Assembly (NCBI GenBank): GCA_026874595.1
Contig: CM049320.1
Location: 6,699,464 to 6,763,463 of the forward strand
Source of the DNA: Sipunculus nudus
Taxonomy: Eukaryota > Annelida > Sipuncula > Golfingiida > Sipunculidae
DNA: 64,000 nucleotides
Direction of reading: 5' to 3'
The notes beneath the pieces are model-generated. The model worked only from the letters and a program-made list of their open reading frames with translations. It ran no database searches and was not told the origin of the DNA. Below, in pieces: positions 1 to 64,000 of the stretch. The first letter of the stretch is position 1. Each line of letters begins with the position of its first letter. The translations under genes and the position numbers were made by a program.

Positions 1-343
1 TCCCGTTCATTTTAACACATCCGAGATTTTATAGAAACATTTCACAAGTCGAATTTCTTGAGAATATACTGTTTGGTTCAAAAGTTGTAGCGTTCACAAA
101 TAATTTCTGTTCCAGCTGGTTTGACCGTGAAGATCTATGTAAAATTCATACGTTTTCGAACTCGCCAAAGAACTTGATTGAAACAAGTAGAGCAAAAATG
201 TTTGAGGAGAAAATATGCGATACATTAAAAGTTATGCGGTTCCCAAAAATATCGTGTTTGTTTTTCATCTCACCCAAGGGTTGTATATATTTAGTTACAA
301 AACTGTCACTGATAAAGTCTCTTCTGCAGTTTTTAAATGTTCA

Positions 344-349
344 TTTATT
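344..349 (-). terminator. Poly(A) signal of copy A
   Basis: AATAAA on the minus strand, 30 nt after the TAA of copy A exon 5. Confidence 0.6.
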
Positions 350-378
350 TGTTGAAAGCCAATGAGGCTTCAATAAGT

Positions 379-510
379 TTACTCCGGGACGAAGACCTTG
401 ACATTTTTGCCAATGACTTGCACCTGATCACCGTGCAACTTTATCAAAGGTAGCAGGAAGTATAACACGTCCGCTTGGTCCGCTCCTGGCATCACAATAA
501 ACGCGTGCAC
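379..510 (-). CDS. Copy A exon 5 (terminal)
   Basis: 132 nt from acceptor TATTCAG to TAA. Encodes VHAFIVMPGADQADVL, then LPLIKLHG, ending VKVFVPE. Confidence 0.85.
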   Translation of the reverse strand: MHAFIVMPGADQADVLYFLLPLIKLHGDQVQVIGKNVKVFVPE

Positions 511-728
511 CTGAATAAAGATATAGTCGAAACATAATAATCAATCTTAATGACACCATTATATCCTTATAATTATATTAATTTCAACACCATAAAACAG
601 TCACTTGTTCACGGTCACGTTTCGTTTTTACTCTGTATATAAGACTACGTTCGAACACCATCTCGAAAATGCGACCACTACATCGAGGACTCATTGGTGG
701 TTATAATTTCGAAATTTTACTTTCTCTA

Positions 729-802
<74 letters not shown>

Positions 803-3800
803 GCACGCTATATGTTTACTTTAAACAATATACATTTTACATTTTGATTCTAAAGATTCAGAATTTCATATCCTAGATAACATAATTTGTCAAATTTTAA
901 ATCACTGTGCTATTATATACTGTTCTTGTTTTGGCACTTACATATGTCAATGTATGCAAAACTAATTAAAACCCTTAAACGTTACGGTTATTTAATAAGG
1001 GAAAACCTGACAGTTTTTTTCTACCAATACAATTCCCAAAATTATTTGAACATGATATTTACATGGCATGCTTTGTTTGATTATTGAATAGATTTTCGGG
1101 GTCATGTGCTTGCTATTAAATAAATTTTCGGGGTCATGTGCTTGCAGTATACGAAGTTAAAAAATTGATTCTTGTGGTGGGTTTTTGTATGATATTATAA
1201 CTGAGAAGGAAACAAAATTGCACGTTATAAAAAGATGACCAATAGACCATTCATAATATTTAACATAAACAAGAAGAATTTTTTTTTATCTAATTAAAAG
1301 ACAAACAAGTGTTTGTAATAGGGTAAAATTTTAAATTATCATGAACAAGTTTGGAATTCTAGAGAGTTACTAGTGAGTGAGCCGTCCACACATAAATGCC
1401 TTCTGGCGTCAACAATATGTAATCGGCCTTTAAAAGGCCAAAACTATAAGAAATAAAATATATGAGAACCTAATAAAATCGGTATACACTAATTTTCCCT
1501 TTAGAGATACACCATGAGTGTCACTTTTAATGACATATGTTCAGTTTTATCATGTTCTTCTGACTGCCAAAACTGATTCTTGACGCTGGTAGGTTACTCC
1601 ACTTGAGCATCTTCTTTTAATTATATTTAAAAATTTAGAAGTTAAAAAGTGTGACTGGTTGTTAGAGCCTGGTGCCATTTTGCCCCGCCGCAAGCCGAGC
1701 TAAGATCAAGCCGAGCCGACCCGCGTTTATCAGGAAGCGCCGCTGTTTTTTCATTAAGCCGAAGAGAGCCGATTTTGTGCAGTTCAGTTTGTTTTGAGGA
1801 AAAAAAGTAATACAAAATATATATCTTTTACTATTATAATCGCCCGAAACATAAACAAACTGACACAGTTAAACAGTCCATAAAAGCTTTTCATTCCAAC
1901 AAAATCAGACAATTGCGCGTATTCTCTGGCGAGTGCTTGGGTGGATAAAGCGGAGGCACAGGGGGCGCGCACCTCTGTTTCGACAACAGAAATGCAGGAA
2001 TTATAATAACTAACCATGTGCCGGAATTCTCAACTGGCCCCGTTTCCCTCCCTAAATTTCTGTATGCGAGAGATACATATAAAGACCATTAACCCATGTG
2101 GTATACTTATAAATGTGCCAGGGTGTTGAGCCTCTTTTCTGATATAATGTATCCTGAACATTAAGATAACGTTTACAGCTATAGGTCAGGTAGAAAATAT
2201 GGTTAAGACCATTAACCCATGTGGTATACTGATAAATGTGCCAGGGTGTTGAGCCTCTTTTCTGATATAATGTATCCTGAACATTTAGATAACGTTTACA
2301 GCTATAGGTCAGGTAGAAAATATGGTTAGCTCGAACATTCCGCAGAGCAAAGTATATGGTTCTTGTCATATTAGTTCATCGGGAAGATCCTTCATGTCGT
2401 AAGATGGTTGCTGCTATATGTCATAGACTGAAAATTCATGTCATAGGAAACATTACAGGTCATAGGTCATGCGGAAAAACCTTCATGTTATAGGTATTTT
2501 ATCATAGATCACATGTCACAGACCAAACGTTTGCGCCTCCTCGTAATAGGCCATAAGTCAGGACGTACTGCCTGTAGGTCAAAGGTAAGCTACAGTTCAT
2601 CAACTACGTCATAAACATATCATTCGAGCCATAGATCACAGGTCATAGGTCATGAGGATATATTTCATTTCCTAGGTCAAAGGTTACATTGTTTCTATTT
2701 CAGATCACAGGGCGAGTCATTAATATCATAGGTCATAAGCCAGGTCTAAGATGTCAAGGCACAGGTTTCGTCATGGGTTAGAACCTACTTTTCGGTGGCC
2801 ACGAATTGTTCTATTCGGAGGGCATAGAAGTCGTTTCTTATATGCCATTCTGATAGGTCATAACCCAGGTTATATGCTATTTTGTGCACACCAATGGCAC
2901 AGGTCAGACGGTATTCTTTCATTCAATAGGTCAAAGAGCGGGTTATATAGGTCATGAGGCAGGTTATAGTGCCAGACACTGGTCGAAGGATAGATTGCTT
3001 ACGTCATAGGTCACAGGTATGTTGGTATTAGGGCATACTTAAATAGGGTTATGGTCATTTACGTCATAGGTCACGTATGTTGGTATTAGGGCATACTTAA
3101 ATAGGGTTATGGTCATTTAGGCCATGAACGGGAAATGAATGGGTAACGTTATAGGTCATGGTCAAGTATATAGATTATATATGTCATGTAGTTCATAGGT
3201 AAGATGGAAACCCAAATGTCATACGTCACAGATCTTTCACCGATCTTGTCACAGTTCATATTGTAGGTCGCTAGGTCATAGATGTGGTTGTTAATGATAA
3301 AAAAAATGTTACGCTTTATTTATCATACCTCAGTCTTGAAGACACATTTATACAACGCCAGTTTCAGCCCTTTTTGTCTTTCTCCAAAGGCGAACGTGGT
3401 TTCCTCTCTCATAATGTCAAGATACTGGTCCACGGATTTACCTGTATTGAAAATTAAGTATAACATTACTTAAATAATTTGCTCTTCAAGGAGCGGTTGT
3501 ACATTCAATTGTCCCGGATTTCCTCAACTTTAAACCACTCCTTGTATGGCCAGATTCCCTGGGTCCCAACACAAGGGTGGGCACAAAGCAAAAATGTTGT
3601 TATCCACATCTCTGCTCTAGCTAATGTTATTACATCGGTACTGACAAAGGGCCAAGAATCAGAGCAACGAGAGCCGATGTCGCATGTTTAAACTTATTCC
3701 TTTACGAACAAGAAAGCGATGGCAGCCCGCATACTTCAGCTAGTATATCAGATTCAAACTTAAGTTGTTCATAGACGTAAGCTTAGAAAGTAAATTATCT

Positions 3801-6172
3801 AATGAGAGTTACAGTTCTTCACAAACTCAGAACAGGTTAGTACTGCCCGTCAAAACAAAGGCGGCTACAATAGTTAACAACTGTTTATTCAGTCGGGGAG
3901 AAATTTTACCTCGTTCGGAACATTTACACTCATAGGGTCCAGTTTTCATACCAGACATGTTTAATATTCATTGTTTGTATGGATTCCTTCTTACAATATC
4001 ATGGTATCTGCCAAGGTTTCCATCTAAATCCGTTTATTTACTACTCTACATCTGTTTGAATATGCTTGTACTGGGCCCTATCGATGGTTCAAAACATAGC
4101 GCGCACACCTAATGACGAATCCAGATGTTTAGGCGTCAGACCATTGTTTATTATTTCATGTTTCTTGTCTTTGTTTCACAGTTGTTACACATGGCACTTC
4201 TGATTTGGCAGTGTTGTTGTGTTGATTAAATAATTGTGCACTGTTTTTGCTCACACACAGAAAAGTGACAATGTATTAAACAGGTGAAATTTGAGATCCA
4301 TCAGCCATGACAGTTTTGCTGGAAAACGTTTCACCCAAAATGAACTAATATTGTGAGTTAATGCATATGTTTTTTTTTTTTTCAAATAATTACCCTACTA
4401 CTTGTGATGACGAATTTGACTTTGGTGTTACTCAAATGACTCCGTACATTCCATAAAATTATCATATCACAATTGATTAACAAAAATGCTACTAGACAAC
4501 CCACCTGAGACATAAACAAAATAACATCAAAAGCACCTTCTTACGGTGGTAAAATTAAAAATTAGATACCTTTATATTCTACCTTGAAATGGGCCCAGAA
4601 AACGAAGTCCCCCTCTGTTACTTTGAGGTTTGGGCCTGGGAAACACAGACTCTCGTCCACTCTCATAATGTTCTTGGCGAAGTTTTCGTACTCGTACAGA
4701 GGACAGGAGTTCACGTCAACAGACTGACCCACAGTAGAGTTTAGATCTCCTACCGCCGAGTCTGGTTTCTTTACCACTGTAATTAGAGCAAATGATGGTT
4801 ACTAGGAGTCATGATTTCTGCGTCTTATCAAGCTAATTGGTTACTTGGAAATGGTAGGACTTTTAAATAATCATTTATTTTAACATTTCATTGACTTTAA
4901 GCTTGAACCTTAAGGACGGGTTCCTTTAAGAACCTCTCGAGATTTAAAAAAAAACTTCTATGGTTCCATCTTGAACCTCTTAAGAGGTTCCTTACGGAAC
5001 ATTTTAAGGTTTTTATGGTAGACTGAGTTTGAATTCTTGAAAGGTTTTTACCGGAACCTCTTGTGTAGGGTTCTTTCCAGGTTTTACTTTTAAAAAAACA
5101 TTCTACGATGTCATACCATTCGTTTATAATATATTAATCCAAGCTGTATTACGACTGCAAGGTTTCTTGTAAAGTTACACTGACCGAACGTTTGGCTGAG
5201 ATATTTCAGGAAACAGATATTTTATACGCACGTGATATTTAAAGACCAACTGTGGTGGAATTTCAATAATGCCGGGAAAAATATCCGACTTATTATTTCG
5301 TGCGCACGAGATATATATTAAAAACAAAATTTCTTTTAATTATGTCCCTAACGGGCTCCATAATATTAGGAAACTTTTTTTTATTTTTTCATGGTGAAAG
5401 ATATTAACTCTTAACAAGAATAACTTTCAAGCGATATGATCAAACGCGAATTGTTGGTTCGACGTCCTCAAACATGAGAATTAACCTACCGTCTTAATTT
5501 TTAAGCATCGTTCTTACAAATGGACGTACCGGTCTCTCATGATTTCAAATTTCCGTCATAGTATACGGTAAAAGCAAGAATAAAAATATACGGTGGCCGG
5601 TAAGTGCCACAAAAAAATATTACGTCATGCGCACGATTAAATATCTCGTGACACAGCATAAATATCTCATGCGCATGAGTAATAAGGTGGAGCTCAGGAA
5701 TATTTTTTCGCGCGTAATAACTCGTGCGCACGACATAGTTATCTCTTGGGCGCGAATAAATTATTTCGTGCGCACAAGTTCATAAGTCGTGCCCACTACT
5801 CGGATTTGTTCTTGGGGCACTAACGAGCCACCGTGAAATAAAGCTGAAGGAAATCCATTTAAATTCTTCTTTACAAAAAGATGAATAAACACAACGATAA
5901 TCACAAACAGTATACGATCTAACTGCCTCTGACAGCGATAAAATTCAGGTTTCAGATGCATGATAATGAAAATATAAGATAAAATGATACGTCAAATATA
6001 CATCTCAGAACATGAAATGTAATTTTTAATGACTGTTGAAAATGATAGATGTCGCTAGTTTGGTTGACATTTGCATTTGCCCGTATGGTCAATCTCTAAA
6101 TTTCTTTTTATGTATGGATGGGTTAGAAAATTCTTTGTCCTTACCTGCCACAATACGGTTCTCCCCAACAAC
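379..6172 (-). CDS. Copy A: paralogue with exons 2-5, exon 1 not found
   Basis: Exons 6145-6172, 4570-4776, 3329-3441 and 379-510 have AG/GT borders and the same phases as copy B. They encode 159 residues with no internal stop and end in TAA. The poly(A) signal AATAAA lies about 30 nt beyond. Reading upstream on the minus strand I could not find a sequence like MAAF..GQEC before about 16.8 kb, and a decayed Helitron occupies 8.6-11.8 kb. Exon 1 may have been lost, may lie further away, or may have diverged. Intact splice sites and frame suggest the exons were under selection until recently. The roles suggested for copy B apply equally here. Confidence 0.65.
735..797. repeat. (TA)n microsatellite
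   Basis: About 60 bases of near-perfect TA dinucleotides in copy A intron 4. Confidence 0.95.
2082..2327. repeat. 123-bp tandem duplication
   Basis: Two nearly identical 123-bp units begin at 2082 and 2205. They differ at only a few positions, so the duplication is recent. No coding function is seen. Confidence 0.9.
2440..3290. repeat. Degenerate array rich in AGGTCA
   Basis: At least 15 exact AGGTCA hexamers on the plus strand, often as (C/T)ATAGGTCATAGG. It also holds a nearly perfect 58-60-bp pair at 3001 and 3061. It is probably a decayed satellite. AGGTCA is also the nuclear-receptor half-site. Confidence 0.75.
3329..3441 (-). CDS. Copy A exon 4
   Basis: 113 nt between AATACAG and GTATGA. 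Encodes KSVDQYLDIMREE through YKCVFKTE. One codon shorter than copy B exon 4. Confidence 0.8.
3442..4569. other. Copy A intron 3
   Basis: No exon, repeat array or element identified; a poly(T) run lies near 4370. Confidence 0.5.
4570..4776 (-). CDS. Copy A exon 3
   Basis: 207 nt between ATTACAG and GTATCT. Encodes KKPDSAV, then CPLYEYENFAK, then EGDFVFWAHFKVEYK. Gap-free alignment to copy B exon 3. Confidence 0.8.
4908..5095. repeat. GGTTCC/GGAACC palindrome cluster
   Basis: Several inverted GGTTCC...GGAACC modules lie in copy A intron 2, including a perfect 18-bp palindrome at 4973-4990. Related GGTTCC..CAAGAACC text lies at 44.66 and 44.9 kb, next to copy C. Confidence 0.65.
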
Positions 6173-6470
6173 CTACAATTTAAGAGATATTGTTAAAATA
6201 TATGGCCAAAACCAGTGCCCTTAGATCCAGTTTTTAATTCTTATAACTAACTTCAGTCTCTTTTATCGGTTTTGAGATAATTTCGTTTGACTGATAATGA
6301 CTTTCTTTGGTTTGTTGCATGATAAACCATTGGCATGGACGCAAGGTCGGAAAAGGGTTGTTTCTATTAAAGCTTGCGTCGCCGCGTACCTATAAATACA
6401 CCACTGTTCCTGTCTTGCGTCGACGCGTATGTAAAATACACCGAAATAAAATATATTATATATATATATA
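5567..6470. repeat. Inverted repeat, arm 1
   Basis: About 905 bp that align in reverse complement to 46978-47892 with high identity. The arm carries copy A exon 2 and adjacent intron. It ends at a (TA)n tract on the right and at GGTAAAAGCAAGAA on the left. Confidence 0.9.
6145..6172 (-). CDS. Copy A exon 2, 28-nt microexon
   Basis: Lies between AATTGTAG and GTAAGG and encodes VVGENRIVA plus one base. It sits inside the 5567-6470 inverted-repeat arm, together with its flanking intron. Confidence 0.75.
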
Positions 6471-6479
6471 TATGTATAA

Positions 6480-8610
6480 CTCTGGAGAAAAACAACACTA
6501 AAAATTCACAACAGTCTGTTTCACGGGATGCTACCCGATCATCAGGTGAATATGGTTAGAATGAAGCTAACGACGTGGTTTGAAAAGCCGAGACTTTACG
6601 AGAGTACGAGATTATGCTTTGTGCGATTCGGGGGGCGGGGGCATGTGAAAGACTGACACTGATCCTATTGTCCTCGGGGGCACAATAGGGTTGGTCGGGG
6701 TACACGTGCGTTACTGGAACATAACAGCTCAAAGAGGTTATTTTAATGTTTATATATAATATAAAGATATATACCAGGATGCTCAATTAGCATATTAAAC
6801 TGATTATTAATAGGGTCTATGAAGCAGTGAACATATTAGTAGTATACATATGATATAAATACACATATCCTATGAAAATACACAATATACAAGGCACAAA
6901 ACAATATAAGAGGCAAATATACTATACTATACTCATACCAAGTGGAATCCACTCGGTAAACTCACCATGCTGTAGTGGTAACGTCATGTCCCTCAACACT
7001 GCGAAGCAGTGAGAGAACACCTACCTGAACAGGTTAGTCTGCCCAGTGGATCCTTTTTTTTGTATATGACATGCGTTTGTATATTATTTCTGTAAAATTA
7101 ATGTATTACCTGTATTTAAACAAAGAATATAAACAATTACCATAACTCGAGTGGGTGTAATTGAAATGAAATATTATATATTACTATTTTTTTACAGATA
7201 CATATCATGTGGAGCAAGTAATCCCTCCAAAGTGCATAACGTTGGGTGATGACTGAAAAATCCTCTCAGATATGTTTAACATTTAAGTCACCCTTGTTGG
7301 CTAAGCGTTTTTTTCAGATTCGGTTAGTCTCTATGAAGAGTCTAGCTCCTTTAACAGGACCTGTACATAAAATTATTATGTGACTTTAATAAACTATGGC
7401 ATTAATTACCTGGGTAACTTTTCAAGTTGAATTAGCTCATCTTTGAATTGCCCTAAAAGATAATCCACGATTACAGCATTTCTTTGCCAGACTTTGGCAC
7501 ACTGCGATGACAGCTCTAATTCAAGGAGCTTTCCAAAAGCGGGGGGGGGGGGGGGAGGGGGTCGCAGGCAGGGGGTAAGTGGGCTACCTACCTTCGGCGC
7601 AACCCCCCCCCCCCCATCCCCATACGCTGTTACATGTCTCATTTTATCTGTTTATTTTTCCAAGTTATTGGTAATAAATGTTCATTTATTTTCCATATAA
7701 TTGTTTGCAGAAATGATTACTGAAACGTACACCATTAATAATTTTCGGAGCCAATGTTCTTGGTCTCAGATGGTCAAAGGTAGAGGTAAAGGTAAAGGTC
7801 ACGGAGACTCATGTATACGGATTGTTTTCCTTATATCTTGCTAAATATAATCATAGCCACTTCAAATGTAGCTGATTTGCATACTCTTTGGCTATTCCCC
7901 TCACTACAAAATAGGCTATTTGTTATTATGGTACTATTTGTACCGACATCATTTTTATTAAACTGTCATATAATAAGTATGATACATAAATTTATATTAA
8001 TTCATAATTTAACTAATTTTTTTATTTTATCGAGAAAATGAGAATTAACTGTAATGATAATATGAACAGTTTACTACGTAATGACGATGAAAGTTATTAT
8101 ATCTTCTCTCGCTTAGAACTTTCCTTTCTCCCGGTACGAGAAGATTCTTGAAAGGTATAGGACAAAATATTGGCCCATCAATATGCCTACACATATAGTT
8201 TTGCTTTGTTCTTTCTTATCCAGGTCATCATTAATGTCGCCCAGCACAAACAATAGCAAATTCAATTCCAAAGAGGAGAAAACAGAACGATATAGTCGGC
8301 AAATATGTTCGATGGATTATAAAAGTTTTCTTTAAGCCATAACTAGAATCATTTTTGTTTCCCGAACTTTGAACTGAACTTAACATTCCATTACCTCACA
8401 ATAGATAGTAAACTCTTCTTCATGGTTCCTGCTTAACACATATCACACCTCCATGTAATCCACAGTGGTTCTGTTCGGTTAGAACATTATACCTGAATAT
8501 GTTTTACTTTTACTTTTCAGAAAAAAAAATATCCAGATTGTCATCATTTGTCAAATATGCTTCAGCAAAACACATCACATCAGTGCGATTGAAAATGTGA
8601 GCCTGTCTAG
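6480..8610. other. Region upstream of copy A exon 2
   Basis: No exon 1 recognised. It holds a G-run/C-run pair at about 7543-7613 and a possible exon end with a donor near 7425 (minus), too weak to call. Confidence 0.4.
7540..7613. repeat. Poly(G) and poly(C) runs facing each other
   Basis: A run of about 15 G plus further G groups is followed some 45 bases later by a run of about 14 C on the same strand. They could form a G:C hairpin or a G-quadruplex. Confidence 0.85.
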
Positions 8611-8619
8611 TAGTCAAAA

Positions 8620-9306
8620 GGTCTAACTTTTTTGGCCGAAAATAATGTATATTTGAATGACCATTGCCTGTCGGCTTGGGGTTCCTTCCGTCCGACTCAG
8701 TTCATCAGTTCTAACTGTATTTTGTCGGATATCCTGCGTTTCATCTTCAATTGTTTCGCTAGCATCTATTCTACCAGCTTCAAAATCTACGATATATGTC
8801 TTCACACGACTTAATGCAACATAAGCTTATCCTTTCCCCAACGCTTCACCTTTTTCATGTTCACAACAATTTTATTCACCTGGCATTTGTAGATTTTCAC
8901 TGCCCATGCTAATGCCTTTGGAAATTGTCCTCTAGCAATCTTTCAATGTCTGTTTTTCTTAATTCATATGTTGCTTCATGTCTCCTTTGGGATAATCCTG
9001 TTTCCAGAGACTACCAAATAAGGGACCCTTTCGAACAAATTCATCTTGAAATTTCACCAAATTCGGTTAAATATTTTCACTGGTATGGTTTACTATCTTT
9101 TGAACTGATCCTATAACGCCATTGACGAGTCCATCAGACTTATCGATGCTGTATGCAAGCATGACTCTGGCGCCAAGTGTCAATACAAAAATCGTATGTA
9201 AACCCGCCTTTTCTGATCGCTTTTGTAACGTGTTCATCTTCTTAGAATTGACGTGCCTAGCACTGTCAGTCTTATCATCTGATGCATGAATGTAAATCCG
9301 GTCCAT
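8620..9306 (-). pseudogene. Helitron/PIF1-type helicase C-terminal remnant
   Basis: Contains KAGLHTIFVLTLGARVML then DKSDGLVNGVIGSVQ, a family hallmark. Downstream is a block resembling the last helicase motifs (FPKALAWAVKIYKCQ, KRWGKDK, a split ALSRVK). It is disrupted by at least two frameshifts. A PIF1 helicase of another origin is possible, but the neighbouring Rep remnant favours Helitron. Confidence 0.75.
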
Positions 9307-10199
9307 TCATGAACACATGATAAGCTAAAACATCTTCCTTTCACTGTTTCCTGTTGAAACTGTGCTTGTTTCTTATTTAACTGCGAACTATTCTTTGGTA
9401 TCCATCATCAGCTAACATTTGTCCCTCGATCTGGGTTTTATATTGCGCAATAATTTTAGAAATATTGATCAGACTTGGAAATTTTGATCAGTTCTGTATT
9501 AGCGTCAGTATCCTGCTGGTCAATGTCTTTTTCTACCTTTACACCTTCAGCTTCATTTTGCATGCTTTAATTGTCATGTTTAGCAAAAGGTGCAACATTT
9601 GCCCACGCATGTTCAAGCGGCCCAAACCCTGCATCGTTTAGAATTGCTTCTTCCACATTTCTTAATTTTCTATGTATTTTTAATCATTTGTAGCTATCTG
9701 GTCCTGTATGTGAATGTTATGCGACGAAAAATAAGGAACATCCAATAGGTCAACATTTCGTTACGACATGGTACTTGATACAGCAAGGGTTTGCCCGATA
9801 GAAGTCACTTTGATCTTTTCCAATACAAAACTGTTGGAATCTAATTATTGCTGAACGTCTTCGTCTTCATACCGCCATTTTTGAATTTGATCTGTTTTGG
9901 TAGTTCTGCTGAAACATCCTGTGGTACATTATCGATATCCAGTACAATCGGTACGCTGTCGTTTTCCTCCTTATTCAAACTTCCGTGTCTCACTTTTTAG
10001 TTAACTGCAAAATCTGATAGACATGGATTTTCTTTACAGTAAGGTCTCAGTGAGTATCTTCTAATGACATTGCTCTGGAAAATGTATTTCTTCGTTATCT
10101 TCTTATTCATCCAGTTCTTTTTGTGGTTTCAGTTCAGCAGCTCGCACATCTTTAGAATCTGTATTTACAAACAGAAACTCTTTTCTGATCTATTTCATA

Positions 10200-11480
10200 G
10201 GAATGGATAATTTTCTGTAAACAGCTTAGTGAAACTGATCCTACACATCGAAGCATGGATTTAATTGTTCTTTGTACCCTTTACAAACTTGTTTTAGCAG
10301 TTCGTCTATACCTTTATATATATATATTTTGTTTTATAGGCAGCAATGTGAAATAGCACATGAGTACGAATCTATGATGTTCAGTGTGTCAATGTTTGCT
10401 GCCAAGCTTTCAGTATCACTCGGTTTTAAGGATTGATCAGACTTTCTGCTGGTAACCTCTTTATCACTATTGTTTTGCCTTTTTGTGATACCAATAGCTC
10501 TTGAATATACTCTTGCAGAGAAACCTTTTTCCAATGTGGCGTCTTTTGACGTATCCTTATCAGAAATTACATCTTTCACTTTTTGGAGTACACTGGATGC
10601 ACATGTCTTCTTCCGTTTTACCATTTCATCACCTGGTTCCTTCGCGATGACAGAATTAGATGGTCTAAGAAAGCTGAACCTATGCGGTCCTTTCTCCCTG
10701 CAATAACCTGACTGAGTAATTCCTCGATTATTTTATTGAACAGTTGCGCCTTCATCAGCAGGTATTGCACAAATTATGTATTTGTCAACATATGATGTAG
10801 CTACTTTATTTGAATCAGAATCAACTCTCAGGCGCATCTTTTATCCATAAGCGTGTATATGCATGAGGAGAACCAGGAACCTGAAATTCTATTCGAATAA
10901 CGTAAACAACTTTTTCCGCTAATGGTAGAGCTTTTGATTTGAAAACATCTCTGATCAACAGTTCTGACCTGTACTGAAACTGTCGTGCAGCAGTCACTTG
11001 GTTCCTTCTCAGCCAGTGTGATCTCTCAGCAAAAAAAAAAATACTTGTTTGACATCATCATGAGTCTATAATGTCCCATACCGTCTCGCTATTTTTTAAT
11101 CTCTTATGCAAGTGTATGTCAGCAACGGAAACTGTAAAATACCGTTTATGTTTAAAGCTGTCGAACAATGCTTACAACGTTAAATTCAGATTCGAAATAA
11201 GCAAGAGTTTTCTTGACGTGTTTCGACATTCTATATGTTTAGTCTGGTTTAACAAAACCTGCCATCTTGTCTACATTTTAACAATGATTTCAGTGAAACG
11301 TTTCCCATGAAAGTTTGATATACTAGCAAATGAAAATGTATTAATTAATATGACTTGTAACTTGCTGACATTCGCTTGCATATTGTGCAGTCAAAATGTT
11401 CTCAATAGATCTTGAGAAACTGCCATCAACATCAAGCAATCTTGGATTGAAATATTGTCGACGCTTCGAGTGCAGAGGCC
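10200..11480 (-). pseudogene. Helitron Rep/N-terminal domain remnant
   Basis: Segments in order: a DGSFSRSIENILTAQYA block at about 11341-11475, an AARQFQYRSELL..DVF block followed by a VIRIEFQVPGSPHAYTL block at about 10840-11010, and an ANIDTLNIIDSYSCA block at about 10340-10400. In intact Helitron proteins these blocks surround the rolling-circle nuclease. Here they are in different frames and broken by stops. Confidence 0.7.
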
Positions 11481-11799
11481 GTTCAGGTGTCAGGGGATTT
11501 GTCCCCTACGGATAATTGTAAGGCTTCCTCAAAGTTAGGAACACTCATAATTTGTAATAGGTTTTGCTCCATTGGCTGTTGCAAAACTGATTATTTTGTT
11601 GAGCAATCCAGGACCTTTATTGATCATACTTGCTTCATATGGCAGCCCAGGCACTAGATGCTTCTTCAAATGCATATTCATCATGTTCTCTGAGGTCTTC
11701 GTCATATTAAGTACATGACGTTTCTATCACCTATCTCAACGGCACTTTGTAAGCACGCTGCACTTGCTTCGTCGTCTTTTCGACCATCATGCTGATTTG

Positions 11800-14220
11800 T
11801 TTAATGGCTCATATATCATAGAGTGGGACTGTCTCTGAGGTCCGAGATCAATATCATTTTCTTTTACAATGTCGCGGACACGGGGTAAGGCAAGGTCCGC
11901 CCCTCGATATATGAAATATTCAAGATAGCCTAGTGGGCTAGATGGTCACCTCAATTTAGAATTCTTAAGGCATATTTGTAAATTATCCGCTGGATTTCTC
12001 TTTGCGTGTCCCGATCAATTTTTATAATAACGACCAAATCGTCAGTAATGCGCTGTTTCTTGTTAAAATTTGCAAGGTCTTCACTTTCCATTCTAGCAGC
12101 AACACTGTCAATGTAGTTTTCCCTGTTTTAGTCATATAGTTAGGCACTTGAATACGTAACAGAACGAAGTTTATATTTGTTTTATCGAACCTCTCGTAAA
12201 AAATAAGTAAAACATACAATATCCATCTCCGTGAACATTGAAAAACATGCATCTTACTCTGAATCGCCATGGCAAGTTCTTTTATAGTCATTTTGAGAAT
12301 CACTGACAACAGTCACAGAAACAGCTTAAACACGGTCTTGCGTTTCCTCAATGACGTTTCCTTGTCAACTATTTATTTCATTTTCAGTTACCGGTTATCG
12401 TGATGAAAATTCATTTTTGTCTGCCAGCAAAGCAGCCTCCCAAAGGGATCATTTGTCTTATCTTTCAACGATTTTTCATTATTGTCAATATTTCAATAAT
12501 GTGGACTTTCTTTTTTCAATCATCTTCGTCCTCTGAACCTTATCAATGCACATGTAAAGTTTGATTAAAATCCGTGAAATATGTGTTGAGTTATCGGCCA
12601 GTAAAGATTTTTGCCAAAACTATGGTATTCCCGACTTTGTCTAGGTATATAGTTAAATTTTGTAAAATAAATAGTATTATTTTATTATTATATAATATAT
12701 GTTTAAATTTTTGTGATCAATGAAGGTACCAAATATTACGCATTTGCCTCTTTATGTAATTTGTGCAAATTTTGTTTGGCAAGTTTGTCTTATGTAGGTA
12801 TACTCGCGATAATTCAGGTGGACAGGGGTAGTGGAACAGACTATAGTTAATGACGGAAAACTTAGTTATGAATCACATATATTGGTCATTCTTTTGAACT
12901 CTCTAAACTCACTTTGCAGCCTCCCAATGCAGGCTATTGTTTCAGAGATATTCTTGAGGTCACATCATATCACCTTTTTACGGTGTTCCTGGTCAGCTAT
13001 TTTTCTGTATTCCAATGTTTTTCCCAATAAGATATCTTTCTGTTAGTTTTGATTTCCCGAGTAGATTGACGATTTATTTGCTCAGTTGAGGTACATGGAA
13101 CCATCAAGTTTACCGCCCTACAATCCCTGAGGGACGGAACAGTTGCAAATTGTGACGTGACCATAGACACAAAGGAATGTTTTTTCTTGCGCAACCACTG
13201 TGCGGGTTAAAATCCCTCACCGACAGTCTTGCACCTGCGTTACGTATCACGAAATAGTCGATGCTAAGATCATCGTCCACCAGGAGGTGCCACATGCGAG
13301 GTTGGATTTTGTGGGTGTATTGATTTATGTCTCTTACAGTCACACATAATCGCGCCAGCAGTCGGGTGATCCTATGACGCAACGCCAATGAAGTACTGGA
13401 AAGCAACCATAAACCATGAGCGTCCAAGCAGGGAATGCAACCAAAAGTAGCTGGTCGTTTCTAATGGCACCTTACATGTACGTTCTGTTGTTCCCCTAGC
13501 AGTGTTATACTGACCACCTTCCAATCAGGGGCTATTCTAGACAGGTTTGACTTTTTTACTCGACAATTTTGAAAGAGAACTGAAAAAGTACAGCTTCTCC
13601 TCAAATCAGAAGCTAAGCACATCCGGTCCAATTGCCTGCTGCCCTGTTGTATTCGCGCAGCACATCTTGAAATATACCGATCTGTCCGTCCATTCTATCA
13701 TATCTTCCCTGACCGATGTCCTTTTTATCCGTAAAATTCATTGAAATAGTTATAAATAGAGAATGTATTTTGTGGACAATAAAAGTATTAAAAGGTCCCA
13801 TTTTAATTATTAAAATTTGAGTATTTAAAGGGTTAGCGGGTTAGGCATTGCCATCGTGGCGACGTCATCATTGTGAAACTTGGAAAAAAAAAAATAAAAT
13901 TGTTAATCAAGATTTAATTATTACGTCAAAGGCTTTCCTATTTTCAATATGTGGGTGTAACCATGGCATATCTCTGAGCACCAAGCACTCTACTTCCTTT
14001 TACCAATATGTCGTGGCTAAGATTTTTTAAAGCTTCCCTACGCATAGTAACCGATTGTTTCGCGTTTCATGATACTATTCAATAAAGACACACAGCAAGG
14101 AAGTGACCCACAATCGTGCAGTAGATCATTTGAAGGCAGCAATAGCTGTCGATGAGATCTCTTATCTGTGAATTTCAATATTATTATTCTGTAAAGAAAT
14201 TTAATGCTATGCACAACACG
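11800..14220. other. No gene identified
   Basis: Short open frames on the minus strand at 12022-12309 and 13110-13427 have no recognisable domain. The first could belong to the Helitron N-terminal part. The rest is AT-rich unique sequence. Confidence 0.4.
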
Positions 14221-14226
14221 CTCCAA

Positions 14227-14252
14227 AGTTTTGCTACGGCCAAATATATGGT

Positions 14253-14305
<53 letters not shown>

Positions 14306-14334
14306 ATAACCATATATTTGGCCGTAGCAAAACT
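14227..14334. repeat. Perfect 34-bp inverted repeat with (TA)n loop
   Basis: Arms 14227-14260 and 14301-14334 are exact reverse complements, 34 of 34. The 40-bp spacer is itself TA-rich and self-complementary, giving a 108-bp hairpin or cruciform. Confidence 0.95.
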
Positions 14335-14964
14335 CTTGTGGCGTGGTGTGCCGGCTGCTATAGCTCATCAACACTTGATAATTTAAATCAAATAATAAGG
14401 ACACAAAATATTATTTATTTAGCTAACTGACCATAACTGATTCTACCAAAAATAAATATTTCCATGGCTTATGCGGGAGGTTTGCAAAATAAAGAGCGTT
14501 GAGCATGAATTATACACAATGTCTAATATCAACTTAATTCAGTCAATATTGTTTCTGTCTCGTTTGTAGTTTTCCATATTTTAAATGAAATTACTTTATT
14601 TAGTATTATGCATTTTCTGATTCAATCAATCTGTTTGATTGACCATTCATGGTCGGTATCACATGTGAATAAATATTATTAATATATATGATATCACTCT
14701 TTGACGGGAAGAAGTAAAAACAATTCTTTAGGATTAACGTTTGTATATTTTGTGTGTAAAGGATTCAATATTGAACAAAAGATGAACCTATACGTCATGC
14801 AACTGCTTGACGAGATTAAGACAAACACGGTACATTAGAGGAATTATAGCTCATTCAGCATATATTCTGATATTTCGATGGACACGCTGCTATAGTCTCG
14901 AGGCCCTGCATTGTCAAAGCTCTTGCCTCTTGTCAAAGGAAAATTTGATCGTTCTTCCTTGGGA

Positions 14965-14999
<35 letters not shown>

Positions 15000-15181
15000 T
15001 ATGGAGAGAGAGAAAGAGAGAGATAACAGGATGAAGACGCCTTAGTGTTGACATGACTTGACTTCTGATGAAGGAGCGATAAGCTTCGAAAGCTCGAGGT
15101 TAAATTAAACAGTTAGTCAAAACTAAGGCGTCTTCATTCTGTCATTTGTACAGCAAGAGACTAACACGGCTACATGAAATC

Positions 15182-15230
<49 letters not shown>
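14965..15230. repeat. Hairpin between two (TA)n tracts
   Basis: (TA)n at 14968-14996 and 15181-15230 flank arms of 27 bp that match 25 of 27 (starting ACAGGATGAAGACGCC near 15025 and ending GTCTTCATTCTGT near 15143). The roughly 65-base centre contains CTGATGA...CGAAAGCTCG. It is probably a small non-autonomous element or a piece of a retroelement. Confidence 0.7.
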
Positions 15231-15233
<3 letters not shown>

Positions 15234-15611
15234 CATTACTAATAAGTAATTAAGAAATGTTGATGTTTACATTTGTATTTTTTTCTGTTAATATGTTTCA
15301 TTTTGAACAATATTGTAGTTGCAGTTGAAAGTAGTACAAGTAAAGCTTTTTGGGCCATATGTCGGGAATTTTTTTTCTACCATTTGTCTCTTGAACCATT
15401 CACGGTTTAACACCTAATGGTTGGAGGATCCGCTTGGTAAAAAATATCCCCACTTTTATGAACCTAATTTGTCGAATGCAAAATTGTGATAACACATTAA
15501 ACAAAGACAGGAGTTCCAGAAATAAACTACAATATTGCAACCTTTCATGATTCGGTATTGGTCTCAGGAAAAGCAGTAACAACTGTATTTCTTGCCATTG
15601 ATACAAAGACA

Positions 15612-16270
15612 GGAGTTGTATTGGTGAGGAGTCAGACTTTCTGGGTTGTATTATAAGGGCGAGGAGTCAGCCAGTCTTTCGGGGATGTATTGTAAGGGTA
15701 AGAATTTAACCAGACACTCTGGGCTGTACTGTAATGGTGAGGAGTCAGCTAGTTTTTCTGTATTGCAATGTAATGGTGCGATGTCATCCAGACCACCTGG
15801 GTTGTATTGAAATAGTGAGAAGTCAGCAAAACTTTCACTATTGTATTGTAAGGACGAGGAGTCAGCCAGATATGCTGGGATTGTAATGGTAAGGAATCAG
15901 CCAAACGTTCTGCATTGTGTTGTAATTGTGAGGAGTCAAGCAGACTTTCGGAGTTGTATTGTAAGGATTAGGAGTCAAGCAGACTTCCGGAGTTGTATTG
16001 TAAGGGTGAGGAGTCAAGCAGACTTTTGGAGTTGTATTATAAGGGTGAGGAGTCAAGCAGACCTCTGGGTTGTATTTTCATGGCGAGGAGTCGGCCATAC
16101 TTTCAAGATTGTATTGTAAGGGTGATGAGTAAACCAGACCTTTTTCGGTTGTATCCTAATGGTGAGAAGTCAGCCAGATTTCCTGGGTTGTATTGTAATG
16201 GAGAAGAGTCATATAGACTGTTTGTTTGTATTGTATTGCTGAGGAGTCAGCCTTAATTTCTGGGATTAAC
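15612..16270. repeat. 39-bp tandem array, about 17 units
   Basis: Consensus starts GTTGTATTGTAAGGGTGAGG and continues AGTCAAGCAGACTTTCGGA. Central units are exactly 39 bp (starts at 15953, 15992, 16031), while outer units are more diverged. One more decayed unit lies at about 16350-16395. As 39 is divisible by three, every frame gives 13-residue repeats, but stops break them, so I do not call it coding. Confidence 0.9.
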
Positions 16271-16785
16271 TGTTATGAGTAATGGTACTGTATGGTCAAT
16301 TATCCTGTATAATTATGATATATATAAAATAAAATAAATATAAAATTTTTTTTTTCTGTTAAGAAGTCAGCCAGCCTTTCTGGGTTGTATTTTATTAAAC
16401 TTGACATGGCCTAGAATGCTGGAAACATCAGTGTCTATGCAATGTAATTATGTATAGCATGACAGTATATATAATATATACAGCTGATAACATAGTTTAT
16501 CGTTAAATATATAATGGGTTCATTTGTTTCAAGTTTTATAGTTCTTGGAACAAACAAAAATTAATTGTTCAATCATCATCCACTCGTTATAATATATACC
16601 TGATATTAGATATCATATTCATACCTGATAATATGACATTATTAGTTGAATTATTTTAATACGGGAGAAAAGGCATAAGGTTGTTAATATCATAACCTTA
16701 TAACAACATTAGGTAGGATATAAAGCATTTGTGAGTTGGTAATATGACAAACGAAATTCATAAATAAAATATTATTTTTTTTCAG

Positions 16786-16828
16786 ACACCCCAAGACAGA
16801 GCAAAGCGGAGAGGAGCCCATCCTTGTC
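16786..16828 (+). promoter_or_regulatory. 5' leader of the fucosyltransferase exon
   Basis: TTTTTTTTCAG immediately before 16786 is a strong acceptor, so the coding exon probably follows a 5' UTR intron, leaving a 43-nt leader before the ATG. Confidence 0.55.
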
Positions 16829-18007
16829 ATGTCTTCTAAAATAAATGCAAAAATTTTGATTTTTATTGTTTTAATTGAACTTTCCTTTGTTATGTTAACT
16901 TTTTATATATCTCTCCAAGATCTACCTCTTCAGTATTTCTCCTTGAATTTTATACCACATAGATTAACCAGAATTGCAGGGATGTTTGGAACGTTCTTTT
17001 ATAGTGATCTCACAAACACATCCGATGATGAAAGGCGGCTAAAGAAAATTCTGTTTTGGACCCCTTTCATTTCTACTCCTGATTATGGATTTGGATTTGG
17101 ACGACGTCCCTTTCTGGATCGCAACTGCACCTACACTAAATGTGAAACGACAAATAATCGATCAGAGTTCAATGCGAGCCATGCTGTAATTGTACACATG
17201 AGGAACATCGGTTCCCCATCTAGAATGCCAACATTCCGGTTTCCATGGCAATATTTCGTATTTCTTTTGGCGGAATCACCAATTCACAGCTGCAGAATGG
17301 GAGCATTTAACGGGTTTTTTAATCTAACCAACACGTACCGTTATGATTCGGACATTAATGGACGATACGGTTATTTGGTGAAGAAACGAACCGAGAAAAT
17401 CCCACAAAAGCCGTTTGATTACTCTAAAGGAAAAACAAAACTGGTTGCATGGTTTGAATGTAACTGTCATACTCAAAGTATCAGAAGACAATACACAAAC
17501 GAACTTCAGAAATACATAAACGTTGATATCTATGGTAGATGTGGCCCCTTGAACTGTTCAGGCAGAAAAGTTTGCTATTCTATGTTAGAAAAAAACTATA
17601 AATTTTATCTGTCCTTCGAGAACAGTATTTGTAAGGATAATGCTAGAGAGAAATTGTGGCGTGTACTGGAGCTAAACATGGTGCCTATAGTTTTAGTTTG
17701 GTTTGAATACAAGAAATACCTACCTGATCACTCGTTCATCGATATCAGGGATTACAGATCTCCTTCTGAATTAGCAGCATATTTAAGAAAACTGAATTTG
17801 AATGCAACATTGTATAACCAGTACTTCGAATGGAAACAATATTACAAAATAGACACCAAGACTCACGCTATATGTTACCTTTGTGAATTTTTACACACAA
17901 AGATAAATTTTCATAAAACCTATGAACACTTAGATAAATGGTGGATTAAGGATCAGAACTGTATTGCACCAAGTGAATACTTCAAAGGGCATGCAAACAT
18001 CAGTTAA
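16829..18007 (+). CDS. GT10 alpha-1,3-fucosyltransferase-like protein
   Basis: A single-exon frame of 392 residues, normal length for the family. A short cytosolic tail is followed by one hydrophobic anchor (about residues 9-29), then a luminal domain: a type II Golgi membrane protein. Family marks include TNTYRYDSDI (167-176), FYLSFENSICKD (259-270) and EKLW (274-277). FIDIRDYRSPSELAAYL follows at 303-319. These define the GDP-fucose donor site; the enzyme is expected to add fucose in alpha-1,3 linkage to N-acetylglucosamine on glycoproteins. Seven N-glycosylation sequons (N63, N99, N110, N115, N165, N242, N325) fit a secretory protein. The usual DYVTEK is DNAREK: E and K stay but Y, V and T are replaced, so activity or specificity may differ. 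No intact neighbour is functionally linked. Confidence 0.93.
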   Translation: MSSKINAKILIFIVLIELSFVMLTFYISLQDLPLQYFSLNFIPHRLTRIAGMFGTFFYSDLTNTSDDERRLKKILFWTPFISTPDYGFGFGRRPFLDRNCTYTKCETTNNRSEFNASHAVIVHMRNIGSPSRMPTFRFPWQYFVFLLAESPIHSCRMGAFNGFFNLTNTYRYDSDINGRYGYLVKKRTEKIPQKPFDYSKGKTKLVAWFECNCHTQSIRRQYTNELQKYINVDIYGRCGPLNCSGRKVCYSMLEKNYKFYLSFENSICKDNAREKLWRVLELNMVPIVLVWFEYKKYLPDHSFIDIRDYRSPSELAAYLRKLNLNATLYNQYFEWKQYYKIDTKTHAICYLCEFLHTKINFHKTYEHLDKWWIKDQNCIAPSEYFKGHANIS

Positions 18008-18428
18008 AGAAAAACTTGTTTAAAGAGAGAGGGTTGATAAAAAACTCCTATGATTTTTAACCTGGAATTGGTCAACTAGAACACTATTTGATCAAAGTGT
18101 ATATAAAGGAGGGACAAGAATTGTTGAGAAAATTTTTGTTTCTAGTTAATACCCTATTGGGTATGACAGCAAAAGTGTGGCTCTAGTCACCTAGACTAGA
18201 CTTATAAAATTTCTTGATTGCAGGTTTTTCATGTTTGAACCTATACCCTTCAACAGGAATCCTAACGGTTTTACAACTAGGCGACATCATTCCAAAAAGC
18301 AATAGCTAGTAACTTTTAAATCTTTTCTCTCTGGAATGTACTTCACAACGAAAAGATTTTACAGTGATATGCACCATACAGCAACTTTTCAAAGTTAATT
18401 TAGATCGTATTAGGATGGGAGAGGGTAT

Positions 18429-18434
18429 AATAAA
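18429..18434 (+). terminator. Possible poly(A) signal of the fucosyltransferase
   Basis: AATAAA about 420 nt after the stop, the first canonical signal I see. Confidence 0.45.
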
Positions 18435-18439
18435 ATCTT

Positions 18440-19475
18440 CAACGAAGCCACTTTGTATTGGGGTTTTTACTGGACGTAAATATGTGTATGAACAAACAAA
18501 TTAATGCTACATGTACCAGTGCTCTCATTGTCCTATCAATATTAAGCAGATTAGGAAGAACATAACAGTTGATGCAAAAAGACTGGACTTGATTATTATT
18601 ATACTAAATAACACTTATTTACCATATTGTAAATAAAAAATTGCAACAACTCATTACGTAAGCTTGTAATGATTTATGTTTAATAAGATTTGTTACCACC
18701 ACTCAGCACAAGAAAATAAAGGCAAGGACGCGGGGCCAGTTATGTAAACTTTTCATAAATAATCTAATGTTAACCTGTTATAGCACACGTCTCTGGTTTC
18801 GTTTGTTTTAGTTTGAATAATTAAATCACGTATCATTCTGTAAAACTGTCAATGTTTTTTTTTTATTTTGGAGTGTATATATTTCCGAAGACAGGATGAA
18901 TGTATTCCCCTAGACCCTAACATCCGTGAGCCCAAGGGTTTCATGACACCAACTGGGAGATCATAAATATAAAAAAGGCATTGTAGCTTTTCTAATTATT
19001 TTGACATTGGGTGTCGTTATTATTTGTACATAACAAATTTGCTAATTTTTTTGCATTTATGTAAATTTGAAAAGTGACAATAAAAAATTTAAATAAAATG
19101 CAAAAAATCATTCAATGAACAATTAAACTTCAGATAGAAAGACCATATATGATATTAGAAAAAAACTTGAACAAGTAGCAAATTCTGAGGAATAGCATGC
19201 GCTTCTAAAGTAACAGATATTCGAAAAGCCTTATTAGAGGATATTTGGAAAAGTACGGTTTGAGGACTAAAAGGAGGAGGTAGAATAAAACCAGTAATAT
19301 GGTTCTAATGGAAAGTGTTGTGTAGAAAAAATCATTTGTTAGAAAATAGTGTAATTTCAATTACAGTTGGGAAATTAAAATTAGAGGTACAGTTACAAAT
19401 TTGGAGAGAAAACCAACAATAACAATTACAGCAATAGAAAAAGAAAAACAAGTAATTTTGCCGTTTTTTTTTTAA
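18440..19475. other. AT-rich intergenic sequence
   Basis: No gene or element recognised. Confidence 0.5.
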
Positions 19476-19479
19476 CTGG

Positions 19480-19862
19480 GGGTAGAGCACAGGAGTCAAA
19501 GCCGGGAGGTCTTGAGTTTAAATCTCACCCGAAGCGGTCAAATTTTTACGGCCGGCCCATGAGCGCTCTGCAGGCTTAATGGGAAGGCTCTGCACCATAA
19601 CCTTTTATCAATCACAAACGAGTGCGTCTCTTGGGGGTTCCTCGGATGCTATTACCCAGCAATGGGTATGATTACACACCCAAGACCCACAGGTGCGATA
19701 GACACCGAACCTGGGTGATACCAGGTTACAAAAATAATATGTTAGGAAGCGAGTGATACCGCGCTGTGACACAGTCCTAAACGGAAATGGAACTCTGCAG
19801 ATGTTTATACTTAGATTAATAATTAGATGAGAGAGCATAAAAATGCAGGCGGTTATATCCAC
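19480..19862 (+). mobile_element. tRNA-derived SINE, copy 1
   Basis: The head has A-box-like GGGGGTAGAGCACAGGAGTC and B-box-like TGAGTTTAAATCTCAC. A GGTC..TTTTTACGGCCGGCCC body follows, shared with the copies at 45.1 and 52.0 kb. The tail (GGAATGGAACTCTGCAGATG-like) reappears at 45.4 and 52.2 kb. Confidence 0.75.
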
Positions 19863-20039
19863 AAAAAAATGTTTTTACAGTTTGCGAAAGAATTAGATGA
19901 AAATGGGGGCGCTACTAGTCATCTGGCGGGGCTTAGTGCCAATTGGACGTTTCCAGCCTTTCATGAAAGAGAGTTTAAAAAATACTACACATAATTTTAA
20001 AAGATCGCCGACTTTTGTAAATGATCCACAGAACAAGGG

Positions 20040-21450
20040 ACCTTAATTTTGCAACAATTTTTGCGTTATCATCAAAAATTTAAAAGTTATGAAATAGTCA
20101 AAAATGCTGTCCTGAATGCAAATGAGTTGGTACCTCAGGCCTCTGGACTAAAATTGTGACAAGTTAAGAAGGCTAATAATCATATCCAGGTTGTATTGGT
20201 CAGATAGAAGGATACCTGTTTGATAGATTGTGTCCTTCTTTGCAGGTACACAACAGTTTTGATAAGTTTAGTAGGGTAAATTTGGAATTTGAGAGTTTAC
20301 GAGCAATATGCACAAAGACAGTCAAGTTTTCATGTTGAGACCACCAAGTTGACAGATGAATATGTCATAGCTCACAAAGTGACGTATAGAAAGTACAGTG
20401 ATCGCAAAAGTCAAAGACTAGGTCGGCGTAGAGATAATCCTTTGTCTCTTGGTACCGCCATCTCATTAGAGTCTTCAATTTACAAGTCCCCTGTATAGAT
20501 CAACCGGACTCTCTCGTTGAAAGAGATTGTGGGATTCATTGGTGAGGACCGATGACATGTTTCTATTGTAAAAAGGAGGGGAATGATATTGCTTTTTGTG
20601 AGGCTTAAAAGGCTAAAATGCAAAATGCACAGCGTTACGAGTGGCTGCGAGGCCGCAAGTTCTATGCTATTCTCCCCAGGTCATAACCATGAGAGTCAAG
20701 ATAATTCAAAACCATTGATGATGATAGGGGATATCTCTTTGCGAACTTTTGATACGAGGAATATTGTTACTATCTTACGTGATGCAGGGTCAACACATCA
20801 AGAATAATAGTTTCAACTATTCTCTTTGCCTGTGGCACGAACGCAGGTGCAGATGTACTTCTCCGGGATGTACTCCTCGAGTTTACCCCATGTAACAGTT
20901 CCGTTACACAAGGGCTTTATTGATTGGCCCTTGTGTCAGGTAAGAAAACGGTAGAGATAAGAGAAAGCCTGCCTTTTAGTGGCAATTTCGGTTTACTTTA
21001 GATATGACCTATAGGGAGCTAGATAAATAACTATAGAGCAACAGGTTTTATATAAGCCGAGTGCCTAATGGAACGCGGTGCTAACAGAATGGGAGTTAAA
21101 GGATATTGTTCCAGACTGCTTTACAACTCGAGCTTCTTTCCATGGTATAAAAGCAGAGGCAGTCATAGAGTTAGTTCAAACCTTCATGTCTCATAGTAAT
21201 GAGAGTGTCTACCACGAGAAGCGTGAGTAAGGTCTACATGTGATAGACGTGTTGCTCATAAATGTAGGTCCATCAATTAAGCTTTCTGACATTAGTGTTC
21301 CTCGAAACGAGGAAGTTTCCTTGTCTTCAAACAAGTAGTCTGACTTTATGGTACCTCTTAGTGATATTTCCTGTGACTCATTAACCAGTGATGCGAATGC
21401 TAGACCTTCCAGTTACCAACTTAGCCTGTCTGGAAAAAACAGCTGGAATG
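20040..21450 (+). mobile_element. Ty3/Gypsy-type gag-protease remnant
   Basis: An open frame at 20289-20498 is followed by a zinc-knuckle-like CFYCKKEGNDIAFC (about 20552-20600). Farther on, a broken protease-like stretch includes an L-R-D-A-G-type site and VLLEFTPC. No intact frame, LTR or reverse transcriptase adjoins it. The assignment rests on order and motif resemblance only. Confidence 0.5.
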
Positions 21451-21459
21451 CAAAATGTA

Positions 21460-22620
21460 GTTTCAGAGATTAAAAAAATTGTTTTTTTCCAGTCCTGTTG
21501 TGTTTAGCAATCTGAAGAACGTCCTACATGTTAATATACAGATTACGGATACAGTTTACTATTCAGAAAATGAACTCCTGATTATCTCGCTGAAAGTGTG
21601 ACATGGAAAACGGTACATCAAATAGGCATGCCTTATCGCTTGGATACTTACCAACAGATTATCTCGGCCGAGTTTGATTATTGTCTTTTTTTGTTGTTTT
21701 TATTTTATTTTGGTAGGTTTTTCTATTAAACTCATCAGGAATACTAATCAATAAAATATCTCACCTAAGTTTGATTTTCTTCAAAATACATGCATATTTA
21801 ATAAGGTCATAGGCAACCGCACTCAGGAGGCACCTTGGCTTAAATTAATTAAATCAATTAATTAAATTCTCAAGACATCTTACCCACATGAACAGAAGCA
21901 TTGGGAAATTAATTATTATAATTATTATGATATCATGCTTGCATCAAAGAAAAAATGTTAAATCAACTTGTCTTATTCTGATGTTTTATTTCTGTACAAG
22001 AAGCATTTTAACATATATACATGTATTTCTATGACAATTTATTGTTGCATAATATCATTCGTCACAGAAAAATAAGTGGCAACCAGATTTGAACTAAAAT
22101 GAAAATAAATATTTGTGTAGTCATTATATTACGTTAGCCTCGCTGGGTTACATGCAGTTACAAGTGAGATCGGATAAGAAAAATGGTATATCTTTTATAC
22201 AACCTTGAGAATGAGCCATGAGCAACCAAAACTTAAAACATCTTATTATCACCACTATTACTGTATTTCGATTTTCATGACGGTTATGCAGTTATACAGG
22301 CACTCTGTCTGCCCTAGTTTTCAGCAGCACATACTGCCTTTAAGGGCTTAGAAGTTAACAATGTGTTACTATAAACTTGTGGTTTCTTTATGTAATTTTA
22401 TGTGTGTTTTGTCTTCTACTTGTCTTGTTGTTGTTAGAGTTATAACATCTCTCTGGCATAAGGATGTGAATATAGTTGAACTGTTTCACAATTTTAGCAG
22501 AATAATACAGATCATCAAGTTCTTTTATGTAGTCGAGATTTTATAGCTATATTTTTAGATATGTTATCAATGTTTCTGATATACATGTATACATGGAACT
22601 GAATATATTAAGTAATATAT
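21460..22620. other. No gene identified
   Basis: AT-rich sequence without recognisable features; a TTAATTAAAT cluster lies at about 21840. Confidence 0.5.
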
Positions 22621-22633
22621 ATTTATTTCTTAT

Positions 22634-22990
22634 ATGTCTCACATAGATATATTATCATTGAATGCAAGGGGATTAAGTGGGTGTATGAAAAGGAGAGAGC
22701 TTTTCCATTGGCTCCAAGGTAAAAAATACAATATTATTATGTTGAAAGAAACGCACATTATTCCAGAAGATCTTATGAAATGGCGAGCTGAATGGGGTCA
22801 CCATTTAACCATTAGTAATGGAAACCTTTCATCAAGAGGCGTAGCCATATTGATAAAAGAAAGAGTTATACATGATATACATAGTGTATACTCTGATGAA
22901 TGGGAGATTTATTGTTTTGGATATCCCTCACTTAAACATATAGTACATGAACACGTTGCCTCAGTAAAAAAACAAAACAAAAATAAATAA
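22634..22990 (+). pseudogene. LINE endonuclease N-terminal fragment
   Basis: Matches the start of the endonuclease/exonuclease/phosphatase fold of non-LTR retrotransposons: the LNARGL strand, the LKET catalytic Glu and a GVAILI strand. It stops after about half of the domain, so it is inactive. Confidence 0.8.
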
Positions 22991-24200
22991 TATTTTTGCA
23001 GTGTGCAATGCTCGAAACCTTACACCAATTGGTAAAATAACTGTATTAATTTTGTCTTATCACAGTTTACATATCATCTTTCAGTTCTAACTACACCCAG
23101 TTAATCATTCATGAAACAGATTGAGAGAAGTATATATAAAAATAATTAGAGGAAGGCGTAATGAATTGATAAAAAGAAAAAATTCTAATAGCATCTATTG
23201 AAAAGGAGGCTTGTATATGATTGAGATTTCAATATAGAAAGTAGCTTTATAATGGTGTGGATAAAGCGTTTATTAGAAAAATGTCCACAAAATGTCTTGA
23301 GGAAAATTGTTTTCGGATTTTTATAACTACGAGAAATATCGTTCAATTATAATCTAGCACCTAAACATGTAAAATATATTATGAAATATAAATATCCTTT
23401 ATGGGAAGAATTATGCCCATGTGCAATTACAACTTATACGATCCAGAAACTTACGAAGAAATTATATTAGAATGTATATTGTTTAATTATCATAAAAAAT
23501 AATGATACAATTTTATTTTACGAATCGCTTTTCAGTAAAGTAGTCATATTTGAAACAGATTTAGTTAAAACGGTACAAGGTACAAATAAGTTAATGAGTC
23601 ATAAAGAATTTATTAGTAATTATGAGGATTTTTTAAATTATTTTTGTTTACGTCAAGCAATTCCACGATGGTGGAAACAATTCATAGTGAATGAACAAAG
23701 AAATAATATCACATAGAAATTTACATAAACATATTAAAACTGTGTTAACCAATAAGAAAGAAGCAAAATTTATATATGATCAACTGATGGACCAATAAAT
23801 AGTCCCTCCAGAAAATGCAATTTAAAAAAATGGAAAGATGATTTTATCAAAGTTACAGATATTGACGGTACCAAGTATTTTCAAGATAAATGTCACCGCA
23901 CTATCAGCTACGCAACGTATATTTCAATATTACAACCTTCATCGTAGGCTGACTAATCCATTTCTCTGTAAGTTAATTATTATCAATTCAAGTAAATGCA
24001 CTTTTTGTAAAAAGGAAGAAGAAAGCTTTGGTTCATTTATTCTGGGAATGTTCTTTTACAGCTACACCGTGGTCAGATATTCAGAGTATGCCAAGCGAAC
24101 AAGAGCCTAGAGTTATATTATCACATTTATCCAGTAAAGAATTTCTCTTTAATAATAATGAACATGACTGGTAAACATGCTCACATTAGCAACCAATATA
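22634..24200 (+). mobile_element. L1/Tx1-type LINE remnant, internally deleted
   Basis: The first 118-residue frame (22634-22990) is the start of an apurinic-type endonuclease: LNARGLSGCMKRRELF, then LKETHI and SRGVAILI. At 23838-24150 the end of a LINE protein appears, with TNPFLCKL and the knuckle CTFCKKEEES followed, after a frameshift, by LFWEC-like text. The reverse transcriptase core between them is missing or unreadable. Confidence 0.8.
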
Positions 24201-24209
24201 TATATATAT

Positions 24210-25200
24210 ATAATTGTAAATGCTACAAGAAAATACCTATGTTTCAGGTTTTGGTGTGTACATGAAAGATTTACACACAATTGAAAAAAATATAGCAATT
24301 AAAAGAGGTAAGATAAATTAACACTACGTCAAATAGATAAACTTTGAAGCCTCATAAAACAGTTTAAGCAAGTCTCCATAATAGATAATTAATTAATTAA
24401 TTAATAAATGGAACTAATTAAGTAACAGCAATTTAACTTATTACTATGGGATAGATAGTTTTATTTTGTGTGTTAGGTTTTTATGTTAAATTCTTTTTTT
24501 CTAATTCTATCGTTCCTAAGGTTAAAATATAGCCGGTGAAAAGTTTGTTTACATGTTTATGTATTGTTATGTTTATTATGTATTTGTGTCGATGTACATC
24601 TATGTTTGTATCGTCTGTATGTATCTTTACGTCTTCTTTTTGGTTGATAGACTTATTTAAAAAAATGCTTAATTCCAAGCTATTATTAACCACCGAGTTC
24701 CGAAAAGACAAAAGGGCATTAAAGCGATATCTAGCAATGGCTGGATCTCATCAAAGGTTTTGTAAAAACGTTTTAGAGATCATCACTCCACTAACAATTC
24801 TGTTAACATTAAAGTCTCATTCAAATGGAATAATGTAAGCCTTTGACACAATAAATGCAAATGTGCGACGTTCTAGCTCGATATCTCCCTCACTTACCAT
24901 TAAATTCAGTCTTTTCATTTTGATTTTTTTTACATTCATACAACAGATGAAAAACAAGAATCAGCGTCCTGATCATCGGAGTCGGCAACTTAAAGAGTAA
25001 TGCCAATTTGTTAAGCATATAAAAGGAAAAGAAAATGTTCTGGCAGACAACGTATCAAGACTTATATAACAATTGTAACGTTGTTATTTCTTGGTAATAA
25101 AATCGTTTTACTATAGATTTTTGATAAGATAATTTAAAGGACAATGTCATTGTAAAGACAACAAGAAAATTTTATTAAATTTAAGACAAACGTATGTATA
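24210..25200. other. No gene identified
   Basis: AT-rich; a short TAAT repeat lies near 24390. The small frames at 24481-24838 show no domain. Confidence 0.5.
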
Positions 25201-25224
25201 TTATCTTTGTGTTTTGTTTTAGTA

Positions 25225-25380
25225 GGTGTGCGACGAGGGTTCACAAAGCACGATGGGTGTCCCTGTGGATATCCTCACGTTGATACGTCAGAACTGCCTG
25301 TCGCCTGTGTTGTGGGGAGAACTCTCTTGTATTTCAACGGGGTTTACCATGATTTAGACTCAGGGAACCGGGATGACTGA
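25225..25380 (+). CDS. Possible terminal exon of an unknown gene
   Basis: A 52-codon frame opens at a strong pyrimidine-rich acceptor (TTTGTTTTAG, or the AG three bases on) and ends in TGA. It encodes RRGFTKHDGCPCGYPHVD, then ACVVGRTLLYFNGVYHDL. GC content is higher than in the flanks, and AATAAA follows about 60 nt later. I do not recognise the protein. Upstream exons were not found in the window, so this could be a real last exon with a very long intron, or a relic. Confidence 0.4.
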   Translation, partial: GVRRGFTKHDGCPCGYPHVDTSELPVACVVGRTLLYFNGVYHDLDSGNRDD

Positions 25381-25439
25381 ACACTTAGCCTCGGAATTTT
25401 TTTCTGTATGTTGTTTCCCCGGGTCTTTTGAAGAATTAA

Positions 25440-25446
25440 AATAAAT
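25440..25446 (+). terminator. Possible poly(A) signal
   Basis: AAATAAA about 60 nt after the stop of the 25225-25380 exon. Confidence 0.4.
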
Positions 25447-25685
25447 ATTTGTGCCTAGTAAACTTGCAAGCTCAGTCTACGAAAACACAATTGTTTTTAC
25501 AGGGCTGCGATTGTTTCGGGCCGGCCTTTGAAGTTAATAAAAGAACTAGTGATGTAAAACTAAATTTGATTGTTATTGAGTCAGCCAAGGCGTAAGATGC
25601 ATTTTCCCGGCTAATATGAAATTTTTATTAGTCCATGGGCCTGAGCGGATTTTCGTACCACCCAGGGTGACAAAAAGTAAGTAGT

Positions 25686-25812
25686 TTTTTTCAAAGGCGT
25701 GTGTCTATAGATGATATATTTGTATGATAACTGATCAAGAGTGGTGGCTTTTTTTTCAAAGGAGTGTGTCTATAGATAATATATTTGAATGATAACTGAT
25801 CCAGAGTGGTGG
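25686..25812. repeat. 65-bp tandem duplication
   Basis: Two units share TTTTTTTCAAAGG.GTGTGTCTATAGAT.ATATATTTG.ATGATAACTGATC, with offset 65. Confidence 0.9.
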
Positions 25813-26054
25813 ATTTAATTTTGTCAGCTCCTTATATGGAACCAATCCTTGTTTCATATATCAAGCACAATGAAGGACCAATATTGGCGATGCCATTCCA
25901 TATCAGATACCCGCTGTCAAAGGTATTTGCGCAAGGTGACTATAATAATTGGGGTACCGACGTTCAATATATGGTTACACATATTTTATTTTTTACATAT
26001 ACAAACATTTTATATATTCTACAACCTTAATAGGCGGTTACTCTTAATAAAGAG

Positions 26055-26155
26055 TTGATAAAACGCCATCCTTCCTGTTCCTGATCTTTACCTGCAAAAG
26101 TAAACAGTTTATTAAACAACATCCTTTTTGTTCCTTATCTTTACCTGCAAAGGAA
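26055..26155. repeat. Short direct repeat pair
   Basis: CATCCTT..TGTTCCT.ATCTTTACCTGCAAA occurs twice about 60 bases apart. Confidence 0.7.
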
Positions 26156-26159
26156 ATCT

Positions 26160-27040
26160 TAAACAGCAGTCATTCATACAATTCTGACACTGGCATACAG
26201 TGTACTGGCATACACTAGCATATAAATAAAATGGTCAAAATATCCGAGTAAAAGAGTATAAGATAGTAATAAAACTCAAAATATATTCAAATATACTTGT
26301 TGTTCATGTTTCAATGGTATTGGATGAGAGAAATGGATTACATGTATGTTATATGACATTAACCTCAAATATGCTAAATAACGCTGTAATTAACGCCAGA
26401 TCCTGTCTGATGACATTTTTGCATACCAATGTAAGCTTTAACACGGAATTTAGCTCAGCTCACTAGAATGATATGACCTATTGTTTTGGTCCATGTCAAA
26501 AATTCAGCATGCTGCTAGATGTCCCCAAAATTTCCTGTCAAACCGAAATCTGGGCATTTGTGGTTTCGTTCATTCGAGAAATAAAGGGAAAAATCAATTT
26601 AACATTAAAAATTTTTTATCACACTTCAGGACTACCTAATGTCAACTTATCCGTCTGCTGAACATCAATCCTTAATTATTTTCCTATTTATTTACCATAT
26701 ATATGCCATAAATTAAGACAAATTCTGCTATTTCTTTAACTTATGGGCCCTATAAAATAGCGCTCTTTGTTAAATATCACAAAAGATATTTACTCTTTTA
26801 ACATAATAATTCTTTAAGCTAGAGACTCTTTTTAGGTATATATATCTTTTGTTTAATTAAGGTTCTATCGGTTACCCAAAATTAGATATCAATTTTGTTA
26901 AATGTTCTGAGTTATTTGCATAAAATAAAATCTGTACCTTAAATTTTGCCCACCTTTGACCATGGCATGTTTTCCCCCTTTAAGTAGCATTCGTTTAATT
27001 TTCACAGCATATAAACGAAAAAATATATTTCAACTCATAA
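26160..27040. other. No gene identified
   Basis: AT-rich sequence without a recognisable feature. Confidence 0.5.
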
Positions 27041-27079
27041 ATTCATAAAAATCCTAAAAGAACAAAGTTTGAACAAAAG

Positions 27080-27440
27080 CTATTCAGCTCTTGAGACCTG
27101 TAAGGTGACCTGCTAATATAATTATCAGTAGACCACAGTAAATCTTTTTGAGAAATAGTGTCATATAAAAAAGGTAAAATATTTGAATAAACAAATTCAT
27201 AAAAATAAAATATCATTGCAGTGTGACAAAATAAAAAAAAAAAAAACTCTGGAGACCCGTAATATTCACCTGGTACTATAATGAGAACTAGATCCCATAA
27301 AAACTGTTTGAGAAATAGTCTCACATATGAAATGTAAAATTTTTTTATAAACGAATTCATAAAAAAATATTTAAAAAATTCAACGGTGACAATAACCTAA
27401 TCAGCTCTGGAGACCCATAAGACGCACCTCCTATGAAAAT
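27080..27440. repeat. Degenerate ~160-bp tandem repeat, three units
   Basis: CTCT(T/G)GAGACC(T/C).TAA.....CACCT recurs near 27085, 27247 and 27402, each time followed by a GA-A-TAGT motif and AT-rich text. Confidence 0.65.
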
Positions 27441-27612
27441 TTAGATTATGAAAGTAGATCTAGAGAACTTTACAAATGTTTACGGACGGGACCTTTGTAA
27501 ATGTACAATGAAAGTATATGAGAAATTTAATCTGTTCATGTATTCCTGTAATTCTGCTTTTCGCCCTTTAAAAACTGCTCAACCTGTAAAGTTAGGTTTT
27601 CACTCGGTGCAG

Positions 27613-27757
27613 ATAGGAACTGGAGGTTCGATACAAGCCATCAAGTTTTACCCAGAGGATCATGGGAAAGTTCTCACCTCGTCAATAGATGGCACGGTGT
27701 CCATCCATGACCTTGACATGAATAAGCAACAGATTATTAAAAAAACGATGCACTGCC
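27613..27757 (+). CDS. Orphan WD40 exon resembling DDB2
   Basis: A 145-nt block lies between acceptor CACTCGGTGCAG and donor GTGAGT. It reads IGTGGSIQAIKFYPEDHG, then KVLTSSIDGTVSIHDLD, a WD40 blade with the G..I..I.F.P.......SS.DGT...D layout. The order and the GTGGSI start recall the second blade of the nucleotide-excision-repair protein DDB2, but one blade cannot prove identity. No other exon of such a gene was found here, so it may be a pseudogene fragment or one exon of a gene with large introns. Confidence 0.5.
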
Positions 27758-27759
27758 GT

Positions 27760-29040
27760 GAGTGAGTTTCCTTCATCGACACCAGGTGGTGCTATGGTGC
27801 ATTCATGTTTACCAGTTGGTACTGCTAATGGATGTTGGACAGTGCTGTTATGTACTGGAAACTGGTGGTGCCACCTATTTTCTTTCTTGTTTTCATGCCG
27901 TTTTATACTACAATCCTTGTCACATGACATTACTGTGAGCATTATAAGTAAAAAACTAATGGACAGATTTCTTTCGTATTAGGCAAATAAATAGTAGGGC
28001 CAAGCGCGGGCCAAAAAATTGAACCGGAAACCGCCTCGCTTCTCGCAATCAAAGAAAACAAAATCATCCCGCCCCGACTTGCAATTACTAAGATTCTTTA
28101 AGCCCGCAAGCTCCTCGCAAAATTATCATTCGGCCCGCGACCGCCCCGCTCGCATTTTCTTCGAGTTTCACGCCCGCAGTCCAGTCCGCAAATGTTTTAT
28201 GATCCCTAAATAATCATAAAAAGAATATTTTACAGCACAAATATCAGCCATGCTTATTATTAATATATTTGAAAAGTTTGATGATTAAAATGAAAACTTA
28301 TTTCTAAAACGTTGTAGCAATGATTTAAACCAAAATAAAAAGAAAAATTTAAAAGACATGTTTGAATGCTTATAAATGAATTCAATATATACATATATGT
28401 TACAATACCTTACATGTTTCATACCTGTTATACTTTAGAACCCTTTGGTTTCCTTGTGTGTTTTTTTTATTTAAATGTATATAATAAGGTTAAAAAGAAT
28501 ATTTCTTAATTCTTAAAGTTACCCTTAGGAATAGTAATGGCTAACCACAAGTCATCAAACTACTGAGATGCATTTGCTCGTTAAATTCTTTTCAGTCATA
28601 ATCTGCTAATTAGCTGAAAAAGGAGACGAATGAGATGGTCAAGGGAGTAAAGAGAAATTCTGACAGATGAGGCGTAGAGGTTCAAGATGTTCATTGAGAT
28701 AAGCATGACCAGAATTGTGTTTCTTATAAAGCAGTCTTCACCACTTTATGCTGTGTCCAAACAGACATTTGACCAGCCAGTGGTCAATGTCAGTGACACG
28801 TAGACAGCAAATGGAGTTACACACAGATAAGGAGTCCACCTTATAGGCTTTGTACAGTTGTAGGTCAATTGAGTCACCTTTACAGCCAGCTGTATCCACA
28901 CAGTGTATATTACAAGATGAAAGGTAATAATCCCCTTGGTTCACTCCCAGTCATATTGCAGTCCATATACAACATCAGGAAAGATAACCTTGTACGTAGT
29001 TATGACCACCTCCCACTGAAAGAACCATTGTCTTTAGGTC
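27760..29040. other. No gene called
   Basis: A GC-rich patch lies at 27990-28190 in AT-rich surroundings. A cysteine-rich minus-strand frame at 28738-28944 has no known domain. Confidence 0.4.
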
Positions 29041-29044
29041 TAAT

Positions 29045-30055
29045 AATCGTCATAAATCGTAAAATTGACATTTTTTTTAAAACCGTGACCTTATAGTTGT
29101 TTGTTATATTTATCATGTCACTAAAACACTTTCCTGGCGTTATTTTGTATCAATTAGAAAAACAAGCATTTTAATTCAGATGTCTACCATACTTTGGTTG
29201 TATACAGGACCGCCATCAGCTCGGCGAGAACAAACAGGGTATTCAACTGCTTATTGGTTATCTTTTTATTTGCGTTGCACGGCACATCTTTGTTTTAAAG
29301 GCGTGCGGAGGGCACTGGTCAGTCAGCCGGGACTGTGCTTATCTTTATTACTGGCACTTGATAATTAATTGACAAAATTACTGCAAACACCCACCCCCCG
29401 TACTCTTACCCCTGTACTATTATGCAGATCGTAGAATTTTGTTTTGGTCTGTGTTACTGCCCAAATTACGTCAGTGCCATCCTGTACGGGTAAAGGTTGT
29501 TTTATCAAGAATATGTTATGAAATATGAAATTGCCGCTTGTTATGCCAAATATGAGTATAGAAACATAGCATTGCTTGGGACTCGTCGCTTATTATTTAT
29601 TATTATTACGCTCTAGTGGTTGTCCTGTAAGCGTGCGTGTCTCCGTGTGTATCTCTGTGAAAGCCAGCTAACAGCGTCGACATTCACTGAAACAGTTTAT
29701 ATTTTATGCGGTGAATACGGCACCTTGTGGAAAAGTCACCCTTGATTTAATAATTATATTACATGCTGCTGGATGTCCTATAGCGCTGTTTAACATTTAA
29801 ACCAGTTCGGATCTTGTTCGGGAACGCTGTCAATCAACATCGGGATTCGATGATTTCTTTTTACATCATAAAACTATATCTTTAGGTCTAGCAGGTGTTG
29901 CTGGTAGTTATATCGTGTCCACAGTGTTCAAGTATGATTGTGATCGGGGGATTTATTGACAGTTCGAATGTTAACTCATTGATAAGAGTAATCGTTGGTA
30001 ATTAGTCCCTTCACATCTGACGCGTGTCCCGGCGTGGTGGCCTATGACCTTGGAG
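29045..30055. repeat. Dispersed repeat, copy 1
   Basis: Colinear blocks are shared with 59973-61775: GTAAAATTGACATTTTT.T..AAACC near 29055, GGCTCGGCGAGA-type text near 29215, GTCAGCCGGGA near 29320 and a CTGACGCG..CCGGCGTGG end near 30020. It is an unclassified element; the final block could be a terminus. Confidence 0.7.
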
Positions 30056-30069
30056 TGTTAAACTCAAAA

Positions 30070-32118
30070 CCCTATCTTCTTGTATCAAAATAGCACAAGC
30101 AGCTTGCTTATTAGCATCACACATAATTTAAAATCTTTGTCAAAGTGACGTGCTTTAGGTACAGGGGTATTGGCCATCATTGCCTTCAATATCTGAAACG
30201 CTGTTTCACTTTAATCTGTCCAAAGAAATGCCTCTTTTTTTCTTAATTAGATTGGTAAGTAGGACAGATATCTCAGCGAAATTCTTACAGAACTTTCTTT
30301 AGTACCCAGTCATGCCTAGACACCTTTGTAAATCCTTTTTTCTAAGGGCCTTTGAAAATTCAATATAGCCTCGATTTTGGCATGGACTGGTTCTACATTA
30401 CCTTGTCCTATGACATGACCTGAATAAATGACCTTTGCTTTCCCGAAATTTCTCTTTGCCAAGTTAATTGTAAGATTAGCCTCCGCCAATCTTTGAAAGT
30501 ATCACTTTACACAATAAGTCCATTTATATATGCCTAAACACCTTTGAGATTGTTTATACAAATTTTCATGAGGCGTTGGAACGTGGCCCCTGCGTTCTTC
30601 ATTCGGAATGGCATGACATTTTATTCAAATATCCCCTCAGGAAATACAAATGCTTAGATTTCCCTCGCTCTTTCTGTTAGAGGAACACCTCAGTAACCTT
30701 TGTCACATTTTGTCACATACAGTCCAGCCCACTTTTTGTCATATCGGTTAAAAGAAAATCCCGTTTATTGTCACATAATTCTACAATCCCAATCCATGTC
30801 CTTTATATACAATGGTAAATCTGACCGTTTAATATCATGGCATATTGTCATAATCCCGTTTATTGTCATGCCTGGAACACTTGGCAGTGAAACCTGTTCG
30901 CAGTTAATATCACATCAAACGCGACACGGCGATCAAGGAGGCCAAGAGCCTGTAATCTGTCAGGCTTATCAGACGATCACATCTCCAACCTGTGTGCGGC
31001 AGACAAGTGTAGTATGCATGCGGGTCACTTCCCGTCACTTAGCTAATTAACGTCTGATTAAGTACCAGGTAATCCGGATCATTGCGTTTCTTCGTACGTT
31101 AACAAGGGCGATGTTTGCGATCACATGGCATACATAATGAACTCCTGGCCTCTGTAAGGCCCTGGTTTACACCTCGGTGACGTTTCGCCGATATGAAATG
31201 AAGCACGAGCGGTAAACGTTGCTTACAACTGGAAACCCCCTTTAAGGGTCCATGAAGAGCTGGAGGTTTTTTGAGAACTGGAGGAGATACCCGGTCTCGG
31301 AGTAGTCCTATCAAAAAGACGATCATGGAAGTCTTAATCATCAATAAGATATCCGGAAAACAAGGCGAAATAGTTGGAGAAAGAATTCTCTGGTAAAATA
31401 GTCTGCGTACGCATCACGTCATAACTGTGGAGCATATTTCCAAACGTTTGACTTTATGACCCAGACGCTACGTCTCTTTCTGTTGGCAATTCGGATTTCT
31501 GTCAGTTATTGAGGCATGCGGCAAAAAACTTACAGGAAATAAATTGTCAGGTGCGCATGAACGTAATTAAATATGCCGTTGTGCAATAAAAATATTCCTA
31601 AACATCTCTGTTTCATTTTTTTTGACGATTTATTAAATATCATTTGAGTCATATAGCTTCTTCTATGACTCAAAAGGACATCAATGTTGAAACTCGCATA
31701 ATGTCACATTTCGGTTATTATCATAATTTATTCATGCACCACCGACATGGCAATAAGCGGGCTTGACTGTATTTGGCTTTGCCAATTCTATCAATGCAGT
31801 AATCTACTCCTGGTAATGGATATGTATCTGTTTTGTTTATAGCATTTACTTTCAAAAATCAGTGAAAAATCTAAGACTTTGATCTGATTTTGGTACAATT
31901 ATACATGGAGATCTCGAATGACTTTTACTTTCCCTCATGATATCATTTTGTGACACGTATTCTACTTCTTTACGTTTGCGAGAGTTTTAGGGTTAACTCT
32001 GTATGGATGATGATATATTGGCTTTGCATCGCCCACATCAACTTCATGACACACAACATAAGTTCTGCTAGGCACATCAGGAAAAAACTGATTATATTTC
32101 CTCATCAGTTCTGATAAC
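30070..32118 (-). mobile_element. Ty3/Gypsy pol remnant (reverse transcriptase), split by an insertion
   Basis: The minus strand reads FFPDVP, VGDAKPIYHHPYRV and IVPKSDQSLRF from 32.12 to 31.77 kb. It resumes from 30719 to 30070 with reverse-transcriptase and RNase H-type text such as CLGMTGY, KNFAEI and DFKLCVDANKQAA. Frameshifts and stops make it inactive. The break at 31770/30719 is exactly the insertion of the 1.05-kb element listed next. gag and integrase are not seen. Confidence 0.8.
30720..31769. mobile_element. Tc1/mariner-type non-autonomous element with TA target duplication
   Basis: Inverted ends of 28 bp (left CAGTCCAGCCCACTTTTTGT..., right end complementary) agree at 23 of 28 positions. 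TA lies on each side (30718-30719 and 31770-31771). The interrupted reverse-transcriptase frame continues across when one TA is counted. No transposase frame is present, so this is a MITE or deletion derivative. Confidence 0.85.
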
Positions 32119-35025
32119 TATGGTGGATAAATTCATCTTTGATGGTTATGATTCGTGCCTAGTCACTAAAACATGGCTCGAAGACTTTGACAATGCAATC
32201 ATTGATGAGGCAACAACGAGTGGTTACCTCTTTGAACAATACCCGGGCAAGCAGGCGGGGGTGTGGGTATTGTCTGCAAACCAAATTATGAAACCAAACG
32301 AATATCAGCTAGCAAAATTAAAGCATATGAGTTTTCAAATTGGATTGTGATATGTAAATCGGACTCACCTCATGTTATAGTTATTTAAAGACCACCTTAT
32401 ACCGATAAGCATCCCGCTAGACTGAATTATATTAGTGATAAAAGTACTGCGTACATAGTGAAACACCACCTTAGATGTTTATAGGTGAGGATTTCAATAT
32501 TCATAGTGAAGATACTAGAAAATTTCGTTGTTCTTAAGGTGAAATGGATATGAACAATTACGTATTCTCAGCCACCGATGAATCATGACATAATTTTGAT
32601 CTTCTTGTTTACCATTAAGGGATGGTGCATAGCTACAACCTCCAGATAGAAGATACTTTATTTCTGATCACGCATTTATAAAGGCTACAAAGAACTAGCC
32701 AAAAAGAGACTGAAACCGTAGAAATGTCATTTAGGAAAATTCAAGAAATAGATGTACTCAAATTTAAAAATGACATTAAGTCAACAGATCTGATGGATAT
32801 GAAGAATAAATCAGTTATTTTAGAATGAAATGATTTATGATCGGGTACAAACAGATATTCTAGATGCTCAAACTCCAGTTGTTCGCAAAACTAAAAAAAA
32901 ATGAACAATGAAGAGCTGTAAGGTAAAAAACAGAAACGTAAAGCAGCGGATAAATGGCCCAAATTTGAATTGGATTCTGTTCACAAAAGTTTCAAAGAAG
33001 TACGATTAAAATACATTCAAAATTCTGACATTGCAAAAAATCTTGAACTAATCAATTGAAGTACGTAAATGCAAGGGAGATCTAAAAGAAACTCTACAAA
33101 CATATTAAAAGATTGACACAAGGTGAATGTGTAACACCATAACCTAAATGTGAAAATAACAATATATTACGTAAGAGATTCAGTGATTTTTTTATTGATG
33201 TTATTGACAAATTCATAAATGACATGGAAATTAACATTCTGAATGAAAACATCGATGATTTGATAAAGGATAGGAAATTTAACAGGACATCTACTGAACG
33301 TTTTTACTTTTTTAAACCTATGCCAGCTTTGGAGATAAGGCAATTGCCCACTAAGGCAGCAACAAATTCATGCATTTTAGACCCAGTATCGATTGAGGTA
33401 TTTAAAAAATGCATTATTGTCCAATTGGAGCAAATAATTCATTTCATATTCGTCAGCTTTAATCTAAAATAAAATTATGTACTTTTATAAAATTATGCAC
33501 TGTAGCCTTCAAAGGCAACGCACCTGTAAAAAAATTTTACCATACCTTTTGTTCTGGAGGTCTGTCCATTTTAATATTCATATACTAAACGACAGGTGTC
33601 ATAATATTGTATAGCGATATTCAAAGAGTGGTCAGGATGTGTGACGTATGCATGTGACTCTGCTCATTTGCGTTTTTTATATGATCTCGGTGGATTTTTT
33701 TTGTACCATGAGCATGGAATACCTCCCAAGAGAATTGTAAGTTTTTGTATTAACTTTAGGGGAGAAAGGGCAATTGGTCACTCAGTCAGCAACAAACTCA
33801 TGCATTCTTGACCCAATATCGACTGACGTATTAACGACTGACAGTGCATTGATGTACTATTGGAACCAATGACACATATTGTGAACAGTTCTTTAGTTGA
33901 AGTATCTTTTCTATGCGACTTGAAATGCGCGGTTGTGATACTACTGTTAAAACATCATGAGCTGAACTTAATTATAAAAATTATGGACCGGTCAGCAACC
34001 TATCGTTTGTCCCGATGACTATAGAAAAGGCTGCCGGTTTACATTACGTAGATCACCTGGAAAAATCAATATGTTTTCAAATAAAAACGCAGCATAAAAA
34101 ATACAACAGCACTGAATCACTGCTTGTAAAAGTTCATTCCGCTATCTCAGCTCCCTCTGTGACCCGATGTAAAACAGTCTCCTGCCATAGGGGATATTCT
34201 GATGATTGAGTACCAATAAGGATGTTAAGGAACGGAAATGGATGCTGAAATGTATTTCAGAAATCGGAGCATGGATGCCGACCAATAAATTAATCAACTA
34301 CGCAAAACTGAATTTCTGTCTGTTGGGACAAAACAAAAACTATAATATACTTTTACTGAAATATAATAAGGAAATGCTGAGATAAGGCAAGTTAATAAAA
34401 TAAGGAACCTAGGCTATTTTTTTACAAACATGTTGCAGTTGGATCATGTAAGCCATGTGTGCAACTATTATAAAGGCAACTATCAGTTCACTAAAATTAG
34501 ACAGATAAAGTATTGTTTGGACAAATCAACATTTGAACCACTCACGCATTCTTATGTGAGCTCAAATATGGACTGTTGTAATTCTCTATTAAATGGCTTC
34601 CCGAGTATGTGATAAGTAAATCGCCAAGGTTACAGAACTCTGCAATCAGAGTGGTAGGTGGAGCTCACAGATTTGATCATATAACTAGGTCGATGAAGGA
34701 TCTTCACTGGCTGCCGGTTTCCTCACATAAACAAGCTCTGTTGGTATTTATGTGCCTTTATGGCCAGGCACCCGAGTATTTGTCTTGTTAATTGAGAGCA
34801 TAATCAAAGCCGTGCTCTGAGGTCCGGTCAACGTTATCTGCTTGTTGTTCAAAAGACAAGGAGGGGTCGAGGGTCTTCACCAGTGCTGCGCCAGCTGTTT
34901 GGAATAAATTTAAGGAACACATCAAACGCCTAGACAGTATTTTAAGTCAGTTGGGGTTCAATGTTGCCAGGTGAGGTCCTGTGCTGAAGGTATGGGTTCA
35001 TGACAACAAAACATAATAATAATAC
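32118..35025 (+). mobile_element. CR1-type LINE, 5'-truncated and decayed
   Basis: In order: an endonuclease piece (LVTKTWLEDFDNAI, then GYLFEQYPG) at 32150-32270; the pre-RT block (LPTKAATNSCILDPVSIEVFKKC) at 33340-33410; the RT start (KNYGPVSNLSF and HKKYNSTESLL) at 33970-34130; and the typical C-terminal block (YVSSNMDCCNSLL, FDHITRSMKDLHWLPV) at 34430-34800. It ends at TGA 34972-34974 with a short AATAATAAT tail. Many frameshifts separate the pieces. The block at 33340 is partly repeated near 33780. Confidence 0.85.
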
Positions 35026-35329
35026 GTGTGCCTGGTGAAGTAAACTTTAACTCAAATTAAAGGATATTAGAAAACCTGTAACCGAGAAACATGTTTTATT
35101 TGTTAGACTTATTATAATTTAATCAGATATGAGGGTTATGATGATTCTCTTTGAGACAGAATGGACAATTTTTATGTGTGTGTGTCGGGGGGGGGGTGTC
35201 TGAGTTAAATGGATACTGTTCTTGGGGAGCGATGTTATTTGAAATTTTACTTATAAAAATCTCAGGGGTAAAACGCCGGGAATGTAAGATAGCATTTCTC
35301 AGATGTGTTGCTCAAAAACAGTCCAAATA

Positions 35330-36575
35330 CAACACAGAACTCTAAACAAATACTGATTCAAAAGCCTTGTGACCCACATTAAGGGAGAGCACAAGGGTCA
35401 CTGCAAGGAAATACTACCATCACAGTTTGGTAAAGCATTTTAATTACATGTACTTAAGTAAATGCATATCAATATCATTGTTATGTGAATATGAAACTGC
35501 GCGAGGTCTTGTTTCCAGTTTATTGAAAATTCCACTTGTATTAGGGGTAAGAGTGTGACGGTAAATTGATAATGAAAAATTTAGTTGCTTGGTGTTTCAA
35601 ACATATTATAGTCACTGTGTAAAAAAAATTAGTCATAGTGTTATATTCATAAAGTTGCTCTTAATTAAGAATAACGTATTCCTTAATAATGTTGAGTATG
35701 AATATATTATTATTCACATGAACAGTTTGTTATATTCCTAAAGTTACTATCATTAACAATAAGGTATAACTTAATTATTTTGAGTAAAATATTTTATTAT
35801 TCACAGGAACAGTAAATTCAATAGTGCTAACCAGGTGGTATATATGTTTTCGATACTGTTACATATTTAAAGGTTAACATGTCACTGCATTCCTTATATA
35901 TTATTGTAAAATAGTTCTTAAATAATCATACAAATTAAGAAAGTGGCCAGATATAGTCATTTTATTCATCAGAATTAGCACATAGGCCAGAGCTCTAGTT
36001 GCTAGTTAGGAGTGGTCCCTTCACATAGTTATGTAATGTCACTGAAGGTGTAAAGGTCCACAGGGGGCAAAGAGTAAGTAGTGTCGCGCACCGGGTAGGG
36101 ATTAGCTTGCACATCTTCATCTAGTAAATAAGGGGAGACACCTTGAAAATTATAGTTAAGTTGTATTAATGCATCAAGGAAATGTTTGTATTGCATGTGG
36201 GATTTCTGCAGCCTGTCATATTGACTTAATGAATTGTTGTTGCTAACTGTACAGCAAAGGCCTATGTATCCCATACCCTTATTTGTATTAATCCCTCAGT
36301 AATAAGATGCTGTCCATTAGATGGGTAACCCCTGATTGGTCAAAGGATAAATCTGTAGCTATAATGTTAAAATTAGTGATAGTAGCAGTCAGTTGTTTCT
36401 GGGTGGTGAAGCTGAGCGCACGCAACCTCTAACTGTAATATACAATAAATTTTAGTGTGTTTTACACTATTCGCCGTGTGAGACCTCTGTTTGAGTGCCA
36501 ACTGGTGTGTTTTGGAGAGTGCACGTGAGAGACCGCTTCTACTGGTCATGACTTCCCGCCCAGTAAGGCGCTTTA
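35330..36575. repeat. Long direct repeat 1 (LTR-like)
   Basis: Starts CAGAACTCTAAACAAATACTG and ends CCAGTAAGGCGCTT. It matches 41945-43246 closely, except that the second copy has an extra block of about 80 bases near 42157. The length, the purine-rich tract AAGGGAGAGCACAAGGG and the GC-rich end fit an LTR. A sequence like TGGTATGAGC follows at 36595 and could be a primer-binding site. Confidence 0.75.
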
Positions 36576-36787
36576 GAACAAACTCTGAAATTTCTGGTAT
36601 GAGCATTTGGAAGAATCAATTTAATTTTTTTGATTGTCTGGAACAATAAGTAGATCATGTTTAATGATTCCTGGTCATTTTAATACCTTTTCCCCTTCAT
36701 AACTATCTGTTGAATGTCCATTATTCAAATTGCATGTGTCCTTTGATAATAATCAGGTCTTCATATATCTTAAAGACAGCTTAATGC

Positions 36788-36798
36788 ATATATATATG

Positions 36799-36853
<55 letters not shown>
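36788..36853. repeat. (TA)n microsatellite
   Basis: About 60 bases of TA, inside the region between the two long direct repeats. Confidence 0.95.
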
Positions 36854-36858
<5 letters not shown>

Positions 36859-36861
36859 AAG

Positions 36862-36945
36862 TCGGTTAACTGACGCTGGGATACGAACCCACGATCTTCC
36901 GATTTCCGGTGGGTGTATTTGCACACTTTTATAGGAAACTGCAAA
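36862..36945 (-). repeat. tRNA-like fragment (SINE type 2)
   Basis: The minus strand reads ATCGTGGGTTCGTATCCCAG, a B-box-like core, with no complete cloverleaf. The flanking GACTTTTCTGT recurs at 37115 and 37147 in both orientations. Confidence 0.5.
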
Positions 36946-36949
36946 GTGA

Positions 36950-38090
36950 CGTCACTACAGTGACGTCATAGTTACACCCACTGCATGTGTCGGCACCGCG
37001 ACTTTGCATGCAGCAGGGAGAACTAATGGCCTAATATGGTGTGCTGCATATATTATATATAGAGATGTATCGATAGCCGTGATGCTTCTTTGTTTATAGA
37101 TGTAAATGGTGTACACAGAAAAGTCGGTTCCCACCGTCAGTGAGCAGACTTTTCTGTTTATACCTTTTACATCTGTAAACAATGAACCAGCATGGCTATT
37201 CATACGTATATATATATATATATATATACATTTTTATTCATATGTTTACATTTTTCACTTAACGTCTCAAAATATCTTGGGTAAATATTTTCATGATTTT
37301 AGTACAATAATAAAGTCAAATGTAAACTATGACACTAATAAACTGTGACGTTCATTATATACACCACAATGCACTGAGACAATGTCTGAAATGAGTTTTC
37401 CTTAATGATAATATTCATCTAACTCTGATGTGAGCTTGGGCCTTTTTGAGGTGTGTCATTCTTCCTTAAACAATCCCTAGTCATTTCCTATTTAATTTAA
37501 AAGTGGTGTAATTAGTGTGGTCAGTAAGTGCATTGATATTGTCTGAGGATGAGGAGCTTGGCGAGCTTAACCATTTACTTTTTAGCGGAAGCTGGTTCGA
37601 TTCAACGTGCTTACTGAATCATAAATTCTCTGCTAATCATACGCACGTTATACATGTTATTAATTCAATTTTTGCCAAGAATGTTATATTGCGTCGACTT
37701 TCCTGTTTGCTATATGTGTGTGTATCCATACAATGCAACAAGCATCCTAGTTAACATATTTGAAGATCTAGCGAAGATTTTATCAATATACTTATACGAT
37801 AGTGCAAAAGCCAAATATCTCAATGCACATAACATTGATAACAAAGCTTCCCTTTACAGAGTTACCGATCGTGACGCATTTTATGGTACTACCCAATAAA
37901 GGCTCAGTGCGCTGAAATGGTTTGCGATAGGATATAATTATTAAGGATATTATTAATAGAAGGCAGTTATATTTTTTAATAAGATCTCTTGTTGCACTTA
38001 TATATATATATATATATATTTAATTATTCTATTGCTTTCCTGCAATGAACAACTGCTAGATTGCTTTACGGTATGGCAACAGAACTTTAC
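36950..38090. other. No gene identified
   Basis: (TA)n runs lie at about 37205-37230 and 37998-38022. Otherwise unique AT-rich sequence. Confidence 0.5.
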
Positions 38091-38258
38091 AGTTATATAA
38101 ATATAGAGGAATCAAATTTTGTCAGACATTCATATTACTTATTGTTGCACTGATCAGGTAAGACTGTCTGATTGAAATGGCATAAAGAGCATGTAGCACG
38201 AAACTACGTAGTAGTAAAAATGTCCGACAAAATTTGATTACTCTTTATTAATATAACT
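38091..38258. mobile_element. 168-bp MITE-like inverted-repeat element
   Basis: Ends AGTTATATAAATATAGAGGA... and its complement frame the segment. The inner text ATCAAATTTTGTC.GACATT matches in inverted orientation, giving arms of about 40 bp. No coding content. Confidence 0.75.
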
Positions 38259-38261
38259 ATA

Positions 38262-40750
38262 TTCATTTGTCTGACATAGCAGTTTGCAGCGATTCCTTTC
38301 AAACTTATAGAGTAAGCCTACGATCCGTCCGTTTGTCTTGAGTTTTGTAAAAGGCCAAGGTCATAAAATCACTTCAATTTCGCACTTTTATATCCAAGTA
38401 GACTATTGATCATTATATTCATCTCCCTTTTTTGAATTATTCTAAGCAATTATTGCCACAACCTCCACGTTTCCCCTTCAAACAAGCGTTCGACGTCTGG
38501 TCGTCAGGTCTGAAAGTGTCAGTGATCCAGACCAATGTGATAACTGCCTTTGCATTTTGACAACTAACCTGCTTCACACTGGCTTGAACAAATGAAAATG
38601 CTTATCTCACGCATGTTATTCACAACACATTAATATTTATTTCATGCAAAAACTTAATGTATACAGCTAGATTTAAACTTAGTATCTCCAAAATTGTGTA
38701 AAAATCTGCGTGATCTCTGTAGTGCACGCACTATAATATAACATGTTTTATTTTTGAAGATGTTTTGTTAAAATTCTTTAAATTTTTGAAAGCCGGGTCC
38801 GTTACAGAGTAAAAGCTTTATATATAAGCATATAATCTTCAGTATAATCCTGGATCATGACACTATCACTTTTCGGAATATTCCATTTTTATATTTTAAG
38901 AGTATTCAAGTTACCTTGTAACTCGCATTTAAATGGCTTCCATTTAGAACCACTGGACAATAAGTTTGTCCTAAAGGTAGTTTGGTCTATGGTCAATATT
39001 TCACAAATACCTTATCAACCATATACAAATAGGAGTAGTGTTAAATGCTGTTATCTGTATAAACACCAGTGGAGCTTGAGCTGACCAGTAATTACCCAGG
39101 TTATTTTTTTTTTTAATATAATTCAACTACTTTGCTAGAACTGCTGACTCTCAAATGGTGCACAAAATTGTATTGAAGTCGATAAAAAGTGTGTTATCAG
39201 AATAAACTCTAAAGTGCATAATTATCAGTGAATGCAAATATATGCACGTGTAAAATAAATCAAGGACACCTACATCCAATCTTACTGCATCATCTTTTCC
39301 CGCTGTTTCTCTGTATGTATATCCACCACATACACGAGCAGACTTCAATAAACGCCAGAGGTAGCACACATCTAAAGCCGTCTATTTTGTCTACTCCAAG
39401 GAAGTTCAATATTCACTTCTAACCTCAAAAAAGGAACCTGTTATAAACAGAAAGGGGAGTCTGTAACGAAAGTTCTATGTAAAGTCCAAATTTTCTTTCT
39501 TTCTCGTACGCGGCTGACATCTATAACGTAGATAACTGGAAATTGAGCTATTTTATATAGCAAATTCCCCCCAAAAATGGGCCTAAAAAGTTCAGTTTTT
39601 ATATTTGTGTAGACACATTTATCATACATTCATAGTAAAATAATGACGTTTTTATCCAAAATTTAATATTAAGTAAATTTTCATTCAGCAATATATTTTT
39701 TTCTTCAATCTATTATGCATATATTCAATTGTGGCACCGGAAGTGAAAAATTAGGGAAAGGGATTTTCAAATATAACTAATACAGAAAGAGTAAAATATA
39801 AAATGCATAAATCTATAATGTGTCTGGATTTAAAAACACAGAATAAACCAGATGAAATATAGCTTGAAGTCACATTTCAAATATAGATCACACTCACCAA
39901 GCTACTCAACGTTGTAAAAAGTCATGCTGAAGAGTCTTGGGTAAGTTACAATAATCTTAAATCTTGGTTTTTTGGGGCTACATTGAAACTGTTTATGCAC
40001 ATAAAACAACGCTTATATCATGATTATGTGATGACGTGTGAAACACATTATCCGGACATGGATGATGTAGATCGACTCAAGATATCGTTCTTGACAAGAG
40101 TGATTCCGTGCACCCCTATTTCCGGCAGTATTAGACAGAAAAAAATGGGGTATATCCAGCAGTATGGAAATATCTTTTTATATTAGGACGGAGATCAACT
40201 TGGTTTAACTAAAACCATCCATTATTAAATAATCATGGAAGATCGAACGCCTATGTATCAGCTATAAAAGAATGTACCTTCACAGCTCTGGAATGAATAG
40301 GTGCTTTTTCAAAAATGCATCATTACTGAGCTCATATTTTGTGTCACCAAAAGTCTTTGTAGAAATAACAAGACTAACGGATGCCCACTCACGGAAAGCA
40401 CATTCTGCTGTGAATAGAGTAAGTGGATTTGATGTCTTAAGTCAATACGCAACAGGTACTTCATTATCTATATTACAACAAAACAGCGTTTGGTAGGAAA
40501 TAGGTGTAAGCATGTATAGGGATAAACTTGTCAAATGTTTGCCACAAACTCAAAACACTTTCATCTGAATGACTTGCTAAACGTCAAAGAAGTTCAAGTT
40601 ATAGGGAGATGTACTCAACTAAAACAACACAGTACCGTAAAGCCAGCTAAAATGCTAGAGTCCTATTAATGACAAAATTGCGTTCACCATCATGTTGGAA
40701 AGTACCCTCATTTTGGCATTTGCAAAGAGGTACTATGAATATCAGCTCAT
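38262..40750. other. No gene identified
   Basis: AT-rich and lies between the direct repeats. Small frames at 39151-39629 and 39983-40496 show no domain. A reverse transcriptase expected here was not found. Confidence 0.45.
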
Positions 40751-40759
40751 GACAAGACA

Positions 40760-41950
40760 AACAAGGTCACCAATTCGTTGATAGAGCCCTCGTTCTGATG
40801 AGGACCTACTGCTACTGGCCAGGTATGGACAAGGTAATCAGAACCTATAAAGCCCAGTGTGAATCAGATTTAATTCGTGTAGAGGGCAAAGTAAAGACCT
40901 TATTCAGTACTATTGAGCCAACTTCTCCACTGAAAGTGTTTGAAATAGACTTTTCTCTTTTAAAAAAAAAAGGCTACAAAGGGTATGAAAAATGTATTTG
41001 TCATGATCACACATTCCATAATTGGATAGTTGCTGTACCTACGAGAGATAAACCTCCTAAAACAGTTTGAAGAATCTTAGTACAAAATAGTTCTTTACTT
41101 TTGCTACACCTACAGGTCTACACTATACCCAAGGCAGATACTTTTATAAAGTCAAATAATAAAACAACGTTGTCCCCTTTATAGTCCAATGAAAATAAAA
41201 CAAAAGCATATCCCCTCAGTCGAACAGATATTGTGGAAGGTTTATAACAATGATCCGCTAAGAACGTTACCTATACAAACAAACCGATGTTGGCCTGAAT
41301 ACCTCACAGAGATGGCCTATGCTTATAATAATACACCCAGCACAAGCACAGGTATTTCGCCGTTCTACTTCCTGTATTGAAGAGACAAAAAACTTCCATT
41401 GCCAGCCTTCTTGCTCTAGGTAAGGATTCTCCATCAAACAGTTTACCATAGCGGGTAGCTAGTCACCAGAGGAGGTTATAATATGTGAACCAGATGTTAA
41501 GGAAACATCTTGCTCAAGATGTAGAAAAACTAAACCTTTATGGAGACAAATCAGCCGATTATTTTAATTCTATTTTGGACAGAGTGTGTATTAAAGAGAA
41601 AAAGGTTTCCAGGGACACGATAAAAATTCAAAACGCTAAATTGTGAAGTGAAGTTTATAAAATGGTTGATACAATGGTTGAAAGAGATGTTAGTCAGACC
41701 AGTTTGGAACTTTTAAAACGGTCAACGTATGGGAACTGAAAGTATCTCCTATTAACTCCTCAACAAAACCAAAACGACTTATAATCTCAACCAAACCAGA
41801 ACAACGAACGACACCTAGAAAACATAGAGCTCCATCTACCAGCTCAAGTCAGAGTCAATAACTATGTACCTATCATTCAGCACTAATCGAGATAGTTCTT
41901 TCTCTAATGACCCCGGTCACTCTAACACAAATACTCCTAATTCAGAACTC
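40760..41950 (+). mobile_element. Ty3/Gypsy integrase remnant
   Basis: The frame 40798-41070 begins RTYCYWPGMDK, the zinc-finger end typical of Gypsy integrases, followed by VFEIDFSLL, the first strand of the catalytic core. Frame 41189-41380 ends AYNNTPSTSTGISPF, the usual core end. The coding region finishes near 41951 (reading TNTPNSEL then stop), just before direct repeat 2. Stops and frameshifts make it inactive. Confidence 0.8.
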
Positions 41951-43246
41951 TAAACAAATACTGATTCAAAAGCCTTGTGAACCACATTAAGGGAGAGCAC
42001 AAGGGTCACTGAAAGGAAATACTACCATCACAGTTTGGTAAAGCATTTTAATTACATGTACTTTAGCAAATGCATATCAATATCATTGTTATGTGAATAT
42101 GAAACTGCGCGAGGTCTTGTTTCCAGTTAATTGAAAATTCCACTTGTATTAGGGGTACCCAATACATATGTTATATTCGTTTTATTACTCAGGGAATGGT
42201 TAGTAATGGTTAACGTGGATAAGAGTGTGACGGTAAATTGATAATTTAGTTGCTTGGTGTTTCAAACATATTATATTCACTGTGTAAAAAAAATTGGTCA
42301 TAGTGTTATATTCATAAAGTTGCTCGTAATTAACAATAAGGTATTCCTTAATAATATTGAGTATGAATATATTATTATTCACATGAACAGTTTGTTATAT
42401 TCATAAAGTTACTATCATTAACAATAAGGTATCACATAATTATTTTGAGTAAAATATTTTATTATTCACAGAAACAGTAAATTCAATAGTGCTAACCAGG
42501 TGGTATATATATTTCTGATACTGTTACATATTTGAAGGTTAACATGTCACTGCATTCCTTATATATTATTGTAATATAGTTCTTAAATAATCATACAAAT
42601 TAAGAATAGGTGTGGCCAGATATAGTCATTTTATTCATCAGAATTAGCACATAGGCCAGAGCTCTAGTTGCTAGTTAGGAGTGGCCCCTTCACATAGTTA
42701 TGTAATGTCACTGAAGGTGTAAAGGTCCACAGGGGGCAAAGAGTCAGTAGTGTCGCGCACCGGCTAGGGAATAGCTTGCACATCTTCATCTAGTAAGTAA
42801 GGAGAGACACCTTAAAGATTATAGTTAAGTTGTATTAATGCATCAAGGGTATGTTTGTATTGCATGTGGGATTTCTGCAGCCTGTCATATTGACTTAATG
42901 AATTGTTGTTGTGAACTGTACAGCAATGGCCTATGTATCCCATACCCTTATTTGTATTAATCCCTCAGTAATAAGATGCTGTCCATAAGATGGGTAACCC
43001 CTGATTGGTCAAAAGATAAATCTGTAGCTATAATGTTAAAATTAGTGATAGTAGCAGTCAGTTGTTTCTGGGTGGTGAAGCTGAGCGCACGCAACCTCCA
43101 ACTGTAATATACAATAGATTTTAGTGTGTTTTACACTATTCGCCGTGTGAGACCTCTGTTTGAGTGCCAACTGGTGTGTTTTGGAGAGTGCACGTGAGAG
43201 ACCGCTTCAACTGGTCATGACTTCCCGCCCAGTAAGGCGCTTAAGA
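41945..43246. repeat. Long direct repeat 2 (LTR-like)
   Basis: Second copy of the 35330-36575 sequence, placed directly after the integrase end as a 3' LTR would be. Confidence 0.75.
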
Positions 43247-43249
43247 TGA

Positions 43250-44149
43250 AAGGCGACCAAAGAAGTAAATCATTAACCTGTATGCCTAGCTAATGTGGTC
43301 AGCTATAGCTCATCACATTGAACCATGCTACATGTAATCCTTTCATTCAGATAGTATGTGTCATTTACAGAGCGGGCTTCGTATTTTTTGTGACTATTGG
43401 TCAAAGGACAAGGATATTGAAACCTTTAAATCGTCATTTCCTAATAACTGTTTTTTTAAAAAAAGGCAACAACCACCTCAACCTCTTTATTTGCCTTTAC
43501 GTTGTTATTTTATGAGTTGATCAAGTTTTCTTGTTCTTTTGCCAATATGTCAGTTCTTGTGTTTAGCTGTTGTTGTCATTTTTCTTCTTTTGCGTTGGTG
43601 ATTTCCTGGCATTTATTCAGATAGTATATGTCATTTTTATTGTTGATTATCACGCCAGTTCTCATGATAGTTCAAAGTCTACTTGCACCGGGCGTTTAAC
43701 AATTCCATGACTGTTACTTATAGGTCATTAAACGTAACCCCGGCCACCTGACCCTGGGCAGTGTAGCGGAAACGCCGGGCAAACGAATCGTCCAACCGTC
43801 ACGCTGCCGATGAACACCCACAAGGCCATATGCAGTGTTCTTGCTGTGTTCCATTTTCAGGTGAGATATTCAGTGTGTCTTTATTTTTATTCCATATTTC
43901 CCTACGTAATTTCAGTGATAGTCTTTTTTCTCCTCATTCTTCTTGTATTTTGTTATATTCATAACAAAGTGTATCATATATGTACAGAGGGATATAACTT
44001 GTATATAATCCCTTTTGATGATACGAATTGGAACTTCATCACCATGACATTCCATTCTTGGTAAAAGGTATTTACTGTTATTTTGTTTTTTTTAGTCCAT
44101 ATTTTATATAGACTGGTCATCTATCAGTACACGTAATTGAGATCTACGT

Positions 44150-44210
<61 letters not shown>

Positions 44211-44414
44211 GAAAAAAATGGGAAAGAAATTTATATATAAATATAGATAGCCACTTTCCGACATTAAAAGTGTTATGGCTGGATAAAGTTAAAAATATTT
44301 GTAAATATTCTTTAAATCATTCAATCGCTATATTAAACGGCGTGGGACATATAAAGACGATCAGTACTGGTAAACTTTGAGCAGGCACCCTGTGATGCCC
44401 TGTATCTCTTGCAG
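43250..44414. other. Upstream of copy C exon 1
   Basis: A hydrophobic frame at 43810-44064 lacks any recognised domain. A (TA)n tract lies at 44150-44210. No promoter motif is convincing. Confidence 0.4.
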
Positions 44415-44437
44415 TTCCTGACCAGAGTCTGTTCAAC

Positions 44438-44569
44438 ATGGCGGCGTTCAGCGGACAGGAGTGTATTTGTCTGTTAGATATCAGCACTGTACAGGGCTGT
44501 ACTGATGCTGACGATATTTTATACAGGGCTGCCAAGGTGGTACAACCTCACAGCTCCTACGTGTTCAAG
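44438..44569 (+). CDS. Copy C exon 1
   Basis: 132 nt, 44 codons, same length and start as copy B exon 1. Splice donor AAG/GTAAGC. Acceptor-like CAG before 44415. Confidence 0.75.
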
Positions 44570-44985
44570 GTAAGCGACTCTCTCCTCTCTACAAAGAATA
44601 TTGCAGGGTCGAAATGGGTCCTGCAAAATAGTTTCCCCGTTAGTACACTTTTTAAGAAAAGGTTCCTTCAAGAACCCGCATTATTTCATCTTGGCCATGG
44701 TCCCTTTTGAAACACTCTTCACTGTGTAAAGGATGCATTTCCATTTGACGATATTTTATACAGGGCTGCCAAGGTGGTACAACCTCACAGCTCCTTCGTG
44801 TTCAAGGTAAGCGACTCGATCTATAAAAGAATTTTGCATGGTCAAAATTGGTCCCGCAAAATAGTTTCCCCGTTAGTACACTCTTTAAGGAAAGGTTCCT
44901 TCAAGAACCCACATTATTTCATCTTGGCCATGGTCCCTTTTGAAACACTTCACTGTGTAAAGGTTGTATTTCCATTTGGCACTCT
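44511..44985. repeat. 237-bp tandem duplication covering the exon 1 end
   Basis: The unit at 44511-44747 is repeated at 44748-44985. It duplicates the last 59 nt of exon 1, its donor and following intron. The second copy reads YRAAKVVQPHSSFVFK followed by GTAAGC. Confidence 0.9.
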
Positions 44986-45111
44986 GATGTTCGTGTCCAA
45001 AAATAAGGTTTCAGAACGGACTTGATCTCCCAAGATATTAAAAAAGGGTATAATATTTCATGAGGGCACACAATTATGCATATGTTTATTTTTGTGAAGC
45101 ATTGCTCCGCC

Positions 45112-45480
45112 TTCTGTGGCTCAGGGGTAGAGCACAGAACTCAAAGCCGGGACCTCGTGAGTTCGAAACTCAGCAGAGGCGGTCAGATTTTTCACGGTCG
45201 GCCCCCAAGGTTGGCGCTATGCAGGCTAAATGGAGATACATGTTTCGGTCATGTTTCACTCACAAACTGGAGCGCTTTTCCTGGGTTATGACTAAGAAAT
45301 GAGAATGACAGACACCCAACACACGCAGGAGTGGAATAACTGGCCGAGGTAAGCAAGGATAAAAGAGGCCAATCACGGTCACGTGGTTCGATACCGGAAT
45401 GGAACACTGCAGATTTACAAGGTTAAGACTGACCTGCGCATTACGATGAATAGGAGCGCCTCAATGCGCTTCTTTTACAC
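45112..45480 (+). mobile_element. tRNA-derived SINE, copy 2
   Basis: The head is CTGTGGCTCAGGGGTAGAGC followed by GTGAGTTCGAAACTCAGC (A and B boxes). Then TTTTTCACGGTCGGCCCCCA and a tail GGAATGGAACACTGCAGAT match the copies at 19.5 and 52.0 kb. Confidence 0.8.
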
Positions 45481-45489
45481 ATTCACAGA

Positions 45490-46968
45490 TATATAAAATT
45501 AAATCTCGAGAAAAATAATATCCTTGCCACTGAATATTCAAGGCGGATGAATCTTGTGAACCCGATGGAGAAGTACTATAAGTTCTGAGAGGGTAAATAA
45601 TTGTCACTCGATTCTAACATCGTGTTCCCCGTAATATTATGAAATCAGGCAAACATTAAAATAACTGTATTGGTTCTATTTCTGGTCAATTTCAAAATGA
45701 TTAGAATCGATCTAGAAAATGTGGTTCATTTTTTTTTCTTATTATTATGTATTTGTTCTTATACTGGTCTCTAATCTTTTTACTCTAATGTTTTAGTTGA
45801 GTCGCGGGAGGTGCCCAATAACATTTCGGACACTTGTTATACTATACCAGTCTAATATCAGACAGAGCCTTCACGAAACCTTGCCATTTGACAACTTCAC
45901 CTAATGTTTTCCTATTACAACAAGGATTAGATGGCCATCTGTATTTTAAGTATTGGGAGGACCTTTGAACTGCCCATTCACCTACCCTTTATAAAGAAAG
46001 TACGTGATTTCTGGCTTACTCTCTGTATATATTAATTGGATTAGAGTAACATCTGTTGAGAAAAAAACAAAAACAAAAAAAAAAAACCGTGTAACGCCTC
46101 TGTTAAGGACCGATGATTGTGATTACCAACAACCTGTTTGTAAATACAGCAACGTTGACAAAAAAAAACCCAGAAGTTAGTAGATAAAATATTTTTGGAG
46201 GTTGAACGGTTACTTGTTGCAAAACACCATTTGAAAACCTCTTGCTTCTCAGACTAGCTGCCAAATTTCCTTGCTGAATTGCGTTTTGATTATTTGTTGG
46301 GCCCCACAAAGTATGAACATGTTTATTTAAAAACATAGCGAACAGCCTTGTGCGGTGATTTCGGCATTTTCGGGCTATTTTCAAAAAAAAGGTCCAAGGG
46401 AATATCTTTAGTTTATTAACGACAGATATCGGAATGGTCCCCTTTAAAGTAGATGCAATGTGTGCTAAGCCTTATGGCTCTCCATTTGCTTCGTGTAAGC
46501 TACACTTCGTGTAGAAACTAAATACTCGAGCAACGGTTCACTGCGTTTGAATTCATGCAATATGTCTAGACCTTATGACCTCCATCGAACCGTAAAATAA
46601 TATATAACAATTATATGATAGAATGAGAAATCTATCATCAAAGCTGGGTAGCGCCATCTAACGTCTGAATAAGGTACTTCGCGCACTGCAGTGAGAGGTA
46701 CGCCATATCTACCACGATTTCTAGGAATGAACTGCTGCACGGACGGCTTTGTTCAATATGAATATATATGTATTTATATGTATTCATAAATATATATAAA
46801 TAAAAATATATAGAGTGAAACTTCTATAAACTCAGCACACTTTGACTTGGCCAACCTGTCCACTTTACAGAGTGGACTATATGGGAGAAATATACAGGAG
46901 AAAAAAAGGGACGGTCAGAAACTGCCCCCTGTAAACAGGTGCCCTCTTGATGAAGGTGCCACTATAAT

Positions 46969-46970
<2 letters not shown>
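45490..46970. other. No gene identified
   Basis: Poly(A)-rich stretch at 46060-46086. No known domain in the frames. Confidence 0.5.
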
Positions 46971-46977
<7 letters not shown>

Positions 46978-47006
<29 letters not shown>

Positions 47007-47892
47007 TTATTTCGGTGTATTTCACGTACGCGTCGACGCAAGACAGGAACAGTGGTGTATTTATAGGTACGCGGCGACGCAAGCTTTAATAGAAACAACC
47101 CTTTTCCGACCTTGCGTCCATGCCAATGGTTTATCATGAAACAAACCAAAGAAAGTCATTATCAATCAAACGAAATTATCTCAAAACCGATAAAAGAGAC
47201 TGAAGTTATTTATAAGAATTATGAAACTGGATCTAAGGGCACTGGTTTTGGCCATATTTTTAACAATATCTAAACTGTAGGTTGTGGGGGAGTACCGAAT
47301 TGTGGCAGGTAAGGACAAAGAATTTTCTAACCTATCCATACATAAAAAGATATTTAGAGATTGACCATACGGGCAAATGCAAATATCAACCAAACTAGCG
47401 ACATCTGTCATTTTCAACAGTCCATATAAATTACATTTCATGATGTATATTAATGTATCATTTTATCTTATATTTTCATTATCATGCATCTGAAACCTAA
47501 ATTTTATCGCTGTCAGAGACAGTTAAATCATATACTGTTTGTGGTTATGGTTGTGTTTATTCCTCTTTTTGTAAGGACAATTTTAATGGACTTCCTTCAG
47601 CTTATTTTCACGGTAGCTCGTTAGTGCCACAAGAACAAATCCGAGTAGTGGGCACGACTTATGAACTCGTGCGCACGAAGCAATAAATTCTCGCCAACGA
47701 GATAACTATGTCGTGCGCACGAGTTATTACGTACCATTTGAAAAAAATATTGATTCCTGAGCTCGACCTTATAACTCATGCGCATGAGATAATTATGCTG
47801 TGCACACGAGATATTAAATCGTGCGCATGACGTAATATTTTTTTTCCTTGTGGCACTTACCGCCTACCGTATATTTTCATTCTTGCTTTTAC
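46978..47892. repeat. Inverted repeat, arm 2
   Basis: Reverse complement of 5567-6470, with copy C exon 2. A (TA)n tract marks its left end, as it marks the right end of arm 1. The match stops at ATTCTTGCTTTTACC. Confidence 0.9.
47281..47308 (+). CDS. Copy C exon 2, 28-nt microexon
   Basis: Lies between CTGTAG and GTAAGG and encodes VVGEYRIVA plus one base. Same length and phase as the other two copies, opposite strand to copy A. Confidence 0.65.
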
Positions 47893-47899
47893 CTGTACT

Positions 47900-50800
47900 G
47901 TACTTTTAACCGATTTTCATCCTGCTGTGGTCAGATACAGTCTAGTTAGGAGGACACATGAACAAATAAATTCATGGTTAGGTCCAACAGAGGAATGATA
48001 GCAAAATACAAGTAGCGCTGACAAGTACAATGCTGATGAAAAGTCTGTGTTAAAAGATTATGAGAGACCTCTAGCCGTCAATGGTTCAATTTTACACTTC
48101 AAGTAGTCACAGTTGTCGGCGGAAACTAATGACGTATCCTCCTGTCGCCACGGTAACCGCAGGCACTTGTTGATACAGAAAGGGCACCTTGATAGTCACA
48201 GGAACCGTCTCTCAAACATGTTTTCAGAAGTCACTTAGACGTAGTCACTTAGATTTAGAAACATCCTGAGGTTACATTTTGGGGAATGATTTGAATTATC
48301 CAGTTTTGTTCACATGGATTAATAAATGACCCTTGGTCTATGTGTGTTTCTGATGAAATGATACAAAAAAAGAAAGAGTTCCATTAAACAGAGTTCCATC
48401 CATACGAGTATAGAAAACTTCTTCTTACTCAACCTTTAATACTTTACAAATGTCTGCCTTGTGTATAAAATGTATGCACAAAAGAGCTGGAATTATATAA
48501 ATGATTTTTTTGACCAGACTTGTCTTTTTTCATTTATTTGACAGTTAATTTAAGTTTGTGTATATTTCTAAGGAGAACATTCCTAGTTCATTCATTTAGG
48601 AGAAATGTGGATAAATGTGTGTTGTGAAGCAATAAACATACAAACATATTTGCACAATAAAAAACATTTTAAATACACAGTATAATCAATACTTATGGTT
48701 TGTGGAGTAATTATGAGACCAGGCTTCAAATTTGGTGAGCGTAAAAGAAGTATCAATCAACATCGAATTTATAATGGTGTTTATAAAGGCAATCGGGGCT
48801 CTATAACGACACAATGATAACGAGTTCATTGCCGTGCGACTTAATAATAAATATATGTGCATGTCGTTTTCATTGTCGATCCAACAAAGCCAATACGCCT
48901 AGGAAAAGATCAGTTTGCTCAGGAAGTACAAGGTTCTCCTCTTAATTCTTATTGCATTATCAATTGCCTAGGTAAAGGGTGATAACATGCTCGGCATATT
49001 GATAAATGATAAAATTGAAAAAAAGGAACACCATCGTGATCCGGTTTTCTGAAAGTTTGAATAAATTCGTATCTTAGGGACATCTGATTACAGAAACAGT
49101 GCAAACAAAGAATAATTTACTGATTTCAGACCAAATGGCCTTTAAAACAGTCTTGTAACATTTTGCCACCAATTGGCAATTCAACCTGTCATTTGCGGTC
49201 ATCATAGAGTGACATAATCATAATCAGCTAAATATATCGTTTCACAGGCTGTTCATTCTGATCATATTCACTCGTTTGAGGTTAATGTGTGTGTGTGTGG
49301 GGGGGGGGGGGTATCAGTGATGTAAAAATCGAGTCATCTTTTAAAAAACTCGAGAAATCTGACCGAGTTCATCCCCAGTCCAATTGAACGTCTGTTACAT
49401 ACTATAAAAACTGAAAAAAACTGATAAAAATGTGCAAACTTCTCACAGGATATTGGAATGTTACAACACTATATATTCACCAAGCTTTAACTCATTTCAG
49501 CGGGAGCTTAATATAATTAACTATTACGATAAAAATCAATGTGCTACCTGACTGAAAAATGTACATGAAAAACTGAAATTTCGATTTGCATTTTAAAGAT
49601 AATTGTATTTGGACTCCGGTTCCAACTGACTCGGGCTCTAAGGAGGTAGACTTGGACACAAACCTCAATGACTCGGACTTGGACTTGCACTCGGACTCGG
49701 GTGGTCTAGAGTCGACTTCATCACTGCTTCGTGTTTTCACTACCAACAGCATTTCCGTATTTGCACAATCAATCACTTTCGGTTTAATGCTTTTTCTTTT
49801 TTTGAACATAGATACATGTACTCTTTTTACTAACAGCTTTTTATAAACCAAGCTGATGCCTTCGTCACACGGAACCTTTCGCAAGAGGAATTACCAAATG
49901 TTTACTAATATACCAGAAAACACGTTAATTCTCCGAAAAACTCAGGTGATTAGCTGGGTTTAAGGAATTTGTGTGTGTATTGAGAAGAGGGGGTCAAATA
50001 CTTGCTTCTGATGCGATTGCAAATGCAAACGGCGGAAAACTAATGCTTGTAAAACTTCCAATTATATTGTTCAGATATTACATCCATACCAAACAAAGAA
50101 CAACGAAAAGATTGATACATGAAATTTTGAATTTTTTCCATGATCTTTTATTAATGCTGTCGAATGTAAATCAAACTGTAAGCACTCCAATAAACAACTA
50201 GTCAAATCGAAAAGGGCTATCCATACAGGGATACAATCCAACTGTTAGGTTATTTCGGTCCAACAAAAGTATAATATAAACGTCTATGGAGTTAAAAAAA
50301 TCCCCTTTGAAATCATAAAATGTTCACTGCGACATATATCAGAGCTATGTGCCCTGTAAGAACCCCACCCCAAACAAAAACCTAGTATCTTGATAATCAA
50401 TGCATGGGATACAATAATCTTGCATTGAATATTGACCATGACTAGATCTGTCAGTTTCATGAAATCGGAGGCGCCATCTGTGATTTTTTTAACTTTGCGA
50501 ATCTCTTTCTGCTTTTGAGACTATCAAATGACAGCAATAATGTCAGTTTTCGAGCTTTGGCTTCATCTTGTGTTCCAAAATCTGGTTAGTTTATATATCA
50601 TAAGCAGGTGCCCGTAAGTAAACCTACTGTTCGTCTGTCTCTTCGTCTAACCATCTGTCCGTCCATCCGCCCGTCAACAAATTTGTTTACCCGAATAATA
50701 ACTCCAGGATCACCTAACAATGGAGGAAAACCTTATTCCTAACCTGCAAATGTTCTAGTGCTCTCATGATGCCTAAAATGGGTGGATAGATTCTTATGAA

Positions 50801-50940
50801 AATCAGGACAGTGCAAGTTCTTTTAAGTCCCAAGTCAATGGGTGCAGGTCACAGGACAAATTTCAAGTATGGAATTGATTTCATTTGGTGAATCTAATAT
50901 GCGAAATTGAAGCGAAATTATAGCCATGTAATCCCATTGG
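47900..50940. other. Between copies C and B: no gene identified
   Basis: Contains a GT/G run at 49285-49312 and a low-complexity patch of GACTCGG/GACTTGG units at 49625-49720, which produces long frames on both strands. I found no exon 3 to 5 for copy C. Confidence 0.5.
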
Positions 50941-50947
50941 GGCCTTC

Positions 50948-51079
50948 TCATTGTTTGCCGAAGACCTTGACATTCTTAACTGTGGCATGTATATTTTCCC
51001 CATTCTTCCTCAGCATAGGCAACGTGAAGGAAAGAGCGTCAAGCTGATCGGCGCTGTCCATCACGAAGAACGCTTGTAC
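50948..51079 (-). CDS. Copy B exon 5 (terminal)
   Basis: 132 nt from acceptor TTTTTCAG to TGA. It encodes VQAFFVMDSADQLDAL, then LPMLRKNG and a last strand ending VKVFGKQ. Same length as copy A exon 5. I saw no canonical AATAAA in the first 200 bases after the stop. Confidence 0.85.
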   Translation of the reverse strand, partial: VQAFFVMDSADQLDALSFTLPMLRKNGENIHATVKNVKVFGKQ

Positions 51080-54000
51080 CTGAAAAATATATAATAGTGT
51101 TATTGAGTTGGTTGTAATTACCTTTGTACATCAGATATGTGTAGTTAGCGGTTGAACGCGAATTGGAAGGTTGACGTCTCAGGTTGTCCCTCCACCTGTT
51201 TTGTCGCGATTATTTTTTATTGAGCGTTTTGACGCAATGGTTAGAGCAATGGATTAAGTGACTGCAACGCTCTGCGTTCGAATCCCGATCAGACCAATTT
51301 CCTCGCTAAGACTCCTGACAAAAAGTAGTGACCGAGTACTGGTCATGCACAGCTAGCAGGCTAAATGTAAAATGGATAACTCTATTGAGTCTATGGAGGC
51401 GTGGGTTAGGGTATATTCTCCTCAGGGAGCTGAGAAGATAAAAAAAAGGAAGAGGTACTTGACCAGGAAGCAAAAGTGTGAAGTTGGATGACTCTCAGGT
51501 AGTGATTTAAGATAATAATCGTTTTTCTCATCAAAGAGTAGAAGTTTAATTGTCTCCACTCGTATGTATGTTTATCCGTTTCTTTACAAAATGTCTGACG
51601 CAATCATGAACGGAATCTCGTGATATTTTCACGGTATTTAGGGAATATGCCAACGAAGAATCGATTGGATTTTGGTATGTATCCGGCACATGATAACCTT
51701 TCAGCAACGTCATCAAGGAATATTCTTTAAGGTAACTTAACAAAATATATGTACCTCTGTAGGATTCCATTCCGGTTTTGGACTACGTGACAAGGTAGTA
51801 TCACATGCTTTCGCTCATTCTTTATCCGGGTCTTAACCAGGCCCGGAGACTACTGCACCTACGGGCCCTTTGTGCTTATTTGTCACCGCTGCTGTGTCAT
51901 ACCACCGATGATCCCCCGAAAGGCGCACTTGTTTGTAAGTGAAACACGGCCATTGGGCACGGCCTTCTCATTAAGCCTGCAGAGTGCTCACCCTGGGTGG
52001 GGGCCGACCGTGAAAAACTCAGATTCGAACTCACGATCTCCTGGCTTTGAGTCCTGTACTCTACCCCTGAGCCATAGAAGCCGCTTGCCATCAAGAAATA
52101 TATATATAAAAAAGAAAGTGACATTTTCACAAATGAACCTGGTAATATGGGTCGTATAAGTGAATGCTTAGTCGATGGCAAGAGATTCATTTGCTTCCTC
52201 CCTGTCACGATGCCTGTCACCGGAATGGAATTCTGCTGATGTACATAGTACCTAGATAAGCCAGCATTAAAAATGGATGCGGTTACCTCCATCAAAGATG
52301 AAAAAAATGTTCATATGAAAAGGGTAAAGATTTGATTCAGAGACCGCTATTTAGATCATTTGGTTTCCAGACTGCTGTAGTTAGTGTTAGAAACAATAAC
52401 ACCATTTAAATCACTCACATTTAAAGAGGCAGAGAGAGAACGCTTGATACGCGCGGTATGCATCATTGCAATGATATTGGCTATGATTTTTATCCCCGTG
52501 CTCTGCTAATTCTTCATCCTGTTTGAGACCAAGTTAATCTTAATAAAGATCTGTAATTAAAGTGATTTTGTAATAGAAGTGATTCAAATACAGCTTTTAT
52601 ATATGTTTCACCGTTGCATTGGCCCTATTCACTATATGTAATTTTGATGCAAGTGTAACCGTGGACATTTAAGTTAATGGTGATAATAAGAGAAATAATT
52701 ATTTTGAAGCAAAAGAGGGAAATGATAAGTATCAGAGTTCAAGAAAAAATATATACATAATCATCCCCGGTATCAAGCGTGTAGGGCCAGAAAATTTTAT
52801 TGCGAAAAGTTTATTTGGGTCCTATTCGGGAGGGCGTATGTGCGTGTCATACATTAAATGAACCGTCCTCTGATAAAACAAGAGGTGGATAATTTCCTCT
52901 TTCTCTTAAATAATTTTTACATTTTCTGTATTCTGATCGAAATGAAAACGTTTTTCCCACATTGAACCAATCATTGTATAAAAGAGCAGTGCAACCAGAA
53001 ATAGAATTGATTGCCTCTCAGACTGTTTGATGTAAGCTGTCTATTCCTACCTCTCGCTGGAAGACACCTTTATACACCACGAGCCCAAAGTTTCCTTCTT
53101 GCCTCGATCCCAGGGCCGCCATTGCTTCATCTTTCCATAGAGCAAGTAGTTCTTCTGTTGTTTTACCTGATATGTAAAAGAAATGAAAATATACTTTCTG
53201 CAATTTATTAATGGTGAATTTACAATCGCGTATATAGTTTCTGATAAATACAGAGTAAACATGACCGCGGTATTTATTTCAAAATTAATTTATTTCAGTT
53301 ACATCTATTATTAACAACTGCATATAGATATTACAGTAAAGGTCTGAAATTCTTTCTAAATATAAATTGATGGCAGTTTTCTTAAGAATCCACCTGTTTT
53401 AAGCTAGAAAGATTGCCTCTTCAGTGTTGCTGTTCGATCCCTGATTTAAGGATCCAGCGTGTTCCGGCGTGGTGACAAGATGACGGTGCAATTCGTTTGA
53501 AGATTGAAGTCGACTTTTGGAAGATTGTTCGGTTTTCTGACATTTATATTAATTTTTCATTAAACAAGACAACGATGGCTGTGTACACACGCAGGCTGTA
53601 CTTCTACTCAGTTGTATGTTAAATAGTAAGGTTACGGGGGTACTACATATCACATTTTACATATACATAAATGCGTACAACATATACGAACAACTGAATT
53701 ACGTGTAGCTTATAAATAAAAAAAGTAACCTTCATCCTATTTATTTTTTGTTACTTTGGAAATATTTTCTCCGATTGCATGTTAAATAAGGAGAATTCTG
53801 AAATTCTACATGGTGACAACCCATCCAACGCCTCTGTAATTTCCTTTTCTGGACCTCTAACATGACAAGTCTTACGTCACTCACACGATTTTCACCAATG
53901 ACCATCCGTGGTTATCGTTCTTATTAATTGGTAAGCTGTGGCGACCAGGGGAAAATCCACGGCTATATCCGTGTTCATCTTCAGCCCTACGCTCCCGAGG

Positions 54001-55340
54001 CAGCATAAATCTTGCGCTTCTAAAAAAGCTACCGATTTCCCCGTTGGCTGCTTTGACAGTTGATGATGCACTTTAACACCAGCTCGCCTGTCTGCTGAAA
54101 AGAAAATCTGCTAATGTGTCTAGCAGCCAACCAAATGCCAGTCAACAATCACTCGACAGACATCAGACTCGACCCATAAACAACGTGGTTGGCCATTCTC
54201 TCTGAGCCTGTGGCCTGTTCAAACGGTTGCCGGGGCGATGAGCTGTCACTCAAAACGAAATGTACAACATTAGCATAGTGTATTCCTCGTTTGGCTGGTA
54301 AACCGTTTTGTCTTCCAGCACAGAGTCTCATCTGATTGTACCAAAATACAGTACTCCCCTCTGGTGTAGAGATTCAGGATACGAGGTCATAACAAACTGT
54401 CACAGCGCTTACGGTATGGGTAGTAGGCCTATAGGTAAAGCGCTGTGTAAAGGGCGTACTTCAGTACACCATGAGCCAGTCCAGAGAACGATAGCGATAC
54501 TATTGTCACTTGGCCTCACGAAAACTGCTTATTGATTAACCATTCAATACATGAGTATGTTGGTTGCTGTAGTCTGTCCTGACCGAACTCCGTCAATTAA
54601 GTTTGGATGTGTAGGGTCGCGGGACCTTAGCTAGACATAGCTAAAGTCTTCGCGATCGTGAGAATCTGTAGTATTACCGTGAATGGCCCACTTAAGAAAT
54701 TCCCAACCGTCACAAACCGCATTTGCTCCGCCACCATCCTAAATGTGGTCCAATTGAATCCCTTGTATGCGTTCATCTTTTAGGACTGAAACAGCATCAA
54801 AGCCATGTCGATGCCTTCGAGGACGGATGCAATCAATCCAAATTAGCACTTTCGCTTTAATACTCAAACATGAGAACTTTTCCTAATACCATGACTCCAT
54901 TAAAAAGTACCTTTCCCTCCGTACCCTGATGTTTGACGTTGTTACTTCAGGAACGTAGCAAGATATTTTACCAAAGAGATTGACTTAATATGAATTATAG
55001 CATTAAATCATGCATCGTATACTGAATTTAAACCAAACAAAATAAACAAAATTAAAAAAAAATAAATTCAAAACTTACCAGTGTAATTCACTGTAGCATG
55101 CAACCAAAACACAAAGTCCTTTTCCGTGACCTGAAGCTCTGGTGTGTCGCCATATACACTTGTGTCTACTTCTAAAACACCCTTTGCAAAGTTTTCATAT
55201 TTGTACATAGGGGTACAGGTGACTTCAAGGTAGCCTGTTATGGAAGGGTTGAGCATTCTGAGAGCCGAGTCTGGACTGTTTACCACTGAGAAACGACACA
55301 CATGAAAAATTTAGAAAATAATGAATATTTAATATATATA

Positions 55341-55380
<40 letters not shown>

Positions 55381-55704
55381 CACAACAGTAATGTTTTTGT
55401 AGGTGAGGATGGTTAGACGATCATAAGTACCGAGAAGAGGAATGGTAATTCAACCTAACGGGGTCAGGAGGATGCTAGGCATTAATATTAACATTTAAAT
55501 GAAAGTATGAGGAACACAAACTGATGCGTGGGTCAAATTTGTTTGATACATAAAATGGAAAATAACTCTAACTTACAGAACCCCTCGGGAAGACAATGGA
55601 ATTATGGTTTAACAATCCAATCCTCTTGTGGTTTTCTACGTGCAAGCTAGATCTTATCTTGCTGTGGTGAATGTCAACCAAGTTATTGCTGCTTAGGTGC
55701 TGCA

Positions 55705-55737
<33 letters not shown>

Positions 55738-56092
55738 GCAGCTGGTTCTCACTCGCCGGCTGGCTTGTTGAGAAAATATACACAGTGAGGAAGCCTGCAT
55801 GTCAGCTTACAGCGTATGCCAACACAACATGGTACCGCCACATGCATTAAATACTGATCAGCATTTCAATACACTGTACACTGCTCCTGTGATTATGCCG
55901 TATTTACCCCTTAAAGCTTTACCATAATATAATGGAAGTATTTTGGTCCTCTTTTCCCTTTAAGTTTACCATCGATAATTTGAACAAGAAAGAATTCAAC
56001 AACAGGAATGTACATCTCGTTGCCTAAATAATGGATAAAATGTATACCATTAAATGACATTTGACATACAGCAGAGCAAATTATGCTATAAC

Positions 56093-56124
<32 letters not shown>

Positions 56125-59100
56125 AATATGGCTCTCCTACCAATTAATAAGGAAGAAGTCTGATGATCATGGCGTCACAAGGTCAAAGCTCAAGGCCACA
56201 GGGGTCATCTGCCCAAACATTTGTTTCTAGGTAATAATATCATTTATGAATGGCATATAAGCTTTAAACTTTACCTATACATGGCCCAACATTATTATAT
56301 GAACTGTGCACGTTTTAGTCTTCGGATTAAAGTTAAAGGTCAAAGAGCCCACTTCTGTGTTGGTATGACCTATAACTTATGTAAGAACCATATTGATTTT
56401 CGGGTCATGAGGTCAGAGGTGAAGGTCATATGACCCACAAAGATTGTTAATGCATTTTAAGTCTTTTCATTACAAACCTTCTATCTTCCACACGTGGGTC
56501 TCCTGTCAATTATTTTCAAACACAAGGTAAAAGGTCAAGGACACAGGACCATTACACGTAATTATAACCAGACTTACAGTAAAATATATCAGATGTAATT
56601 ATGCCTCTATTGCTAGTGATGCTCCACCTCTATATATTTATAAACAACTGTCACTGATTCAAACTTAAACATATTTCTTTGTTGTTTAAATATTGATTGG
56701 AATCCGTTGTTTCTCTCTCAGCATGTAATTAGATTTATTATATTTACGTTTATTATATTTTTTTCAAGCTTCAATCAGTCCCTATTTGATGTCTATGGGC
56801 CTTTTCCGCAACTAGTAAATGTATACATAACACATGACGGCGCCGCAGCTGGAATATACATACCGGATTTTCAATGTTAGTATGATACCTTTAATTTTTG
56901 GAAGATTAATCCTGTAAATAAAGATGTTTAAAAAAAAGGCGGGTGATCATTCTTGTGAAGTAGATAATTCTCTGGAATTCGGACTTGTGAAAAAAATTGT
57001 CTTGGCCGTGGAATACATCTTGTTCTTTTATTTCTGGTATATCGCCCATTCTCAATGTGTTTATATTTTCTGAGCCATTTTAGTACTGGAAACGAGTGTC
57101 TGTGGTTTGAAGTGCCTGTAATGTGTTTTAGTGCACGCTCCGGCGGCAGTGCTGGGATAGGTTTGTGTGGAGCGTGAGCGATGCATGGTGTGTCTGGCAG
57201 AAGCTGATACATTACAAAAGTTTTTTTTTTACAGTACAAGCGTGTCGAACACAGTTTCCCCAGTAACGAATCGCATACAGTATTCGATACACTTGGCTTT
57301 CATACAGGACAAAAAAAAAATTTACTTCTGATAATAAAATCTGTATGCGCAAAAACTTTCTTCCTAATGTGTGTTAAATGCGGAAACTATTCAAGACGAA
57401 CACATTGGATGCTTGTTCACACTGCGTTGATGAATTAATGAATTCTGTTTCGATGTGGTTTCAACATGCGGATCAAAACGCAAATGAATAAGGGTGTGGT
57501 GTGAATAGAAAGTGGATTTGGGGGCAATAAAACGGTATATCGATACGATTCTTGCTTTAACTCCAGTTTGCATAAATGCTATTTTATTTCCTCTCTCATT
57601 GTATAAATTTTTTCTATCAAATTTACAAATATGTTCGTACATAAGATCTATTTCTGTTTATGATCAGCGTTAAGAGAAAAATAGAATTTCTAACCTGCCA
57701 CCAATCGATTTTCTCCGACCACCTGCAACAAATAAACACAACATAAACGGTTTTGTCTGTCTGTAACAAAGAATTAATAAACGGAGTGAAGGTTATTAAG
57801 CCATCACAAAGACTTTTCATCCCAACGTCCGGACGCACTGCCCAATGACGGAGGCGTATAAGTTTTATTCAAATATGTGTGGAGTTTTAATATCCTTTTT
57901 TGGGTGGAGGTAACCCTCCCAATTTTTGCGGTTTTTTAATTCCGTGAGGGTGGTCATTGAGAAAAGCCGAACTGTCTTCGGACTGCGTCTTCGCTCGGCG
58001 ATCTGGAAATGTTCACAACACATGCGTTATACATAATTAACCTCCACGCCAGGATTAAGTTCTATTGTGCATATGAATAACCCCTGCTGTCAATGACAAA
58101 GCTAAGCATGTTTGGGCTAACATTTGACCAAGCAACTGACCCACTTGCATGGTTAATAAATGGGAGAAAACATGTGCCTTTCAATCCCTCGGCCCTCATT
58201 TCTTATGTCAGCATGCCATACTGAGTAATCCTCTAATTCATCCAGGTAATCGTTTTGCATAATGTTAAAATGACCACAACAATTGTCGCTGCAGTCTCAC
58301 CTTGCATTAACATCTTCAACGATTCTGTAAACAGATGTATCACGTTAACTATCCCAGAAAGCAAGTTTATAAGTTACTGTTCATATTTACAATACCGCCT
58401 TATGGATATTAAACAGCAAAATATATCCACAGGTTTATCATATATTAAATATATATTCACAGAAAAATACCTGCTATTGGATATAATTGGCACGGATGTT
58501 GTCAATGCAGACTTTATATTAGCTCCACTTAATTTTGTAATACACGCTTCCCAGGCAAAAAAATTCGATTGATGCGCGATATCGGTGACGTGGCGGTGTT
58601 AATGTATACAACAAAACCACGTGCTAACAGGTTTAAGAACGTGTATGGTAAATGGGTGTTATGCAGGGATGACATTCTTGTCCAGGTGGTTCGCCATGTT
58701 TGTTTACAGTGATTGCACTGTTGCAGCAATTTAGGTCATTGTCAGTCAAGGCCACTGAAGTAGCGTGCTAGGTGAAGAACCAATTGCAGGAGCCTATCAT
58801 TTCCATAAATATAGCTTGACCCTGTGCGGAGGTAAGTGACACAATGTCAACAAGGACATAACCCGGACGATAACCAGTGAGAAACAAGGCTCCGTTACGC
58901 TGGCCTTCAATCAAGATTACATGAATTGACTCCGTTTACTTACCTTCGTGATTTTTCATTTGAAAAACATAATTGATAGTTCGTATAAAATACATTATTC
59001 CTTATGAAGAGTTTTATTAAAACCTTAAATACACCATTTAGTGAAAAAAACGCCCACATAATTCATAATGTTCAGTTTCTTTTACATCTACCTTCTACCT

Positions 59101-62100
59101 ACTGACAACAGGTGTCGACTGAAGTGTCAGATCACCGCACACCGCCTAAATGAATGGTAGACCTACTAACCAGGTATGCATATCCCGTTTCTTTCTTCAA
59201 GAACTGCTTCCTTGCCTTAAAACATACATTAAATTCATATTTCCTTTCTTCCATGAATCTATCTATATTTTATACGTCGATCAATAATATATAACCATTG
59301 TAAAATCTTCGAAATCTGAATGCTCTCGCGTCTCATTCCTGTTCGCTGCTGTAAACATCATTCCTTACCAGTTCTTCAAGGTAAACATATAATGTGTGAA
59401 TTGCTTACCACAGACACGGCGTCACAAAATAAAGGTAAAAAGTACAATTATAATTTATTGAGACAGTATTCCGCTGAAAATCCACATTTATTTTAACATC
59501 TAGACTAAAAACATGAATTTCCGAACTTTCAGGAGTTGTATTGAATTTCCGGAATGTTATTAGTCAATTTCTTCTACAAAAGAAGTATATCGGCGTTCCC
59601 CCAGGTATCGAATTTGATATCGCCGTTGTGAATATGCCCCCATAATTTACATTCATAAAAAAAAAACCTAAAAATGGACGATCGCCACGTGTTGGCGCTC
59701 ACTAATCGTTCGTTTCACTCCTACCTGCGCCTGAGGGCTGGTGTCAGATGAAAAAGCAAATATTGGTAAACATATACCCGAATTGGTAACCACGGTTACA
59801 GTGACGACAAGTCGTGTAATTTGTTATTTCAACTCATTTGCATTGCCCGAGACGACACTTTACCGAATATTGTCGACAAGCTACAAGCTGCAAAATAATG
59901 AGGCCTTACAGAAAATGTAAATTATCAAGGTGTAGGACAATTTTGAACGGTCTCGTATCAGTTAAGGTCTTATGATAGTCAAAAATTGTGAAATTGACAT
60001 TTTTGTGTAAAACCATGACCTTATAGTTGTTTCCTATATCTATCTTGTCAGAAAAACACGATAATAATATTAATTGGATATTAGCTGCATCCGTGGGAAA
60101 TCCACGGCTCTGACTGATGCTAATTTTTTTTTGTAATGAGCTAATAGGAACTAAAAGATGCATATTTTAATCCTAAGGTTTTTGCAGAAAATTTTTGTCA
60201 TGTGTTTCACTTATATGATATAAAGATTACTTCTGCTAAAAATCTCCAGGAACACCCTCCCCCAAATATCAACATAGAAAGAAAAAGTATTCTATTCCAG
60301 AAATTACGCAAAAAAAAAAAAAAATTTGGAAAGAGACGTGAGGCATATACAGGGTGTACGGATTTTTAAGTGAGATCCCACCCCCCCCCCCCCCACGGTC
60401 TTAACAGTCCAATGAAAATCCCCGAGGCGCATCCTGAAAAAGCGTCGCAGGCGTCGAGGACCTTGCAGCACAAAAGATATAGGGGGACCTGATGGGGAAA
60501 TATTAGAAATATTAATTATTCAGCTTAATAGTGCATAACCCCGCAAAATAAAACAAACTTGTCCTAGAAGAGCACACCACCGATACGTCTGCCGAACTTG
60601 GAGAGTCCAATAAATAAGGAAGCAGGTAAACCGTGGTCGAGAAACCCAACTCCGTATAAATTATATAGAAATTCAGATGTTAACCCCACGTGGAGTGCAA
60701 ACAGGACCGTCTGTTGGCTCGGCGAGAGCTAGCATCGTATCAATTGCTTATTGGTTTACCATGCACTCGCGGTGTTAGGCAAATGGTTGATTGACAGGCA
60801 TGCAGTGGGAGCGGTGTGCGGTTAGTCAGCCGGGAATGATTATTTTCTATATTACCGGCACTTGCTATTTGGCACTAATTGATATAAACACCACCCCCGG
60901 TACTCCAAACCCAGAAATAATATTGTCTATGTCGCTGCCCCGAAATAAGTTAGTGTTACGGTACCAAGAAATATGAATTTACCGATTGTTATTTCTCTTA
61001 TAATACATGGCCAAAACCAATACCGAATACATCGTTGCTTTTTCTATTATATACACTATCTTCAAACTGAACGTCATGGGTCGAAGAAAAAAGAGTAGAA
61101 CAAGCGAAGGTACAATTCACAATCGATACCTCACATACTGCCTGATCACCAAGTTCCGGTGTTATTAAAAAAATTACAGAGAGATGACCATTCCGAGTCG
61201 TCAATTGACGAAAACACAGTAACAATAAAACAGGGAGTTCAAGAATTAATAATCTACTCTCTGTGACAGTGGGGCAAACTTGCTATGTTGTTGGCTACGG
61301 CAGCTGTCTGTGCCATATGCCATGAATGGAATTTGTCGTTAGTAGAGGATGGAGACAAACGCCGAGGGTGGTGTAGCAATATGGGACTGCGTTGCACGAA
61401 GAATTTTGTTAGAGGAACGCGGCACCAACTTACACTACTAGTCGCCCGTTAACATGTTTTGCGAAGCGAACCACGCCGGAGCCTTAGCTATAAGAGCGAT
61501 CGGTAAAGGAAGAGCGACCGCAGCACGATTTAGCGCGGTTATGCACATTCCTCCTCCCCTTTTACCCAATAGCTGGTGATAAAGAGGGAGAAAGAGAGAG
61601 AGAGAGAGATGTGTTGCTGCTAGCTATGAAGTGTCTCGTGTATAATTGGGAGAGACAAGCTGTTAACTTGATCAGGGTATATGGTAGTCTTAATGAGAGT
61701 AAAAAGATTAATTTATTCCAATCAGTCACTTTACACCTGACGCCTACACCGGCGTGGCAGCCCATGACCTGATGACCAACCGTCCGACCAGTAAGCTCCG
61801 CCTACTTCAGTTTGACAGTTCTCCAGTTGTCATTTTGCCTAAAAATTTCGTCTTTTTTACATAGAAAAACTATTAAATTTTATCATTTATATTTTTAATA
61901 ACAATTCACATCGGAACATTCAGTAAAAATATACGACGGTCACTTGCGGTTATACCCCTGTTTTCCACTCAAAACGAAATTTCTCTTCCAAAGGAGTTTG
62001 TTTTGCCGTTTTCTCAAAACATTATTTAAGGAGACTTCAGAGCGATATTTCTAAAAAAACATCGAATATAGGCTTTTCAAAGTTGCATATAGGTTAATCA

Positions 62101-63013
62101 ACATGTATTCTAAAATGCGTTTTTTTTTCTTTTTTTTTTTATTCGATATCGTGTTCAGTGTAGTAATCATACGTTATTTAAACAAAAGAAGTATTGTTTA
62201 TATCCAACTTTTTTTTTTAAATTTAAAATTCAATATGAAAAAAGACTATACATATATAATAAAAAACTGCCTAGAGATGTCTGTATGAAATTTTCACACA
62301 CGTACCCTAAGCCAAATTTTAGATATATCGAATTATAAAAAATTAAATCAATTCATGTTTCAATTGTCAAAGTGGACACTGTTACATTGATTATATATAT
62401 CTCATCTGATTTTTCTAAGGATTCTTAATATATATATACATCACTGTGGCTAAATTATTATTAATATGAACTTTAAAGCTAAATTAAACCAAGGTTGTTT
62501 GACGATCATAAGACCTTACAAGCTGGGCTAAGCCCGGGATTTGAAAATCTACTCTTTCATGTTTGAAATGTTAATTAGCCGGTCATTGTCGACTGTGTTT
62601 AACAAAAGATTAAAGGACTCGTGAAACTTGGACCTGGCCGCCGTCACCCCAGTACATTATAACAATTCTAAGTATATGGACGGTGTTAAGTTTGTTTCAT
62701 GTAAGTCCGTCCGAATCCGAAACTCGAGTTTTCGTTAAAATGAAGCCAATTCTAACTTGACTTGTTCGGTCCCTACAGATTTGTTCGTAACTCAAGTCTT
62801 CCATTGAAACGGACCCCGTTTTAATGAGACCAGACTGTACTGGGAATGCACACTGATGCACTGATGACAGAATGTAGTTACCTTGAATACGTAAGAGCTG
62901 ACGGGCTGTATCAGCTTAGCTGCCTGGTCTATTACAGTCCCTGTATCCGCACATCCCTTCACAGTGTGTATGTCCAGAAGGCCAAGGCATTCTTGACCAC
63001 GGAAGGCGGCCAT
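50948..63013 (-). CDS. Copy B: complete five-exon gene, two-unit ferredoxin-like (muconolactone isomerase-like) protein
   Basis: Exons 62882-63013, 57695-57722, 55079-55285, 53051-53166 and 50948-51079 all have AG/GT borders. They join with phases 0, 1, 1, 0 into 204 residues ending in TGA. The ATG has A at -3 and G at +4, and 22 nt upstream is a splice-acceptor-like site, so a 5' UTR intron is likely. Residues about 7-90 and 105-204 look like two copies of a beta-alpha-beta fold. Each has a strand, a helix, then a hydrophobic strand followed by SPDSAL (first) or SADQLDAL (second). The second unit (FVFWLHATVNYTG, KDEAMAALGSRQEG, FFVMDSADQLDAL) matches the layout of bacterial muconolactone isomerase and related dimeric alpha/beta-barrel proteins. 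I see no signal peptide or membrane segment, so it is probably cytosolic. The enzymatic role is unknown, and the catabolic function of the bacterial enzyme should not be transferred. I do not recognise a named animal gene. Confidence 0.8.
51225..51400 (+). mobile_element. tRNA-like SINE, second type
   Basis: Reads GCAATGGTTAGAGCAATGG and, about 30 bases on, CTGCGTTCGAATCCCGATC, A-box and B-box-like, with no matched acceptor stem. Lies in copy B intron 4. Confidence 0.6.
51780..52090 (-). mobile_element. tRNA-derived SINE, copy 3
   Basis: The minus strand reads TATGGCTCAGGGGTAGAG and GTGAGTTCGAATCTGAG, then TTTTTCACGGTCGGCCCCCA, as in the 45.1-kb copy. A plus-strand tail of the same family lies beside it at 52207-52296. 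Located in copy B intron 4. Confidence 0.8.
53051..53166 (-). CDS. Copy B exon 4
   Basis: 116 nt between acceptor ATATCAG and donor GTAGGA. It completes a glycine codon, then encodes the helix and second strand of unit 2 (KTTEELLALWKDEAM through VVYKGVFQRE). It is one codon longer than the copy A exon and stays in frame. Confidence 0.85.
53167..55078. other. Copy B intron 3
   Basis: No repeat array or exon recognised; unique sequence with a GC-richer stretch at 53.9-54.5 kb. Confidence 0.5.
55079..55285 (-). CDS. Copy B exon 3
   Basis: 207 nt between acceptor TTTCTCAG and donor GTAAGT. It completes a valine codon from exon 2 and encodes the junction of the two units: SPDSAL, then YKYENFAK, then KDFVFWLHATVNYT. 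The copy A exon has the same length, and about 31 of 66 aligned residues are identical by eye. YENFAK and DFVFW are the best conserved stretches. Confidence 0.85.
55332..55377. repeat. (TA)n microsatellite
   Basis: TA-rich tract in copy B intron 2. Confidence 0.9.
55706..55735. repeat. Poly(A) tract
   Basis: Homopolymer of about 30 A, with no adjoining retroelement seen. Confidence 0.9.
56165..56540. repeat. Degenerate AGGTCA-rich block in copy B intron 2
   Basis: Reads AAGGTCAAAG, AAAGGTCAAAGAG, GAGGTCAGAGG, AAGGTCATATGACC and AAAAGGTCAAGG within about 375 bases. The theme is the one seen in copy A intron 4, with different spacing. Confidence 0.6.
57695..57722 (-). CDS. Copy B exon 2, 28-nt microexon
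   Basis: Lies between acceptor TTGCAG and donor GTTAGA and encodes VVGENRLVA plus one base of the next codon. Two further copies with identical length and phase occur at 6145-6172 and 47281-47308. Its reading frame joins exon 1 and exon 3 exactly, which makes a chance match very unlikely. Confidence 0.8.
57723..62881. other. Copy B intron 1
   Basis: 5.2 kb. Holds the second copy of the 29-kb dispersed repeat, poly(A)/poly(C) runs near 60310 and 60380, and a GA run near 61590. No additional exon seen. Confidence 0.55.
59973..61775. repeat. Dispersed repeat, copy 2
   Basis: Colinear with 29045-30055 but longer, with an extra roughly 630 bp after the first block. Shared parts include GTGAAATTGACATTTTTGTG, GGCTCGGCGAGAG, GTCAGCCGGGAATGATTATT and the CCTGACGCC..CCGGCGTGGCAGCC end. 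Confidence 0.7.
62882..63013 (-). CDS. Copy B exon 1 (start codon)
   Basis: 132 nt, 44 codons, begins MAAFRGQECLGLLDI and ends SSYVFK followed by donor GTAACT. It matches copy C exon 1 over its full length without gaps. An AG acceptor just before 63035 leaves a 22-nt leader. Copy C has 23 nt in the same place, which supports a shared 5' UTR intron. Confidence 0.85.
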
Positions 63014-63035
63014 TTTCTATTGTCCTTAACCCAGG
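63014..63035 (-). promoter_or_regulatory. 5' leader of copy B exon 1
   Basis: 22 nt from acceptor-like TTTCTAACAG to the ATG; parallels the 23-nt leader of copy C at 44415-44437. Confidence 0.5.
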
Positions 63036-64000
63036 CTGTTAGAAAGATCTGCAACTGTACAGTAATTGTCGGTATCGCCTGTACAATAATAAGTACGGCT
63101 GTTTTGTACCTGGCTCACACCTGCCGCAGTTCACTGTATACTGGACGCCATCCATCAGTCTGTACCTGTATAATCTGTCTGTTGAAAACATACAAGTATG
63201 TTTCAAGATGAGTAAAAATAACAATAAATGATTTGTTTGTCGAAACATTAAACGCACACTGTCTGTTAGGTAACACACATATACTATAGAATACAACCTA
63301 CTCAGCCCAATAACATGCACAATGCTTCTATCAAGGCTGTGTGAAAGAGTGGTGCTGTAAAAATACAATGTTTTATTGCGTGGCCACAAAGTGCTGAAAC
63401 TAAGTCTCCCCCGTAGAAAGGGGATGCTCATAGAGGTTGATTAGTTAATTTTTGATATCCATATTTCGGGGAAACTTTAATAGGTTAACCTACTTAGGTC
63501 CCTACGAGTGCAAAACCATAAATTTGATTTTTCTTTTTTATTGTTTTTTTTTCTGGCATTTTCTGTCGTTTATCTCGAAATCTAACAAGAATGTAGTTTG
63601 CTTGTTTCAGCATTTGTCAGCTCTTGTTTTTTTTAATTTACCGATTTGAAGCAAGTTATTTACCTACAATACCTGTAGAATTAACTTGGTTTGTGACATA
63701 ATCTGTCTGCATACCTATTAATGAACTGTAGTTTTTTCCTGCTAAGAAAGAATTTGAAAATGCCTTGCCCCCATTTTGTAATGCTTACTTAACTACCTAT
63801 TATATCTACTAAATTCCAATCTTTGGGACGAATTATAGATCCTTAATATCCGGTCGTTTATGTGTGACTGGTCTCTGGATGTCTACCTGATAGACCTGAG
63901 ATGATATTTATAACCAAACCGTGTTGAAAACATACCTTTGGTGTGGTGTTCCAAATATGTAAAATTTGCTAAAACAAACAACATGATTTGACAAGTATTC
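63036..64000. other. Upstream of copy B
   Basis: Probable 5' intron and possibly promoter of copy B. I see no convincing TATA box or initiator, and the overlapping frames have no known domain. Confidence 0.4.

Follow-up and report, generated by a model that had tools for sequence, protein, structure and literature searches.

A tandem family of intron-rich genes encoding a putative two-unit relative of the muconolactone isomerase (PF02426) family

Described enzymes with which the gene analyzed here can be compared are the muconolactone Delta-isomerase CatC (PDB 1mli), whose Glu27 we take to be the catalytic residue, and ClcF (5-chloromuconolactone dehalogenase; 3znj, 4fpi). Homodecamers have been described for the muconolactone isomerase family, and HmoB and OxdA are barrels that originated by duplication and fusion (PMC4835899). 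Like HmoB and OxdA, which belong to other families of the barrel superfamily, the protein proposed here would hold two ferredoxin-like units in one chain. Among the open-access papers retrieved for muconolactone in animals or for PF02426, none describes such a gene, judged by titles and the beginnings of abstracts. With this gene, a family known from the bacterial breakdown of aromatic compounds would reach into a 1.4-Gb eukaryotic genome, as an expanded group of intron-rich genes whose fused two-domain product escapes the family models tried.

The window, i.e., the whole 64-kb stretch of DNA that was analyzed, contains on its minus strand a gene (gene A) whose five exons (Table 1) join into 615 nt encoding 204 amino acids, from ATG to TGA, with all four introns bounded by GT and AG and with fitting phases. 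Exon 2 was picked among 254 open candidates, where it had the top rank by a simple splice-site score, and it is independently confirmed, because an exon with the pattern VVGE(N/Y)R(L/F/I)(V/M)A is also present in copies B to H, seven in number. The initial annotation, which had joined five exons with correct splice borders into 204 residues without listing the exons or naming their strand, is borne out by these borders and phases and by the matching exons of the paralogues, and, judged from the sequence, the five-exon gene is real. Rfam families were absent from the 64-kb window.

Table 1. Positions of the exons of gene A and of further family members in the window.
Feature	Position	Strand	Remark
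Gene A exon 1	62882..63013	-	aa 1-44, start of unit 1; counterpart in E, F, G, H and fragment C
Gene A exon 2	57695..57722	-	28 nt, VVGENRLVA; mini-exon common to copies B to H
Gene A exon 3	55079..55285	-	remainder of unit 1, linker, beginning of unit 2
Gene A exon 4	53051..53166	-	unit 2; contains E136, aligned to CatC Glu27
Gene A exon 5	50948..51079	-	last part of unit 2, with the stop codon
Paralogue B exon 2	6145..6172	-	
Paralogue B exon 3	4570..4776	-	
Paralogue B exon 4	3329..3441	-	
Paralogue B exon 5 and stop	379..510	-	
Fragment C exon 1	44438..44569	+	begins MAAFSGQECICLLD; GT directly after
Fragment C exon 1, partial second copy	44747..44806	+	within local duplication
Fragment C exon 2	47281..47308	+	VVGEYRIVA

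Gene A is intact and belongs to a tandem family rather than standing alone, as all 37 family exon matches lie inside 0.42 Mb of the 1.43-Gb genome; of the animal gene for a two-unit protein that had initially been described, the two units hold, while the single gene gives way to this family. Besides A, the paralogues E, F, G, and H are complete (204, 204, 204, and 203 aa, respectively), with exons of 132, 28, 207, 116 (113 in H), and 132 nt, a difference of one codon in one exon, and gene A is 48–66% identical to its paralogues. In the window, exon 1 of paralogue B was not found by tblastn on the minus strand, and no exons 3–5 of fragment C were found downstream of its exon 2 on the plus strand; the local duplication at fragment C pairs 44509-44747 with 44746-44978 at 92%. 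In copy D, the usual exon 3 acceptor is absent and the frame of exon 5 is broken, and owing to these defects the paralogue alignment was built without it; copy I, isolated exons, and fragment C were likewise excluded. Stops occur in 6 of the 37 exon matches, two of the six being matches that extend past exon 3 in G and H, both complete genes; an exon 4 copy at C15:6668606 carries two stops.

The complete paralogues are under purifying selection. Across the five complete genes and exons 2–5 of B, dN/dS ranged from 0.097 to 0.341 in 13 of 15 pairs (dS was not computable in the other two), and dS exceeded 1 in 8 of the 13 measurable pairs. A and G differ at 46, 26, and 90 sites at codon positions 1, 2, and 3, respectively, and the first 600 nt of their introns 1 gave no alignment. 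When five pairs were tried unit by unit, both units were computable in two, and unit 2 had the higher dN/dS in each (0.29 vs. 0.12 for A-G, 0.33 vs. 0.13 for A-F).

The muconolactone isomerase-like layout that the initial annotation had assigned to the C-terminal half finds no support by direct comparison, as no significant Pfam match was obtained and hhalign to CatC remained at chance; by the refuting condition given with it, the lack of a significant profile match, the claim would fall on these direct searches. Neither the whole of gene A nor either half matched a Pfam family at E<=10, the six paralogue rows yielded no PF02426 match (one row gave one weak, unrelated match), and the PF02426 cut-off of 26.7 bits was reached by none of these sequences. 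Searching the 1.43-Gb genome with PF02426 returned nothing at E<=1, gene A and paralogue G had no significant NCBIfam match, the equivalog TIGR03221 (130.6 bits) being absent, and PDB searches by sequence and by profile gave no significant match. In HMM comparison with CatC, hhalign gave 0.5% for unit 2 and 0.3% for unit 1, scores that were equalled by 18 and 37 of 100 column shuffles, respectively; the comparison used 19 rows, namely 17 of 21 CatC-like loci, 1mli, and ClcF, with 80 close Pseudomonas loci left out. Unit 1 and unit 2 likewise matched each other at chance level only (blastp, hhalign). Scans of IMG/VR with gene A and with L137 (see below) revealed no relative among nine and six pattern matches, respectively, and a genome-contig scan with the paralogue alignment found none among 257 pattern matches.

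The connection to the family runs through a bacterial group typified by L137 (genome G227), which is a PF02426 protein at E 4e-17 (62.6 bits) with a TIGR03221 score of 40.3 bits, and whose close relative is a plasmid gene of Cylindrospermopsis curvispora (WP_096545470.1) annotated as 'muconolactone Delta-isomerase family protein.' When 20,005 sequences were scored with the unit 2 HMM, L137 reached 52.4 bits (E 6.1e-14) and the Cylindrospermopsis protein reached 49.4 bits (5.1e-13); with the unit 1 HMM, their scores were 26.8 bits (4.7e-6) and 22.9 bits (7.7e-5). None of 4000 shuffles reached any of the four scores. By hhalign, the L137 group matched unit 2 at 98.7% and unit 1 at 95.8% (0/100 column shuffles each) and CatC at 98.3%, with reversed profiles at noise. 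The match covers nearly the whole domain in unit 2, which is ~30% identical to L137, and the second half in unit 1 (about residues 41-90 by HMM, 26-92 by hhalign). Two of the four L137-type proteins match well, the Streptomyces one weakly, and the Rhodococcus one at noise. When 7.3 Gb of plasmids were searched with paralogue G at E<=1, the sole record was the Cylindrospermopsis PF02426-type gene (E 5e-4); conversely, the sole match of L137 in the 1.43-Gb genome at E<=1, among four candidates scored, was exon 5 of a cluster member, a weak match at E 0.77. Since the L137 group matches both units and CatC, the resemblance of the units to CatC is read as homology, and both units are best read as homologous to the PF02426 family through the L137-type intermediate alone. 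We are highly confident of the gene model together with this homology, and the initial claim for the C-terminal half thus survives as homology by way of the L137 group, without a direct CatC match. A likeness restricted to the C-terminal half was rejected, as the unit 1 HMM also matches the L137 group.

L137 was matched in 10 of the 398 genomes searched within the phylum, one of them its own; E values from 1.5e-5 to 7e-4 mark the other nine matches as weak, and a strong CatC match exists in six of these nine genomes, so that no second close relative is recognized among the 398. Phage records gave no match to L137. Loci L138-L141 lie barely above the PF02426 cut-off and L142-L145 below it, and none of them was used. 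In a midpoint-rooted tree that combined five unit-2 rows and four L137-type rows with six CatC rows out of the 19, CatC is separate from the unit-2 and L137-type rows, yet with two very long branches the tree is given no weight.

In all 19 CatC, 4 L137-type, and 6 unit-2 rows, the Glu27 column holds Glu, E136 in gene A, whereas in unit 1 the position is hydrophobic, with no Glu nearby, in the five copies that contain this column. The Tyr50 column, Tyr in 19/19 CatC rows, is R, H, K, and H in the four L137-type proteins and, by eye, R in five of six unit-2 rows and T in B. With CatC and ClcF, the family protein hence shares a Pfam family (via the L137 group) and the Glu27 column, but direct sequence similarity does not exceed chance and Tyr50 is not kept. 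Since Tyr50 is not kept, gene A was rejected as CatC itself; a role as the muconolactone isomerase enzyme or in the beta-ketoadipate pathway is unsupported. The L137-type proteins share the Glu27-equivalent with unit 2 and, with unit 1, a Lys preceding a VVGE-like turn and a Tyr near the domain end (YEDF in the best relatives); they are single domains of ~100 aa with an uninterrupted frame, in contrast to the two domains, four introns, and Glu-less unit 1 of the eukaryotic protein.

Taken as a whole, we lean moderately toward a PF02426-related enzyme with two units fused into a barrel, of which unit 2 is active, arising from a tandem family. Each unit would adopt the ferredoxin-like beta-alpha-beta-beta-alpha-beta fold expected from relatedness, through L137, to PF02426 as a family of known structure, and the two would pack within one chain into the alpha+beta barrel that single-domain relatives make by pairing; such a fused barrel is probable for the gene A protein. 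The working pocket would lie in unit 2, as the Glu aligned to CatC Glu27 is invariant there and replaced by a hydrophobic residue in unit 1, which would be structural. A soluble cytosolic enzyme is suggested by an N-terminus that, read by eye, has no obvious hydrophobic signal. The likeliest chemistry, a Glu-mediated proton transfer (isomerization, lyase, or cyclization) with a lactone- or enone-like small molecule as substrate, is still rather doubtful, and growth in tandem copies would suit dietary, defensive, or xenobiotic metabolites. L137 has a same-strand VOC/glyoxalase gene as its neighbor, which fits small-molecule metabolism. With somewhat less than even confidence, the cluster may represent a new eukaryotic, probably animal, enzyme family, in which two MIase-type domains were fused, one active site was retained and the other lost, and a tandem array serves a metabolite class that this fold is not known to handle in animals. 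E136 and the bacterial relatives are concrete handles on activity and origin.

The same fold and ancestry could also exist without catalysis, in a protein that binds or carries small molecules and has diversified its copies to cover a range of ligands. The residues replacing Tyr50 in L137-type proteins, the duplicated and locally rearranged family, and the elevated unit 2 dN/dS in A-G and A-F are in line with such a binder, but the Glu27-equivalent is invariant in 6/6 unit-2 copies and 23 bacterial rows; this reading is a minority possibility, albeit one of some weight. Horizontal transfer from a bacterium, e.g., a cyanobacterium, with subsequent fusion and expansion, draws on the bacterial origin of the nearest relatives recovered, among them a gene on a cyanobacterial plasmid, the eukaryotic sequence searched being the gene's own genome. 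However, the four introns, the 48–66% identity of A to its paralogues, the high dS in 8/13 pairs, and the ~30% identity of unit 2 to L137 speak for an old family, and transfer appears distinctly unlikely.

A chance or convergent likeness, in which a ferredoxin-like protein of different ancestry resembles the family, would agree with the chance-level CatC comparison and the lacking direct match between the units; it is already disfavored, and highly improbable, given that no shuffle (0/4000) or column shuffle (0/100) reached the scores for the L137 group and that the sole match in 7.3 Gb of plasmids is a PF02426-type gene. Equally improbable is a functionless, decaying cluster: within the window B is missing its exon 1 and C its exons 3-5, D is defective, and stops interrupt the exon 4 copy and other matches (the overruns at G and H aside), yet five copies are open and complete, with purifying selection among them. 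Against the favored two-unit enzyme stand the chance-level direct comparisons of the units with each other and with CatC, the empty PF02426 search of the genome, the partial coverage of unit 1, and the poor matches of two L137-type proteins. In addition, the intron positions of unit 1 and unit 2 differ by eye, and since they do not coincide, the internal duplication would have left no exon-level trace.

The five-exon minus-strand gene A splices to a coding sequence of 615 nt that encodes 204 aa, and the five correctly bordered exons and 204 residues of the initial annotation were reproduced, with GT/AG at all introns and matching phases. The weak point of the model is the 28-nt exon 2, as 254 open candidates lie between exons 1 and 3; the chosen exon ranks top among these by a simple splice-site score, and the choice is settled by the paralogues.

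Exons of gene A and of the partial copies B and C (window positions)
Feature	Position	Strand	Basis
Gene A exon 1	63013-62882	minus	splice joins in spliced frame
Gene A exon 2 (28 nt)	57722-57695	minus	splice-site score and paralogues
Gene A exon 3	55285-55079	minus	splice joins in spliced frame
Gene A exon 4	53166-53051	minus	splice joins in spliced frame
Gene A exon 5	51079-50948	minus	splice joins in spliced frame
Copy B exons 2-5	379-6172	minus	tblastn
Copy C exon 1	44438-44569	plus	tblastn
Copy C exon 2	47281-47308	plus	tblastn

Searching with the gene A protein identified two further partial copies, B and C, in the window. Across the 153 contigs of the 1.43-Gb genome, where the window occupies C15:6699464-6763463, at least 37 matches to exons reached E ≤ 0.001, all of them within C15:6.549-6.966 Mb. 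Reading for complete copies covered about two thirds of C15:6.515-7.003 Mb (all but 167,137 of 488,000 positions), and the part read contains the complete genes E, F, G and H, with GT/AG at every intron and exon sizes of 132/28/207/116/132 nt (exon 4 of H, 113 nt). The introns of the five complete genes measure 532 to 5939 nt, and identity to A is 64% for E, 66% for F and G, 52% for H and 48% for B. Among the five genes and exons 2-5 of B, dN/dS is 0.097-0.341 in 13 of 15 pairs, a range without E-H and G-H, where dS is not computable. Between A and G, 46, 26 and 90 differences fall on codon positions 1, 2 and 3, and no alignment was obtained over the first 600 nt of intron 1.

Exon 2 of B (minus) and of C (plus) lie in a 0.9-kb inverted repeat that is 91% identical (window 5567-6478 and 46978-47893). 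Since the window holds no exon 1 for B and no exons 3-5 for C, B and C may be the parts of a single gene broken by an inversion between these repeats. A B-type exon 5 with identical protein sequence occurs four times (C15 6657951, 6663179, 6682764 and 6699845), extending over C15:6657951-6699973 (loci L020 and L022, and window 382-510), which points to local duplication in the very recent past.

The protein family is recognised by neither Pfam nor NCBIfam, nor by PDB, whether by sequence or by profile; the Pfam profile search proposed in the initial annotation thus returned no family that matches the protein directly. A search with PF02426, the muconolactone isomerase family, of 299 genomes (phylum of genome G001, genome of locus L073, Paucimonas sp.) matched 29, and one of the 30 loci returned, the bacterial protein L137 (62.6 bits, E 4e-17), resembles both halves by eye. 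L137 shares 57.8% identity with a gene on a Cylindrospermopsis curvispora plasmid (L156), and PF02426 also matches in the archaeon Sulfolobus acidocaldarius.

HMMs of unit 1 (about residues 1-94) and unit 2 (about 107-204) were made from six paralogue rows and run against 20,005 sequences, with E-values that, like those of hhalign, each hold for a single comparison. Unit 2 scored L137 at 52.4 bits (E 6.1e-14) and the Cylindrospermopsis protein at 49.4 bits (E 5.1e-13), and unit 1 scored them at 26.8 bits (E 4.7e-6) and 22.9 bits (E 7.7e-5), with 0/4000 shuffles as high in each case. The Streptomyces relative was weaker (17.8 and 13.7 bits; 0/4000 shuffles each), and the Rhodococcus relative scored no better than noise (8.6 and 6.5 bits; 0/4000 and 1/4000 shuffles), while muconolactone Delta-isomerase (CatC) scored below 0, with 3190/4000 and 2062/4000 shuffles as high. 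By hhalign, the four L137-type rows (the L137 group) were matched by unit 2 at 98.7% (E 2.8e-16) and by unit 1 at 95.8% (E 6.7e-9), and the group in turn matched CatC at 98.3% (E 1.1e-14). Straight to CatC, hhalign gave 0.5% for unit 2 and 0.3% for unit 1, so that the muconolactone isomerase resemblance first claimed for the C-terminal half stands as a match of unit 2 to the L137 group, but not as a direct one to CatC. Column shuffles scored as high in 0/100 cases for the L137 group and in 18/100 (unit 2) and 37/100 (unit 1) for CatC; reversed profiles gave noise.

Because the choice of L137 was made by eye, weight falls on two wide searches. In one, 72,556 plasmids were searched with paralogue G, and a single record came back at E ≤ 1, the Cylindrospermopsis gene (E 5e-4); in the other, L137 against the whole Sipunculus nudus genome returned a single match at E ≤ 1 (four candidates scored), an exon 5 of the cluster, which is weak alone (E 0.77), yet falls within a 0.4-Mb stretch of 1.43 Gb. 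The beginning of unit 1 is unmatched to the L137 type (the HMM match starts at about residue 41, that of hhalign at 26), and units 1 and 2 share no direct similarity. The proposed relation to PF02426 rests on two good bacterial sequences.

The column of CatC Glu27, which we take to be catalytic, holds E in 19/19 CatC, 4/4 L137-type and 6/6 unit-2 rows (E136 in gene A). In unit 1 this column is hydrophobic, and residues 25-31 contain no E in any of the five copies that include unit 1, although the alignment is less sure there. CatC Tyr50 is present in 19/19 CatC rows, and the L137 group has R/H/K/H; judged from this column, the substrate should differ from that of CatC. We favour a single-chain pseudo-dimer in which one unit is putatively active and would act on a small metabolite by proton transfer. 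Next to L137, in the same orientation, is a VOC/glyoxalase gene, and a regulator of the AraC type is close by. The Rhodococcus gene, whose product is the noise-level match above, neighbours thiolase, AMP-binding, enoyl-CoA hydratase and SDR genes, and the neighbours of the Cylindrospermopsis gene are not telling.

The domain family, PF02426, is already known; what is new is a tandem array in a eukaryote whose genes encode the domain in doubled, fused form and escape the models of Pfam and NCBIfam. No published description of such a gene was found in the open-access literature, and predicted proteins of the family may well be deposited, unnamed, in databases of eukaryotic proteins.

Elsewhere in the window, an apparently intronless GT10 fucosyltransferase frame lies at 16748-18007 (+), open for 419 codons from stop to stop (PF00852, E 5.7e-53; PF17039, E 4.2e-24). 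A direct repeat of about 1.2 kb (35335-36577 and 41943-43246; 95-98% identity) may be a mobile element or have arisen by recent duplication, and a fragment with an integrase zinc-binding domain at 40753-41070 (+; PF17921, E 9e-7) is probably a retroelement remnant. At 15612-16277 lies a repeat array, partly open in two frames, whose copies agree at about 70% and recur at distances close to multiples of 38-39 nt.
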